Made by a program: the position numbers and the translations under genes
Notes under the pieces: generated by a model
Databases searched by the model: none
What the model was told of the DNA's origin: nothing
The model's input: the letters and a program-made list of their open reading frames with translations, nothing else
NCBI RefSeq assembly: GCF_024582815.1
Contig: NZ_CP102099.1
Span: 3,410,001 to 3,474,000 of the forward strand
Direction of reading: 5' to 3'
DNA: 64,000 nucleotides
Source: Acinetobacter colistiniresistens
Lineage (GTDB): Bacteria; Pseudomonadota; Gammaproteobacteria; Pseudomonadales; Moraxellaceae
Shown here: one piece after another, positions 1-64,000 of the stretch
Layout: each line of letters starts with the position of its first letter
Position numbering within the stretch: position 1 is the stretch's first letter

Positions 1-496
1 CCATTTGCGCTGTCGACTGCACGCCACCACGATGTAAACCGACATCAATCTCAATATTTACATCCAAGCATAGCGAATAGAGCTGAGCAATCTCTAGGTA
101 TTGCTGTAAACGTTGCTTGCTATCAATCAGCCACTGGATATTGGCATTTGACCATTCTGGATGCTGTTCAAAGAAGTGACGTACGGCTTGGGCGGGCATC
201 GGCTTACCCAACAAGATATCGGCTTCAGCAAAATTTTCTAGGATTGAAACGATATGTGGTTGATGAAACACCATAAAGCGCTGTGTATCAATCTGTTCAG
301 ATAACAATTTGAGTAAGTCTAGGCTCGCTAATGACTTCACCACCAAGCGCGCTTTTAAATGTGGTGCATGAGACAATCGTACTTGCACATGCTGGATATT
401 CTGTTTTAAAGCCGCTGCATCGATGATCAGTTGCGGAGTGGCAATCCCCTGTTTTTTTAGATCGAGATTGAGTTGTTTAAAATAATGATCCAACAT
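1..496 (-). CDS. PLP-dependent alanine racemase / D-threonine aldolase-like enzyme (DSD1-type), 5' part only
   Basis: The reading frame is open from an ATG at 494-496 to the left edge of the window, so only the first 165 residues are present. AGGTA lies just upstream of the ATG. The visible part starts MLDHYFKQLNLDL and contains TPQLIIDAAALKQNI followed by ARLVVKSLAS. This is the layout of the alanine racemase N-terminal barrel in the DSD1/D-threonine aldolase group, where a lysine on the second strand binds pyridoxal phosphate. Further in, NIEIDVGLHRGG is the conserved glycine-rich strand. Substrate cannot be told from this fragment. It may be co-transcribed with the flavoprotein and ceramidase-like genes to its right, which read the same way, but 245 bases separate them. 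Confidence 0.7.
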   Translation of the reverse strand, partial: MLDHYFKQLNLDLKKQGIATPQLIIDAAALKQNIQHVQVRLSHAPHLKARLVVKSLASLDLLKLLSEQIDTQRFMVFHQPHIVSILENFAEADILLGKPMPAQAVRHFFEQHPEWSNANIQWLIDSKQRLQQYLEIAQLYSLCLDVNIEIDVGLHRGGVQSTAQM

Positions 497-553
497 GGCG
501 ATACCTTTTTTATTTAATCGTGATCCTAAAAAACCATCTTATACGAGGGAATG

Positions 554-710
554 TCATCTACAACCTGAGCAAGCCAAAGCGACCAAAGCTTTGGCAAAAC
601 GCAAGAGTTTAAATACATCTTGCGAAGCTTGAAATGCTTCTCAGGACGAAACCAAAGTAAATCTAGCCGAAAGCTTCACCCTTAATTGGATGGGAATTCG
701 ATATGATTCC
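554..710. repeat. Degenerate copy of an intergenic repeat (partner at 5018-5190)
   Basis: This stretch lies downstream of the flavoprotein gene. It begins with TCATCTACAACCTG and ends with a block running from AAAGTAAATCTAGCCGAA to GATTCC. The same two blocks, in the same order and similarly spaced, flank the element at 5018-5190, where the internal hairpins are better preserved. I read it as a decayed copy of a small non-coding repeat. No gene is visible between 497 and 741. Confidence 0.45.
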
Positions 711-741
711 GTTAAGTACTTTCAACTCATAAAAATTCGAT

Positions 742-2028
742 TTAACCTAAAAACAGCTTTTCCAGATAGGGGTTTAAAAATTTGGCTTCTGGGTCAAGCT
801 GCTGACGCAAAGCCATAAAATCATCCCACTTTGGATATAAAGCCCGAAGCTGTGTCTTGTTCATTTGATGCATTTTACCCCAATGTGGACGCCCCTGATA
901 TTTTTGCAAGATTGGCTCAACCACATCAAAAATCAAACGTGGGTCTTGCTTATGATATTGATGCACCGAGATCGAAATGTAATCCTGCTGATAAAAAGGA
1001 CTGAGCCAAATATCATCGCCTTTGACAAAGCGAAATTCGAGCGGAAAAAAGGTTGCAACTTTATACGTTCTTAAGGCATGCAACACTTCATCTAGACACT
1101 CAATTCCACGATCAACAGGGATCTGATACTCCATTTCATTGAACTTGGTATTGCGCGGTGTTGGAAATATCTTGCTCGACCAATCGACATAAGTGGTTGG
1201 TTTGACAAAGATCCCTAATAGCTTCTGTAAATAAGGATTCAGCGAAGGAAAGTTTTTGGTTAATTCGGAACATAAGGTTAATAAAGTATCATCCGATGGG
1301 AAATTTTCCTTACGAGGCAAAACAGCTTCATCGGTCTCATCCAAGGTTTTCAACATCAACTGCTTTTCATGGGAAAACACAAAGCACTCAATATGTCGAT
1401 GCTGATGTTTCCATTGCTGAATGTGTTGCATCATGTCCTCTACAGGACAAAGTTCAATGTGTTCTTTGAGTTTATAGCGTGGGCGATTTTGCATGGTGAT
1501 CTGGGTCAAGATGCCTAAACTACCTAAAGAAACTCGCCCTGCGGCAAAAACTTCAGGATGTTCTGTGCGACTGCATTTCAGGATTTCACCCGATGCCGTC
1601 AATAACTCAAATGCCTCAACATAGGCCGAAATACAATGTAAATCTGCGCCTGTGCCATGTGTGCCTGTAGAGGCCGCACCCGCCAGACTTTGTTGATCAA
1701 TATCGCCCTGATTCATTAAAGCCTGATTGATCGATTGTTGTTGTAAATGTTGGTCTAGGTCATATAAACGTGTGCCTGCATAAATGCTGCTTTGGCAGCG
1801 TTCGAAATCGGTAGAGGCTATTCCGGCAATATGATCCAAAGACAATAAGGTTGCATCAGTACAGACCAACGGCGTAAAAGAATGCCCTGCACCCACTACC
1901 CGTATTTTTTGCTGCGCCTGAACAATAGCCTGTAGTTCTTGAATATTGGCAGGTTGCAAAATCTGTTGTGGCTTGGCTTTTTGAAAGCCAGACCAGTTCG
2001 ACCAAATGCCTTGTGTTAAATCACTCAT
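742..2028 (-). CDS. FAD-binding D-arabinono-1,4-lactone oxidase-family protein
   Basis: A 428-residue flavoprotein. An FAD-binding domain (PCMH/VAO fold) covers about residues 15-180 and an ALO-type C-terminal domain follows. VVGAGHSF puts a histidine at residue 49, where bacterial aldose and alditol oxidases attach FAD covalently. ASTGTHGTG is the second FAD-contact segment. PHWGKMHQM near the C-terminus matches the HWxK signature of the ALO domain. There is no signal peptide, so it should be cytosolic. The start at 2026-2028 overlaps the stop of the ceramidase-like gene by four bases, which indicates translational coupling. The family oxidises sugar lactones or polyols with oxygen. The actual substrate is not evident, and the pairing with a ceramidase-like hydrolase is unexplained. 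Confidence 0.75.
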   Translation of the reverse strand: MSDLTQGIWSNWSGFQKAKPQQILQPANIQELQAIVQAQQKIRVVGAGHSFTPLVCTDATLLSLDHIAGIASTDFERCQSSIYAGTRLYDLDQHLQQQSINQALMNQGDIDQQSLAGAASTGTHGTGADLHCISAYVEAFELLTASGEILKCSRTEHPEVFAAGRVSLGSLGILTQITMQNRPRYKLKEHIELCPVEDMMQHIQQWKHQHRHIECFVFSHEKQLMLKTLDETDEAVLPRKENFPSDDTLLTLCSELTKNFPSLNPYLQKLLGIFVKPTTYVDWSSKIFPTPRNTKFNEMEYQIPVDRGIECLDEVLHALRTYKVATFFPLEFRFVKGDDIWLSPFYQQDYISISVHQYHKQDPRLIFDVVEPILQKYQGRPHWGKMHQMNKTQLRALYPKWDDFMALRQQLDPEAKFLNPYLEKLFLG

Positions 2029-3773
2029 ACTGCCTCTCCTTGGCTGACGGCAGTTTTTAAATTGCCATGATTAGTGCGTTTTGCGAGTTCCTGCACTGGA
2101 ATATGCGGTGGTCGTGTCATTTCATCGTAATGACGTTTATCTTTTTCTAATAATAACTGTTCTGCTAAGCCTTGGAACTTGCTCTGACAGGCTGCCAATG
2201 TCCATTGACCAAATAAGGTATGTCCACCTTCATACGCCTGCGCTTGGTATTCTTCATAGGTGGTGACATAACCCATATAATCATTGCAGTACGATGCCAA
2301 CCAAACGCTTTCAATTGAAGCCTGTGCTGCAAGCATCTGTTTAACTGTATCAACTACACGCTGCCCTGCGATAGTCGTAAATTCTCCTGGGCAGCAAATC
2401 AAAGCCAATTGACCTAATCGCACAATTTGTAAGGGAACCACACTTGGGACTAAAGGACTGTGCTGAATCGCCCCTGCTTTCACTTGTCGATTCATTTCGG
2501 CAATCAGCGGATCAAGCATACTCGGCGGAAAACCAATCGGTTGACCTAAAATCTTTTTGGCACCTGCTTCCAGTAAAATCTGTTTCGGCCCTTGAGATGC
2601 ATATAGCTGTTGATAGTCTGCAAAGTCTGCTGCTTTGGGATGCTTGATTTTTTGTTTGCGAAATTGATCGGCTAAAAATTGCATCCCCATGATTAAGGGT
2701 TTGGGTGCACCTAAACCATCCACAGGTGTGCCTGCAAAAAATGCAGTGCCATGACAGGGCTGGCTGGTCTTCGCATGCTTTTGCCCCGCTACGAACGCCT
2801 CTGGAATCTCAATATTGCTCAGATCAACATAGGACAAAACAGCATCGATCCTGCCTTCGACTTTTTCCAAAGTTTTAGCAATATTCTGCTGTAAGGTACT
2901 TAAGGCCAGTTCACTTTGATAACGCCCATTTTGTTGCGCGTATTGATATTCCTGCTCACCCTTAATTCGATTGCGAATCTTGAGCTGATCTTTGCCATGA
3001 AAATGTGGCGATACATCCCCTGCGGTTGCTTGAGCAAAAATCGTGACTGGATTTTCAATTCCTTGCTCAGTTAAAGCCTGCTCAGAAAATGCAGCCGCAT
3101 AACCTTTATTATCGCCATCATAGGCGTTTAAAGAATTTCCCAAACAGGTTGCATGTACCCCAAATAAGGAGATAAAGGACTGCAATTTTTGTTCACGATA
3201 AAAACCAATCAATTGCATTTCACGGTTTAAAGCCAAATGCGTTTCAGCGTCAGTGCGTGGCTGAACCTCTGGGTTACGATTATACGCTTTGATTGAGCGA
3301 TTCCATGCGATAGGTATTGGTTCTGAAAAATGTTGCGTCCCCAAGAAAATCTCGGTGTCTTGTTCAGACCCGATTGCATTTTGAATACTCAGTACAATCG
3401 CCTCGACAATTGCACTGAGATGTTCAGGCACAAAACCAGGTGTCGGTAGATTATATAAGGCTTCATAACCACAGCCACCAGGCCCAGAGTGGGTATGGGT
3501 CGCCATTAACACCAATTGATTATCATCAAATTGTGAACCTAAGATCTGCGTGAGCTGCGCTATCGTTTGGCTGCGCATGGCATGGGTAATACAACCTAAA
3601 TCAAGACAACAAAGTAGCAGTCGATGACCGGATGGATCGACGATGCTCACACTACGGGCATATAAAGCCGTACGCTGTTCATAAGCACGATGCGACCATT
3701 GCCCATAACCAAACATAGCATAGCCTTTCGGTGTAACTTTGATTTGCTGTTTATCCCAGCCCGCTTGATACAT
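2025..3773 (-). CDS. Neutral/alkaline non-lysosomal ceramidase N-terminal-domain protein
   Basis: A 582-residue protein. MATHTHSGPGGCGYEALYNL is the hallmark metal-site segment of neutral ceramidases (HTHSGPGG), and LFGVHATCLGNSLNAYDGDN supplies the second conserved histidine region. It lacks a signal peptide and is shorter than secreted bacterial ceramidases (about 650-780 residues), so the C-terminal immunoglobulin-like domain is probably absent. A cytosolic protein is unlikely to act on exogenous ceramide. The family assignment is firm and the substrate is open. It lies directly upstream of the lactone-oxidase-like gene with a four-base overlap. An AraC regulator diverges from its 5' end. 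Confidence 0.7.
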   Translation of the reverse strand: MYQAGWDKQQIKVTPKGYAMFGYGQWSHRAYEQRTALYARSVSIVDPSGHRLLLCCLDLGCITHAMRSQTIAQLTQILGSQFDDNQLVLMATHTHSGPGGCGYEALYNLPTPGFVPEHLSAIVEAIVLSIQNAIGSEQDTEIFLGTQHFSEPIPIAWNRSIKAYNRNPEVQPRTDAETHLALNREMQLIGFYREQKLQSFISLFGVHATCLGNSLNAYDGDNKGYAAAFSEQALTEQGIENPVTIFAQATAGDVSPHFHGKDQLKIRNRIKGEQEYQYAQQNGRYQSELALSTLQQNIAKTLEKVEGRIDAVLSYVDLSNIEIPEAFVAGQKHAKTSQPCHGTAFFAGTPVDGLGAPKPLIMGMQFLADQFRKQKIKHPKAADFADYQQLYASQGPKQILLEAGAKKILGQPIGFPPSMLDPLIAEMNRQVKAGAIQHSPLVPSVVPLQIVRLGQLALICCPGEFTTIAGQRVVDTVKQMLAAQASIESVWLASYCNDYMGYVTTYEEYQAQAYEGGHTLFGQWTLAACQSKFQGLAEQLLLEKDKRHYDEMTRPPHIPVQELAKRTNHGNLKTAVSQGEAV

Positions 3774-3892
3774 TAGCGCGTCCCTTTCTCAATTCTTTTT
3801 CTAACGGTGTTAAAGCCTGTTGAAAGTTAATCAAAATTATGCGATACCCAACAGGGTTAAAGACACTTTTCTTTGGGGGGCAAAACGGACTT

Positions 3893-4930
3893 ATGCCTAA
3901 ACAATTCATCAATAGCGCTGAAGCACAGCAGTACATCCCACCAACCATTCTGGCCAGCCTGATTCACTATGCGGAGCAACAGCAGTGGGAGTATGCTGCA
4001 TGGTTTCAGGATTCAGGCTTGGACATCGCTCACATTCAGCAAACCCAAGGCGTGGTTCGTTTCCCTCAACTATGTGATGTGATACGTCAGGCTATTGCAA
4101 CCTACCAACAACCCGACCTTGGTTTAAAACTTGGCAGTAGTGAAGGTTTGATTTCAATGGGGATTCTAGGTTTCGCCATGCAATCCTGCAAAACCGTTGC
4201 AGATGCCTTAGAAATTGCTCTTCGTTATCATCGAATTTCTGGCAGTGTCTTGAATATCAACTTTTCCATTCAAGGTGATCTTTGTGAATTGGAAGTGACT
4301 GAGGCCTCTCCCTGCAATGAACTCACTGCCTTTTTCCATGATGAATTATTTAGCAGCATCATCACCTGTTTAAATGCGATGCTGGGTGATCATGATGATG
4401 TAGTGAGCCTTGAGCTCAGCTATTTTCCAAGCGAATACCAAGCACAATATAACGATATTTTTGGCTGCCCAGTCCAATTTAACCGTGATAAAAATATCAT
4501 GCGTTTTAGTCGTCGCCTGTTGCAGCGCAGCTTAAAAAATTACAGCCCCGCCAACTATGCAACTGCGATACACATCTGTGAACAAGCCCTAAAAGAAATA
4601 GACCAATTAAATCAAGTCGGATACGTTCACTTACTTGATCATTTAATTGAACAGCATTTACCTGAACGTTTTGAGATGCAACATGCTGCTGAACAATTAC
4701 ATCTCAGCGAGCGTCATTTAAGACGGCAATTATTAGCAGAGGGCTTGAGTTTTCAACAAATTCGGCAAAATGTATTAGAACGCAAAGCCAAGCAATTACT
4801 GGAACAAAACCTGTCGATGAGTGAAATTAGCCTGCAATTGGGTTTTAGCGAATTACGTGAATTCCGACGTGCCTTTAAACGCTGGACCGGACAAGCGCCT
4901 TCGATCTATAAACAAGAGGCTCATTTTTAA
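3893..4930 (+). CDS. AraC-family transcriptional regulator (Arabinose_bd + HTH_18)
   Basis: The N-terminal two thirds look like the Arabinose_bd-type sensor found in OruR/ArgR-like AraC proteins. About 100 C-terminal residues form the double helix-turn-helix, with AAEQLHLSERHLRRQLL as the first helix pair and ISLQLGFSELREFRRAFKRW as the second. I place the start at the ATG at 3893 (MPKQFINSAEAQ, 345 residues). An in-frame ATG at 3839 adds 18 residues, and neither has a strong ribosome-binding site. It diverges from the ceramidase-like/lactone-oxidase operon and is its most likely regulator, by position only. Confidence 0.75.
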   Translation: MPKQFINSAEAQQYIPPTILASLIHYAEQQQWEYAAWFQDSGLDIAHIQQTQGVVRFPQLCDVIRQAIATYQQPDLGLKLGSSEGLISMGILGFAMQSCKTVADALEIALRYHRISGSVLNINFSIQGDLCELEVTEASPCNELTAFFHDELFSSIITCLNAMLGDHDDVVSLELSYFPSEYQAQYNDIFGCPVQFNRDKNIMRFSRRLLQRSLKNYSPANYATAIHICEQALKEIDQLNQVGYVHLLDHLIEQHLPERFEMQHAAEQLHLSERHLRRQLLAEGLSFQQIRQNVLERKAKQLLEQNLSMSEISLQLGFSELREFRRAFKRWTGQAPSIYKQEAHF

Positions 4931-5017
4931 TTAAATAACACTTTGAAAATTTTGGATTAATTGATGCTATCTACCATTTTATATAGAACTGTTCTCAGGA
5001 ATCACTGGTGCTACAGG

Positions 5018-5190
5018 TCATCCACAACCTGCGTGAGATTAATCAAACGCCATTTCTGCGATTAATTTAAAGAGATGATGGAAGTAAACAGGTTTTGTGG
5101 ATGACAATGGTTTTGGTTACTTTTGCCGAAACAAAAGTAACTCCAGCTGAAGGCTTATCCAAAAATAAGATGAGATCTCTGTAAGATTCC
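5018..5190. repeat. Palindromic intergenic repeat element (partner at 554-710)
   Basis: The element sits between the convergent AraC and tauD genes. It holds two inverted repeats: TCATCCACAACCTG at 5018-5031 against CAGGTTTTGTGGATGA at 5089-5104, and GTTACTTTTG at 5116-5125 against CAAAAGTAAC at 5132-5141. The tail resembles the end of the element at 554-710. Neither hairpin is followed by a T-run in either direction, so it is not an ordinary terminator. I read it as a REP/MITE-like non-coding repeat. It fills most of the gene-free stretch 4931-5217. Confidence 0.55.
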
Positions 5191-5217
5191 ACCGAAGCAA
5201 AAAATTAAAACTAAATT

Positions 5218-6063
5218 TTAACTCGCTGCTTGATAAAACGGCACATCACCGTTAATCGTGGCACGATGCATAATTCGATGTGCATCACCATAATCAAATA
5301 AAGCCTTATGCTGCGTACAACGATTATCCCAAATCGCGACATCGCCTGCCTGCCACTGCCAACGCAAATGGAACCGTTCATTGGTGGCATGCGCAAATAA
5401 ATATTGCAACAATTCAGCACTTTCAACCTCATCCAGCTCATTAATACGTGTAGTAAATCCTTCACTCACAAACAAGATGGGCTGGCCTGTTACAGGATGT
5501 GTTCTGACCACAGGATGAACAACGGGTGGATTACGCTTAAAGGTGTCTTCCAGTTTTTGACGCTCAACATCATTATGCGCAAAACGTTCAATCGGGAAAG
5601 ACTGACGAATGTCATGTGTTGCGGTTAAGCCTTTTAACTTCTGCTGCAAGTCTTTATTCAAAGCAGCAAATGCCGCCGCGCCACTTGACCAGAGTGTATC
5701 ACCGCCTACAGGTGGAATCTTGATGGCTTGTAATACACAGCCCAATGGTGGCTTTTGGCTGAAAGTGACATCGGTATGCCAAAGTTCATTATCACGTAAG
5801 TCTTGTTTCCAACTGTCCAATACAATGATTTCAGGCACATCCACGATAGATGGATAGATCGGATGAATATGCAAAGAACCAAAACTACGTGCCAACTCAG
5901 CTTGCGCCTGAGGTGCGAGCTGCTGATTGCGGAAGAAAATTACATGATGGTCTAGCAAGGCCTGTTGAATTTGTTGTGTAGTATTTTCATCAGCCGTGTT
6001 TAAGTCAACATCGTGAATAATGGCACCGATTGTTGGTTTAATAACTTCAATATTTAAGGTCAT
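5218..6063 (-). CDS. tauD: Taurine dioxygenase (2-oxoglutarate/Fe(II)-dependent)
   Basis: A 281-residue protein, very close in length to E. coli TauD (283). It converts taurine, 2-oxoglutarate and O2 to sulfite, aminoacetaldehyde, succinate and CO2 in the cytosol. The Fe(II) facial triad is visible: His96 and Asp98 in ELWHTDVTFS, and His252 in TQHKALFDYG. HRIMHRATINGD carries the arginines (263 and 267) that bind 2-oxoglutarate and the sulfonate. It is the last gene of the tauABCD operon, 16 bases downstream of tauC. Its association with a taurine-specific binding protein makes the taurine assignment strong. Confidence 0.9.
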   Translation of the reverse strand: MTLNIEVIKPTIGAIIHDVDLNTADENTTQQIQQALLDHHVIFFRNQQLAPQAQAELARSFGSLHIHPIYPSIVDVPEIIVLDSWKQDLRDNELWHTDVTFSQKPPLGCVLQAIKIPPVGGDTLWSSGAAAFAALNKDLQQKLKGLTATHDIRQSFPIERFAHNDVERQKLEDTFKRNPPVVHPVVRTHPVTGQPILFVSEGFTTRINELDEVESAELLQYLFAHATNERFHLRWQWQAGDVAIWDNRCTQHKALFDYGDAHRIMHRATINGDVPFYQAAS

Positions 6064-6079
6064 CTTTTACTACTCACAC

Positions 6080-6961
6080 TTATAACTGTTGGCCATACCA
6101 AGGAGATAATTGCTTCTGTAACCAACGCAAAAACAATTCAAAACTAACCGCGACAATCGCAATCACAATAATGCCGAGAACCACTGTGTCGGTAATCAGG
6201 AACTGTGCTGCAGACTGCACCATAAAACCAATGCCTCGATCTGCTGCCACTAATTCCGAAGCCACCAATGTTGACCAGCCCACCCCCAAACCAATACGGA
6301 TACCCGTCAAGATATGCGGTAAAGCGGTTGGTAAAATCACATGCCAAAACACTTGCGACTGGCTTGCGCCTAAAGACAATGCTGCACGCTCACGGTTGAG
6401 CTGATGGCTGAGTACGCCATGGGTACTGCTGATAATCACAGGTGCAAGGATCGAAAAGAAAATCAAAAGCACTTTAGTGGTTTCACCAATCCCGAACCAG
6501 ATCACCAATAGTGGTAAATAGGCCAAAGGTGGAATCGGACGCAATAACTCAACCAATGGATCAAGCACTGCACGCACCCATTTGTTTAAACCCATCCATA
6601 AACCTAAAGGCACACCAATGGCTATCGCGGCAACTAAGGCCAATAAGACACGTGAAATACTTGCTGCCAAGTGTTGCCATAAAGTGGCTTTCATAAAACC
6701 TTGCTGGCTGACTTCAAGGAACTTCTGCCATACCGCTTGTGGACTGGGTAAAAACAGGCTTGGGACAATTTTTAATGCGGTAATCAAATACCAAATCACC
6801 AAGACACCGAGTACACTGGAAAGACTGAGTGCTAAACTACGATGACGAGTAAAGAAAGCTCCTATTGGACTCAAAAAAGAAGCAGACTGAGCTTGATTCG
6901 TCGATTGTAGTTGTTCTGTCTTACTCAGCTCATAAGCTGTATTTTTTGCTTGACCCGTCAT
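6080..6961 (-). CDS. tauC: Taurine ABC transporter permease
   Basis: A 293-residue inner-membrane permease of the BPD_transp_1 family. After a longer-than-usual N-terminal tail (about 45 residues) come six predicted membrane helices. The cytoplasmic EAA loop, which docks on the ATPase, is around RERAALSLGASQSQVFWHVI. Segments such as LRPIPPLAYLPLLVIWFGIG and TLWQHLAAS match E. coli TauC closely. The start overlaps the tauB stop by four bases, so the two are translationally coupled. Confidence 0.9.
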   Translation of the reverse strand: MTGQAKNTAYELSKTEQLQSTNQAQSASFLSPIGAFFTRHRSLALSLSSVLGVLVIWYLITALKIVPSLFLPSPQAVWQKFLEVSQQGFMKATLWQHLAASISRVLLALVAAIAIGVPLGLWMGLNKWVRAVLDPLVELLRPIPPLAYLPLLVIWFGIGETTKVLLIFFSILAPVIISSTHGVLSHQLNRERAALSLGASQSQVFWHVILPTALPHILTGIRIGLGVGWSTLVASELVAADRGIGFMVQSAAQFLITDTVVLGIIVIAIVAVSFELFLRWLQKQLSPWYGQQL

Positions 6962-7749
6962 ACAGCCACCTCATGTCCTGTCTGTTTCTGCGCACGTAAA
7001 CGTTCAAACAATTGCTCGCGTAATTGGATAAATTTCGGATCAGACTTAATCGCACGAATCGATTCGCCTTGCTTATAACGCGCTGCAAAATCCAGCTTTA
7101 AAGTTTCGACAATCTTGCCTGGGCGAGCAGTCATTAGCACCAGTTGATTACTCAGCAATAGTGCTTCCTCAATGTCATGAGTAATCAGGAAGAACGATTT
7201 ATTTTGTTCAATCCATAAATCCAGCACCAACTGTTGCATGGTTTCACGGGTAAAGGCATCAAGCGCAGCAAAAGGCTCATCCAGTAAAATAAATGCCGCA
7301 TGGCTGATCAAGGCACGTGCAATCCCAACCCGTTGTTTCATGCCACCGGACAATTCCCAGATATTGGCTTGAGCTACGTGACTTAAACCAACAATTTTTA
7401 GAATTGCATCGACTTGCTGCTGAATTTCTTGCGCTTTCAAACCCTTGAGCTGTAAAGCAAAACCGATATTTTCAGAGACATTTAACCAAGGTAACAGCGC
7501 ATGATCCTGAAATACCACTGCACGGCGCGCATCAGGCGCAGTCACCACTTCACGATCCAGTTTAATCTGACCTGAACTTGGCTGTTGAAAGCCAGCTAAG
7601 ATGTTGAGTAATGTCGTTTTACCACAGCCAGACTCACCCAAAATCACAGTCAACGTACCTTCTTCAATCTTCAGATTGATATCTTGCAATACAGGTACAG
7701 TCTGCTTTGGAAAAGTTAAATGAAGATGCTCGGCAGCTAATACGCTCAT
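6958..7749 (-). CDS. tauB: Taurine ABC transporter ATP-binding protein
   Basis: A 263-residue ABC ATPase. Walker A is GESGCGKTT at about residues 38-46. LPWLNVSENIGFALQLKG is the Q-loop region. The signature is LSGGMKQRVGIARAL, Walker B is FILLDEPFAALDA, and the H-loop is ITHDIEEA. The C-terminal segment ARYKQGESIRAIKSDPKFI matches the TauB tail rather than SsuB. It lies between tauA (9-base gap) and tauC (4-base overlap). Confidence 0.9.
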   Translation of the reverse strand: MSVLAAEHLHLTFPKQTVPVLQDINLKIEEGTLTVILGESGCGKTTLLNILAGFQQPSSGQIKLDREVVTAPDARRAVVFQDHALLPWLNVSENIGFALQLKGLKAQEIQQQVDAILKIVGLSHVAQANIWELSGGMKQRVGIARALISHAAFILLDEPFAALDAFTRETMQQLVLDLWIEQNKSFFLITHDIEEALLLSNQLVLMTARPGKIVETLKLDFAARYKQGESIRAIKSDPKFIQLREQLFERLRAQKQTGHEVAV

Positions 7750-7758
7750 TTAGATCTC

Positions 7759-8781
7759 CTATGGCTGTAAGAAATTGGTGGTCACATTATTTTGATAATC
7801 AGGTTTGACTTGATCGACTTTACCTTGGCTCTTTAAAAAAGTTGCGGTATCGAAAATATTCTTGGCAAATTCACCCGATAAAGTCGCTTGCTGTTGCTGA
7901 CGATCAAGGTACAGATTTCCTGAAAGAAGCAATGGAATATCTTTGCTGTCCGACCCTGTCAACTGAGCAATTTTCTGGATATTCTCCGCATTTTGCTCAA
8001 ATGCTTTCGGATCTTGGTTATAGCTTTCAATCTGCTTTAAGCTGGTTTGTACAAAGGCTTTTAAGAATTCTGGATTTTTTTCAGCGAAATCTTTACGCAC
8101 TACCCATAAATCATAAGTTGGTGCACCCCACTCGCCGACTTGTTTTGAGTCTGTTAAGACATGACCACTGGCTTTAACTTTACTCAATGCAGGTTCCCAA
8201 ACATAAGTTGCATCAATATCACCACGCTCCCAAGCTGCTGTAATTTCAGGTGGGCGTAAGTTAATGATCTTGACTTGATTATCTGCAATATTCCAATGCT
8301 TGAGTGCTGATAACAGGCTGTAATGTGTCGTTGAAACAAACGGAACGGCAATAGTTTTGCCAATTAAATCTTGAGGCGTCTGAATCCCAGATTTATTACT
8401 CACAACTAAAGCTTCGGAGCCACCTAATTTTGCAGTCACCAAAAATACTTCTATCGGTAAATCACGGCTAGCTGCGGCTGCCAATGGACTAGAACCGATA
8501 TTACCAATCACGACATCACCAGAAGCAAGTGCATTGACCACATCTGATCCTGCATCAAACTTGCGCCATTGAATTGCTTGATTACTATCACGTTCATAAT
8601 CACCATTGGCTTGTGCCACTTTGGTTGGATCCACACCCGTTTGATAGGCAATCACCACTGCCTTGTTATTTTTAGACTGAACTGGTGCAGCATCTTTTTG
8701 ATTTTGATAGACAATAAAAGCAACAATCGTCACAAGGACGATCGCTGTAACAATTAGCGGCTTAACGTTCTTGATGCCCAT
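7759..8781 (-). CDS. tauA: Taurine-binding periplasmic protein of the TauABC importer
   Basis: About 340 residues. The N-terminal hydrophobic stretch NVKPLIVTAIVLVTIVAFIV is followed by polar residues without a clear signal-peptidase site, so the protein may stay membrane-anchored. The mature part tracks E. coli TauA almost block by block: AYQTGVDPTKVAQANG, WRKFDAGSDVVNALASGDV, GNIGSSPLAAAASRDLPIEV, TIAVPFVSTTHYSLLSALKH and WGAPTYDLWVVRKDFAEK. This argues for taurine rather than a generic sulfonate. I use the ATG at 8781; an in-frame TTG at 8802 would add seven residues. It is the first gene of the leftward tau operon. Confidence 0.9.
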   Translation of the reverse strand: MGIKNVKPLIVTAIVLVTIVAFIVYQNQKDAAPVQSKNNKAVVIAYQTGVDPTKVAQANGDYERDSNQAIQWRKFDAGSDVVNALASGDVVIGNIGSSPLAAAASRDLPIEVFLVTAKLGGSEALVVSNKSGIQTPQDLIGKTIAVPFVSTTHYSLLSALKHWNIADNQVKIINLRPPEITAAWERGDIDATYVWEPALSKVKASGHVLTDSKQVGEWGAPTYDLWVVRKDFAEKNPEFLKAFVQTSLKQIESYNQDPKAFEQNAENIQKIAQLTGSDSKDIPLLLSGNLYLDRQQQQATLSGEFAKNIFDTATFLKSQGKVDQVKPDYQNNVTTNFLQP

Positions 8782-9205
8782 AATTAAATGATCTTTCAAC
8801 AATATAGGCTTATGGTATTCGGCTTGCTTTATGATTAAAAATAAGAAAAAGTGAGTTGCTTATTCTTTTATGAGATAAGAATAAGGCTTAGACAATTTAT
8901 GCTGCTTTTATCATCAATTTTGATATTTTTACTGTTCTTGCATTTAATTTTCCAAGTCACTCTTTTAAATATTTATCCTTTATTTTAATTGAAAAGTAAA
9001 ATATTTAATCCTGATAATTCTATATTTAAATTAAATAAGCACATTCACTTTAAAATTCAGTTTTAAACTATATTCCCAACAAGTTAATAAAAACCTATTA
9101 TTTATCAAAAATAGATATATAAATAAATTTTGCTTATTTTCCTGAATATCGAAACAGTCCTAAGATAAAAAAAACATCACGTTGATGTATATAGAGGTTA
9201 TAAAA
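8782..9205. promoter_or_regulatory. Divergent control region between tauABCD and the encapsulin operon, with a 9-bp inverted repeat
   Basis: This 424-base AT-rich stretch carries no gene. It separates the leftward tau operon from the rightward rhodanese/epsC/encapsulin/desulfurase genes, so two sulfur-linked promoters must lie here. One clear dyad is CTTATTCTT (8859-8867) with AAGAATAAG (8877-8885), about 80-100 bases upstream of the tauA ATG. It could be the binding site of a LysR-type activator such as CysB or Cbl, but I cannot match it to a known consensus. Confidence 0.45.
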
Positions 9206-9715
9206 ATGAATGCTCAATTTGATTCTGCTCAAGCTGTGGAATCCAGCTTTAGTTCTCACGGTTCTTCAAACGATCCACAACATATACTGCAGCGTGCGCA
9301 ACATTATGCAGAAGAAAATGAGCTTGATTTTACAGGCAGCATTCCTCCTGCTGAAGCCTGGTTTCTTGTTCAACAAGGCCATGCTGTTTTAGTGGATGTC
9401 CGTACCAATGAAGAACGTAAATTTGTGGGTTATGTTCCAGAAAGTATCCATGTAGCCTGGGCTACTGGAACATCATTTAACCGCAATCCACGTTTTCTGA
9501 AAGAACTAGATAGCAAAGTCGGTAAAGATCAAACCATTTTATTACTCTGCCGTAGTGGAAAACGCTCAGCCTTAGCAGCGGCAGCAGCTTTTAGTGCGGG
9601 TTTTGCCCAAGTTTATAATGTGCTGGAAGGTTTTGAAGGTGATTTAAACGAGCAACAACAACGTAATCAAAGCAATGGCTGGCGTACGCATCAGTTACCT
9701 TGGTTACAAGATTAA
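9206..9715 (+). CDS. Rhodanese-like domain sulfurtransferase
   Basis: A 169-residue single-domain rhodanese. VLVDVRTNEERKFVGYVPES starts the fold at about residue 61. LLLCRSGKRSALAAAA is the active-site loop, with the persulfide-forming cysteine at residue 115 in CRSGKRS. There is no signal peptide, so it is cytosolic. The start ATG at 9206 is preceded by AGAGG at good spacing; an in-frame TTG at 9182 is less likely. Rhodaneses move sulfane sulfur. Lying first in an operon with serine acetyltransferase, encapsulin and cysteine desulfurase, it probably passes sulfur to or from the stored pool (inference). Confidence 0.85.
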   Translation: MNAQFDSAQAVESSFSSHGSSNDPQHILQRAQHYAEENELDFTGSIPPAEAWFLVQQGHAVLVDVRTNEERKFVGYVPESIHVAWATGTSFNRNPRFLKELDSKVGKDQTILLLCRSGKRSALAAAAAFSAGFAQVYNVLEGFEGDLNEQQQRNQSNGWRTHQLPWLQD

Positions 9716-9777
9716 AGCTGCTTTTTTAAGCAATTATTTTACGATTTATTTAATATCTCGTTTTGCAAGGAACTCGC

Positions 9778-10716
9778 GTGAGCCAATGGAAAATACAGCC
9801 TGTCGTGGAAGGCCTACAACAAGCACGACATGAATGGAGAGAGCGTCAACATCGCATCAAAGAATTTGGTGGACGCGAACTGCCATCTAAAGATGCGCTT
9901 AAATCAATTTTAGATGATCTGTGTGGGATCTTATTTCCAATGCGGCTTGGGCCGAGTGATCTACGCCAAGAAACAGAAGATTATTATATTGCCTATACCC
10001 TTGATCGCGTCTTGAATGAACTGTTTGCGCAGGTCAAGCTGGCTTTAAATTATGAAGCCAAAAGTCGGGTTAAACCCATCCCTGTTTCAAGTAACGAGCG
10101 TCTGCTGTACGAACAGCAAGTCGCTTTGGCACAGACCATCGTACAAGATTTTGCCAATACCTTACCTAACATCCGTCGCTTATTGGATGCCGATGTCTGT
10201 GCAGCTTATGAAGGTGATCCCGCCGCACATAGTGTTGATGAAGTCCTGCTCTGCTACCCAGGTATTTTGGCAATCATCCATCATCGTGTAGCGCATCAGC
10301 TCTATCACAGTGTTCCACTGCTCTCACGCATTATTTCTGAATTGGCGCATTCGGCCACAGGGATTGATATTCATCCAGGCGCCCAAATTGGAAAAGGCTT
10401 CTTTATCGATCATGGCACAGGTGTAGTGATTGGTGAAACCTCAGTGATTGGCGAGTATGTGCGCATCTATCAGGCCGTTACGCTCGGCGCAAAACGCTTC
10501 GAGCTGAATGAAGATGGGGCACTGAAAAAAGATTATGCCCGTCACCCAATTGTTGAAGACCATGTGGTGATTTATGCAGGTGCAACCATTTTAGGCTGCA
10601 TCACCATTGGTAAGGGCTCCATTATTGGCGGTAACGTTTGGCTGACACATAGTGTTGCAGCAGGCAGCCAGATTTTACAGTCGCCAAGTGAGTCATTACA
10701 TAATAGTAAAGTTTAA
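9778..10716 (+). CDS. epsC: Serine O-acetyltransferase (EpsC/CysE family)
   Basis: About 312 residues, starting at the GTG at 9778 with AAGGA six bases upstream. It transfers acetyl from acetyl-CoA to L-serine, giving O-acetylserine, the acceptor for sulfide in cysteine synthesis. The C-terminal half is a left-handed beta-helix of hexapeptide repeats: GIDIHPGAQIGKGFFIDHGT, GVVIGETSVIGEYVRI and ATILGCITIGKGSIIGGNVW. The conserved catalytic His-Asp region is around FIDHGTG. The long helical N-terminal domain (about 190 residues) is typical of the EpsC-type enzymes commonly found next to family 2A encapsulins. It supplies the cysteine precursor beside a desulfurase that consumes cysteine. Confidence 0.88.
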   Translation: MSQWKIQPVVEGLQQARHEWRERQHRIKEFGGRELPSKDALKSILDDLCGILFPMRLGPSDLRQETEDYYIAYTLDRVLNELFAQVKLALNYEAKSRVKPIPVSSNERLLYEQQVALAQTIVQDFANTLPNIRRLLDADVCAAYEGDPAAHSVDEVLLCYPGILAIIHHRVAHQLYHSVPLLSRIISELAHSATGIDIHPGAQIGKGFFIDHGTGVVIGETSVIGEYVRIYQAVTLGAKRFELNEDGALKKDYARHPIVEDHVVIYAGATILGCITIGKGSIIGGNVWLTHSVAAGSQILQSPSESLHNSKV

Positions 10717-10951
10717 ATTAATGAGTTATTTAAATATTTTTCAGAATAAACAAACGTATATTCAACACTTATATTTATTTTTTATAAATATATTCTTATG
10801 AGTAATAAGTAAATAATTTATGATTATTTATCTCATAATAATATTTTTAAAAATACTAAATAGTCACTAGTCTAGTTGAATAAATCATTAAACATTATTG
10901 CAAGAAAACCAATTTTATTAACAAAGCCAAAGACAACAGGAAAATTGATTC

Positions 10952-11884
10952 ATGGCAAAAACCACTGATAAAGTCCAACTTGCACTTGGGGACCATGCCG
11001 CTAGACAGCTTGCCAATGCCACCAAGACCGTTCCACAACTTTCGACCATTACCCCGCGTTGGCTCACGCATTTATTGCAATGGATTCCTGTTGAAGCAGG
11101 TATTTATCGCGTCAACCGTGTCAGCAATACCGATGACATCCAAGTTGCATGCACACAACGTGATGAGGCTACATTGCCCCAAACTTTTGTTGATTATGAT
11201 GCGCAACCGCGGGAATATTTCTTAAATGGTGTTTCTACCGTTTTGGATATTCATACCCGTGTTGCCGATCTTTACAGCAGCCCACACGATCAAATTAAAG
11301 AACAATTACGTTTAACCATTGAAACCATTAAAGAACGCCAAGAAAGCGAGCTGATCAATAATCCTGAATATGGTTTATTGGCCAGTGTCGCAGATGAACA
11401 GCGTATCTCAACTTTAAATGGCCCCCCAACGCCAGATGACTTTGATGATTTATTGCGTAAGGTCTGGAAAGAACCAGGTTTCTTCCTTGCACATCCAGAT
11501 GCGATTGCTGCATTTGGCCGTGAATGTACCCGTCGTGGTGTACCGCCACCAACTGTCAGTTTATTTGGTTCACAGTTCATCACATGGCGTGGTGTCCCAC
11601 TGATTCCATCCAATAAAATTCCAGTGGAAGATGGTAAAACCAAAATCCTGTTACTCCGTGTAGGTGAAAAACGCCAAGGTGTTGTGGGCTTGTTCCAGCC
11701 GGGCTTGGCTGGCGAGCAGTCCCCAGGGCTTTCCGTACGCTTTATGGGCATCAATCGCAATGCAATTGCGTCTTATCTGATCTCACTATACTGTTCATTG
11801 GCAGTATTGACTGAGGATGCTTTGGCTGTGCTCGAAGATGTGGAGGTGGACAAATATCATGACTACCCAGTTAACTACAAATAA
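10952..11884 (+). CDS. srpI: Family 2A encapsulin nanocompartment shell protein
   Basis: A 310-residue protein recognised as a SrpI-type family 2A encapsulin: the N-terminal arm DKVQLALGDHAARQLANATK, then WLTHLLQWIPVEAGIYRVNR, then the HK97-like core with VSLFGSQFITWRGVPLIPSN. It has no cyclic-nucleotide-binding domain, which separates it from family 2B. Shells of this family self-assemble in the cytosol and enclose a cysteine desulfurase, here the next gene. The ATG at 10952 follows AGGA by about ten bases. The 235 bases before it are AT-rich and gene-free, and may hold a separate promoter. It overlaps the desulfurase start by 26 bases. Confidence 0.92.
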   Translation: MAKTTDKVQLALGDHAARQLANATKTVPQLSTITPRWLTHLLQWIPVEAGIYRVNRVSNTDDIQVACTQRDEATLPQTFVDYDAQPREYFLNGVSTVLDIHTRVADLYSSPHDQIKEQLRLTIETIKERQESELINNPEYGLLASVADEQRISTLNGPPTPDDFDDLLRKVWKEPGFFLAHPDAIAAFGRECTRRGVPPPTVSLFGSQFITWRGVPLIPSNKIPVEDGKTKILLLRVGEKRQGVVGLFQPGLAGEQSPGLSVRFMGINRNAIASYLISLYCSLAVLTEDALAVLEDVEVDKYHDYPVNYK

Positions 11885-13811
11885 TTTGCAAGGTAGTCCA
11901 ACGGGTTCTGAAGTGGTCGGTGTTAGCCCACCGTCCAACTTCCCAGATGAAGCAACACTTTCAAGACTCGCCTCTGAATTTTTTGCTGCACTGCCAAGCT
12001 CAGGCAGTGGTCACCCTTCTGGTTTGAATTTGGACTTACCTCATGTTGGTGCACCTCCCCACCAACCTCAGCCTGCTGAACCTTTAGCAGCGTTAAGTGG
12101 TCGTGCGCCCAATATTGCTTATGAAAAAAGTTTGAACCCTGAATATCCCGAGCATATCCCAAACTATCCCGATTATCCTGAACGTCGTGCGATTGCATCT
12201 GCGCCAGTAGTCGGTGGGGCGAACTTGCCTCGTCCACCAATTGAACCAAATTTTCCACAAGCTATTCATAGCTCACCGAATGTGCCTTTGGTTGAACCTT
12301 CTCGCCCATCGGCAAGCGAGGCATCACCATTTTATTTTTTAAATGATTTTGCAGCACCCAGCACATCAAATTCTGAATTTGATGCTGCCAGTTTTGCAAC
12401 AGCACAATCATTTCAATTACCACACGGCGATGCGCTAAAAAGTTTATTGCAGCAAGACCAGCCACGTTCAGCCCAACCCCAAAGTACTGCGTCCTCAGGT
12501 TTCTACTTTCTAGATCTACCTCAGAGCAATACAGATTACGGCAATTACCAAGCCTCACAGCCGCAGTTTGTTGCCAATGCCGCTCAGCCCTTGGATATTC
12601 AGGCCATTCGTCGTGATTTTCCAATCTTGCAAGAACGCGTCAATGGCCGTCCTCTGGTCTGGTTTGATAATGCAGCAACGACGCAGAAGCCACAAAGCGT
12701 GATTGATCGTATTGCCTATTTTTATCAGCATGAAAATTCCAATATTCATCGTGCAGCACATGAACTGGCAGCGCGTGCGACCGATGCTTATGAACATGCA
12801 CGTAATGTCGTGGCCCGTTTTATTGGGGCAAAATCATCCAAAGAGATCATTTTTGTTCGTGGCACCACCGAAGGGATTAATCTGATAGCCAAGACGTGGG
12901 GTGAGCAGAATATTGCTGAAGGTGATGAGATCATTGTGTCGCATCTTGAGCATCACGCCAACATTGTACCCTGGTTCCAACTCACCAAAAAAGTCGGTGC
13001 CAAACTCCGTGTCATTCCAGTGGATGATACTGGCCAAATCATTTTGGAAGAACTGCCAAAATTGATCAATGAGCAAACCAAACTGATCTCGATTACCCAA
13101 GTCTCCAACGCCTTAGGTACGGTCACCCCTGTGGCTGAGGTGATCAAAATCGCGCATGCCAAAGGGGTGCGGGTCTTGGTTGATGGTGCTCAATCGGTTT
13201 CGCATATGCCAACCGATGTGCAGGCAATTGATGCGGATTTTTTTGTATTCTCAGGACATAAAGTCTTTGGGCCAACAGGTATTGGTGCAGTCTATGCCAA
13301 ACCTGAAATTCTGGAGACCATGCCTGTGTGGGAAGGTGGCGGCAATATGATTCAGGACGTCAGCTTCGAGCAAGTTGTTTATCAACCTGCACCCAACAAG
13401 TTTGAAGCAGGTACAGGCAATATTGCCGATGCAGTTGGTTTAGGCGCTGCACTGGAATATGTGGAACGCCTCGGCATTCATAATATTGCCCGTTATGAAC
13501 ATGACTTGCTGGAATATGGCCAGCATGCATTAAGCAGCGTTGCAGGTTTGAGACCGATTGGCACGGCGAAAAACAAAGCCAGTGTCATGTCCTTTACCCT
13601 TGCAGGTTATTCAACCGAGCAAGTGGGTAAGGCACTGAATCAACATGGCATTGCAGTGCGTTCAGGACACCATTGTGCTCAGCCGATCTTGCGTCGTTTT
13701 GGTGTTGAACAAACGGTGCGCCCATCTTTGGCGTTTTACAACACCACGGAAGAAATTGATTTGCTGGTGTCAGTCTTACATCAACTGAGCAGAAACAAAC
13801 GCAGTGCTTAA
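11859..13811 (+). CDS. Cysteine desulfurase, encapsulin cargo (family 2A), with long disordered N-terminal targeting domain
   Basis: 650 residues from the ATG at 11859, which has GGAGG upstream and lies inside the shell gene's 3' end. Residues 1-245 are rich in Pro, Ser, Ala and Gln and lack a fold. They contain the helical segment EATLSRLASEFFAALP (31-46) and two FYFL motifs (158-161 and 215-218). This matches the encapsulation domain described for family 2A cargo. From residue 246 it is a SufS-type class II desulfurase: PLP lysine Lys468 in FVFSGHKVFGPTG and persulfide cysteine Cys606 in RSGHHCAQP. It converts L-cysteine to L-alanine, leaving sulfur as persulfide. Inside the shell this feeds elemental sulfur storage (established for the A. 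baumannii homologue, inferred here). Confidence 0.93.
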   Translation: MTTQLTTNNLQGSPTGSEVVGVSPPSNFPDEATLSRLASEFFAALPSSGSGHPSGLNLDLPHVGAPPHQPQPAEPLAALSGRAPNIAYEKSLNPEYPEHIPNYPDYPERRAIASAPVVGGANLPRPPIEPNFPQAIHSSPNVPLVEPSRPSASEASPFYFLNDFAAPSTSNSEFDAASFATAQSFQLPHGDALKSLLQQDQPRSAQPQSTASSGFYFLDLPQSNTDYGNYQASQPQFVANAAQPLDIQAIRRDFPILQERVNGRPLVWFDNAATTQKPQSVIDRIAYFYQHENSNIHRAAHELAARATDAYEHARNVVARFIGAKSSKEIIFVRGTTEGINLIAKTWGEQNIAEGDEIIVSHLEHHANIVPWFQLTKKVGAKLRVIPVDDTGQIILEELPKLINEQTKLISITQVSNALGTVTPVAEVIKIAHAKGVRVLVDGAQSVSHMPTDVQAIDADFFVFSGHKVFGPTGIGAVYAKPEILETMPVWEGGGNMIQDVSFEQVVYQPAPNKFEAGTGNIADAVGLGAALEYVERLGIHNIARYEHDLLEYGQHALSSVAGLRPIGTAKNKASVMSFTLAGYSTEQVGKALNQHGIAVRSGHHCAQPILRRFGVEQTVRPSLAFYNTTEEIDLLVSVLHQLSRNKRSA

Positions 13812-13823
13812 CCCCTCTCCAAT

Positions 13824-13852
13824 AAAAAAGACTGCCTCAGTGCAGTCTTTTT
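13824..13852. terminator. Bidirectional rho-independent terminator
   Basis: AAGACTGC and GCAGTCTT form a tight stem-loop, flanked by an A-run on the left and a T-run on the right. It can therefore end both the rightward desulfurase operon and the leftward LysE-type gene, which converge here. Confidence 0.85.
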
Positions 13853-13856
13853 CTAT

Positions 13857-14498
13857 TCAGGCAAAGGCCACACTCCAAATCAATCGTAATGCAACTGCAC
13901 TCAGAATAACCCCCATTACCCGTTCAAAGTACACCCCAAACTCCAAAAAGCGTTTCCGTACAACCGGTTGTGCAAACATGATACTGACCAAAATAAACCA
14001 TGACGCATTGACCAGACACATCCAGATGCCATAACCAATTTGAACCTTTAACGGTGTGGTTGGGCTAACAATCGTGGTAAAAATCGCCAGAAAGAAAACC
14101 GTCGCTTTAGGATTCAGCGCATTGGTTAAAAAACCCATATTAAAGGCTTGGATCAAGCTCGGTTTGCCCAGCGCTTCCCCTGCCAAAATATCCAGATTGG
14201 CATTCGGCTGACTACGTAAACATTGCCAGCCCAAATAAATCAAATAAGCGGCACCGACTACGCGTAATACAGACATTAACCAGACACTTTGCTGGATCAG
14301 TACCCCCACTCCAACCAAGGTATAAAATACATGTACCGAAATGCCGACACCAATGCCGATTGCAGTGATACAGCCAATTAAATAACCATAACGAACACTC
14401 TGTCGTACCGTAATAATAAAATCAGGCCCCGGTAATACAACAGCCATAAAATGGATCAATGCCAAGGCTAAGAATTCATGCCCATATAACTCCCACAT
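13857..14498 (-). CDS. LysE/RhtB-family amino-acid exporter
   Basis: About 213 residues with six predicted membrane helices. The hallmark N-terminal motif is ALALIHFMAVVLPGPDFIIT, and NPKATVFFLAIF is the second conserved LysE segment (GFLxNxxNPKxxxFF). I start it at the ATG at 14498, which has GGAG about ten bases upstream. Family members export amino acids or related metabolites. Its position between cysteine-handling genes and a divergent LysR regulator makes cysteine or O-acetylserine a reasonable substrate guess (inference). Confidence 0.8.
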   Translation of the reverse strand: MWELYGHEFLALALIHFMAVVLPGPDFIITVRQSVRYGYLIGCITAIGIGVGISVHVFYTLVGVGVLIQQSVWLMSVLRVVGAAYLIYLGWQCLRSQPNANLDILAGEALGKPSLIQAFNMGFLTNALNPKATVFFLAIFTTIVSPTTPLKVQIGYGIWMCLVNASWFILVSIMFAQPVVRKRFLEFGVYFERVMGVILSAVALRLIWSVAFA

Positions 14499-14591
14499 TT
14501 CATTTATCTCCACACCATGACAATAGAAAATGATTGTATTTCGATTTTCCAAACGCGATAATCCAATAAAAATCAAAATAACTTTTGCCTC

Positions 14592-15557
14592 ATGAGCACA
14601 AATCAAAGTCTGGTTCTGTTAAATGAAATGGCTACTTTTGTCAAAGTTGTCGAAACGGAAAGCTTTTCTGAAACGGCGCGTCAGCTCGGTTCCACTCCGT
14701 CTGCAGTGAGCCGTGCCATTGCCCGTTTAGAACGCGCTTTAGGCACACGCTTATTGCACCGCACCACACGTAAACTGCGTTTAAGTGAAAGTGGTCAACA
14801 GGTGTACGAACGCTGTGTCGACATGGTCAATGCGGCACAGGCAGTAATGGAAAGCTCAGGTCAGTTTCATATTGAACCACAGGGCATTATTCGGATCAGT
14901 GTGCCCAAAGCCGTTGGGCATTTTATGCTGCACCCACATTTGCCTGAATTCCTGGCACTATATCCAAAAATTGATATTCAATTGCTATTGGAAGACCGCT
15001 ATATTGACTTGATTGATGATGGTGTCGATCTGGCGATTCGTATTACCGAACAGCCACCGGGTGGCTTAATGGGACGAAAACTGATTGATATTGATCATTT
15101 GATTTGTGCCACGCCTGAATATTTACACAAGAATGGGATACCACAACATCCTCATGATTTAAAGCAGCACCAATGTATTTATTTGGGTGAACAGCCCAAT
15201 GATTCGAAGTGGAAATTCCAGCAAGAACAGAAATCGATTACGGTGCCAGTCCGTGGTCGTTATGCAGCCAATCATACCGGCGTGCGTCTCAGTGCTGCTT
15301 TACAACACTTAGGCATTGCCAGTTTGCCTTACTTCGTGGCACGCCATGCCTTAGAACAAGGCACACTGGTTCAGGTCTTACCTGATTGGCATTTTAAAAC
15401 CCACTACAGTGGTGGCGCATGGTTGCTCTATCCACCTACTCGTCATGTTCCACCTAAATTAAGTGTCTTCATTCAATATCTGGCGGAAAAATTAGCCGCA
15501 GAACCAGTCTTGTTTCAGCAAAACACCCCAAGCGAAAACGATCAATTTCATTTATAA
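14592..15557 (+). CDS. LysR-family transcriptional regulator
   Basis: 321 residues. The N-terminal winged helix-turn-helix contains FVKVVETESFSETARQLGST and AVSRAIARLERALGTRLLHR. A LysR substrate-binding (type 2 periplasmic) domain follows from about residue 100. The subgroup resembles the CrgA/AaeR-like LTTRs often encoded beside transporters. It diverges from the LysE-type exporter across 93 bases and is its likely regulator, with an effector that cannot be read from the sequence. Confidence 0.8.
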   Translation: MSTNQSLVLLNEMATFVKVVETESFSETARQLGSTPSAVSRAIARLERALGTRLLHRTTRKLRLSESGQQVYERCVDMVNAAQAVMESSGQFHIEPQGIIRISVPKAVGHFMLHPHLPEFLALYPKIDIQLLLEDRYIDLIDDGVDLAIRITEQPPGGLMGRKLIDIDHLICATPEYLHKNGIPQHPHDLKQHQCIYLGEQPNDSKWKFQQEQKSITVPVRGRYAANHTGVRLSAALQHLGIASLPYFVARHALEQGTLVQVLPDWHFKTHYSGGAWLLYPPTRHVPPKLSVFIQYLAEKLAAEPVLFQQNTPSENDQFHL

Positions 15558-15582
15558 ATTTAACGCTAATAGCAAACAACAT

Positions 15583-15614
15583 AAAAATTAATATATTTTA
15601 AGATATTAATTTTT
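15583..15614 (+). terminator. AT-rich hairpin terminator after the LysR gene
   Basis: AAAAATTAATAT at 15583-15594 pairs perfectly with ATATTAATTTTT at 15603-15614, giving a 12-bp stem with an 8-base loop that ends in a T-run. It lies 25 bases after the LysR stop. The stem is entirely A/T, so it may be a weak terminator. Confidence 0.5.
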
Positions 15615-15754
15615 ATAAATATAAAAAACAAAACGATCCATTCATAAAACAATAAAAAGCATCTTTATTTTTATCTCTCTCAATAGACAATGCACAAAAA
15701 CAGATATTTTTTGCTGCATAAGTTATTTTTCTTCATTTTGCATAATCGCTAATC

Positions 15755-15778
15755 TAACAACCAAGTTGTTATAACAAG
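15755..15778. promoter_or_regulatory. Overlapping palindromes upstream of the GntR gene, probable autoregulatory operator
   Basis: TAACAAC (15755-15761) and GTTGTTA (15765-15771) form a dyad with a three-base centre. The second arm runs directly into TAACAA (15772-15777), giving a second, abutting palindrome TTGTTATAACAA. Three alternating half-sites ending 11 bases before a GntR-type ATG are what a GntR dimer operator would look like. Assignment to this regulator is by position. Confidence 0.55.
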
Positions 15779-15788
15779 TTTAAATTCA

Positions 15789-16541
15789 ATGAACCAACCG
15801 ATTGTAAATAAACTGAGTGGCGAACGCCCGTTGTATGATCAAGTCTATCAAGCCCTGCTGCAGCAGATTGTTGATGGAACTTATCAGATTCATCAGCAGT
15901 TACCATCTGAAAAAGAACTGAGTGAATTATTTAACGTCAGCCGTATCACCATTCGTCAGGCACTCAATCAACTTCAGCTCGAACACTTGGTTTACAAGAT
16001 TCAGGGCAAAGGCACTTTTGTGAGCGCACCGAAAGCCTTTCAGAACATTTCCCAGTTACAAGGCTTTGCAGAAGCCATGACCAATATGGGACATGAGGTG
16101 TTTAACGTGGTCAAAGAATTTCGCTTCATTCCCGCTACACCACAAATTGCATCGAAATTAAAACTTTCGCTGAACAGCACCGTGGTGGAAATCAAACGGA
16201 TTCGCCTGCTCAACCGTAAACCGGTTTCATTTGAACTTACTTATTTACCCGAAGCGATTGGACTAGCTTTGCAGGAGATCAACCTCTCCACGCGCGATGT
16301 GTTTTTAGCGATTGAAGAAGATTTATCCATTGCCTTGGGACATGCCGATCTAAACATTGATGCCACCCTTGCCGATGAAGAACTCAGTGAACTACTGCAA
16401 GTCGATATCAATGCCCCTCTGTTAAGAGTGGAACGACTGACCCATGATCATACTGGCCACCCAATTGACTTCGAATATCTGTACTTCTCAGGAGAGACCT
16501 TCCAATACCGTTTAAGAGTCGATCGAAAAAGAAATACCTAA
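15789..16541 (+). CDS. GntR/HutC-family transcriptional regulator (UTRA domain)
   Basis: 250 residues. The winged helix-turn-helix covers about residues 8-75: PLYDQVYQALLQQIVDGTY, LPSEKELSELFNVSRITIRQ and GKGTFVSAP, which is the classic GntR wing. The UTRA ligand-binding domain spans about 90-245, with VVEIKRIRLLNRKPVSFELT and IDFEYLYFSGETFQYRL. It sits 45 bases upstream of the flavoprotein gene, in the same direction. By position it controls the organosulfur cluster, probably responding to a sulfur compound. The ligand is unknown. In Pseudomonas the related asf genes are controlled by a LysR protein instead. Confidence 0.85.
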   Translation: MNQPIVNKLSGERPLYDQVYQALLQQIVDGTYQIHQQLPSEKELSELFNVSRITIRQALNQLQLEHLVYKIQGKGTFVSAPKAFQNISQLQGFAEAMTNMGHEVFNVVKEFRFIPATPQIASKLKLSLNSTVVEIKRIRLLNRKPVSFELTYLPEAIGLALQEINLSTRDVFLAIEEDLSIALGHADLNIDATLADEELSELLQVDINAPLLRVERLTHDHTGHPIDFEYLYFSGETFQYRLRVDRKRNT

Positions 16542-16586
16542 GGTCATCAACCTTGTGAATTAAAACGCACTCAATAAAGGCACAAC

Positions 16587-18326
16587 ATGAATACGATTAC
16601 ACTGGACTATGACATTGTCGTCATCGGTGGGGGAACGGCTGGCCCAATGGCAGCCATCAAAGCCAAAACAGCCAACCCCAACCTGAAAGTTTTACTGATT
16701 GAAAAAGCCAATGTGAAACGCAGTGGTGCAATTTCAATGGGCATGGATGGCCTGAATAATGCCATTATTCCTGGCTATGCCACGCCTGAGCAATACACCA
16801 AGGAAATTACCATTGCCAATGATGGCATTGTCAATCAAGCTACAGTCTATGCCTACGCCAAACACAGTTTCACCACCATTCAGCAACTGGATCAGTGGGG
16901 TGTGAAATTTGAAAAAGATCAAACAGGTGAATATGCCGTCAAAAAAGTCCATCACATGGGCGCTTATGTGCTGCCGATGCCTGAAGGTCATGACATTAAA
17001 AAAGTCCTGTATCGCCAATTGAAACGTGCGCAAGTCAAAATCAATAACCGCATCGTCACTACTCGCCTGCTGAAAAATGCTGAGGGAGCGATCAACGGCA
17101 TACTCGGCTTTGACTGTCGCAATGGTGATTTCTATGTGATCAAAACCAAGGCTGCGATTTTATGTTGCGGTGCAGCAGGACGTTTGGGCTTGCCTGCATC
17201 TGGCTATTTGATGGGCACCTATGAAAACCCAACCAATGCAGGTGATGGCTATGCCATGGCTTACCATGCCGGAGCTGAACTCTCCAATCTGGAATGCTTC
17301 CAGATCAATCCGCTTATTAAAGATTATAACGGCCCTGCCTGTGCCTATGTGACTGGTCCTTTAGGGGGTTATACCGCCAACAGCAAAGGCGAACGTTTTA
17401 TTGAATGTGACTACTGGTCAGGCCAAATGATGTGGGAGTTCTATCAAGAACTGCAAAGTGGCAATGGCCCAGTATTCCTGAAAATGGATCATTTGGCCGA
17501 AGAGACCATTCAAACTATTGAAGAGATTTTACATACCAATGAACGCCCAAGTCGTGGACGTTTCCATGAAGGACGTGGCACCGATTATCGCCAAGATATG
17601 GTAGAAATGCAGATTTCAGAAATCGGTTTCTGTAGCGGTCACAGTGCTTCCGGGGTGTGGGTCAATGAAAAAGCAGAAACCTCGGTCAAAGGCCTGTATA
17701 GCGCGGGTGATATGGCAGCCGTTCCACATAACTACATGCTCGGTGCCTTTACCTATGGCTGGTTCGCTGGGGTCAATGCCGCTGAATATGTCATTGAACA
17801 AGCTGATTCAGAACTGAATGCCGATGAAATCGAAGCTGAAAAAGCTCGTATTTTTGCCCCTTTGCAACGTCCAGAAGGATTGTCATCCGAGCAAGTGGAA
17901 TACAAGTTACGCCGTATGGTCAATGACTACCTCCAGCCGCCCAAAACCCGACAGAAAATTGAGATTGCGCTGAAACGCTTTGAGGAAATCAAAGCCGATA
18001 TTGAGCAGATCAATGCCAGTCACCCACACGAATTGATGCGTGCCGCCGAAGTGGCTGTGATTCGGGACTGCGCCGAAATGGCCGCACGTGCCTCACTCTT
18101 CCGTGAAGAAAGCCGTTGGGGACTCTATCACTACCGTGCAGATTGCCCTGAAAAAAACGATCAGGACTGGTTCTGTCATGCCCATCTGAAAAAAGATCAG
18201 CACGGCAATATGGTCTGCTTTAAAAAAATGGTTGAGCCCTATCTGATCCCGATTGAGCAAGATGAGGCCAACTCCTACAACCGATTACGGATTAATAAAA
18301 AATTAGTGGCTGAAACAGTCAAATAA
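16587..18326 (+). CDS. AprA/AsfA-like FAD-dependent reductase (organosulfur utilisation)
   Basis: 579 residues of the fumarate reductase/adenylylsulfate reductase alpha-subunit family. IVVIGGGTAGPMAAIKAKTA near the N-terminus is the FAD dinucleotide fold. KAAILCCGAAGRLGLPASGY and GLYSAGDMAAVPHNYMLGAF are the further FAD-contact motifs seen in AprA-type proteins. It is followed after ten bases by a ferredoxin resembling AprB. This flavoprotein/ferredoxin pair beside a sulfonate-type ABC transporter matches AsfA/AsfB of Pseudomonas arylsulfonate desulfonation. A dissimilatory APS reductase is unlikely here because no sat or dsr genes are present. The exact substrate is inferred only as an organosulfur compound. 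Confidence 0.75.
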   Translation: MNTITLDYDIVVIGGGTAGPMAAIKAKTANPNLKVLLIEKANVKRSGAISMGMDGLNNAIIPGYATPEQYTKEITIANDGIVNQATVYAYAKHSFTTIQQLDQWGVKFEKDQTGEYAVKKVHHMGAYVLPMPEGHDIKKVLYRQLKRAQVKINNRIVTTRLLKNAEGAINGILGFDCRNGDFYVIKTKAAILCCGAAGRLGLPASGYLMGTYENPTNAGDGYAMAYHAGAELSNLECFQINPLIKDYNGPACAYVTGPLGGYTANSKGERFIECDYWSGQMMWEFYQELQSGNGPVFLKMDHLAEETIQTIEEILHTNERPSRGRFHEGRGTDYRQDMVEMQISEIGFCSGHSASGVWVNEKAETSVKGLYSAGDMAAVPHNYMLGAFTYGWFAGVNAAEYVIEQADSELNADEIEAEKARIFAPLQRPEGLSSEQVEYKLRRMVNDYLQPPKTRQKIEIALKRFEEIKADIEQINASHPHELMRAAEVAVIRDCAEMAARASLFREESRWGLYHYRADCPEKNDQDWFCHAHLKKDQHGNMVCFKKMVEPYLIPIEQDEANSYNRLRINKKLVAETVK

Positions 18327-18336
18327 GGAACATCAC

Positions 18337-18582
18337 ATGGCTTTTATTTTTAAAGAAATTCCCCATCGTACTGCCGCCCCCGTATTGGTGGATGAAGACA
18401 AATGTATTGCGGACAAGGGTTGTACCGTCTGTGTTGATGTTTGCCCGATGGACTTATTGGCGATTCATCCAATCAGCAACAAAGCCTACATGCAGTTTGA
18501 TGAATGTTGGTATTGCATGCCATGCGAAAAAGACTGCCCGACCGATGCCATTCAGGTCAACATTCCATATTTACTTAAATGA
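18337..18582 (+). CDS. Ferredoxin with two 4Fe-4S clusters (AprB/AsfB-like)
   Basis: An 81-residue protein. Two cysteine sets are visible: CIADKGCTVCVDVCPMD, and CWYCMPCEKDCPTDAI with the standard CxxCxxCxxxCP spacing. The first set has a widened first gap (CxxxxxCxxCxxxCP), as in AprB-type ferredoxins. It should pass electrons to or from the flavoprotein encoded just upstream. The downstream binding-protein gene starts 11 bases after its stop. Confidence 0.85.
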   Translation: MAFIFKEIPHRTAAPVLVDEDKCIADKGCTVCVDVCPMDLLAIHPISNKAYMQFDECWYCMPCEKDCPTDAIQVNIPYLLK

Positions 18583-18592
18583 GGGGAACAAC

Positions 18593-20002
18593 ATGAGACT
18601 CAACCACTTCGCCAAAAGCCTGATTCTGAGTAGTAGTTTGCTAACGATCTTTAGCTCGGCACATGCAGAAAAGATTCGGATTGCGATTGGTACCCAAGAT
18701 ACCACCATTAACTGTGCTACTGGCGGCTTGCTGATTCGCGAGTTAAATCTACTGCCTAAATATTTGCCCAAAACAGGTAAATATAAAGATGCCCAATACG
18801 ATATTGTCTGGAAAAACTTTACCTCTGGTGCACCATTGACCAGTGAAATGGTTGCAGGTCGTTTAGATATTGGCGCAATGGCAGATTTCCCAGCAGTCAA
18901 TAACAATGTCGCTTTTAAAAAGACAGGCAAAGAAAGTATTTTCCTGAGTGTGCTTTCTGGCAGTACCACGGGAAGTGGTAATGGCATTGTGGTTCCGCTG
19001 GATTCTGATGTGAATTCCATTCAGGATTTAAAAGGGAAAACCATTTCTGTTCCTTTCGCTTCAACCGCACATGGTCTTTTACTGCGTGCTGTTGCTGCAC
19101 AAGGTTGGGACCCGAAAAAGGATGTCAAAATTATTGCGCAAGCCCCTGAAGTGGCGGGTCCAGCACTCAAAAGCAATAAGATTGATGCACATGCTGACTT
19201 CGTCCCTTTTGCCGAATTATTCCCTTATCAAGGTTTTGCCCGCAAAATCTATGACGGTGCGCAGGCCAAAACCCCCACCTTTCATGGTTCTTTAGCCAGC
19301 AAAGCCTATGCTCAACAATATCCAGAAATTATTCAGGCCTATTTACGCGCGACGATTGAAGCCGATCAATTGATCCGTAAACAACCTGAAAAATACAGTG
19401 AACTGATCGCAGCTAAAACAGGGATTCCTGCAGAAGTGGTGTATTTATTTCATGGACCTCTCGGTGTACAAACTCGTGACCTGACCTGGAAACCTGAATA
19501 CAAACAAGCCACTCAAACTGCTGTCGATACCTTGAAATATCTGGGTCGTGATGATGTTGATATCAATGTCAGTCAGTTCATTGATGACCAATACATCAAA
19601 AAAGCCTTCCAGAGTGCAGGCTTGAATTATGCACAACAACTCAAAAATTACGCTCAATCCCCTCTGGTTGCCACAGATGCCCTGACGCAAAAACCAATTC
19701 AGAATTTTGATCGGGTCACACAGATTTGGGTGAAAGGTGAGGCCAAAGTACGTAGCTATGCCACCCCTGAAACGGCCTTTGCAGATTTAAATAAATTAAA
19801 GCAAAGCGGTAAAAACATCCGTGTGGTCTATAACCAAGATCGTCATTTAAGAATCAAATTACTGGCGAATCTGGCATGGTATGCCACCGATAAAAGCGGT
19901 CAGATCAGTGCCTTCTTACTGCGTGGTGATGCCAACAATTGGGCCAAAACACATGGCGGCAAAGTCTATGACTTTAATAATGCCCAAAAGTTGGTGAAGT
20001 GA
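18593..20002 (+). CDS. ABC transporter substrate-binding protein (SsuA/NMT1-like) with C-terminal extension
   Basis: 469 residues from the ATG at 18593, preceded by GAGGGG. The signal peptide MRLNHFAKSLILSSSLLTIF ends at a probable AHA/EK cleavage. The body is a type 2 periplasmic fold, with GRLDIGAMADFPAVNNNVAF and KTISVPFASTAHGLLLRAV as seen in sulfonate and nitrate binding proteins. It is about 130 residues longer than SsuA. The extra C-terminal part ends in GDANNWAKTHGGKVYDFNNA, which resembles the AxxHGGxVxxF segment of NosL-type metal-binding proteins (a weak similarity judged by eye). It may correspond to AsfC of Pseudomonas. An in-frame frame extending upstream overlaps the ferredoxin and is not used. 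Confidence 0.8.
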   Translation: MRLNHFAKSLILSSSLLTIFSSAHAEKIRIAIGTQDTTINCATGGLLIRELNLLPKYLPKTGKYKDAQYDIVWKNFTSGAPLTSEMVAGRLDIGAMADFPAVNNNVAFKKTGKESIFLSVLSGSTTGSGNGIVVPLDSDVNSIQDLKGKTISVPFASTAHGLLLRAVAAQGWDPKKDVKIIAQAPEVAGPALKSNKIDAHADFVPFAELFPYQGFARKIYDGAQAKTPTFHGSLASKAYAQQYPEIIQAYLRATIEADQLIRKQPEKYSELIAAKTGIPAEVVYLFHGPLGVQTRDLTWKPEYKQATQTAVDTLKYLGRDDVDINVSQFIDDQYIKKAFQSAGLNYAQQLKNYAQSPLVATDALTQKPIQNFDRVTQIWVKGEAKVRSYATPETAFADLNKLKQSGKNIRVVYNQDRHLRIKLLANLAWYATDKSGQISAFLLRGDANNWAKTHGGKVYDFNNAQKLVK

Positions 20003-20004
20003 AC

Positions 20005-20100
20005 AAATCCCTCCCAACCTCCCTTTAGAAAGGGAGGAGCCTCACGGAGCTTAGTCAGTCTTTAGACTCGTGAAAAGTCCCCTTTTAAAGGGGGGATTTT
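20005..20100. repeat. REP-like palindromic element inside the transporter operon
   Basis: A 96-base element. It opens with AAATCCCTCCC and closes with GGGGGGATTTT, so its ends are inverted. Inside are two hairpins: CCTCCCTTT/AAAGGGAGG (20018-20037) and CCCCTTTT/AAAGGGG (20079-20093). Elements with this AAATCCC...GGGATTT architecture are familiar from Acinetobacter intergenic regions. It separates the binding-protein gene from the permease gene in one transcription unit, where it could act in mRNA processing or partial termination. Confidence 0.7.
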
Positions 20101-20120
20101 GAGATTCAGGAGAAAACAAT

Positions 20121-20963
20121 ATGAATAGTTTAGCGGATACCCAACCGACTCAGTCTAAGGCAATCCGCCATGTGCTGAAATTTTCAAAAAGTCGTATCAT
20201 TTCATACAGCTTGAGTACTATGTCACTGGTGTTCAGTCTGGTATTTTGGCAACTGGCTTCACAGCATCATTTAAATTTAGGGCTAATCAATTTTTCCAAT
20301 GTACCTTCGCCACGAGAGGTGATTCAGTCTCTACTGGCTTTTGCCGAACTGGATACCGCACTTGCTCACGTAAAGGCCAGTATTGCTCGAGTTTTGATTG
20401 GTTTCTTACTCGCGTCAGTGATTGGGGTCATTGTAGGATTGTTGATTGGTTATTCCAAAACGCTAGCGGCCCTATTGATGCCACCTCTAGAAATCTTGCG
20501 CCCGATTCCTGCGGTGGCATGGATACCCTTGGCAATTTTGATGTTTCCATCATCAGAAGCTTCAATGATTTTCATTACCTTTTTAGGGGCGTTATTTCCA
20601 ATCTTGCTCAATACCATTCACGGCGTTGAGGCCGTTGATCAACGCCTCATTGCGTCCGCAAAAAGTCTAGGCGCAGGTCAGTTTGCCATTTTGCGAGAAG
20701 TGATTATTCCTGGATCTTTACCTAGTATCACCACTGGTCTTGCTATTGGTATGGGCACTTGCTGGTTCTGTCTGGTCACAGCTGAAATGATTTCCGGTCA
20801 GCTCGGTATCGGCTATTTCACTTGGGAATCCTTCACCTTACAAAACTATGCAGACATTATTGTTGGCATGCTCTTGATCGGTGCCTTAGGGATGTTCAGC
20901 AGTGCTTTTCTGCGCTATCTCGGTAAAAAACTTACCCCTTGGTATCAGTTAAGGAAGGCATAA
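20121..20963 (+). CDS. ABC transporter permease (SsuC/TauC-like)
   Basis: 280 residues, six predicted membrane helices, BPD_transp_1 family. The EAA coupling loop is around DQRLIASAKSLGAGQFAILR. PPLEILRPIPAVAWIPLAIL is typical of the sulfonate/nitrate permease branch. It lacks the TauC-specific segments seen in the other permease of this window, so the two transporters are distinct. Its start follows the palindromic element, and its stop is one base before the ATPase gene. Confidence 0.82.
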   Translation: MNSLADTQPTQSKAIRHVLKFSKSRIISYSLSTMSLVFSLVFWQLASQHHLNLGLINFSNVPSPREVIQSLLAFAELDTALAHVKASIARVLIGFLLASVIGVIVGLLIGYSKTLAALLMPPLEILRPIPAVAWIPLAILMFPSSEASMIFITFLGALFPILLNTIHGVEAVDQRLIASAKSLGAGQFAILREVIIPGSLPSITTGLAIGMGTCWFCLVTAEMISGQLGIGYFTWESFTLQNYADIIVGMLLIGALGMFSSAFLRYLGKKLTPWYQLRKA

Positions 20964-20964
20964 C

Positions 20965-21786
20965 ATGCATCACTACGGTCATATTCATTTAAACAATATC
21001 AATCTGCATCTGGGTCAGGATAAACAACGCTTTCAGGCACTGGATCATGTCTCTTTTGACGTTCAGGCAGGTGAATTTGTCTGTTTGCTGGGTCCTTCGG
21101 GTTGTGGTAAATCAACATTGCTTGGCGCACTGGCAGGCCATTTGCCGATTAGCTCGGGCACCATGTTACTGGATCAAAAAACTATTGAAAAACCCTCTTC
21201 CGATCGTGGTTTAGTATTTCAGCAGCACACGCTCTTTCCTTGGAAAAGTGTGCTAGAGAATGTGTGCTTTGGCTTAAAAATGAAAGGGATTTCCAAGGCC
21301 AAAAGACGAGAACAAGCAGTGCAAATGATTGAACTGGTCGGCTTAAAAGGCTTTGAACATAAGTATCCTGCCGAACTGTCTGGTGGTATGCAACAACGGG
21401 TTGAAATTGCACGCGTACTGATTAATCAGCCTCGAGTATTGCTCATGGACGAACCCTTTGGTGCATTGGATGCTCAAACACGTTTAAAGATGCAGGAACT
21501 ATTGCTTGAAATCTGGCAAAGCATTCAAACCTCGGTGCTGTTCATTACCCACGATATTGATGAAGCTTTATTTCTGGCAGATCGGGTCTTGATCATGAGC
21601 CATCGTCCGGGACGTATCATTGAAGAAATCAAACTGGATTTTGCACGTCCACGTCATGTTGATTTGGTCACTTCAAGCGAATTTACCCAAATTAAAAAAC
21701 ATTGCATTCAAGTATTAAAACAGGCCACTCAAGCTGAACTCAGCCGGTTAAATCCACTCGGTTTAAATCAGAAAGTCGCTATTTAG
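20965..21786 (+). CDS. ABC transporter ATP-binding protein (SsuB/TauB-like)
   Basis: 273 residues. Walker A is GPSGCGKSTLL, the Q-loop region is QQHTLFPWKSVLENVCFGLK, the signature is LSGGMQQRVEIARVL, Walker B is VLLMDEPFGALDA and the H-loop is ITHDIDEA. It should energise the permease encoded one base upstream and serve the binding protein of the same cluster. The family is sulfonate/nitrate/taurine type. Substrate specificity comes from the binding protein and is not known. Confidence 0.85.
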   Translation: MHHYGHIHLNNINLHLGQDKQRFQALDHVSFDVQAGEFVCLLGPSGCGKSTLLGALAGHLPISSGTMLLDQKTIEKPSSDRGLVFQQHTLFPWKSVLENVCFGLKMKGISKAKRREQAVQMIELVGLKGFEHKYPAELSGGMQQRVEIARVLINQPRVLLMDEPFGALDAQTRLKMQELLLEIWQSIQTSVLFITHDIDEALFLADRVLIMSHRPGRIIEEIKLDFARPRHVDLVTSSEFTQIKKHCIQVLKQATQAELSRLNPLGLNQKVAI

Positions 21787-21798
21787 GAACAATAAAAG

Positions 21799-22791
21799 AT
21801 GAGTCTAAATTACCCAGTCCTGACGGATATTGATGAGGATTATGCGGATTATCTCCTTCAACTGAATCAGCACGATGAAAATATCCGCTTTGTCGCAATT
21901 ATGAATATTGCCGATGAGGAACAAACCGAATTATTAAACTGGTTACAGCATGCTGTGTTACATGATCCTGCCAGCAAGGTACGTGAGTTGGCCGCCACCC
22001 GTTTAGAGGGTTGGGAGGATACAACATCTTTACATACTTTGGCCCAAGCCTTGAACGATCCACATGAAAATGTACGTATTGCAGCAGCGCAAAGCTTAAG
22101 TGAAATTAAACATGTCGAATCTGCTGATCATCTGGCAACATATTTGCAGCATCACGATGACTTTGTGATTGCTTCGATTTTGAGAGCAATTAGGGAGTTA
22201 CGGGCTGAACACTTATTTGAAGCTATCCTAGAGCATGTTCAGCATCGCAATGCCTTGGTCCGTAAAGAAGCAGTCAGTACATTGTGTTGGTTGCAGAAAC
22301 AGGAAGGCTTAGCAACCTTAGCACATATCGCACAGCATGATGTTGATACTGAAATCCGCCGTACCGCCACAGGTGGCTTGGCGGCAACTCAAGTTTCAAC
22401 ACCTGAAATTTTATCAGCTTTACACAGTTCTCTCACAGCCGAGGCATGGCAACTCAGGGTCGAAGCTGCTTTGACCATTGGAAAATTAAAAGTCCTTGAA
22501 TTAGAACAACCACTTTTGCAACAACTAGATGACCCTTATTGGCAAGTTCGCATTGCAGTTGCACGCAGTTTGGGTTTACTCAAATCCAAAGCGGCAATCG
22601 CCAAACTCCAAGAAAATTTCCAGCATGACATCAGTAACCTCCGTAAAGAAGTTGCGATTGCCTTGGGAGAAATTGGTGGGGAATCCGCTCAGCATATTTT
22701 ATTACAGCATGCCGAAGATCCTGACCCAGAAGTGCGTAAATCGATTCGGATTGGACTCGCTTTGATCAAGGAGAAACAATGTGTCAGTTGA
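21799..22791 (+). CDS. HEAT-repeat protein of the organosulfur cluster
   Basis: 330 residues made almost entirely of alpha-helical HEAT repeats of about 31 residues. Recurring motifs include HDPASKVRELAATRLEGW, NDPHENVRIAAAQSLSEI, DPYWQVRIAVARSLGLL and DPDPEVRKSIRIGLALI. There is no signal peptide, so it is a cytosolic scaffold or partner protein. HEAT proteins of this kind act as lyases (phycobilin), chaperones or docking platforms. Here it is translated between an ABC ATPase and a DUF971 protein, overlapping the latter by 11 bases. A role in assembling or docking the flavoprotein/ferredoxin pair is possible, but nothing in the sequence shows it. Confidence 0.75.
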   Translation: MSLNYPVLTDIDEDYADYLLQLNQHDENIRFVAIMNIADEEQTELLNWLQHAVLHDPASKVRELAATRLEGWEDTTSLHTLAQALNDPHENVRIAAAQSLSEIKHVESADHLATYLQHHDDFVIASILRAIRELRAEHLFEAILEHVQHRNALVRKEAVSTLCWLQKQEGLATLAHIAQHDVDTEIRRTATGGLAATQVSTPEILSALHSSLTAEAWQLRVEAALTIGKLKVLELEQPLLQQLDDPYWQVRIAVARSLGLLKSKAAIAKLQENFQHDISNLRKEVAIALGEIGGESAQHILLQHAEDPDPEVRKSIRIGLALIKEKQCVS

Positions 22792-23065
22792 ACCGTATCA
22801 GCTTAGAGTCGATATCGAACAGCAACGCCTTTTTCTCTCTTGGGCAGATGGTACAGAGAAGAATTTTAGTCACGCACAGCTCAGAGCCAGTTGTCCTTGT
22901 GGATTTTGTCGTTCTAATCGTCTGCGCCAAAAGCAAATCCCAAAGACAGATCATGTCTCTATTACAGCAATCTATTCTCAAGGTTATGGGATTCAAATCT
23001 GCTTTGATGATGGGCATGAACAAGGGATTTTCCCTTGGACTTTTTTAAAAGAACTGAGTCAATAA
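22781..23065 (+). CDS. DUF971 / gamma-butyrobetaine-hydroxylase-like N-terminal domain protein
   Basis: A 94-residue stand-alone DUF971 domain: VDIEQQRLFLSWADGTEKNF, then LRASCPCGFCRS, which holds a cysteine cluster able to bind zinc or an Fe-S unit, then YGIQICFDDGHEQGIFPWTF. The ending FxDGHxxGxFPWxxL is the domain hallmark. This domain appears at the N-terminus of gamma-butyrobetaine hydroxylases and as a small partner in Fe-S-related clusters. It overlaps the HEAT gene's 3' end by 11 bases, so the two are co-translated. Function unknown. Confidence 0.8.
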   Translation: MSVEPYQLRVDIEQQRLFLSWADGTEKNFSHAQLRASCPCGFCRSNRLRQKQIPKTDHVSITAIYSQGYGIQICFDDGHEQGIFPWTFLKELSQ

Positions 23066-23070
23066 AGAAT

Positions 23071-23114
23071 ATTCAAAATGATAAGCTCTATTATTAAAAC
23101 TAATCATTTTGAAT
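23071..23114. repeat. Perfect 12-bp inverted repeat after the DUF971 gene
   Basis: ATTCAAAATGAT at 23071-23082 pairs without mismatch with ATCATTTTGAAT at 23103-23114 across a 20-base loop. It starts five bases after the DUF971 stop. No T-run follows, so it may be a rho-independent-like structure without a tract, an mRNA 3' stabiliser, or a protein site. Confidence 0.55.
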
Positions 23115-23183
23115 TATGAGGCAAATAGAATAGATCATCTAAATTGTGATCTTCCCTATTTTATTGCAATCAAAATATAAAGT

Positions 23184-23214
23184 TCATCGAGTAGATCAAA
23201 ATGCCACTCGATGA
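23184..23214 (-). terminator. Probable terminator of dmeF
   Basis: TCATCGAGT and ACTCGATGA form a 9-bp stem with a 13-base loop, starting about ten bases after the dmeF stop. On the minus strand the stem is followed by a T-rich but interrupted tract (ACTTTATATTTTG), so efficiency is uncertain. Confidence 0.45.
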
Positions 23215-23223
23215 CGTTCTAAG

Positions 23224-24159
23224 TTAAATATGATGAATTTCGACTGAGGCATGCACAATTTCCTCATGAATCGCCAGCGCGGCTTTGACCTGATCAGGAT
23301 TAAGATCGGTCAATGTCGTTTCCAGACCAACAATACACGAGAACTTGCCTGTCCCCACTTTCCACACATGCAGATCGGTAATGTCAACCTGTGAAAACCC
23401 GGCAATCACCTCACGTATTTTCTCAACCACAGGATGACCCATTTCGGCATCCAGTAAGGTTTTACCGGTTTCCTGCATTAGCCTCCAAGACCATTTCGCC
23501 ACCAGCAATGCACCCACAGTTCCAAGCAAAGCATCGAGGAAATTCCAGCCGAAGTATTTGGCCGCAAATAAGGCAATAATGGCCAGAACAGAGGTTACCG
23601 CATCGGCAACCACATGCAGAAATGCAGCTTTTTGATTTAAATCATGATGGTCATGAGCATGATGATGTGCTTCATGATGCTGGCTATGCGAATGGTGATG
23701 GTGATCACCACCTTCATGTAATAGCCAAGCACAAATCAGATTGACCATCAGACCAATAATCGCAATTGGAATCGCCTCATTAAAATGAATGGTGACTGGA
23801 TTGAATAAGCGCTCCAGTGACTGAATCCCCATCAACAGCGCGACCACCATCAATAAAATCGCACTGCTATATCCCGCCAGAATTTCAATTTTCCATGTAC
23901 CAAAACTAAAGCGTTGATCCTGCGCATAATGTCGCGTCATACGATAGGCAAAATAAGCCAGTCCCAAGGCCAGCATATGCGAGCTCATATGCCAGCCATC
24001 GGCAAGTAAAGCCATCGAATTAAAAAACCAGCCACCCAGAATTTCCAAGACCATCATCACAGCGGTCAAAATGGTGGCAATTAAAATTCTTTTTTGAGCC
24101 AAGGGATTTCCTTGATCAAACTGATGAGAATGACGTCGTTCTAGGTTACTATGCTGCAT
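23224..24159 (-). CDS. dmeF: CDF-family Co(II)/Ni(II) efflux transporter
   Basis: 311 residues with six predicted membrane helices and a cytoplasmic C-terminal domain. The metal-site motif ALLADGWHMSSHML (Asp54, His57, His61) and the run RFSFGTWKIEILAGYSSAIL match DmeF-type transporters. LHVVADAVTS (His182, Asp186) forms the second half of the transport site. A histidine-rich cytoplasmic loop at about 149-172 contains GGDHHHHSHSQHHEAHHH. It exports divalent metal in exchange for protons. The divergent RcnR-type repressor, with Ni/Co-type ligands, supports cobalt/nickel over zinc, though CDF specificity by sequence is not absolute. Confidence 0.78.
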   Translation of the reverse strand: MQHSNLERRHSHQFDQGNPLAQKRILIATILTAVMMVLEILGGWFFNSMALLADGWHMSSHMLALGLAYFAYRMTRHYAQDQRFSFGTWKIEILAGYSSAILLMVVALLMGIQSLERLFNPVTIHFNEAIPIAIIGLMVNLICAWLLHEGGDHHHHSHSQHHEAHHHAHDHHDLNQKAAFLHVVADAVTSVLAIIALFAAKYFGWNFLDALLGTVGALLVAKWSWRLMQETGKTLLDAEMGHPVVEKIREVIAGFSQVDITDLHVWKVGTGKFSCIVGLETTLTDLNPDQVKAALAIHEEIVHASVEIHHI

Positions 24160-24175
24160 TTATTTTAGTCTTCCA

Positions 24176-24195
24176 ATATACTCCCCCTAGTATAT
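24176..24195. promoter_or_regulatory. RcnR/DmeR-type operator between dmeF and dmeR
   Basis: A perfect dyad ATATACT / AGTATAT flanks a C5T core. Read on the other strand, the centre is TACTAGGGGGAGTA, the TACT/AGTA arms with a G-tract that RcnR-class repressors recognise. It lies 17 bases from the dmeF ATG and 20 bases from the repressor ATG, so one bound tetramer could shut both promoters. Confidence 0.75.
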
Positions 24196-24214
24196 ATTTT
24201 TTAGGAAAAAAAGT

Positions 24215-24481
24215 ATGTCTCACCTCCATCAAGATAAGAAAATTTTAAATCGTCTTAAGCGGATTCAAGGACAGTTCGCAGCAGTCGAGAAATCAATCAC
24301 AAATCCTGAGAGTTCTTGCATAGAGGTTTTACAGCAGGTTGCAGCAGTCAAAGGTGCAGTGAATGGCTTAATGAATCAGTTGATTGAACAACACCTAAAA
24401 GAGCATGTATTAAAAGGGGCTGATCACGTCGAAGAGGAGGAAGTCGAAAAATTTTTCACCTTATTACAACGCTATCTATAA
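24215..24481 (+). CDS. dmeR: CsoR/RcnR-family metal-responsive repressor
   Basis: An 88-residue all-helical DUF156 protein. KILNRLKRIQGQFAAVEKSI is the DNA-binding first helix, and VLQQVAAVKGAVNGLMNQLI is the family core. Residues His3, Cys35, His60 and His64 coincide with the four Ni/Co ligands of E. coli RcnR. Formaldehyde sensors (FrmR) have glutamate at 64 and CsoR copper sensors use C-H-C. It should leave DNA when it binds Co or Ni and so derepress dmeF. AGGA lies eight bases before the ATG. Its 3' end overlaps modC's 3' end by six bases (convergent). Confidence 0.8.
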   Translation: MSHLHQDKKILNRLKRIQGQFAAVEKSITNPESSCIEVLQQVAAVKGAVNGLMNQLIEQHLKEHVLKGADHVEEEEVEKFFTLLQRYL

Positions 24482-25093
24482 ATACCAAATGGTGTTACTC
24501 AGTTGTTCTAGCTCGGAATGATCATGACTCACATACAACATTGGGATCTTGATTTCCTGTTTAACGCGTTGAAAAAAAGGAATGATCTCAGCTTTATGCG
24601 CGGTATCCAGTGCAGATAGCGGCTCATCTAAAAGCAGTAATTGTGGCGAGTATAATAATGCTCGTCCCAAAGCCACTCGCTGTTTTTCTCCCCCAGACAG
24701 CTTAATCGGCATACGTTCCAGCAAATGCCCCAATTTGAGTAACTCAACAATATAGTCCACTTCGAACTGACGTTGTTGTGGCGCAATATGCTTAAAACCA
24801 AACACTAAATTCTGTTTGACGTTTTTATGCGGAAACAATTGGGCATCCTGAAAGACAAGCCCTACCCGACGCTGTTGTGTAATTAAATTAATTTTTTGAG
24901 CGTGATCAAACCATGTCTGGTTCTGGATTTTGATCCATCCCGATTGTGGTCGGATTAAACCTGCAATACTGTGCAATATGGTGGTTTTTCCCGAACCTGA
25001 AGCCCCAAATAACCCAATCACAGAATGATCCGACTGAAAGCGTTGATCCAAAGAGAATTGTCCTTGTTGTAGCTGTATATAACAATCAATCAT
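24476..25093 (-). CDS. modC: Molybdate ABC transporter ATP-binding protein, short form
   Basis: 205 residues from the ATG at 25093, which overlaps the modB stop by four bases (ATGA). Walker A is GASGSGKTT (30-38), the signature is LSGGEKQRVALGRAL, Walker B is LLLLDEPLSALD and the H-loop is VSHDHSEL. E. coli ModC is about 350 residues, with a C-terminal MOP domain that binds molybdate and regulates transport. That domain is absent here, and the protein ends right after the ABC core. A longer frame starting upstream overlaps modB and is unlikely. Confidence 0.85.
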   Translation of the reverse strand: MIDCYIQLQQGQFSLDQRFQSDHSVIGLFGASGSGKTTILHSIAGLIRPQSGWIKIQNQTWFDHAQKINLITQQRRVGLVFQDAQLFPHKNVKQNLVFGFKHIAPQQRQFEVDYIVELLKLGHLLERMPIKLSGGEKQRVALGRALLYSPQLLLLDEPLSALDTAHKAEIIPFFQRVKQEIKIPMLYVSHDHSELEQLSNTIWYL

Positions 25094-25785
25094 GCTGAAT
25101 ACCCACGCTTGTTTCTCTGGTAACGATTGAACCACTGCGCAAACCATAAGGCAAAGAACGCTACCGATAAAGACAGCATAATCAATCGCCACACCGCCGC
25201 TTCGGTATCAGGTTGCTGCATTAAACTATACATTGCCAGCGGTAAAGTGCGGGTTTCACCAGCAATATTGCCAACAAAAGTAATGGTTGCGCCAAACTCA
25301 CCTAAACTTCGGCAAAAACATAGAATAGCACCGACCAAAATCCCACTACTAGCCAGTGGCAATGTCACTTGCATAAATGCCCCAAGAGGGGATGCCCCTA
25401 AGGTTTTCGCAGCAAACTCCAAGCGTTGATCCACCAGTTCAATTGCCAGTCGAATCGATTGTACCAACAAGGGAAAGCCCATCACTGCCGAAGCCAATAC
25501 AGCCCCTTTCCAGTTAAAGGCAAACTCTAAACCCAGCGGCGCAAGATACTGCCCCAGCAATCCCCGATTACCAAACAATTGCAGTAACAAATAGCCCGGC
25601 ACAACAGGTGGCAAAACCAAAGGCAAGAACACCAAGGTCTCAAACAGCGATTTACCCCAAAATTCTTTACGGGCCAATACCCAAGCCACTAAAGTTGCAG
25701 GAATTAAGCTAAACACCAAACACGCTGCCGCCACTTTGCATGACAGCTTCAATACTTCGATTTCTTCAGGGCTCAAGATCATCAT
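25090..25785 (-). CDS. modB: Molybdate ABC transporter permease
   Basis: 231 residues with five or six predicted membrane helices. VFLPLVLPPVVPGYLLLQLF and FAAKTLGASPLGAFMQVTLP (the EAA loop) are diagnostic of ModB-type permeases. SLGEFGATITFVGNIAGETR is the conserved ModB segment before the last helix. It lies four bases downstream of modA and overlaps modC by four. Confidence 0.9.
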   Translation of the reverse strand: MMILSPEEIEVLKLSCKVAAACLVFSLIPATLVAWVLARKEFWGKSLFETLVFLPLVLPPVVPGYLLLQLFGNRGLLGQYLAPLGLEFAFNWKGAVLASAVMGFPLLVQSIRLAIELVDQRLEFAAKTLGASPLGAFMQVTLPLASSGILVGAILCFCRSLGEFGATITFVGNIAGETRTLPLAMYSLMQQPDTEAAVWRLIMLSLSVAFFALWFAQWFNRYQRNKRGYSA

Positions 25786-25789
25786 TCAG

Positions 25790-26560
25790 TTACTGCAACA
25801 CACTAAACCCATATTTTTTAAATATCGTTTTGGCCTGTCCGCTTTGTAGAAATTTATAGAATTTAACCGATTCCGCATTCTTTTTGGTTAAACCCACTGG
25901 ATAAATAATCGGTGGATGAGTATTTTCAGGGAAGATGCCTGCCACCACCACATCTTTACTGATTGCTGCATCAGTTGCATAGACGATTCCGACCTGACAC
26001 TCACCACGGGCAACAAAGTTGAGAGCTGCACGTACATCTTCGGTTTCAACCAACTTTGGGGCAACTTTGTCCCACCAACCCAATGATGTCAAAGCCTGTT
26101 TGGCATATTTTCCAACCGGTACACTTTTGGTATCCCCTGTACAGAGCTTGCCTTGAATGACCTTGGTCGGGTCAAAATTCTTATCCATTTTCAACTTAAT
26201 CGGGTGATCTTTAGGCGTGATCACAACTAAACGATTGCCTAATAAATTAATCCGATCCGCTGCAGCAACCCGCTGTTTATTCTGTAAATAATCCATCCAT
26301 TGCACATCAGCAGACATAAATACATCTGCTGGTGCCCCTGCTTCAATTTGCTTGGCTAAAGTTGAAGAACCTGCATATGAGGTTTTGACCTCGGTTTTAT
26401 TTTTTTGCTCATAGATTCTATCAAGTTCATTCACTGCATTGGTCAGACTTGCTGCTGCATAAATAGTCACAGCATCTGCAGCAAAGGCATGTGTCTGAAT
26501 CAATAAACTCGCCCCGAAAACGACAGTGTATAGGTATGTTTTTTTCATCATTGTTGGCAT
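25790..26560 (-). CDS. modA: Periplasmic molybdate-binding protein
   Basis: 256 residues. The signal peptide starts MKKTYLYTVVFGASLL and is probably cleaved after the AFA of TQTHAFAA. VTIYAAASLTNAVNELDRIY is the ModA N-terminal block, with the serine that contacts the oxyanion. SYAGSSTLAKQIEAGAPADV and LNFVARGECQVGIVYATDA complete the ModA pattern. GAGGA seven bases before the ATG at 26560 fixes the start. It supplies molybdate for molybdenum enzymes. Confidence 0.9.
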   Translation of the reverse strand: MPTMMKKTYLYTVVFGASLLIQTHAFAADAVTIYAAASLTNAVNELDRIYEQKNKTEVKTSYAGSSTLAKQIEAGAPADVFMSADVQWMDYLQNKQRVAAADRINLLGNRLVVITPKDHPIKLKMDKNFDPTKVIQGKLCTGDTKSVPVGKYAKQALTSLGWWDKVAPKLVETEDVRAALNFVARGECQVGIVYATDAAISKDVVVAGIFPENTHPPIIYPVGLTKKNAESVKFYKFLQSGQAKTIFKKYGFSVLQ

Positions 26561-26578
26561 TATATCGTCCTCAAATTT

Positions 26579-26602
26579 CGATATGTTTTAAAAAATATAT
26601 CG
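26579..26602 (-). promoter_or_regulatory. ModE-like box upstream of modA
   Basis: CGATAT and ATATCG lie 12 bases apart, a CGNTAT-N12-ATANCG layout identical in spacing to the E. coli ModE operator. The site sits 19-42 bases upstream of the modA ATG, where binding of a ModE-molybdate repressor would block transcription. No modE gene is present in this window. Confidence 0.6.
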
Positions 26603-26720
26603 CTTAATAAAGATACACGAAAAATAACAATTCGCTAGTCTTGTTCTTCTTATTCATTCATCTGTTTGTAACGCTATCAAGTATCGAACGTTATGTGTTG
26701 TGATCAGTATTTTTGGATGC

Positions 26721-26773
26721 AAAAACAAAAAAACGTCTATTCAAACATCAAGTTAATGATGGTGAATAGACGT
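26721..26773 (-). terminator. Rho-independent terminator of the leftward T6SS arm
   Basis: ACGTCTATTCA (26733-26743) pairs with TGAATAGACGT (26763-26773). On the minus strand the stem runs into TTTTTTTGTTTTT. It lies about 150 bases past the last leftward gene (the lipoprotein). The rest of the 366-base gap 26561-26926 holds the modA promoter region and no visible gene. Confidence 0.75.
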
Positions 26774-26926
26774 CGTCTATCTTGAGTGGATAATAGGAGT
26801 TGTTATCTTAGGAATGAGACAGTAACAAATGGACCAGCAATATGATTTACTATTTCTGATTTTCTTTCAACTTTACGGACTCAATAAAAACTATATTAAA
26901 TACTTGAGACACCCTTTCTTTTTAGA

Positions 26927-27339
26927 TTATTCACATATAGTTTTACCAGGATCAATATATTTTATGTCTATCCGACCATTGCTCTCCAGCAGACAAATAC
27001 TTCTATGATAAATTTTATTTGTTTCCAAAGTAATTTCATATACAACATTTTTTTCAAAAATATCTATAGGTACCTTGGTACAGCTTTTTTCATTTATAGG
27101 CAATACTCCATTTTTATAAAGCTGCTCATAATTACTTTGAAATTCTTTTGTATGATCTACTTTACCTGTAGAGATAACAATACTACTATCATATCCATAA
27201 TCGGTTTTAGGATTATTCGTAAATACGCATAAATTACCCTGATTAAGTTTTACCTCAAGATCCTTACTTTGAGGATTACATCCAGTGATAAAAACACAAA
27301 AACCCAAAAAAATAATAGATTTAAATATGTAGACTTCAT
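26927..27339 (-). pseudogene. Lipoprotein, candidate T6SS immunity protein, frame broken in a T7 run
   Basis: The ATG at 27339 follows the metallopeptidase stop by three bases and starts MKSTYLNLLFF, then runs out of frame. The rest of the protein (125 codons) lies one frame away, beginning at the lipobox VFITGC. Adding one T to the T7 run at 27306-27312 (minus-strand reading) joins them into MKSTYLNLLFFLGFCVFITG plus Cys, a textbook lipoprotein signal. The joined protein is about 137 residues, mature part ending DIKYIDPGKTICE, with no recognised domain. Outer-membrane or periplasmic location behind a toxin-like gene fits an immunity role. Without the extra base the only start is a TTG at 27307. 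GC is about 28% over 26941-27180, well below the surroundings. Confidence 0.6.
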
Positions 27340-27342
27340 CTT

Positions 27343-28035
27343 TTATGATCTCGGCAATAATGATTTATCATATGGATTTAGAATAAAATCTCTCAAGATT
27401 CTTTCTATGTGACCTAAAAGTTTTAAACTGCGCTGATGATGTAATCTTCCCGGTCTAACCTCTTGTAAATAACATGCATCAAACCAAAACTCTACTAACC
27501 GTCCTTGTTGTTCAAAATTAAATTCATTAAATTTTTTTCCTGCATCTCTCCCTAAGATATCAGTATCATAAGCCTTTAACTCATCCGCACCAGAATCGGC
27601 AGAATCAACTAAAGACGTATATCCGCCTTTACAAAGTTGTTTTAATCCATACCAAGCATTTGGTGTACCTAGTTGGAATTGCCAAATATGAGTCATTTCA
27701 TGTATGAACCAGTGTCTATCTTCTCCAGGAGCTAAACTAAAATCCGGATTTCTATCATAGGCTTTTTTGGGAAGGTAAATTTCACCAGCAGGTGACATTG
27801 CATTTCCAGTTGCGCTATGCAAATAACCTCCTATATGAATCCATACTTTCGAATAATCTACTGCATCTTTGAAGACTAACTGACACATTTTAATTTCACC
27901 AGAAGTTAGTTTTCTTTTAGTTTCAATTTTAATTTCTGTTGTAGGAGGTGGTTGATTGTTTTTTAGTTTTGATAATTTTGCTGTTGCATTTGCTACTATT
28001 ATCCTAGCTGATTGAGTTAATGGGTCCTTATCCAT
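27343..28035 (-). CDS. Predicted zinc metallopeptidase, candidate T6SS effector
   Basis: 230 residues from the ATG at 28035, which has AGGAG seven bases upstream and overlaps the PAAR stop by eight bases. HWFIHEMTHIWQFQLG carries the zinc motif HExxH at 112-116. Glu152 in ADELKAYD is a candidate third ligand. LTSGEIKMCQLVFKDAVDYS and AMSPAGEIYLPKKAY match a domain found beside Rhs/VgrG/PAAR genes and usually annotated vgr-related. There is no signal peptide, as expected for a T6SS cargo. It lies between a PAAR protein and a lipoprotein, the standard layout of carrier, effector and immunity. Target is unknown. Confidence 0.7.
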   Translation of the reverse strand: MDKDPLTQSARIIVANATAKLSKLKNNQPPPTTEIKIETKRKLTSGEIKMCQLVFKDAVDYSKVWIHIGGYLHSATGNAMSPAGEIYLPKKAYDRNPDFSLAPGEDRHWFIHEMTHIWQFQLGTPNAWYGLKQLCKGGYTSLVDSADSGADELKAYDTDILGRDAGKKFNEFNFEQQGRLVEFWFDACYLQEVRPGRLHHQRSLKLLGHIERILRDFILNPYDKSLLPRS

Positions 28036-28558
28036 GTTGGTGCTCCTCATAAATAATACTAATTTTTATTTCTTCCACATTTTTATTCGTAACTAACTCA
28101 GTAAAACCTTGATTATCAGTTGTTCCATGAATCTTCTCTCCACTCTTATCAATTTCATAACAGATATTCCCTAAAGGCTTCCCCGTTATCTGATCTTTTA
28201 ATTGAAATCTATGTCCATAATTCTCTAAACTTAAGAAGTTATTAGTATTATTACTTTCAGAAGATTTGTCTGCACCACTACCAGAACCACCAGCATTATC
28301 CTGAACCACTAGACTCTGCTTCGGCAGCAACTTGCAACCACATGATAAAGGATCATTCACACGTGCTGCTGCTTTGCCCATGACTTGCATATATGGGTCA
28401 CCCGCCACAATCGTAGCAACCGTTTTATGCTTGGGACAGGTTGCCTTATCGCCCACACAGGCAATCGGAATCCCTTCGATAAGAAAACTACTGTTGCCAC
28501 TAATCACTTGCCCGCCACCTGTGGTTGGACAACCGACAACAATATAAGGTGTTGCCAT
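28028..28558 (-). CDS. PAAR-domain spike-tip protein with transthyretin-like C-terminal tail
   Basis: 176 residues from the ATG at 28558 (GAGGG eight bases upstream). Residues 1-95 form the PAAR cone: GGGQVISGNSSFLIEGIPIA, VGDKATCPKHKTVATIVAGD and a Cys/His zinc set (CPKH, CGCK). A Ser/Gly/Asn-rich linker follows, then about 60 residues resembling the transthyretin-like extension of PAAR proteins: HRFQLKDQITGKPLGNICYE and GTTDNQGFTELV. The PAAR tip sharpens VgrG, and the tail can bind a separate effector, here presumably the metallopeptidase whose gene overlaps the 3' end. Confidence 0.85.
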   Translation of the reverse strand: MATPYIVVGCPTTGGGQVISGNSSFLIEGIPIACVGDKATCPKHKTVATIVAGDPYMQVMGKAAARVNDPLSCGCKLLPKQSLVVQDNAGGSGSGADKSSESNNTNNFLSLENYGHRFQLKDQITGKPLGNICYEIDKSGEKIHGTTDNQGFTELVTNKNVEEIKISIIYEEHQHG

Positions 28559-28592
28559 AATCACATCCCTCGCATTTAGATTTTTAATTTAA

Positions 28593-29366
28593 CTAAAGCA
28601 CTTCAAATTCAATTCGACGGTTTTTACGACGTCCATCTGCTGTTGCATTATCAGCAACGGGTTGGCTAGAACCCTTACCTTCTGTACTCAAACGATCTGC
28701 AGCAATACTTTTACCGACCAGATAAGTTTGTACCGCTGCTGCACGTTGCTGACTCAATACGGTATTTTTATTGGCATCACCAGAACTATCGGTATGGCCA
28801 ATAATTTTGACTTTCTTGCCGCCAACCTTGTTTAAAGCCACCGCCATTTCATCGAGAATCTGTTGCCCCGCCTTGGTCAGGATTGCACTGCCTGATTCAA
28901 ATTCAATGATTCGATTCTTAAGTGCATCATCGATAATTTTTTGCTCTGCCTGATTCACTGAAAGTTGTGCATTAAAACGATACGGTTGCTGTACCAAAGC
29001 CTGAAAACTGCTGGTGGTCGGTTGAATCTGATTCGGATCAGTCATTTTACCGGTTAAATCAACCTGAGTGCCTCTCACACGCAACTGACCTTGTGAAATC
29101 TTCTTCAAATCAGGTGTAATCACACGGGTCACTGAATCACTCCAGCCACTCGGCGCAGACACTGGACGTACCTGAATTTTATCCACGACTTGATCTGCCC
29201 CATAGACAGACTGCATTTTCACCAAGATCGCCTGCTTGCTCTCCTCATTCGGAACCACGCCCTCCACCACAATCGGTGCAGCATGAAGCAGATGACTTTG
29301 ACCTAAAACACATAAGCCAAACAGTAAACTTACCCAGATAGATTTCGGATTATTTCTCATATTCAT
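28593..29366 (-). CDS. T6SS-associated OmpA-family peptidoglycan-binding protein (TagN-like)
   Basis: 257 residues with an N-terminal signal peptide ([20 protein letters not shown], then HAA). The middle part is beta-rich and BON-like ([13 protein letters not shown]). The C-terminal 110 residues are an OmpA domain: [30 protein letters not shown] and [14 protein letters not shown], with the Asp and Arg that bind diaminopimelate. In T6SS loci such proteins anchor the membrane complex to peptidoglycan. Because the locus lacks TssJ, this could be one of the elements holding TssM at the wall (inference). Its ATG overlaps the tagF stop. Confidence 0.8.
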
Positions 29367-30322
29367 TCATCTAAAAAAGTTTGTCTGAACAGCTTCAAAC
29401 CTTGATTAAGGCTCAACTGACGCTGACAAAGTGATTGTTCGAGTGTGGCAAGCCCTGCATTCTGCTCGAGATAAGCATCAATCCATTGTGCCTGGATTAA
29501 AGATACCCAGTGCTCGCTCTGCATGTTTTGTGTAAAAATATCGCTGAGTGCCATAATATCGGCACCTTGGAAACCAATGAATAAAATCGGCTCATCACGA
29601 TGCAAGATACCAATCAGAATTTCTGCATTATTCATGCCTAAGAAGCGTCCAACCATACCGACCCAGAATGCTGCAATTTCATAGCAATACATTGAATTAT
29701 TGATTGGAAGAATCAGCACTTTGTTTAAACGACTGGTACCATTTTTTAAGATCGGTTGTAGCAAAAGCCCCAATCCGATCATGCTCTGTGCCAATTCATA
29801 GACATTGATTTTCATCAATTGGGCAAAAGAATGCATGGTATGGTTTTCATAAAAACCATGACATTCGTCAGCGCTAAAAATCTGAACCACATTGGGTAAG
29901 TTATTCAGCTTCTCCAACATAATATTGGTATCACGAATACTGCGTAATACCCGATTGCGCTGAAATAAATCGACCAATACCGATTTGTAGTAAAACGGGG
30001 CCAATAATAAATTTTGATAAGGCTGCTCAACTTCAAGCAACTGACTCAGTACCATTGGAAATGCACGCCCTGAGCTGTCTTGGCTTGCAATCAGATTGGC
30101 AGCCAAAAACATCGATTCAGCCGGATTGGCAATAAAGAAATCCAGTGCTGGCAAAGACTCATAACGCTGTTTAAAGTCAGACGCACGCATCGCATGTTCA
30201 AGTGCTTCCGTAATCCACTGATCCAGCACCTGAATTAATGCATACTGTCCTTTTGATTTCAGAAAGTCCCCGCGAGCGGGTGTCTTTCCATAATACAAAG
30301 GTGTTGTCCTTACTTGTTGCAT
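29363..30322 (-). CDS. tagF: Type VI secretion accessory protein TagF
   Basis: 319 residues of the TagF/SciT family. The N-terminal signature is [18 protein letters not shown], followed by [13 protein letters not shown] and [11 protein letters not shown]. TagF is a post-translational repressor of T6SS assembly in Pseudomonas (there through Fha). No fha or PppA/PpkA genes are in this locus, so a threonine-phosphorylation circuit is not visible here. It lies 37 bases downstream of tssM. Confidence 0.88.
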
Positions 30323-30359
30323 CCAAGTGCCTCCTGCTGTTCCCTGATTATCCCTAACA

Positions 30360-33300
30360 TTACGGGGTTACTCCTGGTTGTGCTGGCGCTGTTGCTGGTG
30401 GTTTCACTGCGGCGGCAGCAGGCGTTGCTTGTGCAGAAACTACACGTACCGCTTTGTCAGTTACCACTTTGTCCACCAGTTGTAAGCCTGCATAACCTCG
30501 GCTAGAGCCAATACTGCCCGAGCTATTGCCACTAATCAGTCGGAAGTTTACTTTCAGCGTTAAAGAAGGTTCTGTTTTGCTGGCCCAGGTCATTTCAAAA
30601 CTACCATTTTGCTCTTTGCGCTGTGCCGCATCAATCAAACGATTAATCCCGTATTCACCTGGCTCTTCAAAAATGGTATGGGTTTTGCCTTCCAAGTCCA
30701 CTGCAGTAATTCGTGCACCTGGGATAGCACCTTGATTTGGCCAAACGAAGTTCACCCACTGTTGGATTCCGTTTTCAAACACCATACGCTGACCATCAAT
30801 GTCGATGGTGTACGACAGGTATTGTGGGTTCGGCAATGGATAGAACTGGAAGTTGGACTGATTCGATACCGGTGCAGTTGCAGGTTGATCTAGACTGCCT
30901 GTCGCCATGCCATTAATTGGTGCCACATATTGCTGGAATGCAATCACAAATTGTGGATTCAGGCTAATCCCTAAGTCCTTCCATGTTTTCGACGTTAAGA
31001 CATAACCACGACGAATCACAAATGGATCTAATGCTTCTTTCACAAAGCGTGCGATGCTCCCCGTCTCACCAAAGATTTGACCAATTTCATTGCTGGTCGC
31101 TTGTAGGGTCACGCCTGCATTAAACGGATATTTTTGGCTCAAATTGGTTTTAAATGGTTGATAGGCTTGAATCCCCCACAATTTATTGAGCTCATCTTGA
31201 GTCGGTGCAATCAAGCTGGCAAAAGATTGTGTCAGTGGTGTCATTAGCAATTTTTGTAATAACTGCTGATCCGTATCCTTCAGACCCACCATCATTTTCT
31301 CATCTACATATTTCTGTGTGGTATTAAACACAGATGTCTGATCATTGATGGTCTGTTTAACCAGTGCCATAGCACTTGGGCCAATTTCTCCCGCAGTTTT
31401 CAAATCATTAAACTTACTGCGTACTTGTGCCAGATTGTTCATGTACTCATCAAATAATGATTTATCTTGTAAATCATCACGCTTACGTACCAGTTGATAG
31501 AACATTTGATATTCTTGTGAAATTGCCCCTTGAGCCTTGTTTACCGCCTGAGCTGCTGCCTTATCATCTGAATTATTGAGTACCTTGCGTTTGAACCACG
31601 CCACAAAGCCTTTTTCAGGCACTGCAAGTTCAGCCTGTACGATTGGATTATCCCAGTTGGTTTCAATTGCAATACGCTGTAACAGGGTTCGAATTGGTGA
31701 GTTTTGTGGCTCACCCAGAATATCAATACTCTTCACTTGCTGAGTGAACTGATCCGCCTTGGCATAATAAATACCGTTCAGGAATTTCTTCCATTCCGTC
31801 ACATATTCTTGCTTATACAAGGCCACTAATTGCTTGCGAATCTGTTCAGGACTACCTGAGAAAGTTAAGTCATCAGATTGGCGACTATTCAGCACCCAGT
31901 CTTTGCTGTCTGTTGGTTTATTCGCTGCTTCCTCAATTGCTTTTTCAACATACTCATCCCATGCTTTTTGGGTAAAGACACCGGGTAATGCGTAGCTGCC
32001 CAGTACAATCGCTCGGTTTTGCTCCCCAACAATCTGTCCAACTGTCACTGCTGGAAAGCGCACTGCTGCACGCATCTTGATTTCGTTATAAACGCGATCA
32101 CGCGCAGGCATACCACGAATCACTGACAATAAAACTTGACGAGTTTGATCAACCACCTGAGCATCTGTTTCAAGTATCGGGAAACCATCTTGATTAGCCA
32201 AAGTCATGGCATAAGATAGAATCTTCTCTGCATCCTGAATCATTTCGCCACGCGGCATTTGACCACGATTGGCATCCAGCCAAGAACGCCAGAAACGAGA
32301 AACCTGATCACTTAAATGACTGGTATCCATATATTCATGATTACTCATCATTAAGTAGGCTTTTAATGCATTATAAGCATCTTGTGGATTGCTATCTGAA
32401 GGCTCTAAATACTGCTGTGTTTTCGCAACTTGTTTGATTTCGACATTGACGTGATTGGCTTTTAAAGTCGCCTCGTTATTTTTAACACGCTGTAAATATT
32501 GCGCAATATTTTGCTGTGTTGGGGTCAAAACAATTTGCTTGATGCCTTTGAGGTATTCAGCTTTTAAACTCTCGCGTAACTGGTTGCCCTGATAGAGACC
32601 AAAGCTAAATTTCAGTGGGCGATTTTCATCGAACTGATCCAACTGCTGTAACCGTTCTTGTAAAATCAATAAGGCTTCAAGCTGGGTTGATAATTGCTGT
32701 CCAGAGGTTTTCTCCAAATGTACCACTTTATCTAAATCAGCCTGCACATCGGCAATCAACTGTTGGTTATTGCGATAAGACCAGACCCAAACCCCAAGTA
32801 CCAGAGAAACCCCAACCAATGCCGCAATAAAGGCGATATAACGCTGACGTTTTTTCGCTGGATTGATGTGTTGTTTGACCAGATCTTTATCTCTCAAAAT
32901 AACATTGGAGAATAAGCCCTGTAAGAAATAACCATGATTCGGTGCAACAGAAGAATTCCCTCCCTCCTGACCATTCCCCGGAATTTGCTGGAGTTGAAAT
33001 TCTTGTGCAATGTTTTCCGTCATTGGGCTTTCAATCACACCTTCTTGTAAAGCACTGGTGAAATAGAAACCTCTAAAAACGGGCTGGAACTGATATGGAT
33101 TATCTTCAAACAAAGTGCCAATAAAGCTTTTCAATGCTGGCTTTAAAGTTTTGAACTCTAACGGGAACGTCATCACACTTGGAGAAATATTCTGAGAATG
33201 ACGGCGGCTCAAGTGTGTGGTACTGACACTCTTTAAACCGTCATACAAAATGCTGTAATGCTTATCGAATAATTCAACCGCATTCTGCGATGAGTTCTGC

Positions 33301-34169
33301 TCATAGGGTAAAGTTGCACCCCAAGCCTGATTGTATTCTTGCGACTCATAGCAATCAAAAAATTCGGTAAAGCCTGCAATCAAATCCATTTTAGAAAAAA
33401 CCAGATAGACAGGAACCACCACTTCCAGTTTTTCGGTTAAATCCTGAATTCGGGCACGCAAGTTTTTTGCCAGTTTCAAAGAGTTTTCAGGACTTTGACT
33501 GATTAACTCAGCAATACTCACGATCAAAATCAGGCCATTAACAGGCGCTTTAGAACGGTTTTTCTTTAAAATATTTAAAAAGCCCAACCATTCAGAATGA
33601 TCTTCTGAATACACCGAATAACGCCCAGCGGTGTCCAGTAAAATACCCTCCGTTGAAAAGAACCAGTCACAGTTACGGGTGCCACTTAAGCCCGCTGAAA
33701 CCATTTTCTGATGTGTTTCTTCAAATGGAAACTTCAACCCAGAATTATAGATCGCAGAACTCTTACCTGCTGCAGGGTTACCAATCACCATATACCAAGG
33801 CAATTCGTATAATGCAGCATTACCCTTTTTATCACCCAATTTAGATTTACGAATCAATTGAATTGATTCTTTCATCTGCTGCTGAATTAACTGTAGTTCG
33901 GCTTTGTCTTTGTGCTGACCATATTCCGCTTGGCTATCTTGCTCTATGGCATTGGCAAGTTCTTCACCTTGTTCGGCATGACGTTTTCTTTGAATCAGCC
34001 AATAAATCCCATAAACGATTAAACCCAATACATAGGTCGCCGCCAATGCCCAAAAGATATGCCGAGGAATAGACGAATATGAAGAAATCAGTGCAACGAA
34101 TAAGGATAAAGCAATAATAGCTTTAGGATTCGTGATGTACTGCCACAGATAACCTAAAATGATATACAT
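30360..34169 (-). CDS. tssM: T6SS inner-membrane core protein TssM (IcmF)
   Basis: 1269 residues, the usual family length. Two N-terminal membrane helices (about 10-65) precede a cytoplasmic NTPase-like domain with Walker A in [18 protein letters not shown] and [20 protein letters not shown] as the switch region. A third helix, [20 protein letters not shown], is at about 445. The long periplasmic part ends in the conserved beta-rich IcmF C-terminus (about 1100-1215). The Pro/Ala-rich tail [12 protein letters not shown] is unusual. Together with TssL it spans the inner membrane. No TssJ lipoprotein is encoded nearby, as in other Acinetobacter T6SS. Confidence 0.95.
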
Positions 34170-34197
34170 TGAGTTCTCGAATTCTTAATAAAGTTAA

Positions 34198-35628
34198 TTA
34201 ATCAGCAATTGCTACACTTTCCTGATCTTGCGTGATCTCAGGAACAGCTTGAATAAATGCTTTTAAATTGTGTCCATAAACAAAGGCAACATGTGACTCA
34301 GAAAAATGCGCCCCTAACATTATTCCAAAAAGTTTTGCTACGTTTTGGCTATGCCCAAAAATAGGTTTGCAGTACAAGTAATGATGCGCCTCAACAGGAC
34401 TTTGCTTAAAAAACTGTTCCAGTTTTTTGGCCACTTTTACATCCGTACCATCCTCAACCACCAATACAAAAGGTTCTTCTGCTTGATACTGCGGTAAATC
34501 ATCAAGCTTGAGCTCTTGGAAAATTTGATCGAGATTATTTTGGTTGCTCACCAACTTAAAGGTCTTTTCAGGCTGTAACCGTTCCAACTGAACTGCTGGA
34601 TGCGCTAAACAACTGCTACTGACAAATTCCGAAGGGATATAAGCACCCGCTCCCCAAGACTTTTCATCAATAATTTCCTGATCTATTTCTGAATCTGCTG
34701 CAATCACCAATGAAACTTCATGGGCTTGATTCTGAATCCGGTCGAGCAATTCAAGCAGATACTGCTCTGTTGAAGCTGCACTAAGGTAGTGATATTCAAT
34801 ATGGAACTTTTGCGGAATCATACCGAGATCGTAGAAAATGGCCTGAATACTTTCATTACTACTCTGGTCATTCCAGGTATGCACCACATCCTCAGACAAT
34901 AAAATGTGCAGATTTAGCTTATCTAAACGATAGATCTGCTCCACCTCCACCTGTAGCGCTTCTCGCTCTTCATCACCTGAAAAACTCGGATCAATCCATG
35001 CAGGATGCATACGGTATTCATGTAAATTCTGGCTTTCATAAAACAGGCTTGAGCGCTTTAAGTGATCAGCAATCGATGCTAAAAGCTCTGTATGCTGTTC
35101 AATCTGATGGTGGATCAGCGTCATAATGCGCTGCTGTCGAACCGATAGAAATTGCAAGTCCTCGTCATCCGTATTTTGAATTTGCTGATCAAGCTCTTCA
35201 ATTCGATAAGAGAGAATCGGTATCCCATGAAAATTCACCAGATTCTGATCTAACTGAGGACTGCTAAACTTCTTGATTCCATCAAGAATCGAATCATTTT
35301 CACCCAAAGCGCTATATGCACCTGCTGCATAGAGATTCAGTTCTAACCATTTACTTTCTAAAACTGGCAGTGATAGCTCGGTTGAACGATGTTCTTGCTC
35401 TTGTTCAGCCTGCAAAACACGTTGCTTTTTCTCTTTATAATGTTGATATGTCTTATAAATCAGCCAAGGTGACAGCAACAGTAAGCTAATCACAACGGGT
35501 AAAATAAGAAAATAATTAATTAAATCAGCAGATTCTGGTTGATATTGGATATCACGCCAATAAAAAATCACCACCAAACCAACCAAGATAAAGCAAGCGA
35601 TGAGTGTCGCTAAAATTTTCTTCATCAT
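34198..35628 (-). CDS. Acinetobacter T6SS-associated membrane protein of unknown function (between tssG and tssM)
   Basis: 476 residues. Two N-terminal membrane helices (ILATLIACFILVGLVVIFYW and about 42-62) are followed by a charged helical stretch, KTYQHYKEKKQRVLQAEQEQ, and a large soluble domain of about 400 residues without a recognisable motif. AGGAG lies seven bases before the ATG, which overlaps the tssG stop. Its place between tssG and tssM, with translational coupling, argues for a structural or assembly role at the membrane complex. Similar genes sit at this position in other Acinetobacter loci. I do not recognise a broader family. Confidence 0.75.
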   Translation of the reverse strand: MMKKILATLIACFILVGLVVIFYWRDIQYQPESADLINYFLILPVVISLLLLSPWLIYKTYQHYKEKKQRVLQAEQEQEHRSTELSLPVLESKWLELNLYAAGAYSALGENDSILDGIKKFSSPQLDQNLVNFHGIPILSYRIEELDQQIQNTDDEDLQFLSVRQQRIMTLIHHQIEQHTELLASIADHLKRSSLFYESQNLHEYRMHPAWIDPSFSGDEEREALQVEVEQIYRLDKLNLHILLSEDVVHTWNDQSSNESIQAIFYDLGMIPQKFHIEYHYLSAASTEQYLLELLDRIQNQAHEVSLVIAADSEIDQEIIDEKSWGAGAYIPSEFVSSSCLAHPAVQLERLQPEKTFKLVSNQNNLDQIFQELKLDDLPQYQAEEPFVLVVEDGTDVKVAKKLEQFFKQSPVEAHHYLYCKPIFGHSQNVAKLFGIMLGAHFSESHVAFVYGHNLKAFIQAVPEITQDQESVAIAD

Positions 35629-36623
35629 TATGCGGCTCCTAAAAGTGCATAACGCGTTTCGGTGTTATGTTGTAATTGTGCTGATGGCATTAAAAATGCC
35701 CCTTGCCCCAAACCAATCTCCTGTACTGAATCCAAGCAAATCGGGCGCACTTCATCTTTATCCAGAATCAGCCGGACATCAATAAACAAGGTTGGGCTAC
35801 ACCACGTTTGAACCAGATGTTTTAACTTTTTATTTAAAGGTTGATCTGGTAAAAAAGCTAAATATTGTTCACGACTTAATGGGCCAATTTGAATCTCGAT
35901 TTTGCCATCAATCTGCTGAACCGTATCGCCACAAAAGGTATTGATGCCCAATAAACTTGGATTATTTCCACCTAAACAGGTTTTTTGCTCATCCCCGAGC
36001 TGAAATCTTTCTTTGATAAATTCCTGTATATGCACCTGTGTACCAAACACACAACCAAGTATCGTTTTTAAAGCATGTGCGGTATTGTTCTGCCCCTGCA
36101 TTAAACCTGAAAACTCAGCAAAATATTCATCCAAATCATGCTGTTCATGTTGCGAACGAATATAGCCATTCAAGGCATGTAAAATATCGAGATAATGGTT
36201 TTCTTGCTCTATTTCATAACGAATGGGTAGATTATAAGCAATACTCGCATCGACATATTTCGTGGTGAGTTTATGGTTGAATAAACCCAAAAAAGCCTTA
36301 ATCTCCAGACGTTGTTGTCGAGAGCTCTGTTTTAATTTATTGGTATAGGTATAAGGCAATGCGCCTTGCGTTCCAGTTAAACCAACAACTAAATTGGTTA
36401 ACTGAATACGTTCTTCTTGATAACTCAGTGCTTCAATTTCAGTCGCAGGGAAACTTAAACTGAAAGAGGTATCGAATTGAAAATCGTCAGACCAATCCTG
36501 CTGCCGCTTTGCCACAGGTAAATGACGTAATAGTCGAGTCGACTGCACAAATTCAAATGAACTGGCCTTTTTAAAGACCTGGTCGACTACAGAAGAGTCT
36601 TGCCACCAACGTTCTGTACGCAT
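35628..36623 (-). CDS. tssG: T6SS baseplate protein TssG
   Basis: 331 residues, TssG/VasB/ImpH family. The N-terminal block FEFVQSTRLLRHLP is typical, followed by VVGLTGTQGALPYTYT, which matches the family GPxGPLPxxYT motif. TssG forms the baseplate wedge with TssE and TssF. AGGAG lies eight bases upstream of the ATG. The gene overlaps the end of tssF by 37 bases. Confidence 0.92.
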   Translation of the reverse strand: MRTERWWQDSSVVDQVFKKASSFEFVQSTRLLRHLPVAKRQQDWSDDFQFDTSFSLSFPATEIEALSYQEERIQLTNLVVGLTGTQGALPYTYTNKLKQSSRQQRLEIKAFLGLFNHKLTTKYVDASIAYNLPIRYEIEQENHYLDILHALNGYIRSQHEQHDLDEYFAEFSGLMQGQNNTAHALKTILGCVFGTQVHIQEFIKERFQLGDEQKTCLGGNNPSLLGINTFCGDTVQQIDGKIEIQIGPLSREQYLAFLPDQPLNKKLKHLVQTWCSPTLFIDVRLILDKDEVRPICLDSVQEIGLGQGAFLMPSAQLQHNTETRYALLGAA

Positions 36624-38395
36624 TGGTATATCTCCTGTTGATTAAGACTGTCTTTTACAACCACATCGACAAAACTATTAATCTGAACTTTCAAATTAAA
36701 AATATGACTCAGTAACTGACTGAAAATATAGAGACTATGCCCTCGGAACACATTCTTATTGACCGAAAGCTCGGCCTTAACCCCACGGATGAACATTGGG
36801 AACGGTTTTGCATTCATAAGCTTATTGGTGGTTGAAAAATTGAGCTGTTTTAAGGCATCAATCAATAAAATATTTTCTTTGGAATGCGGTAAATTATATA
36901 AAGCCAATAGCTCTTTGACATGACTCAAGGCATCCCCTTTCATCAAGGCCAAGGTATTCAGAGATAAATGGGAAATAATGCGCCATTGTTCGTTTTTATT
37001 TTTATCGAAATAAAAAGGCGAAGTTGGACGTTTTAAAATTAATGCACGTCGTGCCAAACTACTGTCATTTAAATTTAGAATATTATTGCTTTGGCTCAAA
37101 GCTTCATGTGGTAGATCACCATTGGAACAGAGCAACTGGGTACTAATGAAATCTGATTTAATTTCATAAGGTTTCAAATGTTTTGAAACAATCGAATAGC
37201 CCATTTGCATGGCTTTGCCTTGTGAAGGTAAATAATTGAGTGAATAGAAAAACTGGACTTTATCGTTATGGTAATGACTCATCGCAAAAAAAGGCAGAAC
37301 AGCAAGATACGTTTGCTCCTGATTGGTTTTTTCACGCACCATGTTCATCTCAAGCACAGAATATACGTGGTAAAGCTCTGGATGATGCGCATCAGTTACA
37401 AGTGGATACTGCAATTGGGTATGTAAAACCTTTTGCGGTTCAGCCTGCTTTTCAAATAAATTAATTGCAGGTGTCGTAAACAGCTTAAAATTGGCAATAT
37501 TTAATTCTGAATAATTACGCACCACCGCTTGATCATTCAAATTCAGCTTGAGATGGATCAAAATTTCAAATTGATTGTGTTGTTGAAGCATGCCCTTTAA
37601 GCAACTCAAATCAAGATTCAGATAATTGAACTTTTCAGGAAAGCAGAAGTATTCCATCAATAAACGATAGGCATGGTGTGTATGCTGGTCAACTGGTAAC
37701 AGGCTTTCCTGTTCGCTAAAACCCATCACTTCAAAAGGATTACTGACCTCGACCACACGCTGTCCGACACGGATCGCAAAACCAGTATCTTTACGAAAAA
37801 TACTATCCAAAACCTGTAAGGGAAAGTTTGAGATAGCATCTAAATAGATCGGCAATTTTTCATCTAGAATCCATTTTTGTGCATCATTAAAAACTTCAAA
37901 CTTCAAACTTAAAGTTGCATTCTGATTCAAATGCATATGAATACTTGGCGAGGTTTGAAACTCAAGTTGCATCAATGAAATCGGTAGTAATCGAACTTCA
38001 TTAGTCGTATTAAACTCACACTGTACCCCCTTAAAACTACGTGACTTCAATGCGGTTTTCTGTGGGATAATATGCGCAGAACTCAGTTGTTTTAGTTTAT
38101 TAATATCTTCAAAACTTACCACAGTACATGCAGGGAAATGACGTAGATATTGAGGAAACATCACCTCAAATAAAGAATGGGTAAAAACGTCGTAACTGTC
38201 TTCTAGTTTTTTATCAATACGCGCTGCAATCAAGGAAAAAGCTTGAATTAAACGCTCAATATGCGGGTCGTCAATTTGTTCTTGATTGAGTGAAAGTCGC
38301 TGCGCAATCTTTGGATACTTCTGTGCAAACTCTCTGGATTGCTGACCGAATTCTTGTAGTTGTTTTTCATAATACGGTAAAAGTTGCTCTATCAC
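36587..38395 (-). CDS. tssF: T6SS baseplate protein TssF
   Basis: 602 residues, TssF/VasA/ImpG family. LLPYYEKQLQEFGQQSREFA, KYPKIAQRLSL and DPHIERLIQAFSLIAARI form the diagnostic N-terminus. TSPFYFDKNKNEQWRIISHL and FIRGVKAELSVNK are the conserved C-terminal blocks. Two TssF and one TssG form each wedge of the baseplate that docks on the TssM/TssL complex. It starts 12 bases after tssE. Confidence 0.93.
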   Translation of the reverse strand: MIEQLLPYYEKQLQEFGQQSREFAQKYPKIAQRLSLNQEQIDDPHIERLIQAFSLIAARIDKKLEDSYDVFTHSLFEVMFPQYLRHFPACTVVSFEDINKLKQLSSAHIIPQKTALKSRSFKGVQCEFNTTNEVRLLPISLMQLEFQTSPSIHMHLNQNATLSLKFEVFNDAQKWILDEKLPIYLDAISNFPLQVLDSIFRKDTGFAIRVGQRVVEVSNPFEVMGFSEQESLLPVDQHTHHAYRLLMEYFCFPEKFNYLNLDLSCLKGMLQQHNQFEILIHLKLNLNDQAVVRNYSELNIANFKLFTTPAINLFEKQAEPQKVLHTQLQYPLVTDAHHPELYHVYSVLEMNMVREKTNQEQTYLAVLPFFAMSHYHNDKVQFFYSLNYLPSQGKAMQMGYSIVSKHLKPYEIKSDFISTQLLCSNGDLPHEALSQSNNILNLNDSSLARRALILKRPTSPFYFDKNKNEQWRIISHLSLNTLALMKGDALSHVKELLALYNLPHSKENILLIDALKQLNFSTTNKLMNAKPFPMFIRGVKAELSVNKNVFRGHSLYIFSQLLSHIFNLKVQINSFVDVVVKDSLNQQEIYQCVQNVGGKTLL

Positions 38396-38407
38396 AGGTC
38401 GCTCACA

Positions 38408-38884
38408 CTAAGTTCTGGCAGAAATAACATATTGTTGTGTTGTCGGCTTAAGTAAAGCGTCGAAGAACACCGGCTCGTACAAAGGATGGATATTTAAATA
38501 AGCTTGGATACTTAAACAAAGTGACCCCATATTGTGCCCATCCAATAACATTTCAACTTTGATCTGCCGCAATCTCGGCTCATGTGCTGCAATAGACTGC
38601 TCTATCGACTGGCAAATTTTATCTCGATCCAATGGATTGGCTGTTGATAAACCAACAAAATCAATAATTCCAAACTGCAAAATTGATCTCTTTGCGAGTG
38701 GATATTCATCCATATCACAATCAAATTGTGCGATCCGACTATTCAATAAGTCTTCCAAATCACGAGCAACCGACTCTCGTAACTGCTGAATCGACATCCC
38801 TCTTAAATAATCTTCTTGCTCTGGTACTAAACGATCAAATAATGTTGATCTGAATCCATAAGGATATAGATGATCTAAATTCAT
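38408..38884 (-). CDS. tssE: T6SS baseplate protein TssE (gp25-like)
   Basis: 158 residues with a GPW/gp25 domain. The N-terminal DLEDLLNSRIAQFD and YPLAKRSILQFGIIDFVGLS match TssE. The EPRLR motif, which contacts the sheath, is present in AAHEPRLRQIKVEML. It polymerises the wedge at the sheath base. The gene lies behind an apparent attenuator downstream of hcp, and its own Shine-Dalgarno sequence is weak. Both would keep it low relative to hcp. Confidence 0.92.
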   Translation of the reverse strand: MNLDHLYPYGFRSTLFDRLVPEQEDYLRGMSIQQLRESVARDLEDLLNSRIAQFDCDMDEYPLAKRSILQFGIIDFVGLSTANPLDRDKICQSIEQSIAAHEPRLRQIKVEMLLDGHNMGSLCLSIQAYLNIHPLYEPVFFDALLKPTTQQYVISART

Positions 38885-38905
38885 TTTTATAGGAACGGCA
38901 TCTTG

Positions 38906-38940
38906 GAAAAATAGAGGCTAATAGGCGACTATTAACCTCT
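38906..38940 (-). terminator. Intra-operon hairpin (attenuator) between hcp and tssE
   Basis: AGAGGCTAATAG pairs with CTATTAACCTCT (one internal mismatch) around a GCGA loop at 38913-38940. In the direction of transcription the stem is followed by ATTTTTCC. This is a plausible partial terminator. It would let hcp be made in excess over the baseplate and membrane genes behind it. Confidence 0.6.
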
Positions 38941-38961
38941 ACTAGAACATCACAGTCTCGA

Positions 38962-39465
38962 TTACGCAGCGTATGAAGCTGTGTTATTAGACAATGACCA
39001 TTTCTTCGTCACGGCACCTTTCGCAGTACCGTTAATGTCTTGTTGGTTATAAGTCCACTCAACAGCAGCGTATTTCAAACCAAATGTTTCAGTTGGAACA
39101 CCTTCTTCGTTTACAGTCGGTGTTACGCTAGAAACTAGAACGTGTTTCAATTTGATTTGTAAGTACTTGATACGTTTATCACCATTGGCACGGTAGTAAT
39201 CGATCTGTACTTCATCAAACGTATAACCCGCAGAACACGCTTCCCAAAGTTTAGGACTAGTTGCATCCAAGTCTTTAACAAAGATCATGTCTGAGTGTTC
39301 AACACGTTCAGCTGTATGGCCACCTACGCTACTTGAAGTCGCAGATTTAGGTTGACGAATGTTATGAGCCCAAGAGTTAACTTCAAGCCAACCTTTGTGT
39401 TCAGAATCGCGAGATTCTCCGTCTACCTTGTACTTACCACGAAACTCAACATATATATCTTTCAT
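38962..39465 (-). CDS. hcp: T6SS inner-tube protein Hcp (TssD)
   Basis: 167 residues. DIYVEFRGKYKVDGESRDSE starts the Hcp fold, EHKGWLEVNSW is the conserved second strand, and VEHSDMIFVKDLDATSPKLW is the family core. YAAVEWTYNQQDINGTAKGA matches the Hcp C-terminus of Acinetobacter. It stacks as hexameric rings to form the tube expelled with effectors. GAGGT precedes the ATG at good spacing. The gene is flanked by a 51-base gap to tssC and by a hairpin on its 3' side. Confidence 0.95.
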   Translation of the reverse strand: MKDIYVEFRGKYKVDGESRDSEHKGWLEVNSWAHNIRQPKSATSSSVGGHTAERVEHSDMIFVKDLDATSPKLWEACSAGYTFDEVQIDYYRANGDKRIKYLQIKLKHVLVSSVTPTVNEEGVPTETFGLKYAAVEWTYNQQDINGTAKGAVTKKWSLSNNTASYAA

Positions 39466-39516
39466 TTAAAATTTACCTCTATTTTATTTAAAGTTATTAT
39501 CTAGCTGATCTCATTA

Positions 39517-40998
39517 TTAATTTGAGGACTGAGGTAGTTCAGTCACGAGTCGTAAAGAAACCGACAACTCATCCAGCTGGAAATGTGGTCTTAAGAAAAC
39601 CACAGACTTGTAGTGACCCGGTTGAGCTGGGTCTTCTACAACTTTTACAGATGCCTCACGAAGCGGATATTGTGCTTTTGCTTCTTGAGATGCACCATCA
39701 TCTAGCAAGACATATTGCGAGAGCCATTCATTTAAAAATGCTTCAACATTGCCTGCAGATGCAAAACTTCCCACTTTGTCACGCATCATTGCTTTTAAAT
39801 AATGTGCAATGCGCGATACCGCCATAATGTATTGGATTTGGCTAGAAAGTGCAGAGTTTGCATTCGCCGTATCACTGTCATATTTTTTAGGTTTTTGAGC
39901 CGATTGTGCGCCAAAGAAAGCTGCATAATCCGTATTCTTACAATGTACCAGCGGGATAAAGCCCAGATCACTCAGTTCTTTTTCACGACGGTCAGTGATT
40001 GCGATTTCAGTTGGACATTTAAATACCACTTCACCATCTGAAGTCTTGAAGGTATGCACTGGCAAGCCTTCAACCAGACCACCACCCTCTACACCACGAA
40101 TCGCAGCACACCAGCCATGCATATCAAATGCATTGGTTAAACGGGTACCGAAGGCATATGCCGCATTCATCCATAAATAATCATCATGGTTTTCACCAGA
40201 GACATCTTCAATGAAGTTGAAACCTTCAGTTGCAGTACCTTCTTTTGGATGGTATGGCAAACGGCCCAAGACATGTGGCATGGTCAATGCCACATAACGA
40301 GAGTCTTCGCTGTCACGGAAAGAACGCCATTGAACGTATTCCGCTGTTTCAAAGATTTTTGAAACATCACGTGGACGATCAATATCAGTAAATGATTCAA
40401 GGCCTAAAATACTTGGGCTTGCAGCTGAAACAAACGGGGCATGTGCAGCAGCAGCAACATGAGAGATTTGTTCCAGTAAATACATATCTGATGGGGTACG
40501 ATCAAATTCGAAGTCACCAATCAGTGCCGCATAGGGTGCACCACCAAATGAACCGTATTCTTCTTCATAAATCTTTTTAAACAAGGTACTTTGATCGAAA
40601 TCTGTCGCGCCTTGGAAATCTTTTACTAATTCTTTTTTGGTCGTATTTAACATACGAATTTTAATCATTGAATTAGATGGTGTTTCTTGACAGAAATAGT
40701 AGAGTCCACGCCACGTTGATTCAATCTTTTGGAATTGCTCGTGGTGCATAATTTCACTCAGCTGATTCGAGATGAGTGCATCAATTTCTGCAATACGCTT
40801 GTCAATTGACAAGGTCATATTTTCAGAAACGGTAATCGTTCCTGCCATGACCTCTTTTGCCAACTCACCAATTAGGCTTTTCGCACGAACATGTTCATCG
40901 TCATTACGTGCAATGCGGCTTTGCTCAACGATTGAGTCGAGTAAATTCACTGACTCTGTTTCTACACTTGCTGCAGCGGCAGCCTGTAAATTACTCAT
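39517..40998 (-). CDS. tssC: T6SS contractile sheath large subunit TssC
   Basis: 493 residues from MSNLQAAAAASVETES; a start five codons upstream is possible. The family blocks are clear: QKIESTWRGLYYFCQ, MSEIMHHEQF-type helix around residue 90, LIGDFEFDRTPSDMYLLEQI, WRSFRDSEDSRYVALTMPHV and FIPLVHCKNTDYAAFFGAQS. It forms the sheath with TssB around the Hcp tube, and ClpV (TssH) disassembles it. Its start overlaps the tssB stop by eight bases. Confidence 0.95.
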   Translation of the reverse strand: MSNLQAAAAASVETESVNLLDSIVEQSRIARNDDEHVRAKSLIGELAKEVMAGTITVSENMTLSIDKRIAEIDALISNQLSEIMHHEQFQKIESTWRGLYYFCQETPSNSMIKIRMLNTTKKELVKDFQGATDFDQSTLFKKIYEEEYGSFGGAPYAALIGDFEFDRTPSDMYLLEQISHVAAAAHAPFVSAASPSILGLESFTDIDRPRDVSKIFETAEYVQWRSFRDSEDSRYVALTMPHVLGRLPYHPKEGTATEGFNFIEDVSGENHDDYLWMNAAYAFGTRLTNAFDMHGWCAAIRGVEGGGLVEGLPVHTFKTSDGEVVFKCPTEIAITDRREKELSDLGFIPLVHCKNTDYAAFFGAQSAQKPKKYDSDTANANSALSSQIQYIMAVSRIAHYLKAMMRDKVGSFASAGNVEAFLNEWLSQYVLLDDGASQEAKAQYPLREASVKVVEDPAQPGHYKSVVFLRPHFQLDELSVSLRLVTELPQSSN

Positions 40999-41494
40999 TT
41001 TCAGCCTCCGCACTTAACTGACGGATTTGATCGGTATTTTTTAATACTTCATCCAACAAGTCTTCTAAACGTTCACTGTTAGAAATCTTGTTACGCAAAT
41101 CAGTTAAACGCTCACGTGCTTCAACCAATTTACGCAATGGATCAACCTGTTGTACTACCTGCTCTGGACGAAAATCTTCCATCGAGTTGAAGGTTAAATC
41201 CACAGACATACGACCACCCTCTTCCGTCAAGGTATTCTGAACCTGAAACGCAGCGCGTGGTGCCAATGATTCCATCACTTCATCGATATTATCTAAATCG
41301 ACATTGATAAATTTTTTGTCTTTTAGTTTGGTTTTTTCTAACTCAGACGCTGCCGAGAAATCACCCATCACACCAACAACAAAAGGAAGTTCTTTTGATT
41401 CCTTACCATCACCAACTTCAACATCATATGTGAGTTGTACACGAGGAGGACGTATGCGTTGCAGTTTCTTCTGTACGCTTTCTCTCTTTGCCAT
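40991..41494 (-). CDS. tssB: T6SS contractile sheath small subunit TssB
   Basis: 167 residues of the VipA/IglA family. SVQKKLQRIRPPRVQLTYDV, LPFVVGVMGDFSA and FINVDLDNIDEVMESLAPRA are the diagnostic blocks, and DLTFNSMEDFRPEQVVQQVD completes the domain. The C-terminal helix ends ADENE-like. It pairs one-to-one with TssC. The gene lies 19 bases after asaA, in the same direction. Confidence 0.95.
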   Translation of the reverse strand: MAKRESVQKKLQRIRPPRVQLTYDVEVGDGKESKELPFVVGVMGDFSAASELEKTKLKDKKFINVDLDNIDEVMESLAPRAAFQVQNTLTEEGGRMSVDLTFNSMEDFRPEQVVQQVDPLRKLVEARERLTDLRNKISNSERLEDLLDEVLKNTDQIRQLSAEAENE

Positions 41495-41513
41495 AACTTT
41501 TCACCCTTGATTA

Positions 41514-42232
41514 TTATTTCAACGAATCGAATGGATTCGAACCTGTCTTTTGAACAGTATTTGGTTGTTTCGTAACTGCAGGTGTTACAGGTGTTTGACG
41601 TTTCACCGGTGCAACTGTTTGAGTTACAGTACTACGTGTTGGTTGAGTTGTACGTACTTTTCTGTTCGTAGTACGTCGCGTTGTGTTATTGCTTGACGTA
41701 TTTCGAATTTCTTTCTTTAAAGATTCATCAGTAATTGCTTTGCTCGTTGAGGTATCTGGAGCAGGTAAAGCAACACGAATGTTATCGCTGAGCTGTTTCG
41801 CAGGTGGGTAAGTGAGTTCATTACTCAGATAACGCATTTCACTCGAACGCATGTGTTGCAATGATTGATTGGCAATCTCAACACTGGCTAAAAAAGTAAC
41901 ATCTGTTAAAGTTGTACCACGTACATTTTGCTCTTGTAATTGCGTCGCGAGTTTTAAAGCATTCATCGGTTGCTTTAATTCATACATACGCATTGCTGCT
42001 TGAGCTAATAAATCATTTACACGAGAAGCATTATCCTTATCACAAGCCTGCTGATAAAGATCCAAGAGGGTATGATCCGTTTGGTTTGCTGCCAAAGGAT
42101 ACTGTTTAATGCATTTACTTTTTAATTTAATTGGTTTTACTGGTTGATCATCAGCATAAACTGCATTACCGATTAAACTCGTTGTTATACAAAGAATTGA
42201 TATTACAATACCTTTTTCAAAATATGCCTCAT
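41514..42232 (-). pseudogene. asaA: AsaA-like periplasmic T6SS assembly protein, start frame broken in an A5 run
   Basis: The protein frame reads from about 42210 down to 41514 and contains a signal peptide, GIVISILCITTSLIGNAVYA, then DDQPVKPIKL. This frame has no start codon before an upstream stop. An ATG at 42232 (MRHILKK) is one frame off. One more A in the A5 run at 42213-42217 (minus-strand reading) joins them into a 239-residue secreted protein. The mature part has a helical domain (HTLLDLYQQACDKDNASRVN) and a Thr/Arg/Pro-rich C-terminus ending SNPFDSLK. AsaA affects T6SS assembly in Acinetobacter. It is first in the leftward arm. Alternatively translation starts at a TTG at 42095, giving a cytosolic 193-residue form. 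Confidence 0.65.
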
Positions 42233-42587
42233 ATTATTTAACTTATAATTGAAGAGCTGACAATTATTGTTAAAAACCCTCTTACTCGTCAATTTTTGTA
42301 CATTTACATCATTTCCGCGAATTTAACAAAAAACACATATAAAGTCAATACTAGTTACGTTTATTAACATTATTAAATTTTCATGACAGACATTCTTGTA
42401 AAAAAACTTAAAACGCGTGCATTTTTGTTTAAATGTGACATTTTTGTTGTAGAATAATCTGTATATTCGCACAAAGATACACCAAGTTTTTGATTTTATT
42501 CAAAAAATATTTTCAATAGAAAACAACCATATCAAGCTAGAACTCAGCGAATAGGGCTTGGTATTTAAAAATTATTGTGAGTAATAA
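42233..42587. promoter_or_regulatory. Divergent promoter region of the two T6SS arms
   Basis: 355 bases, very AT-rich, without a gene. It must contain the promoters for asaA-tssBC-hcp... (left) and tssH-tssA... (right). Candidate -10 hexamers for tssH are TAGAAT at 42450 and TATATT at 42462, but neither has a convincing -35. I saw no strong operator palindrome. Such AT-rich shared regions are typical H-NS or TetR targets in T6SS, which cannot be shown here. Confidence 0.5.
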
Positions 42588-45252
42588 ATGAGTAACTTAA
42601 AGGTTTTAATTACAAAACTATCACCTCCTACTCGTACCGCATTAGAAAAATCTGCGAATTATTGTATTAACCAATTGAATTATGAGATTGAAATTGAACA
42701 TCTATTTGTTGAACTATTAAATCAAAATATAGTCAATGATTTACATATTCTCTTAAAAAAATAATATCTCTTCAGATGCCTTAACTACTGATTTAAAAGA
42801 AACAATTGCTTCATTACCAAAAGGTAATACTCGTACGCCAATCTTTGCAAAATCAATTGTTCGGTTATTTGAACAAGCGTGGTTACTCGCTTCAGCAGAA
42901 CAGACGCCTTTGATTCGGAGTAGTCATTTATTAATTGCATTATTGACCGCACCCGATTTACAACAAATCGCTTTTAGAGCTTCAAGTTTATTTGAACGCT
43001 TCCCCATCGATACCATGAAGCACAAGTTTCTCGATCTTTGTGGGAAAAGCAGTGAACAACCACAAATCGAAAATTCCGCTACAACAACTGAACAAACGGC
43101 AGATCCTGAATCCACTGTAACTTCAGCCAAAACCCCAGCGCTCGATCAGTACACGATTAATTTGACTGAAAAAGCCAAACAAGGCGGCATTGACCCTGTC
43201 ATTGGTCGCGAATTTGAAATTCGTCTGATGCTCGACATCCTGATGCGTCGCCGTCAGAACAATCCGATTTTGACGGGTGAACCGGGTGTGGGTAAAACTG
43301 CCGTGGTTGAAGGTCTGGCCTTAAAAATTGCACAGGGTCTGGTTCCTGAAGCACTTAGAAATGTTCACCTACATGTTTTAGACATGGGCTTGTTGCAAGC
43401 TGGTGCCAGTGTCAAAGGAGAATTCGAGAATCGTTTAAAACAGGTGATTCAAGAAGTACAGGCCTCTGCTCATCCTATTATTTTGTTCATTGATGAAGCA
43501 CACACCATGATTGGTGCTGGTGGTCAGGCTGGACAAAATGATGCTGCCAACTTACTCAAACCCGCTTTAGCGCGCGGTGAATTAAGAACAATTGCGGCAA
43601 CGACTTGGGCTGAATACAAACAATACTTTGAAAAAGATGCTGCACTGAGTCGTCGTTTCCAAGTGGTTAAAGTTGAAGAACCAACGGAAGAAGTAGCGAT
43701 CGATATGTTACGTGCCATGATTCCAGTCATGCAAAGTCACTTCAACCTTCAGATTGATGATCAGGCCATTGTTACGGCCGTTCAAGCATCACACCGTTAT
43801 ATCAGTGGCCGCCAACTCCCAGATAAAGCAGTAAGCGTACTGGATACCGCTTCGGCTCGTGTTGCACTGACGCAAAATGCTCAACCCGTTGTTCTAGATC
43901 AACTCAAAGCACAACAGCACAATCTCAAGCTAGAACATCAGATTATTAACAATGAACATCAACAGTTCCCTATTCATCATGAACGCTTACAGGAACTGGA
44001 TCTGCAACTTGCAGACTTGGGAAAAGAGATTCAAACCACTGAAAGCAAATGGCAACAAGAGCTTGCTTTGGTGAAACAGATTCAAGCGCTGAATGCACAA
44101 GCAGAACAAGACCATAAAGCACAAATTGCGACATTGAGAGCGGATTTAGCTCAGTTACAAGGTCAAACGCCTTTAGTGTTTGAACGTGTAAATGCCCAAA
44201 TCATCAATGAAATTATTTCTGACTGGACTGGTATTCCTGTTGGCAAGATGGTCAATGATGAAATCAAACAAATTCTAAGCCTTGAGGATAAACTGGGCGA
44301 ACGCGTGATGGGCCAAGACTATGCCCTCACCCAACTCGTGCAAGGTATTAAAACCTCTAAAGCCAAATTAGAAGATCCGAACAAACCACAAGGTGTATTC
44401 CTACTGGTTGGCCCAAGCGGAGTAGGTAAAACTGAAACTGCCCTTGCTCTCGCCAATGAGTTGTATGGGGGTGAACAACACCTGATCACCATCAATATGT
44501 CTGAATATCAGGAAGCACACACTGTTTCATCCTTAAAAGGTGCACCTCCTGGTTATGTCGGCTATGGTCAAGGTGGCGTTCTCACTGAAGCCGTTCGTCG
44601 CAACCCCTATAGTGTTGTACTGTTAGACGAGGTTGAAAAAGCCCACAGTGATGTACAAGAATTATTTTATCAAGTCTTCGATAAAGGGATGCTGGAAGAT
44701 GGCGAGGGTCGCGTGATCGACTTTAAAAACACCACTATTTTGCTGACCTCGAATACCGGTTCAAGTGCCATCATGCAGGCCTGTTTAAATCAGCCTGTAG
44801 AAGACTGGCCACATGCCGAAGATTTGATCGAGCATTTGAAACCAAGTTTGTATAAACAGTTTAAGCCAGCATTTATTGGCCGTATGCGTATCGTGCCTTA
44901 CTTGCCATTGCATGATGAACTTTTAGTTCGCATCATCAAACACAAACTTGGGAAAATCGTTGCCCGTATTGAAAAACAATATGCAACACAGGTTCAATAT
45001 TCAGATGATTTAATTGAATTGCTATTAAACCGTTGTACTGAGGTTGATAGCGGTGCGCGTAATGTGGACAACATCCTCAATTCGACCGTTCTTCCTGCTT
45101 TGGCAACAGAAATTTTAGTCGCTTTGGCCGAGCACAAATTACCGAAGTCGATTGTGATTGATACCAAGGATGATGAAATTATCTATCAATTGGATCCGGC
45201 AGAAAAAACCACCAAGAAACGTTCAAGTAAAAAAGCCAAAGCTGAAGTTTAA
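42588..45252 (+). pseudogene. tssH: T6SS sheath-recycling ATPase TssH (ClpV), frame broken in an A7 run near the N-terminus
   Basis: The true start is the ATG at 42588 (MSNLKVLITKLSPPTRTALE), with GTGAG upstream. After 57 codons the frame ends at TAA behind an A7 run at 42755-42761. Removing one A restores the Clp_N domain (ISSDALTTDLKETIASLPKG and RSSHLLIALLTAP) and gives 887 residues, the normal ClpV length. The rest is intact: Walker [14 protein letters not shown] and GPSGVGKTETALALANEL, Walker B IILFIDEAHTM and VVLLDEVEKAH, plus a coiled-coil middle domain. The N-terminal domain binds contracted TssB/TssC sheaths, so the stop would make only a short peptide unless translation restarts at the TTG at 42910, which would lack most of the sheath-binding domain. 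Confidence 0.85.
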
Positions 45253-45278
45253 AATTTTAAGATTGAGCCAAATTTGTG

Positions 45279-46376
45279 ATGCATATGGATATTATATCTT
45301 TACTTACGCCGATTAATGAGCAGTCACCATGTGGTGAGGATTACTCCTTCTCCAATGAGTTCCATGCCATTAAAAAAGCAAAAACCCAAGATGATGTGTT
45401 GCTTGATCAAGGGGATTGGGTGACTGAACCCAAACAGGCGGATTGGGACTTTGTCGCAAATACCTCAATGGATTTACTGCAATCGAAAAGTAAAGATATC
45501 CGTTTGCTGACTTGGCTTTCTGAAGCCTGGGCCAACCTGTATGGCTTTGAAGGCATTAGTAAAAGTCTGGAACTCAGCCACCGTATACTAGAACAATATT
45601 GGTTAACCCTGCACCCTGAAGTCGAAGATGATGATTTAGACCAACGTATTGGGTTATTACAAGGGCTTATTAATCAGCTCCCTTTGCTGATCAAAAAAGT
45701 AGCGTTAATTAACCATGCGCCTTTTTATCATTTACTTGATTATGATAATTTTCTTTATCATCAGAATATTCGTCGTAAGCAAAGTGATGATTTTGAAGGT
45801 TCAAATAGTCCCTCTGAGTTAGAGCAGTTTGAACAAGCCCTCTCCAATACTGATAAAAACTTTCAACGTCAAAACTACCAACGTTTTAATGAAATTTTGC
45901 AGCAATGGGCAACGCTGAAACAAGTTTTAGATGGTTTACTGGGTCTAGATTCACCAAGTTTCGCAGCGATTGATTCAAGTCTTGATACCATTCATATCAC
46001 GCTGAAAAAGATTTATAAAACCGAGTTGTTTGAGCAAATAACACAAACAGCAATTACAGAAATTGAAACATCGACAACACCGATGGTACAACACGTGACG
46101 ACACAATCTTCTGCCCCCCAAAATCAGCTGTCTTTCCAGCCGCAAGTTCAATCGCATATTGAAAATCGCGAACAAGCAATGCGTGTATTGCAAGAAATTG
46201 CCACTTATTTCGAAAAGAATGAGCCACACAGCCCCGTTAGCTATATGTTGCAAAAAACCATCAAGTGGAGCCAAATGCCACTGCATGAGTGGTTAACCCA
46301 AGTGATTAAGGATGAACATCCTTTACAAATGTTGCAGGACACCCTCGGTGTTCAGCCAAAGAATGAATACGAATAA
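45279..46376 (+). CDS. tssA: T6SS assembly protein TssA
   Basis: About 365 residues. The ImpA_N domain is at the N-terminus (ISLLTPINEQSPCGEDYSFS, then the conserved WL...WANLYGFEG). The C-terminal part has NREQAMRVLQEIATYFEKNE and PHSPVSYMLQKTIKWSQMPL, the conserved VPxxL-like core of TssA, which caps or primes the growing sheath and tube. I use the ATG at 45279; a GTG one codon earlier and an ATG at 45285 are possible. It begins 26 bases after tssH. Confidence 0.9.
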   Translation: MHMDIISLLTPINEQSPCGEDYSFSNEFHAIKKAKTQDDVLLDQGDWVTEPKQADWDFVANTSMDLLQSKSKDIRLLTWLSEAWANLYGFEGISKSLELSHRILEQYWLTLHPEVEDDDLDQRIGLLQGLINQLPLLIKKVALINHAPFYHLLDYDNFLYHQNIRRKQSDDFEGSNSPSELEQFEQALSNTDKNFQRQNYQRFNEILQQWATLKQVLDGLLGLDSPSFAAIDSSLDTIHITLKKIYKTELFEQITQTAITEIETSTTPMVQHVTTQSSAPQNQLSFQPQVQSHIENREQAMRVLQEIATYFEKNEPHSPVSYMLQKTIKWSQMPLHEWLTQVIKDEHPLQMLQDTLGVQPKNEYE

Positions 46377-46392
46377 TTGTTGGTAATTGAAT

Positions 46393-47757
46393 ATGTTTAA
46401 AGCAGAAAAGATTCTTTGGGGTGAAGGTTTATTTTTACGTCCCCAGCATTTTCAGATCCAAGATACCTATCATGAACAACGTTTGAATCATACCATTCGG
46501 GCGATGATTCCACATGCTTATGGTGTCCAGAAATTAAAATTTGATGAAGTTCAACTCTCTACCCATATTCTCGCTTTACAAGAAGTCGAAATTATTTGGC
46601 AAGATGGTGAAATTTATCATGCACCAGCCCAAGATTTATTGCCAGAACCATTATTGTTAGATGACCTCAATCTACAAGGTGAAATGACGGTTTATCTCGC
46701 ATTACCCATCCTGCAAGCCAATAAGAAAAATATCGCAGATGAAACACGTGCTGTGTCGAGTCGTTACCACAACTATTTGACAGAAACACACGACCTGTTT
46801 ACCGATGCCAGTCCAGCTGAGCTGAATCTATTGCGTCGTCGTGCTGAATTTAAATTGTTAGAGCAACATATTCAGCCGAGTCAGAATTTAGATGGTTTCT
46901 TATATATTCCTGTGGGTAAAATTAAGCGTCAAAGCTCGGGGCACTTCGAGTTAGACAACAAGTTTATTCCACCGATTTTACATATTGCAGCTTCTGAATC
47001 TCTGATTAATAACCTAAAGCGTACGCTCAATGTCATTAAGGCCAAAATTAAAACCATTCAGAGCAATAACCGTGAAAACGAACAAAAACTGATTGAATTC
47101 CGTTCAGGAGATATCGTTTCCTTCTGGTTGATCAATGCCTTAAATACCGCCTATGCCGGATTGAACCATTTACTCCAATATCCATTGATTCACCCAGAAC
47201 GTTTATTTTCAGAATTATTGCGTTTAACAGGTTCATTGCTGACCTTCTCGACCGCTTATGATGTCGATCATCTGCCTCATTATAAACATCATCAACTACA
47301 AGACAGCTTTCAGCAGCTTGACCTGATCTTAAGAGATTTATTGGATACCATTATTTCAAGCCGCTACTTCAGTATCGCCTTGAAAGAAACGCGACCATCC
47401 TATTGGGTGGGCAGTCTTGAGTCAGACAAAATTACCCGTGATACGCGTCTTTATATTGCTGTGTCGAGCAGTATGATGCAAACCCATGAACTGATTCAAA
47501 TTGTACCTTTGCGTTTCAAAGTGGGTAGTACCATTGATGTAGAACAGCGTGTCATTGCTGCGCTTCCTGCTGTTCCACTCCATCATTTAATGCAAGTACC
47601 TACTGCAATTCCTGTACGTTCTGGTGTCAGCTATTTTGAAATCGAGCCGCATCACGAACTCTATCAACGTATGCTTGAGTCAGAGTCCATCTGTGTTTAT
47701 GTACCTGCTGGATTCCAAGATATAAGTATTGAACTCATTGCGGTAATGAATAGTTAA
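46393..47757 (+). CDS. tssK: T6SS baseplate-membrane connector TssK
   Basis: About 454 residues. MFKAEKILWGEGLFLRPQHF is the hallmark TssK N-terminus (xxWxEGxFLxPQHFQ). RYFSIALKETRPSYWVGSLE and LPAVPLHHLMQVPTAIPVRS are the conserved C-terminal blocks that contact TssL and TssM. It joins the baseplate to the membrane complex. The ATG at 46393 is used rather than an upstream TTG. It lies between tssA and tssL. Confidence 0.94.
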   Translation: MFKAEKILWGEGLFLRPQHFQIQDTYHEQRLNHTIRAMIPHAYGVQKLKFDEVQLSTHILALQEVEIIWQDGEIYHAPAQDLLPEPLLLDDLNLQGEMTVYLALPILQANKKNIADETRAVSSRYHNYLTETHDLFTDASPAELNLLRRRAEFKLLEQHIQPSQNLDGFLYIPVGKIKRQSSGHFELDNKFIPPILHIAASESLINNLKRTLNVIKAKIKTIQSNNRENEQKLIEFRSGDIVSFWLINALNTAYAGLNHLLQYPLIHPERLFSELLRLTGSLLTFSTAYDVDHLPHYKHHQLQDSFQQLDLILRDLLDTIISSRYFSIALKETRPSYWVGSLESDKITRDTRLYIAVSSSMMQTHELIQIVPLRFKVGSTIDVEQRVIAALPAVPLHHLMQVPTAIPVRSGVSYFEIEPHHELYQRMLESESICVYVPAGFQDISIELIAVMNS

Positions 47758-47767
47758 GAGAACAACA

Positions 47768-48574
47768 ATGACTCAACCCACTGGCATCCCCTCTTTATTT
47801 GATGATGGAAAAATTGGTTCAGGTTTACCTACCGCTGATCAACCACAGAATAAAGCGCAAGCAACCAACTTGATTGACCTCTTACATGATGGGTTCTATC
47901 TGGTTTTTTTACTTCGTAATCGTTATATCCCGACAAATCCAAGTGATTTTCGCGAAAAGATTGTCGACTTACTCAATCGTTTTGAACAACAGGCCAAGCG
48001 TTTACAATTTTCTGCTGACGATATTCATGATGCCAAATATGCTTTTTGTGCCCTGATTGACGAAACCATTGCCACACAACAAGATGCTGCTTATTTTAAT
48101 TTGCAAAATTCCTGGCTGATCAGCCCATTGCAATTGAGCTTATTTGGCTCTCAATTGGCTGGTTATCGTTTTTTTGAAATCTTGGAACAACTCCGTAGTC
48201 GTGGTAAAGAGCGCTTAGCATCGCTTGAAGTATTTCACTACTGCTTGCTACTTGGCTTTCAGGGAAAATATCGCCTGGAATCAGTGGAAAGTTTAAACCA
48301 TTTGGTTGCACGCGTGGGCGATGAAATTGACTACCTCAAAGGCAAAAAAGCGGCATTCTCGCCATTCGCAGCGATCCCTGATCATATCAAACATATTATC
48401 CATCACGAGTTGCCATTTTTCTGGATTTTGATCTTTTTATTAATCTTTGCTGCCCTGACTTTTGCAGGCTTGAAATTCATGCTGTCCAAGCAGAATCACA
48501 ATGCCCTAAACCCTTATCAAAATGTGATTTCAGCACCTGCTGAAGAAGCACATATCACCATCCATTTACCTTAG
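47768..48574 (+). CDS. tssL: T6SS inner-membrane protein TssL (IcmH/DotU)
   Basis: 268 residues. The cytoplasmic hook-shaped domain contains LIDLLHDGFYLVFLLRNRYI, DIHDAKYAFCALIDETIATQ and FHYCLLLGFQGKYRL, all family hallmarks. A single C-terminal membrane helix, FFWILIFLLIFAALTFAGLK, is followed by a short periplasmic tail without a peptidoglycan-binding domain. That function must come from another protein, such as the OmpA-like gene at 28593. It partners TssM and TssK. Confidence 0.93.
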   Translation: MTQPTGIPSLFDDGKIGSGLPTADQPQNKAQATNLIDLLHDGFYLVFLLRNRYIPTNPSDFREKIVDLLNRFEQQAKRLQFSADDIHDAKYAFCALIDETIATQQDAAYFNLQNSWLISPLQLSLFGSQLAGYRFFEILEQLRSRGKERLASLEVFHYCLLLGFQGKYRLESVESLNHLVARVGDEIDYLKGKKAAFSPFAAIPDHIKHIIHHELPFFWILIFLLIFAALTFAGLKFMLSKQNHNALNPYQNVISAPAEEAHITIHLP

Positions 48575-48584
48575 TTGATAACGT

Positions 48585-49190
48585 ATGACTCAGGAAAGAA
48601 CAACTTCTTTACGCATATTACAGACCAATAAGAAAAAAACCTTATCTCCTGTAATTTATTTACTGATTGGATTTCTTTCAGGGATTATTTTTACCTCGCT
48701 GATTTTCTTTCTGTTTGTTACGGACTCAAATACAGTTGAAGCAGTACCACTAGAACAAGAACAGACCGTGGACGAAAATACAAATATCCAACCTCATGCA
48801 AAAGTGCCATCTCATAGTTCTGAAGAACCCATGCCTGTTCATCATGAAACAGCCGAATCAGCAGAAGACAATGGGTTTGCTCAGCCAGGCAGTAATGATT
48901 TAAATAAATTTTTCCAGCGCACGCCTCCACCCACTGCGCCTGTCCGTACTGGTCAACAAATTTCACCTTTTGCGAATGAACCGAATAGCAAAGCAATCCA
49001 GCCGTCAGCACCTGCAAAACCTGTAGCAACTAAAAATGAACTACCGACGACCAATAAAGTTGTTAAACCCGCATCTCAGCCAGTCAAAGCAGCGTCTCCA
49101 AAAACGGTAGAACCTGAAGCCGAAGCACCTGATGCAACTGTGCAAATCAAAGTCACTCAGAAACCATTTGCTGTGAATGAACTGAAATAA
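48585..49190 (+). CDS. T6SS-locus single-pass membrane protein with long Pro-rich periplasmic tail
   Basis: 201 residues. After about 20 basic cytoplasmic residues comes one membrane helix, YLLIGFLSGIIFTSLIFFLF. Then about 150 residues rich in Pro, Glu, Ala and Lys are predicted disordered, with no SPOR or other folded domain visible. The architecture resembles the membrane-anchored linker of FtsN-like proteins without the terminal domain. Sitting between tssL and tagX in one operon, it could reach through the periplasm to recruit TagX or contact peptidoglycan. Known only as an Acinetobacter T6SS-associated protein. Confidence 0.7.
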   Translation: MTQERTTSLRILQTNKKKTLSPVIYLLIGFLSGIIFTSLIFFLFVTDSNTVEAVPLEQEQTVDENTNIQPHAKVPSHSSEEPMPVHHETAESAEDNGFAQPGSNDLNKFFQRTPPPTAPVRTGQQISPFANEPNSKAIQPSAPAKPVATKNELPTTNKVVKPASQPVKAASPKTVEPEAEAPDATVQIKVTQKPFAVNELK

Positions 49191-49193
49191 CAC

Positions 49194-50162
49194 ATGATCT
49201 GGTTTATCTTTTTCTGCTTCATCGCGGTTGCGATCGGATTAACACTGCTCATGTCTCATGAGTTGCGTTATAAATCCAAACAGTTCCTGCAATCCTTATT
49301 GCCAAGTAGCAAAAAGAAAATCGTAAATGCCATGCAGTTTGCGGAAAATATGCACCAAGCAGCTTCACCAGACAGACTGCAATCACATTGGCATTTGCAA
49401 CAATGGTGGATTTTAGTTGCGGGTTTCTTTTTATTTGCAAGTATCCTCATTTTTGCTTTTACACGTCCGATCAACTCCACACGTATAGAGGCAGAATACC
49501 TAAAAGAAACAGATCCACAAATTTATAGCCTACTCAATGGTGAAATGTTAAGCCCGCCACCAGAAGTAGATGAAACCCTTATTCAAGATGCAATTGTGGA
49601 AGCCACTCGTCTTGAACAAGCTTATCAGGCGCAACACCCAACTGATCCAAGTATTGATGCGTCTCAGATTGAAATTCCACTGACTCATTCGCATGGCAGT
49701 TTAGATTCGTCTTTGGTTGATCGTAAATGGGATAAAATTAATCCACGTTATAAACAGCGCTTGCTCATGGTGTTCAAAATTATGAAAGAGCAGCATGGTT
49801 ATGAACTGGTTTTACTTGAAGGCTATCGCAGTCCAAATCGCCAAAATATGTTAGCGGGTAACCCGAACACAACACGTGCCAAAGGCTATCAAAGTTATCA
49901 TCAATTTGGCTTAGCCGCAGATGTTGCCTTTAAACGGAATGGTAAAGTGGTTATCTCGGAACGTGATCCATGGGCAATGCGGGGTTATGAACTTTACGGA
50001 CAAGTTGCTGAATCTGTTGGCTTAACATGGGGTGGTCGTTGGAAATCCATCAAAGACTATGGCCATACCGAATACCGTATGCCAGGCTTAAGAAAAACCA
50101 AAGAAATGGCCGATCAACTAACAGCTGAAGGGCAATTAACTGCTAAATCTGAGGACTCTTAA
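49194..50162 (+). CDS. tagX: T6SS peptidoglycan endopeptidase TagX (M15-type, membrane-anchored)
   Basis: 322 residues. Two membrane helices are visible (about 1-20 and WWILVAGFFLFASILIFAFT at 71-90). A periplasmic peptidase domain of the VanY/M15 class follows, with the zinc ligands His236 and Asp243 in YQSYHQFGLAADVAF and His291 in GHTEYRMPG. LLEGYRSPNRQNMLAG is the conserved substrate-loop motif. TagX is an L,D-endopeptidase in A. baumannii, thought to open the wall for the T6SS. It ends the rightward T6SS arm, three bases after the preceding gene. Confidence 0.9.
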   Translation: MIWFIFFCFIAVAIGLTLLMSHELRYKSKQFLQSLLPSSKKKIVNAMQFAENMHQAASPDRLQSHWHLQQWWILVAGFFLFASILIFAFTRPINSTRIEAEYLKETDPQIYSLLNGEMLSPPPEVDETLIQDAIVEATRLEQAYQAQHPTDPSIDASQIEIPLTHSHGSLDSSLVDRKWDKINPRYKQRLLMVFKIMKEQHGYELVLLEGYRSPNRQNMLAGNPNTTRAKGYQSYHQFGLAADVAFKRNGKVVISERDPWAMRGYELYGQVAESVGLTWGGRWKSIKDYGHTEYRMPGLRKTKEMADQLTAEGQLTAKSEDS

Positions 50163-50199
50163 TGCATCTGGTTATTATTCCACTGCTCTAAAAATAGAT

Positions 50200-50234
50200 A
50201 AACCTGTGCATTTTTATATGGTTGCACAGGTTTT
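50200..50234. terminator. Terminator after tagX (convergent with the PAP2 gene)
   Basis: AAACCTGTGCA and TGCACAGGTTT form an 11-bp stem with a 12-base loop, ending in TTTT on the plus strand, about 40 bases past the tagX stop. On the minus strand it is followed by a weaker T-rich stretch, so it may also end the PAP2 transcript. Confidence 0.75.
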
Positions 50235-50302
50235 GGTGTTATATTCAATTATAAGTAATATCTAAAATCGACTCTTCAATCTCTACCTCTGCTTAAATAA
50301 CT

Positions 50303-50863
50303 TTATTTAGCTAGGGATATAGAAACGGGTTTCCTGAATTTTAAAATAAACTCTTTGAAAACCAGATTCATAATTAATACAAGTATAAAAGCAATAACAA
50401 ATGAACCTAATATATCAAAAGGAAAGTGGACACCAATATAAACTCTTGACCAGCCCACAATGACGCCCAGTAAAAGTGCCATACTGCCAATTTTTCGGTA
50501 GCCTGAGAGCAAGTATGAAAAAGCAATCGTCATGACTGTTAAGGTATGCTGACTTGGAAATGATGAAGATGAACCATGCCCTGTCAAGATATGCCCAATC
50601 CCAAGATCAAAAGGACGTGGATGGTAATACACGGCATGAATCAGTTGTGTCACCAATAAAGAAGCCAACACTGTAATCAACGTTTTTATAAACTGCCCTT
50701 TATATGCCTTATCCTTAAAAAATAAAGAGACAATTAAAAATATAAATAAAACTGCAATTAAATTATGTGAAGAAAATAATGCAATTTTATCTAAAATAGG
50801 GTTTTGTGTTGCAGTAGCGTTTATCCAGTTAAATAAACGAATATCGATAGCTTCAATTGACAT
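50303..50863 (-). CDS. PAP2-family membrane phosphatase (undecaprenyl-diphosphatase type)
   Basis: About 186 residues from the ATG at 50863 (MSIEAIDIRLFNW). Five membrane helices are predicted. All three PAP2 catalytic motifs are visible: AVYYHPRPF (KxxxxxxRP-like), SSSFPSQHTL (PSxH) and SRVYIGVHFPFDILG (SRxxxxxHxxxD). The family dephosphorylates lipid pyrophosphates; BcrC-type members recycle undecaprenyl carrier. An ATG at 50878 would add five residues. It is a single gene converging on the T6SS arm. Confidence 0.82.
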   Translation of the reverse strand: MSIEAIDIRLFNWINATATQNPILDKIALFSSHNLIAVLFIFLIVSLFFKDKAYKGQFIKTLITVLASLLVTQLIHAVYYHPRPFDLGIGHILTGHGSSSSFPSQHTLTVMTIAFSYLLSGYRKIGSMALLLGVIVGWSRVYIGVHFPFDILGSFVIAFILVLIMNLVFKEFILKFRKPVSISLAK

Positions 50864-51020
50864 CGCCAATCGTTCCATGATGATTTGACGCTAAAATATA
50901 AGAAGTCCACCTTAAACTAAAATTAAAGATTCTAAAATTTTGAATAAAATTACAATTTAAGCTTAAGCCTGAATTAATAAAAAAGGCTAAATTTTACTCA
51001 CCCTCAAATTGGAGTGAATA

Positions 51021-51782
51021 ATGGATAAAAATACGCTCAGTCAGACATTTAGCAAAGTTCCTGAAGTTACCCTCATCTTCTGGATCATAAAAATTGCAGC
51101 AACCACGCTGGGTGAAACAGCGGGTGATGCTTTATCTATGTCGCTTAATTTTGGTTATATCTTAAGCACCTGTATTTTCTCTATTATTTTCATTGGCTTT
51201 GTTGCATTGCAAATGAAAGCCAGACAATACAAACCTTTCTTATATTGGGCAACAATCATTTCCACCACTACACTCGGCACCACCATCGCAGATTTTGTGG
51301 ATCGCTCTTTAGGAATCGGCTATTTCGGAGGCAGTACACTGCTTCTTATTTTATTACTTGCTTCTCTGGCAGTCTGGTATCAGAGTTGTGGAAATATTGC
51401 AGTTAATAGCGTTCAGTCTACAAAAAGTGAAGCTTTTTATTGGATCACCATCATGTTTTCACAAACCTTAGGCACCGCTTTGGGAGACTGGACAGCTGAT
51501 ACGCAAGGATTGGGTTATACCGCCTCGGCATTGATCTTTGGTTCTCTCCTCTTAATGCTAGCTGCATTTTATTACTGGACTCAAATCTCAAGAACCTTAC
51601 TTTTCTGGTCCGCCTTCGTTCTCACAAGACCTTTAGGTGCTGTCCTAGGAGATTTCCTTGATAAACCACTGGATCATGGGGGCCTTGATTTAAGTCGATT
51701 CGGTGCTTCATTCGTGTTATTGGCTTTTATTGTAATGTGTCTCATGTTCTTTAAAACCAAACCAGCCTCAACAGCACATTAA
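51021..51782 (+). CDS. DUF347-repeat integral membrane protein (COG4705-like)
   Basis: 253 residues. Eight or so membrane helices are arranged as four internal repeats, each with a (T/P)LGxxxGD-type turn: TTLGETAGDALSMSLNFGY, TTLGTTIADFVDRSLGIGYF, QTLGTALGDWTADTQGLGYT and RPLGAVLGDFLDKPLDHGGL. Each repeat ends in a glycine-rich turn. Repeated acidic turns inside a membrane protein suggest ion or cofactor binding. Function is unknown. Its own promoter region (142 bases) separates it from the divergent PAP2 gene. Confidence 0.7.
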   Translation: MDKNTLSQTFSKVPEVTLIFWIIKIAATTLGETAGDALSMSLNFGYILSTCIFSIIFIGFVALQMKARQYKPFLYWATIISTTTLGTTIADFVDRSLGIGYFGGSTLLLILLLASLAVWYQSCGNIAVNSVQSTKSEAFYWITIMFSQTLGTALGDWTADTQGLGYTASALIFGSLLLMLAAFYYWTQISRTLLFWSAFVLTRPLGAVLGDFLDKPLDHGGLDLSRFGASFVLLAFIVMCLMFFKTKPASTAH

Positions 51783-51822
51783 GTATTGTTATGACATGAC
51801 CACGTTCTTTAAAACATCTAAG

Positions 51823-51857
51823 AAAAAGGGATAAGCACTTGCGCTGCTTACCCCTTT
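51823..51857 (-). terminator. Rho-independent terminator after the Pls-like gene
   Basis: On the minus strand AAAGGGGTAAGCA folds with TGCTTATCCCTTT (one G-U pair) around a 7-base loop and is followed by TTC after a T-run. It lies about 25 bases past the synthetase stop and also close after the converging DUF347 gene. Confidence 0.7.
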
Positions 51858-51880
51858 CATATGTTTGGCTAGTTATAAAC

Positions 51881-54800
51881 TTATTGATGTCTCCAAGGCA
51901 CAGCAGGTGAACCAATCCAAGCCGATTTAGCTGGAATGTTCTCACCCTTCATCACCAGGGTCAGTGGACCCAATACCGCATGATGACTCACATTGGCATT
52001 ATATAAAATAATACTGCGCGCATTCACCACCACATCATTGCCCACTTTCACCTGACCAATTTTCATGATTCGGTCTTCAAATAAGTGCGTCTGTGGACCA
52101 GAGAAACTGTTAAACTCCGCTCGATCTCCAATCTCAACACAGTCAAACTCAGTGATATCTGCACTATCCATATACACATCCTTACCTATACGTACCCCTA
52201 ACAGGCGCAGGAAGAACGGTAACATTGGTGTGCCTCTGAGATAGTTCAGGAAGTTCGGGATGGCAACCGCTTCATATAAACTGGTCACCCCTTCACTTAA
52301 CCAGACAAACATGGTCCACATCGGTGCTGAACGTGGTTGGTAACGTCCAATTAGAATCCACTTCAATAACGCCACGATCACAAAGCAGCCCACTCCATAG
52401 AGTAACCCCGCCAAAGTCAAGGCCAATAGCCCTGTCGCGATATTGTAGTTATTAATCACATCGATAATTTCCAATACGATCATATAACCCACACCAATCG
52501 CCAGCGCTGCCGGTAATACGATCCGTAGACCTTCAATCAAACCACGCATCAGACGTCGTTTGAAACTCGGCTGAAAGGTCAGGTGATCTGGATATTGTTC
52601 TGCGGCTTCACGTGCAGGCAGCAGTAAAGGTGGAGAACCAAACCAGGTTTGACCTGAATACATTTCTCGGTTATCTGGTGTTTTGGATTGCACCCCAATC
52701 AACACATTGTCCGGTAATACCGTCCCATCCGCGATATAGGCACTATTCCCCACAAAGCTGCGGTTACCAATCTGGGTCGATTTTAAGGTCATCCAGCCAC
52801 CCTTGATTTCCTCATCCCCAACATCACGGCATCGGCAATAAAGCTTTCCTCTCCCAAGGTCAGCATTTCAGGAATTACTCCATTTGCTGTTGAGATTTCA
52901 GTGTTCTTACCGACTTTGGCACCCAACAAACGGAACCAGGTCGGTGCGTAAATGGTGGCGAATAAACCATGCAGGGTTTGTAAACTGGTTTCCAGAATCT
53001 GTGATGCAAACCATTTACGGTAATAAGTACCACCATGAATGGCATAGCTGCCAGTCTCTAAACGCGGCAAAGCCACTTTGCGTAAGACCGAAGAGATCAG
53101 TGCGGTAATTACCATCATCATCGCACTGGCTGGAATCGCCAGAATGAAATAGTACAATGCAATCTGTAAGTGGTTGTTCGAATCAATATTAAAAATATTG
53201 ACATCTAACCAGTCCACCAACAGGAAGCTTGGAAAGATCGGGATAAAAAAGATACAGGCAATGAATAAGGCACTGATTGCATAGTAGGCATATTCTGAGA
53301 TTTTGCGGATAAACGACAGTTTTGGGCGTGCAGCCAATGGCTCCAGGCTGTCAACATGGCCAATTTTCTTCGCAGGTGTACCGTCCCAGATTTCCCCTGC
53401 TGGCACTGTGGTGTCATATTCAATCGCAGTTAAGGCATTTACATGAGCACGGGGTTCTAATACGGTATTTTCTTCCAGAACGGCATAGGAACCAACATAA
53501 CTGTCTTGTTTGAGCTGGATTGAGCCCAATACCAGATGACCATGTTCAACTTTGGCATTCTCTAGATTGACATTGGAACCAATACTGACCCCATCTTCAA
53601 TGGTCAATAAAGATGGCATCCGGATATGTACGGAACTGATGTTGACATCATGGCCAATCTTTGCGCCCAGTGCCTTGAGGTAGAGATTCAGCAAGGTGGA
53701 ACCCGATAAGAGATATACAGGTGAAATGCTGCTGATTCGGTCCGCCAGCCACCAACGGAAATAGGTCATTCCCCAGAGTGGGTAACGCCCTGCTGGTATC
53801 CCGAGTAATAACACCCGTTTTACGGTAATCGACAGCGCAAAGCTGGCAAGAATCACCGTTATATAGACCAGTAATGACAATAGAATCGCCGATGGAATGG
53901 TGTCTCGGGTACCGCCGGTAAAATAATGGTAGGTAAAGAACGGAGCCAGCCATTGTAAGATGTTGATCGAAATCAGCACTGGAATCGTCACCAATTGTGC
54001 CAGACCACACAGCCATTTATAGCGGGTATTCCGTGGATTATCCTGCCCAAGCTGGCTATCGAATAATGATGCTTCAGGTTGTTCCAGCATCAGTGCGGCA
54101 ATGGCACCCACTCTGCGAGCCTGATACAGGCTTTGAATGGTTAGGTGACTGTATTCAGGGTGCTCGCGTAGGTTGGAAATCAGTACAGCAGCCAGCAGTG
54201 AATGTCCACCGAGATCGTCAAAGAAGTCTGCATCTAATTTAATCGGGATATTTGGAAATAAACGATTGAGTATGCCAAATAAGATTTCTTCGGCCTGATT
54301 CTGCGGCTGATCTGATTCGCTCCGATCGACCACACTGGTTAATGGACGTGCTTTCAGTGCCTTACGGTCAATTTTTCCTGACAATAAGCGTGGTACTTCT
54401 TCAATCACTTCAAAGCGGTTCGGCACCATATAAGGTGGCAAGCGCTGACTGAGGTGATGACGCAGCTGTTTAATTTCAATGGCCTGTTGGGCATCAATTT
54501 CAGGAGCAATGAAGGCAATCAACTGATCAATACCGTCTTCAGCACGTAGAATTACGGCTGCGGTGCCAATGCCATCCAGATCACATAACGCAGCTTCAAT
54601 CTCACCGAGTTCAACCCGGAAGCCGCGGATTTTAACCTGATCGTCGGCACGGCCTAAGCAATGTACCTGACCAAATTCATCGATTTTGGCCAGATCCCCA
54701 GTGCGATACAGGTTTTCTTCATCAGGGTTACTGGCCCATGGATTCTGAATAAATTTATCTGCGGTCAGATCAGGACGTCCGAGATAGCCAGGGGCCACAC

Positions 54801-55878
54801 TTGGTCCAAAGATACATAGTTCCCCTGTTTCTCCTTGCGGCAACAATTCGCGCTCCGCATTGATGACCAGCATGCCATAGTTGGGTAAAGGCTTGCCAAT
54901 GGTCACTGGTTTGCCACGCTGCAACAGTTCCAGACTGGCAGAGACCGTGGTTTCAGTTGGCCCATAGGTGTTAAACATTTGGTGGTGAGCTAAGGCCCAG
55001 CGATCGACCAGTGAATCCGGGCACATTTCTCCACCCAGATTGATGATGCGCAGATTCGGTACATCTTCCGGGAATAAAGCCAATAATGTTGGCACCGCAT
55101 GTAGAACCGTGATCTGTTGCTGTTGCAAGGTTTTACACAGGCGTTCTGGATCACTGACCAGTGATTTAGGTGCTATCCACAATGTTGCACCGACCAGATA
55201 AGACAGCCAGATTTCCTCAAAAGACATGTCAAAAGCCACTGAGAAGCCTTGATAGACCTTGTCTTGCTCCTGAATGCCCAGGATACTGTTTTCACTACGC
55301 AGGAAATGGCAAATATTCTTCTGGGTAATGACAATCCCTTTCGGTTTACCTGTCGAACCTGAGGTATAAATAATATAGGCGGGTTGCTCAGGTGTGGTTC
55401 TGGCGAGTTCAACCGCCTGATCGAGTGGGCGTTGTAATTCGGTATTGGTCCACTTGCTTTGTGGGACTTCAGCCAAATGTTCATACCACTCATCGGTGGT
55501 GATCATGCCGACTGCCGCAGCATCGTCAAGACACACTGCAATCCGGTCTGCCGGGGTATCCATATCAAAAGGCAACCATGCAGCGCCACTAAGGCAGATC
55601 GCCAATTGGGATTTTAATAATTCAATTCCTCGCGGTAACCACAAGCCAACAATATCTCCCGCTTTAACCCCCTTCAAGGTTAAGTGCTGTGCCATGACCA
55701 GTGCTTGCTGATATAACTCGGCATAACTGATCTGTTGCTCTGCTTCGATCAGGGCAGTCTTTTGAGGGAGGCGTTGCGCAGTCTGGACAAAAATATCGGT
55801 TAAAACTTCTTCCTGCAAAAACTCTGGGTGGTGCTTACCACGAATAATATTTTTTGCGCTCATCACACATTGATTCAT
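51881..55878 (-). pseudogene. Pls/PosA-like membrane non-ribosomal peptide synthetase, frame broken in a G4 run
   Basis: Two reading frames (55878-52789 and 52792-51881) join into one 1332-residue protein if one G is added to the G4 run at 52816-52819 (minus-strand reading). The join then reads AVMLGDEEIKGGWMTLKST. Order: adenylation domain with YIIYTSGSTGKPKG, FDMSFEEIW (the Asp that holds the alpha-amino group), NTYGPTETTVS and YRTGDLA; carrier domain DDLGGHSLLAA with the phosphopantetheine serine; then membrane helices alternating with three left-handed beta-helix domains. This is the plan of epsilon-poly-L-lysine synthetase (Pls, 1319 residues). The product here is unknown. As written, the protein loses its last membrane/beta-helix unit. 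AGAGAG lies eight bases before the ATG. Confidence 0.82.
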
Positions 55879-55906
55879 TGTTATACTCTCTTTAATGCTC
55901 TGATTT

Positions 55907-55938
55907 AGCTAAAAGCGAATAGACTATTCGTATGAGCT
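55907..55938. promoter_or_regulatory. Dyad upstream of the Pls-like synthetase
   Basis: CGAATA (55916-55921) and TATTCG (55925-55930) face each other across three bases, with outer AGCT copies at 55907-55910 and 55935-55938. It lies 29-60 bases upstream of the synthetase ATG, where an operator would act. It is also downstream of the pqiC stop, but no T-run follows. Confidence 0.4.
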
Positions 55939-56045
55939 GTAACTTAAAGAGAACAACTTAAAACAATATTAAAGCACTAGATGGATATAAAGATTAAAAC
56001 GTTAAGTGAACATCTATGCTCCATTTCCACCATATTTCATCTAGA

Positions 56046-56732
56046 TTATGAACAAATCACCCCATTGATGTTGGTTTGAGTTTTCGAATCCGAGGCCATA
56101 ATTGACAGTGCAATGGCGTCAACAACTCTGCTCAATGATCCACTAACTGCACTCACAATATTCTGCATTGAATCATTATGATCCTGTATCGGTTGACTAA
56201 AGCTCATCCGACACGCCAACTGCTGATTTTGATTTGAATTTTGATCCAAAGTGATATTGGGATCATTACGTTTAATAATCCAAGCCACAGCGACCTCTAC
56301 ATTTTTCTTGGTAGCATCAGCAGTGACAACATCAAAATGGGAAAAATCAGTCGCAACCCGATAAGACACTTTACCGCCTGCCATACCGCTATTATAACGA
56401 TCGACCGCGCCAAGCTTTTGCTGCAAACCGGCTGACAAATTGTCTCTTAACTCCGCACCCAACGTTGAGGTCCAGCGCTCGTTCTCTAAAATTCGTGATT
56501 TACCCGCAGCATCCTGCACTACGATCGGCGCACGATTGATACGATCAGGCAAACCAACAGGCAGAACCTCGATCACACGCACCTTCGAATTTGCCAAAGG
56601 TGAGACTTTGCTTGCCAAGGTATAATAATTTGGCGTAGGCGTACTTGAACATGCAGCCAACAATAAAGCCATGGACAAGAGACTGATTTTCGATGAAACC
56701 ATCAATAGTGGTTTGACTGTGCTGTTGATCAT
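56046..56732 (-). CDS. pqiC: Outer-membrane lipoprotein PqiC
   Basis: 228 residues of the PqiC/ABC-type transport auxiliary lipoprotein family. The lipobox is LLLAACSS, followed by PNYYTLASKVSP, the hallmark start of the mature domain. VIEVLPVGLPDRINRAPIVV and WTSTLGAELRDNLSAGLQQK are the family core. It receives the PqiB tunnel at the outer membrane. Its ATG overlaps the pqiB stop by four bases. Confidence 0.85.
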   Translation of the reverse strand: MINSTVKPLLMVSSKISLLSMALLLAACSSTPTPNYYTLASKVSPLANSKVRVIEVLPVGLPDRINRAPIVVQDAAGKSRILENERWTSTLGAELRDNLSAGLQQKLGAVDRYNSGMAGGKVSYRVATDFSHFDVVTADATKKNVEVAVAWIIKRNDPNITLDQNSNQNQQLACRMSFSQPIQDHNDSMQNIVSAVSGSLSRVVDAIALSIMASDSKTQTNINGVICS

Positions 56733-58384
56733 TTCTTGTCTGCCTCTGTTTTTTTACCACGAATCAATGATTCAGGATGCTGTTCAATATAATCCGCCAT
56801 TAATTGCAAGGATGCGGCTGCTCTGGTCATTTGTTGTAAAGCTTTACGCACATCCTGTTGCATCGGCGCGTCACTAGATAAAATCGACTCACTAGATTGC
56901 ATGGTTTTACGCACATCATTCAGTGTCGCTTGCAAGCCCGGTGCAACTTTGCCATCCAACTGTTTCACCAACTTGTCGGTTGACTCAATGGTGGTATTCA
57001 TATTCTTAAGTGTCTTACGAACATCCTGCCCAATCTCTTCGAGTGGGAACTTACTGACTTTATCGGCAATTTGTGAAACTTGCGCCTGTAAACCGCTCAA
57101 CTCTGTTGCAGTAGTTGGCACTTCGGCACGTCCATCTGCATGCATAATTAAAGATGCAGCTTTAGCTTTTGGAAACTTATCAAAAGCAATATAGTTCTGG
57201 CCTGTTAATAAATTACCCGTCCGCATCTGCGCGCGCCAGCCTTTTTCAATGAAGTATTTAAAAATTTCACCATCTGGATCCAGCTCTTTACCGTGGGCCA
57301 AACGCGATGGATAAATCACTGCATCCACGCGCATTCTTAAATGCGTATAAGACTGATCAAACTCAACATTGATTGATTTGACATTACCAATCTCAATCCC
57401 CATAAAGTCAATCGGTGCGCCAGCCGTTAAGCCGCGTAGCGAATGATCAAAGTACATAATAATTGGACGTGGTTTACCATCTGGTTCTTTCATTGCCTCT
57501 TTGCGGGAATCAGACAAAGTAAAATAGCTGTTGTCAGGTGCTATAGCTCCTGCCGAATTTTCTGGATAACCAAATGCAATCCCACCAGCCACAATACTGG
57601 CAAGCGATTGGGTATCTAAATTAAATCCAGATGCATTTAAAGTCACATCGACACCGCTGGCCTGCCAGAAACGGGCATCCGTTGTCACAAATTTATCGTA
57701 GGGCGATTGAATAAAAGTTTGCAATTCCACACTTTTACCATCTGCCGCTAATTTATAGGCCGTAATCTGCCCGACATTAATTCGACGATAATAAATCGGT
57801 GCACCAATATCCAATGAACCTAAATCTTGTGCTTTGAGGAAAAAAACTTTACCAGGGATATCCGAAGACACCACAGGTGGTACTTCCAGCCCTGTAAAAT
57901 TCTCTTGTTTTTGCTCTGCTTTTCCACCATCGACTTCAATATAGGCCCCAGACAATAAAGTATCGATACCCGAAATCCCACCAGTTCCTACTCTGGGTCT
58001 CACCACCCAGAAGCGTGAATCTTTGGCTGCAAAATTACTGGCATCTTTGCGTAGTTCAATTTTGGCAATAACATGTGAACGATCATCTGAAAGATCAATC
58101 TGGCGAACCAAACCAATATCGACCTGTTTATAACGCACAGTGGTTTTACCCGCAACTAGGCCCTCTGCGGTACGGAAAGACACTTCAATGGTTGGACCTG
58201 TATCGAGGACAGCTTTGGCCGCCAGTGAAATCCCAATTAAAAGCGCAACAAAGGGAACCAGCCAAATCAATGCAGGTCGCCAACGCCCTTTCTTTTTTTC
58301 TGGCTCGGCAAATACTGCATCGTTCTGAGTTAACTCGATTGAGTTCTCTTCAGTATTTTGGCTATTGTGTGTATTTTCTGACAT
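56729..58384 (-). CDS. pqiB: MCE-domain lipid-transport protein PqiB
   Basis: About 551 residues from MSENTHNSQNTEEN; in-frame ATGs at 58393 and 58408 are possible. There is one N-terminal membrane helix (ALIWLVPFVALLIGISLAAK). Three MCE domains follow: GPTIEVSFRTAEGLVAGKTT; a second starting GKVFFLKAQDLGSLDIGAPI; and a third at RPIIMYFDHSLRGLTAGAPI. A long C-terminal coiled coil follows (about 400-530), which forms the needle-like tunnel across the periplasm. E. coli PqiB (546) is the same size. It carries lipids between the membranes. Confidence 0.9.
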   Translation of the reverse strand: MSENTHNSQNTEENSIELTQNDAVFAEPEKKKGRWRPALIWLVPFVALLIGISLAAKAVLDTGPTIEVSFRTAEGLVAGKTTVRYKQVDIGLVRQIDLSDDRSHVIAKIELRKDASNFAAKDSRFWVVRPRVGTGGISGIDTLLSGAYIEVDGGKAEQKQENFTGLEVPPVVSSDIPGKVFFLKAQDLGSLDIGAPIYYRRINVGQITAYKLAADGKSVELQTFIQSPYDKFVTTDARFWQASGVDVTLNASGFNLDTQSLASIVAGGIAFGYPENSAGAIAPDNSYFTLSDSRKEAMKEPDGKPRPIIMYFDHSLRGLTAGAPIDFMGIEIGNVKSINVEFDQSYTHLRMRVDAVIYPSRLAHGKELDPDGEIFKYFIEKGWRAQMRTGNLLTGQNYIAFDKFPKAKAASLIMHADGRAEVPTTATELSGLQAQVSQIADKVSKFPLEEIGQDVRKTLKNMNTTIESTDKLVKQLDGKVAPGLQATLNDVRKTMQSSESILSSDAPMQQDVRKALQQMTRAAASLQLMADYIEQHPESLIRGKKTEADKK

Positions 58385-58425
58385 AGTGATCATTCTTTTA
58401 TTGGTCAAAAATAGGACAATTCATC

Positions 58426-59205
58426 TTAACTTTTCAATGGATGAACAACGCTTGCTTTTAACTGCTTGGGTATCTGGCTGTCCATCTGCTGCGCCTTGAA
58501 ATAATTGTCCCAAATAATTCTGGGGTCGAAACTGAGAGAAGCAAGCATGGTTAATACTACAACGGCACCAAAGGCGACTGCACCGGGTCCTGCCAAAATA
58601 GTGGCCAGTGACTGAATTTGAATCAATGCAGTCAGCAATGCAACCACAAAAACATCGATCATAGACCACCGTCCAATAAACTCAACAATACGGTACATCA
58701 GTGCACATTGTTCAGGGGTAAAATGCCATTTGGAGGAGGATTGCATATATACCGAAACCAATAAAAAAATCAGAATCAGTAATTTTAAAATCGGAATAAA
58801 GATACTGGCCATAAAAATCACCGCAGCGACCAAATAATCACTATTTTGCCAAAAATAAATCACGCCACTGATAATAGTATCTTGCTGACGGCCCAATAAA
58901 GAATCGGTAACGGTCATCGGAAGAACATTGGCAGGAATATATAAAATCGCAGCAGCAACCACCAAGGCAAAGGTACGGTTTAAACTTTCTGGCTTGCGTG
59001 AATGCAACACACTTTTACATCGGGTGCAGTGTGCATGCCCATGTTGATTAGCATGAGCATCAACTTGGTTAAGTAATCCACAACAATGGCATTGAACTAG
59101 CCCGATATCTTTTGCCCGAATATAGTTTTTAACCTGCAAATCAACATCTGAAAGCTGTTCTACAATTGAAAATGTTTCGGAGTTCTGATCTTGGTCCTGC
59201 TTCAT
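58426..59205 (-). CDS. pqiA: PqiA-like membrane protein, second half
   Basis: 259 residues: one PqiA domain with a rubredoxin-like metal site (VQCHCCGLLN and HCTRCKSVL) and four membrane helices. VLPMTVTDSLLGRQQDTIIS and GRWSMIDVFVVALLTALIQI are family blocks. E. coli PqiA (417 residues) carries two such domains in one chain. Here the second is a separate gene overlapping the first by four bases. The two probably assemble as a dimer at the inner-membrane base of PqiB. Confidence 0.82.
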   Translation of the reverse strand: MKQDQDQNSETFSIVEQLSDVDLQVKNYIRAKDIGLVQCHCCGLLNQVDAHANQHGHAHCTRCKSVLHSRKPESLNRTFALVVAAAILYIPANVLPMTVTDSLLGRQQDTIISGVIYFWQNSDYLVAAVIFMASIFIPILKLLILIFLLVSVYMQSSSKWHFTPEQCALMYRIVEFIGRWSMIDVFVVALLTALIQIQSLATILAGPGAVAFGAVVVLTMLASLSFDPRIIWDNYFKAQQMDSQIPKQLKASVVHPLKS

Positions 59206-59852
59206 CCCAAACTCCTATCCACTTCATTCCAGAGATCTTTAATCTTAAGTGAGGCAATATAGACCAAAAGTACGCTGAGCAAGGTAAAGGCCCAGAGTGC
59301 AATGCCTGGAATAACTGTCACCATTCCTACCAGTTTAACCAATGTTACCAGTACACCGATTAAAAACACTTCCACCATTCCCCATGTCCGAAACAGGAAT
59401 AATATACGCAGTGCAGGAATTAAATATGCAGGTCTACGTTTCCAGAAACTAATACAAGCAAGAACATAGCTGAGTAATAACAATTCAATCAAAGGCACAA
59501 TAAAGGTGGTAATTAGAATCAGCACACCGACCAAGGCACGATCAATATGAAACATGGTCCATGCTGCACCCATTAAGGTGGTTTGTGAGGTATTGCCTTG
59601 CAACTCAACAATCACAATGGGAAAGCTATTCGCAATCACAAAAACAATCAATGCAGTTAATACCAAGGCCAGCAAAGACGAAAATGAACGGCTTCTTCGA
59701 TACAACTCTGCCCCACAACAGGTGCAGTAAGCTCGCTCATTGGGTAAAAGATCAATCTTACGGTAAATTGCATCGCATTCTTCACAAGCTGCTAATTCAC
59801 TTAAGATGACTTTTTGGCCTATTGCTAAAGGCTGATTATTTTTATTCGCCAT
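59202..59852 (-). CDS. pqiA: PqiA-like membrane protein, first half
   Basis: 216 residues: the N-terminal PqiA domain with its Cys pairs ELAACEECDAI and AYCTCCGAELY. Four membrane helices follow, with FVIANSFPIVIVELQGNTSQ and FRTWGMVEVFLIGVLVTLVK as conserved blocks. It is first in the leftward pqiAABC operon. The 263 bases upstream of it (59853-60115) carry no gene and should hold the promoter. I saw no SoxS-type box with certainty. Confidence 0.82.
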   Translation of the reverse strand: MANKNNQPLAIGQKVILSELAACEECDAIYRKIDLLPNERAYCTCCGAELYRRSRSFSSLLALVLTALIVFVIANSFPIVIVELQGNTSQTTLMGAAWTMFHIDRALVGVLILITTFIVPLIELLLLSYVLACISFWKRRPAYLIPALRILFLFRTWGMVEVFLIGVLVTLVKLVGMVTVIPGIALWAFTLLSVLLVYIASLKIKDLWNEVDRSLG

Positions 59853-60115
59853 GCAGTCATGCCCATTTCAAAGACTCGCTATGATTAAAAAAACCGACTT
59901 AAGTTCTGTTATACCGCTTATTTTTGTAATCACAACGCATCATGGTCATTCTTACACAATATATAAACAAATTATCTAAATCAATTCAGTCATCTAATCA
60001 CACAAGTTTACTGATGAATACGGTATTGTGCATCCCTACGTACAATAAAAAAACGAATAAAATTGCACAACTACCGCAATCTTACTCGTCTAGTCTTTTT
60101 AAATAATATTATGAT

Positions 60116-61606
60116 TTAACTAATTTTTTCTTTATAAAACATATAGTAGCTTGCATAGCACGCGATAATGAACAAAATACAACAGATAAAGCCAACCTGC
60201 ATCGATGGGTCTGTGACCATACTAATACAGGTAATCACACAAAATAGGCCACCTAAAATCGGTGTTAATGGAAATAATGGCGCAGCAAACTTAAGATCTT
60301 TCACCGTTTTGCCTGATTTAATCCATTGTCTGCGAAAATTAAACTGGCATACACAAATCGAAATCCACACCACTACCATCGTAAAGGCAGCAACCCCCAA
60401 TAAATTCTTGAAAATTGTTTCAGGTGCAAAATGTTCCGATAACAGACCTGGAATTGCCCCAAACATGGTCACAATAATCGCAACAATTGGTGTTCCGGAG
60501 CGGGTTAATTTGGAGAAAACTTTCGGTAACTGATTCTTTGCCGAGAGTGACCACATCATACGTGATGCAGCAAATAAACCCGAGTTCGCTGCGGATAAAA
60601 GTGCGGTAATAATAACAAAACGGATGATATCTTCTGCATATGCGATGCCAATATAATTAAATACCGTAACGAATGGACTATTACTCACGCTATTTGAATT
60701 AAGGCCCGCCATTTCAAAAGGAAGGAGTGCGCAGATCACCACAATGGTACCGACAAAGAAAATCAATAAGCGCCAAATTGCAGCATTGATTGCCTTGGGT
60801 ACCGTTTTTGCTGGCTCTTCTGCCTCACCTGCTGCAACCCCAATCAATTCAGTTCCCGAAAAGGCAAAATTTACAATCAACATTGTTGCAAAAATTGGAA
60901 AAATACCATGGGGAAACCAGCCGTGTTCAGTGAGCTTACTAAATAATGGTGCAGACTCATGCCCATGATAAGAAATAAAGCCAAAGATCGCAGCTAAGCC
61001 TAAACCAATAAAACAGATAATGGTCAGCACTTTAACCAAGGATAACCAGAATTCAGACTCAGCAAATAATCGAGTAGAACTGACATTCAAACTAAAGACC
61101 AACCCAGCAAACAGCAAAGTCCATGTCCACATCGAAACGGAAGGAAACCACTCCTGCATCAGCAATGCCGCAGCGGTAAATTCAGTCCCTAAAGTTGCGG
61201 TCCAAGTCAACCAATACAACCAAGTAATCATATAGCCTGTGCCTGGTCCAATATATGTTCTGGCATACTCACCAAATGAACCAGAAACAGGCATATGTAC
61301 GGCCAACTCACCCAAACATAACATGACCATATAGGCGATTACGCCACCCAGAAAATAGGAAATAATTGCACCAACGGGACCCGCCTGAGAAATGACATCA
61401 CCAGAACCTAGAAACAATCCGGTTCCGATTGCTCCACCCAATGAAATCATGACCAAATGACGTTTGGTCATGGCACGTTTTAAGGGTTTTCCAGCCTCGA
61501 TCTCGGCACTAGAAATGCCCGATGCGCTGGTTACCTCTTGCTGCGGTACATATGACCCACTCAGGATTTCTCCTGATAAAAATGTCTTTTCATTATTGTT
61601 ACTCAT
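60116..61606 (-). CDS. APC-family amino-acid permease
   Basis: 496 residues and twelve predicted membrane helices after a polar N-terminus of about 45 residues. LKRAMTKRHLVMISLGGAIG, with GTGLFLGSGD, is the amino-acid-permease signature, and GELAVHMPVSGSFGEYARTY and FSGTELIGVAAGEAEEPAKT are the AAT-family blocks. These resemble LysP/GabP/AnsP-type proton symporters. Lying next to astE and astB, which degrade arginine, it may import arginine, ornithine or a related amino acid (inference). It is separated from astE by 173 bases and may have its own promoter. Confidence 0.8.
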   Translation of the reverse strand: MSNNNEKTFLSGEILSGSYVPQQEVTSASGISSAEIEAGKPLKRAMTKRHLVMISLGGAIGTGLFLGSGDVISQAGPVGAIISYFLGGVIAYMVMLCLGELAVHMPVSGSFGEYARTYIGPGTGYMITWLYWLTWTATLGTEFTAAALLMQEWFPSVSMWTWTLLFAGLVFSLNVSSTRLFAESEFWLSLVKVLTIICFIGLGLAAIFGFISYHGHESAPLFSKLTEHGWFPHGIFPIFATMLIVNFAFSGTELIGVAAGEAEEPAKTVPKAINAAIWRLLIFFVGTIVVICALLPFEMAGLNSNSVSNSPFVTVFNYIGIAYAEDIIRFVIITALLSAANSGLFAASRMMWSLSAKNQLPKVFSKLTRSGTPIVAIIVTMFGAIPGLLSEHFAPETIFKNLLGVAAFTMVVVWISICVCQFNFRRQWIKSGKTVKDLKFAAPLFPLTPILGGLFCVITCISMVTDPSMQVGFICCILFIIACYASYYMFYKEKIS

Positions 61607-61779
61607 ACACGGTCACTCCAAGTGTATATATGACAACCTATCCTTGCTATTTCACTTTCATAAAAAAAATGAATATCTAAACGATCTTATTTGACGCGTT
61701 TTGTTTTACTGAACATCCATATTCAAACTCCATTTATGTCGATTTCCTGTTGACATCTACGCAGTGACCCTGCCGAGAT

Positions 61780-62754
61780 TTATACCATTTCTGTTAAAAT
61801 TAAGCCTGCCCGAAGCCCTACCTTTACCTTCGGATTAGGAAATAAGATCCAGACTTGCTGATCGTGTACCACATAATCACCTGCCTGTTGAGTTGCAATT
61901 ACCTGATCTTTCTGAAAAGACGAGAAGTTTGGTGCATCGGCACCGAGTTGCAACTGAAAATCGTCACTTTGCTTTAAAATTGAATCCACGACTTTAAATT
62001 GGTGAATCGCGTCTTTTTGCCGAACAGGTAATGCTTGATCTGACAACACAGCACGCAACATCTGATCAGTACTGGAAAATTCAGATAGATCATTGGCACC
62101 AAAGGGTTTCGCTTTACCTAATTCCAAAGTACTACTCGCAGCCTGAAAACGTTCAGCAGTAAAATGAGTAAAAGTTTTACCCGCCGCATTGTGATAGACC
62201 AATGCATCCAAATCAGCGGCATTCAGACTTTGAATCAAAAAATCATCATAAGGATGTGTTTGGTAAGGAAATAAGGCAAATACTGGCAATAACGATGTAC
62301 GAATCGCGGTATGCAAATCATAATGATAGCGCTGACTCGCTGGACTGCTCTGCTGAAAAAACTGTGCTGTGACTTGCTCTAAATGTGCTGCTCGTTCAGT
62401 TTCCTGATCCTGAATTAAATGCTGATATGCACCACAGAACATGCGGTTCATATCATTCTCTAAATAACGTACCCCATGACGGATCGCCTCAGGATTACCC
62501 AAAACGAAAAGTACCTGTACTGCAAGTGCTAAACGCTCAGCAAATAAGTCATGAATGATCTGATCCAATAGCTCGATGGGTGCAGTTTCATTGCCATGAA
62601 TGCCTGCCGAAAGTACGATGGTTTTTCCATAGCCAGTCTTGGGTGTACATTGCAATAGCCCTTCACCTAGCCACTGCCATGTAAATCCTGCTATTTCACC
62701 TTGCATCTGCACAGGCATTTTCTGCGCGAGTGTCAACGCCAATAGATCAACCAT
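61780..62754 (-). CDS. astE: Succinylglutamate desuccinylase
   Basis: 324 residues, matching E. coli AstE (322). It is an M14-type zinc hydrolase that splits N-succinylglutamate to succinate and glutamate, the last step of the AST pathway. Zinc ligands His53 and Glu56 are in [14 protein letters not shown], and His148 is in [21 protein letters not shown] carries the catalytic glutamate. The gene follows astB by 34 bases, in the usual astB-astE order. Confidence 0.9.
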
Positions 62755-62788
62755 GTACTTTCATCCTTAAAAGCTGTTATTGAAGGTT

Positions 62789-64000
62789 TTATCTCTGGAA
62801 GTGATAAACCGAACCTAGTGCCAAAATTTTTGTGAGCTCATCCAGTGCCGTACGGCTCTCAATCAATAAACATGGATCAGCCAGATCATCCTGCGTTAAT
62901 TCATCACGATAATGCTGATCCACCCACTGATTTAAGGTTTTGAACAAAGCATCATTCATAAACAAGTTCGGATTTACTGCATTCAGTTCAGCTTCATTCA
63001 CAGCAACCCGCAATCTCAAACATGCTGGTCCACCGCCATTACGCATACTTTCACGCAAATCAAACACCTTAATGTCATCAATTGGCGTTCCCATTTGAAT
63101 CATGTCAGTCAAATAGCTCCATACGGCTTGGTTTTGACGTGATTCTTCTGGTACCACAATGCTCATGCCACCATCAGCACGCGTTAAAATCTGGCTATTA
63201 AATAGATACGTTGAAACTGCATCTTCTACCGTCACACGATTGTCTGGTACTTCAATCGAAATAAACTCTTGCTCGATCCCCGCCATTTTTCTACGGATGT
63301 CATCCAAGGCCAGCGCTTGATTTAAAAAAGCGTGTTGATGATGGAATAACACCTGCTGATTACTCACGGCGATCACATCATTATGAAATACACCTTGATC
63401 AATCACATCTGGATTTTGCTGAATGAATACTGTGCGTTTCGCATCTAAACGATGTAAACGTGCAATCGCTTCACTTGCCTCACGGGTTTGACGCGCAGGA
63501 AATTTCTGCGGTGCAACCGTCCCACCCAGTTGCTGTTGTCCATAGACAAAAACCTGTATACCTGCCTGATCATATGCACCGCCAAGACGGTTATGATTGG
63601 CTGCACCTTCATCTCCAAACAAGGCAGCTTCTGGCAGGGCTTCATGATGTGCAAAATATACATCATTATTGAACATGGCTTGAAGAATACGGGTAGTCGT
63701 ATGATGCTCAATTGATCGATGAAACTTATTATTTAAGTTTGCCGCAGTAAAATGCATACGCCCGTCAGCACTATCTGCCGATGGAGACACCGTACACGAG
63801 TTAGCCGTCCACATCGATGATGCTGAACTCAGTGATGATAATAAGGCTGGCGCAGTACGCATGGCTTGAGTAATGACATCAATATCACTGCCGGTAAAGC
63901 CCAAACGGCGCAGCGTTGGCACATGTGGGCGTTCTTGTGGTGCAAATACCCCTTGCTTGAGACCTAAATCCGCAAGCGCCTTCATTTTTTTCAAGCCTTG
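62789..64000 (-). CDS. astB: N-succinylarginine dihydrolase, 5' end outside the window
   Basis: The frame is open to the right edge. About 404 of some 445 residues are present, lacking roughly the first 45. [20 protein letters not shown] matches the region near residue 50 of E. coli AstB. Catalytic residues are visible: the glutamate in [11 protein letters not shown], the histidine in [10 protein letters not shown] and the cysteine in [12 protein letters not shown]. It hydrolyses N2-succinylarginine to succinylornithine, CO2 and two ammonia, the second step of arginine catabolism through AST. It is co-transcribed with astE. Confidence 0.92.

Follow-up and report, generated by a model that had tools for sequence, protein, structure and literature searches.

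How are a rhodanese and a serine acetyltransferase connected to the encapsulin sulfur store beside which they are encoded? The question is raised by a stretch of 64,000 nucleotides from Acinetobacter colistiniresistens (the window), where ORF and profile searches place a rhodanese (RHO), a serine acetyltransferase (SAT), a Family 2A encapsulin shell and a cysteine desulfurase (CyD) at 9206-13811, all open and on one strand. The operon type, in which a sulfur-releasing enzyme is enclosed by a protein shell, is already known; elemental sulfur storage is reportedly the subject of a 2024 paper by Benisch et al., to go by its title, and close relatives of the shell and the rhodanese have solved structures. 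The store itself is known. New here are the one-way dependence described below, the conservation of the cargo motifs and their absence from rhodaneses, a 27-bp element, the exact overlap counts and an AprAB-like neighbour.

The four genes

9206..9715, + strand: rhodanese (RHO), 169 aa from ATG, active-site loop CRSGKRS (PF00581; 8w14_A)
9763..10716, + strand: serine O-acetyltransferase, EpsC type (SAT), 317 aa, TTG start uncertain (NF041874; 3f1x_A)
10952..11884, + strand: Family 2A encapsulin shell protein, 310 aa (NF041162, PF19307; 8t6r_A)
11842..11849, + strand: ribosome-binding-like GGAGGTGG within the shell gene, 9 nt upstream of the CyD ATG (from sequence)
11859..13811, + strand: cysteine desulfurase cargo CyD, 650 aa (NF041166)

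The four-gene operon is confirmed to be intact in the window, and the identities that an earlier note had given its genes from the sequence alone are borne out by PF00581, NF041874, NF041162/PF19307 and NF041166. RHO, for which the ORF tool begins at TTG 9182 and ATG 9206 was taken, has the single-domain rhodanese fold and the cysteine active-site loop, which reads CRSG[KN]RS in 70 of 71 aligned rows; the predicted model has a mean pLDDT of 88.2. SAT scores 159.1 bits with the NCBIfam model NF041874 (cut-off 150), whose label "EpsC" we use because that cut-off is reached; the cysE model TIGR01172 gives 162.9, under its cut-off of 210.65. The N-terminal domain (PF06426, 21.1 bits, cut-off 21) and hexapeptide repeats (PF00132) of such enzymes were found, the serine acetyltransferase 3f1x_A matches with 241 bits, and a standard cysE is present elsewhere in the genome.

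The shell scores 544 bits with NF041162 (encap_f2a, cut-off 380) and 356 bits with the SrpI-like family PF19307, the only Pfam family found in it, so that it is an SrpI-like shell without a cyclic-nucleotide domain. The solved structure 8t6r_A, which we take to be the Family 2A shell of Acinetobacter baumannii, aligns over 310/310 residues (675 bits). CyD, for which the ORF tool begins at 11817 and the ATG at 11859 was taken, reaches 925 bits with the family 2A cargo desulfurase model NF041166 (cut-off 800) and is the sole gene of the genome above the SufS cut-off. A class-wide search with this cargo model was of little use, with matches in 368 of 369 genomes and just 4 above cut-off, because the model holds the SufS domain; it served only to obtain the shells that seeded the genome scan.

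Gene order and overlap

Of 80 named loci, 62 keep the order RHO-SAT-SHELL-CYD. RHO is the steadier accessory gene (74/80, against 70/80 for SAT), and four of the six loci in which it was missed lie on contigs <5 kb. In 7 loci with RHO, shell and CyD the fetched sequence contained no SAT, and that of 2 Rubrivivax loci contained neither RHO nor SAT; therefore neither is needed everywhere. In 6/80 loci a CysK gene separates RHO from SAT (a profile search confirmed one of these), and the serine-to-cysteine route is therefore complete there. CysK is the only enzyme cluster that turns up repeatedly in the intervals between these genes across the 80 loci, where single ORFs were annotated in part, which fits the earlier statement that, apart from the rhodanese, no dedicated sulfur-release enzyme is visible. 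A hidden regulator gene in the gap between SAT and shell was considered and rejected for the window, where six reading frames hold no helix-turn-helix; a short helix-turn-helix gene precedes the shell in 15/80 loci, none of them in Acinetobacter, and one of the 15 was checked by profile.

The 26-base overlap of shell and CyD reported earlier is real (11859-11884). It is exactly 26 bp in 66 of 76 loci, and a Shine-Dalgarno-like word stands before CyD in 59 of the 76 scored.

Targeting motifs of the desulfurase

11859..12584, + strand: CyD N-terminal targeting region, 242 residues by the chosen cut (motif and alignment analysis)
11967..11984, + strand: motif LASEFF, residue 37 of CyD (LAxxFF-type in 71/79 rows)
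12330..12341, + strand: first FYFL motif, residue 158 (YYFL-type in 79/79 rows)
12408..12449, + strand: third motif SFQLPHGDALKSLL, between both FYFL (strict pattern in 35/79 rows)
12501..12512, + strand: second FYFL motif, residue 215 (two copies in 50/79 rows, one in 29)

CyD is adjacent to the shell and SufS-like, with a long N-terminal extension carrying both published motifs. The alignment of this region is sparse. The LAxxFF-type and YYFL-type motifs are conserved above chance: when the residues of the 79 regions are shuffled, 0.98 and 0.37 regions are expected to show them, against the 71 and 79 seen. For the third motif the expectation is 0.01. The helix and FYFL motifs singled out by the earlier note are thus shared across CyD homologues.

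None of the three patterns occurs in 66 rhodaneses. SAT was likewise rejected as cargo: the LAxxFF-type pattern is found in 5 of 71 SATs, always as LAxxLF, and the other two patterns in none.

Distribution in Acinetobacter

Among 175 Acinetobacter genomes, RHO was found in 60/60 shell-bearing and 5/115 shell-less genomes, and SAT in 60/60 and 9/115. The dependence is therefore one-way: genomes with a shell always have RHO and SAT, but the converse fails, which is new. The five shell-less RHO genes, four of them with SAT, share one site, ClpB-(SAT)-RHO-OsmC-Crp, at which other genomes carry SHELL-CYD after RHO. Comparison of two shell-less genomes gives a dN/dS of 0.085 for RHO and of 0.049 for SAT, so both genes of this pair are under purifying selection. 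In four shell-bearing pairs RHO gives lower values (0.033-0.050), and its constraint may therefore be looser without the shell. The persistence of RHO and SAT in shell-less relatives suggests that the two have a separate function. The earlier question of how the two enzymes are linked to the store is in this way narrowed: neither of them carries the cargo motif set, and shell-less species keep them both.

Could the shell-less loci represent an early form of the operon? The tree of flanking genes, which places L152 and L154 among shell-bearing genomes, speaks against it; by this tree, loss of the shell looks likelier, probably on two or more occasions. With a support of 0.35, the tree of RHO and SAT does not settle the matter, nor does it bring L151, L153 and L155 together; the two trees are not in full agreement and some of their branches are weak. 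The two genomes compared for dN/dS may be separate cases of shell loss. Where a species keeps RHO and SAT without shell and cargo, nature has provided a deletion strain in which one half of the system can be seen apart from the other.

Relation to published systems

One of the closest known systems is that of A. baumannii, where 8w14 is the rhodanese of strain 118362. The window shell aligns over its whole length with the A. baumannii shell, and the window RHO is 80% identical over 147 columns. Named relatives of the A. baumannii group (L079-L083) share the four-gene order, and a named A. baylyi genome (L078) has this operon too.

In Synechococcus elongatus the N-terminal domain of CyD is necessary and sufficient for loading into SrpI, and the system is induced in sulfur starvation (Nichols et al., 2021; PMC8049743). 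The window resembles it in the SrpI-like shell, the SufS-like cargo and the motifs, which read LARLANEFFS and AASPYYFLDG there; however, the window CyD has two YYFL-type motifs where one is named in that paper. The word "rhodanese" is absent from its main text, which brings in serine-O-acetyltransferase only in the general context of the cysteine pathway. A survey from 2021 (PMC8346489) found SAT and rhodanese to be the most highly enriched accessory genes of Family 2A CD operons; the one-way dependence, the promoter element and the AprAB-like neighbour are not among the points made in the part of the survey covered here.

Proposed mechanism and alternatives

We consider it fairly probable that the locus encodes a Family 2A encapsulin sulfur bank in which RHO and SAT would be a cytosolic pair able to stand by itself, and shell and CyD a two-gene cassette relying on them. 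SAT would make O-acetylserine and may in this way feed the store, as cysteine synthase would turn O-acetylserine and sulfide, from imported sulfate or sulfonates, into cysteine. CyD, which its N-terminal motifs would keep in the shell, would strip the sulfur from cysteine; the sulfur would remain inside and alanine would exit. RHO would presumably act outside the shell on cytosolic sulfane sulfur or persulfide, as acceptor upon withdrawal from the store. Sulfur storage in A. colistiniresistens itself we infer from the homologue. Against the sulfur bank counts the finding that Synechococcus shell and CyD knock-outs have no growth defect (PMC8049743).

Alternatively, RHO and SAT could belong to the routine handling of cysteine and of thiosulfate or persulfide, being just co-regulated with the store, from which small thiols such as glutathione free the sulfur with no dedicated enzyme. 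Both genes are indeed kept and constrained without a shell, and the genome holds 6 rhodanese domains, so others could substitute for RHO. However, not one of the 60 shell-bearing Acinetobacter genomes is without RHO, which is tighter than a loose link requires, and we hold this explanation to be possible but rather unlikely. It is improbable that the shell mainly channels CyD sulfur to one partner, a co-regulated rhodanese docked on its exterior, with a large store not being the point. Exterior docking was proposed by Andreas and Giessen (2021), the last element being our addition. The steadier presence of RHO compared to SAT agrees with docking. However, the title of the 2024 paper reports elemental sulfur storage, and the RHO residues before about 28 are unconserved, which leaves no sign of a conserved docking tail, though the folded domain could still dock. 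That RHO is a second cargo within the shell is very improbable, since genetic linkage is all that speaks for it, while the cargo motifs are missing from rhodaneses and RHO residues 7-20 are unconserved with pLDDT <50.

Promoter element and flanking modules

9114..9140, + strand: conserved 27-bp element, 92 nt upstream of the RHO start, holding AAAT-N11-ATTT (motif matrix)
5218..8802, - strand: tauD, tauC, tauB and tauA-like genes, divergent to the operon (taurine models)
16587..22791, + strand: right-flank module, comprising
16587-18326, + strand: AprA-like flavoprotein
18337-18582, + strand: AprB-like ferredoxin
about 18593-20002, + strand: SsuA-like binding protein
20121-20963, + strand: permease
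20965-21786, + strand: ATPase
21799-22791, + strand: HEAT protein

The sulfur bank with its separable SAT-RHO pathway can be extended, although this is doubtful, to a plug-in cassette of shell and CyD with its own LysR-type operator and with the AprAB-like oxidoreductase and ABC importer as dedicated feeder or drain of the store. The 27-bp element lies 89-100 nt upstream of RHO in 18/18 Acinetobacter loci with RHO followed by SAT, three of which were not used to build the matrix, and in 0/19 loci with other layouts. It is the single match in the window at <=3 mismatches, with 0 in shuffles. AAAT-N11-ATTT (T-N11-A) can be read as LysR-type-like and the element as a putative operator; shared by these loci, it is a concrete starting point for finding the regulator.

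The window copy is bordered by tauABCD and by the AprAB-like module, whereas the 10-kb flanks fetched for L079-L083 contain neither. The models TauD, TauC and TIGR01729 (TauA) score above cut-off, TauB and PRK11480 (TauA) below. By raw counts that ignore kinship and genome size, TauD is present in 51/60 shell-bearing and 31/115 shell-less Acinetobacter genomes; 9 of these 82 matches (8 shell-bearing, 1 shell-less) are just 57-59% identical and may be other dioxygenases.

The AprA-like flavoprotein scores 1122 bits with PRK08275 and 192 bits with the aprA model TIGR02061, under its cut-off of 642; its best solved relative is 8a8o_A, a PAPS reductase alpha subunit (220 bits). Again by raw counts regardless of kinship and genome size, it occurs in 26/60 shell-bearing and 3/115 shell-less Acinetobacter genomes. 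An obligate link to the shell was rejected, the gene lying within 7 kb of the shell in just 11 of the 26 genomes and being fragmented in two of the 11 (G010 and G130). A limited literature search gave no match for the AprAB-like module. Among 332 genomes of the order, 17 have the AprA-like gene, 14 of them without a shell; the gene is present in each of the 3 genomes with a shell, but G570 and G842 carry it on a different contig. The module adjoins the encapsulin operon in Acinetobacter and in Pseudomonas loci, and it is a candidate partner of the sulfur store.

Identity of the four genes

The operon consists of four genes in the following order:

9206-9715, + strand, single-domain rhodanese (RHO), first gene
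9763-10716, + strand, EpsC-type serine acetyltransferase (SAT), second gene
10952-11884, + strand, Family 2A encapsulin (SHELL)
11859-13811, + strand, cysteine desulfurase cargo (CyD)

These four genes had been proposed in this order by the earlier note; all reading frames are open and the sequence is as claimed. Its reading of the operon is correct, and the operon is a member of an already known encapsulin type. A profile search of the window identified SHELL as a Family 2A encapsulin (NF041162, 544 bits), and a domain search of SHELL found no cNMP domain. The protein is 100% identical to the shell of named A. proteolyticus, which marks the genome as Acinetobacter, and aligns over 310 of 310 residues with the solved structure 8t6r_A (675 bits). 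CyD matches the NCBIfam Family 2A cargo desulfurase model NF041166 with 925 bits, and its catalytic domain (residues 235-644) has a solved relative, 8kg1_A. RHO is 80% identical over 147 columns to solved 8w14_A from A. baumannii 118362; among the weaker fold matches, at rank 9 and with 21% identity, is 1qxn, the polysulfide-sulfur transferase of Wolinella, which is a hint at most. Besides SAT, a standard cysE lies elsewhere in the genome, which also has six rhodanese domains; no gene in it other than CyD exceeds the SufS cut-off.

RHO and SAT with and without the compartment

Our data show that RHO and SAT are a layer separable from the compartment, which is new evidence bearing on the purpose of these two enzymes. 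The SHELL model was run on 175 Acinetobacter genomes, of which 60 matched, 59 above its cut-off. All 60 shell-bearing genomes carry RHO, with E values of at most 1e-25, and SAT, with E values of at most 1e-60; one rhodanese and three SAT matches cross a stop. RHO also occurs in five shell-less genomes and SAT in nine. The dependence among the 175 genomes is one-way: SHELL is always accompanied by RHO and SAT, and these are found without SHELL as well. The corresponding Fisher values ignore kinship.

The shell-less RHO is flanked by ClpB and OsmC-Crp in all five cases, and SAT lies there in four. The same site holds RHO-SHELL-CyD in eleven shell-bearing genomes: ClpB and SAT precede it on one stretch in ten (in G104, ClpB-SAT is on another contig), and OsmC and Crp follow 3' in eight. 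Two shell-less loci, L152 and L154, are nested among shell-bearing genomes in the flank tree; support for this placement is weak in the RHO+SAT tree. Between these two loci, dN/dS is 0.085 for RHO (dS 0.28) and 0.049 for SAT (dS 0.26). Therefore, constraint on both genes persists in the absence of the compartment. Shell-bearing pairs gave 0.033-0.050 for RHO (four pairs) and 0.017-0.099 for SAT (five pairs), and the constraint on RHO may perhaps be less tight once the compartment is missing.

The match below the cut-off (L158, genome G165) is a SHELL gene split over two frames; the RHO, SAT and cargo frames there are open despite the split. One genome (G094) has two SHELL copies, in two Family 2A shell-cargo pairs (L156 and L157) about 20 kb apart; a SAT gene adjoins one of them, and a RHO-SAT pair lies about 9 kb away from the other.

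Operon layouts

The 80 named loci are the best 80 of 569 confirmed in a single scan and are all Proteobacteria by their record titles, so the counts speak for Proteobacteria. With gene order assigned via the best tblastn hit, 62/80 showed RHO-SAT-SHELL-CyD in one direction, 7/80 RHO-SHELL-CyD, 3/80 SAT divergent from RHO-SHELL-CyD, and 8/80 other or cut-off forms; RHO was found in 74 and SAT in 70. Of the 76 loci scored, 66 have a SHELL-CyD overlap of exactly 26 bases and 59 a Shine-Dalgarno-like word within SHELL, which suggests that the two genes are translationally coupled. Scoring left out four loci (SHELL ORF not called in two, cargo absent in one, start not found in one).

CysK lies between RHO and SAT in 6/80 (L105, L124, L138, L140, L141 and L142), and a short XRE-type helix-turn-helix gene directly 5' of SHELL in 15/80, none of them Acinetobacter (for example L094:9649-9897). 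Both counts come from ORFs of at least 70 aa, with one example of each confirmed by profile (L140 for CysK). At L076:12930-14144, a sulfur transport protein gene (PF04143) directly follows CyD.

Cargo motifs

CyD was collected from 79 of the 80 named loci and the window, minus L077, where the catalytic start was not located by pattern, giving 79 rows. An LAxxFF-type motif is present in 71/79 (0.98 expected from residue shuffles) and a YYFL-type motif in 79/79 (0.37 expected), with two copies in 50 rows (0.0 expected) and one in 29. Earlier work (PMC8049743) had described two such motifs. The strict pattern of a third block, SFxLP...L..LL, matches 35/79 rows. None of the three patterns is present in 66 rhodaneses searched. 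In a 71-row alignment, RHO is unconserved before about residue 28, and its catalytic loop reads CRSG[KN]RS in 70 rows, including all five shell-less ones (exception L084).

Putative promoter element

One block is prominent in the aligned RHO upstream regions of the window and 15 loci:

9114-9140, + strand, 27-bp putative promoter element, 92 nt before the RHO start

A matrix was built from the ten distinct sequences of the block; in a scan of 42 Acinetobacter loci, it placed the element 89-100 nt upstream of RHO in 18 loci, which include several close relatives: 16 intact RHO-SAT-SHELL-CyD loci (L071-L085, L089), L158 with the same layout and its split SHELL, and L157, where the shell pair lies about 9 kb beyond RHO-SAT. 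Loci outside matrix building scored 34.8 (L076), 28.2 (L157) and 20.8 bits (L158). The 19 remaining RHO loci, in which SAT is divergent or not beside RHO or SHELL is absent, all stayed below 17 bits, with a maximum of 16.8 in L166, and nothing elsewhere in the 42 loci scored over 17 bits. We read a T-N11-A dyad in the putative element; a LysR-type regulator would be our guess. The window has a single match at up to three mismatches, and a second, weaker one (10804, 12.4 bits) in the SAT-SHELL gap. This gap (10717-10951) is AT-rich and 235 bases long.

Neighboring sulfur genes

Neighbors lying up to 7 kb from the centre of SHELL were clustered in the best 80 of 569 loci, with one representative checked per cluster. 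The raw counts, taken with no background control, are 15/80 for a taurine or sulfonate binding protein, 10/80 for a sulfate-binding protein, 5/80 for O-acetylhomoserine sulfhydrylase, 4/80 for CysW/T and 3/80 for MetI. At L162, tauABCD-like genes lie 5' of RHO-SHELL-CyD on the same strand. The right flank of the window holds a further module, whose AprA-like gene begins 2.8 kb 3' of CyD:

15789-22791, AprAB-like module with GntR, AprA-like flavoprotein, AprB-like ferredoxin, SsuA-like ABC importer and HEAT protein

The module is likewise 3' of CyD in four named Acinetobacter loci; at L089, the AprA match covers the first part only. Parts of it lie 5' of RHO on the same strand in Pseudomonas L125, L127, L131 and L139, the fetched stretch of L139 having the binding protein and HEAT gene only. 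The module starts within 7 kb of SHELL in 11 of the 26 Acinetobacter genomes that have SHELL and the AprA-like gene.
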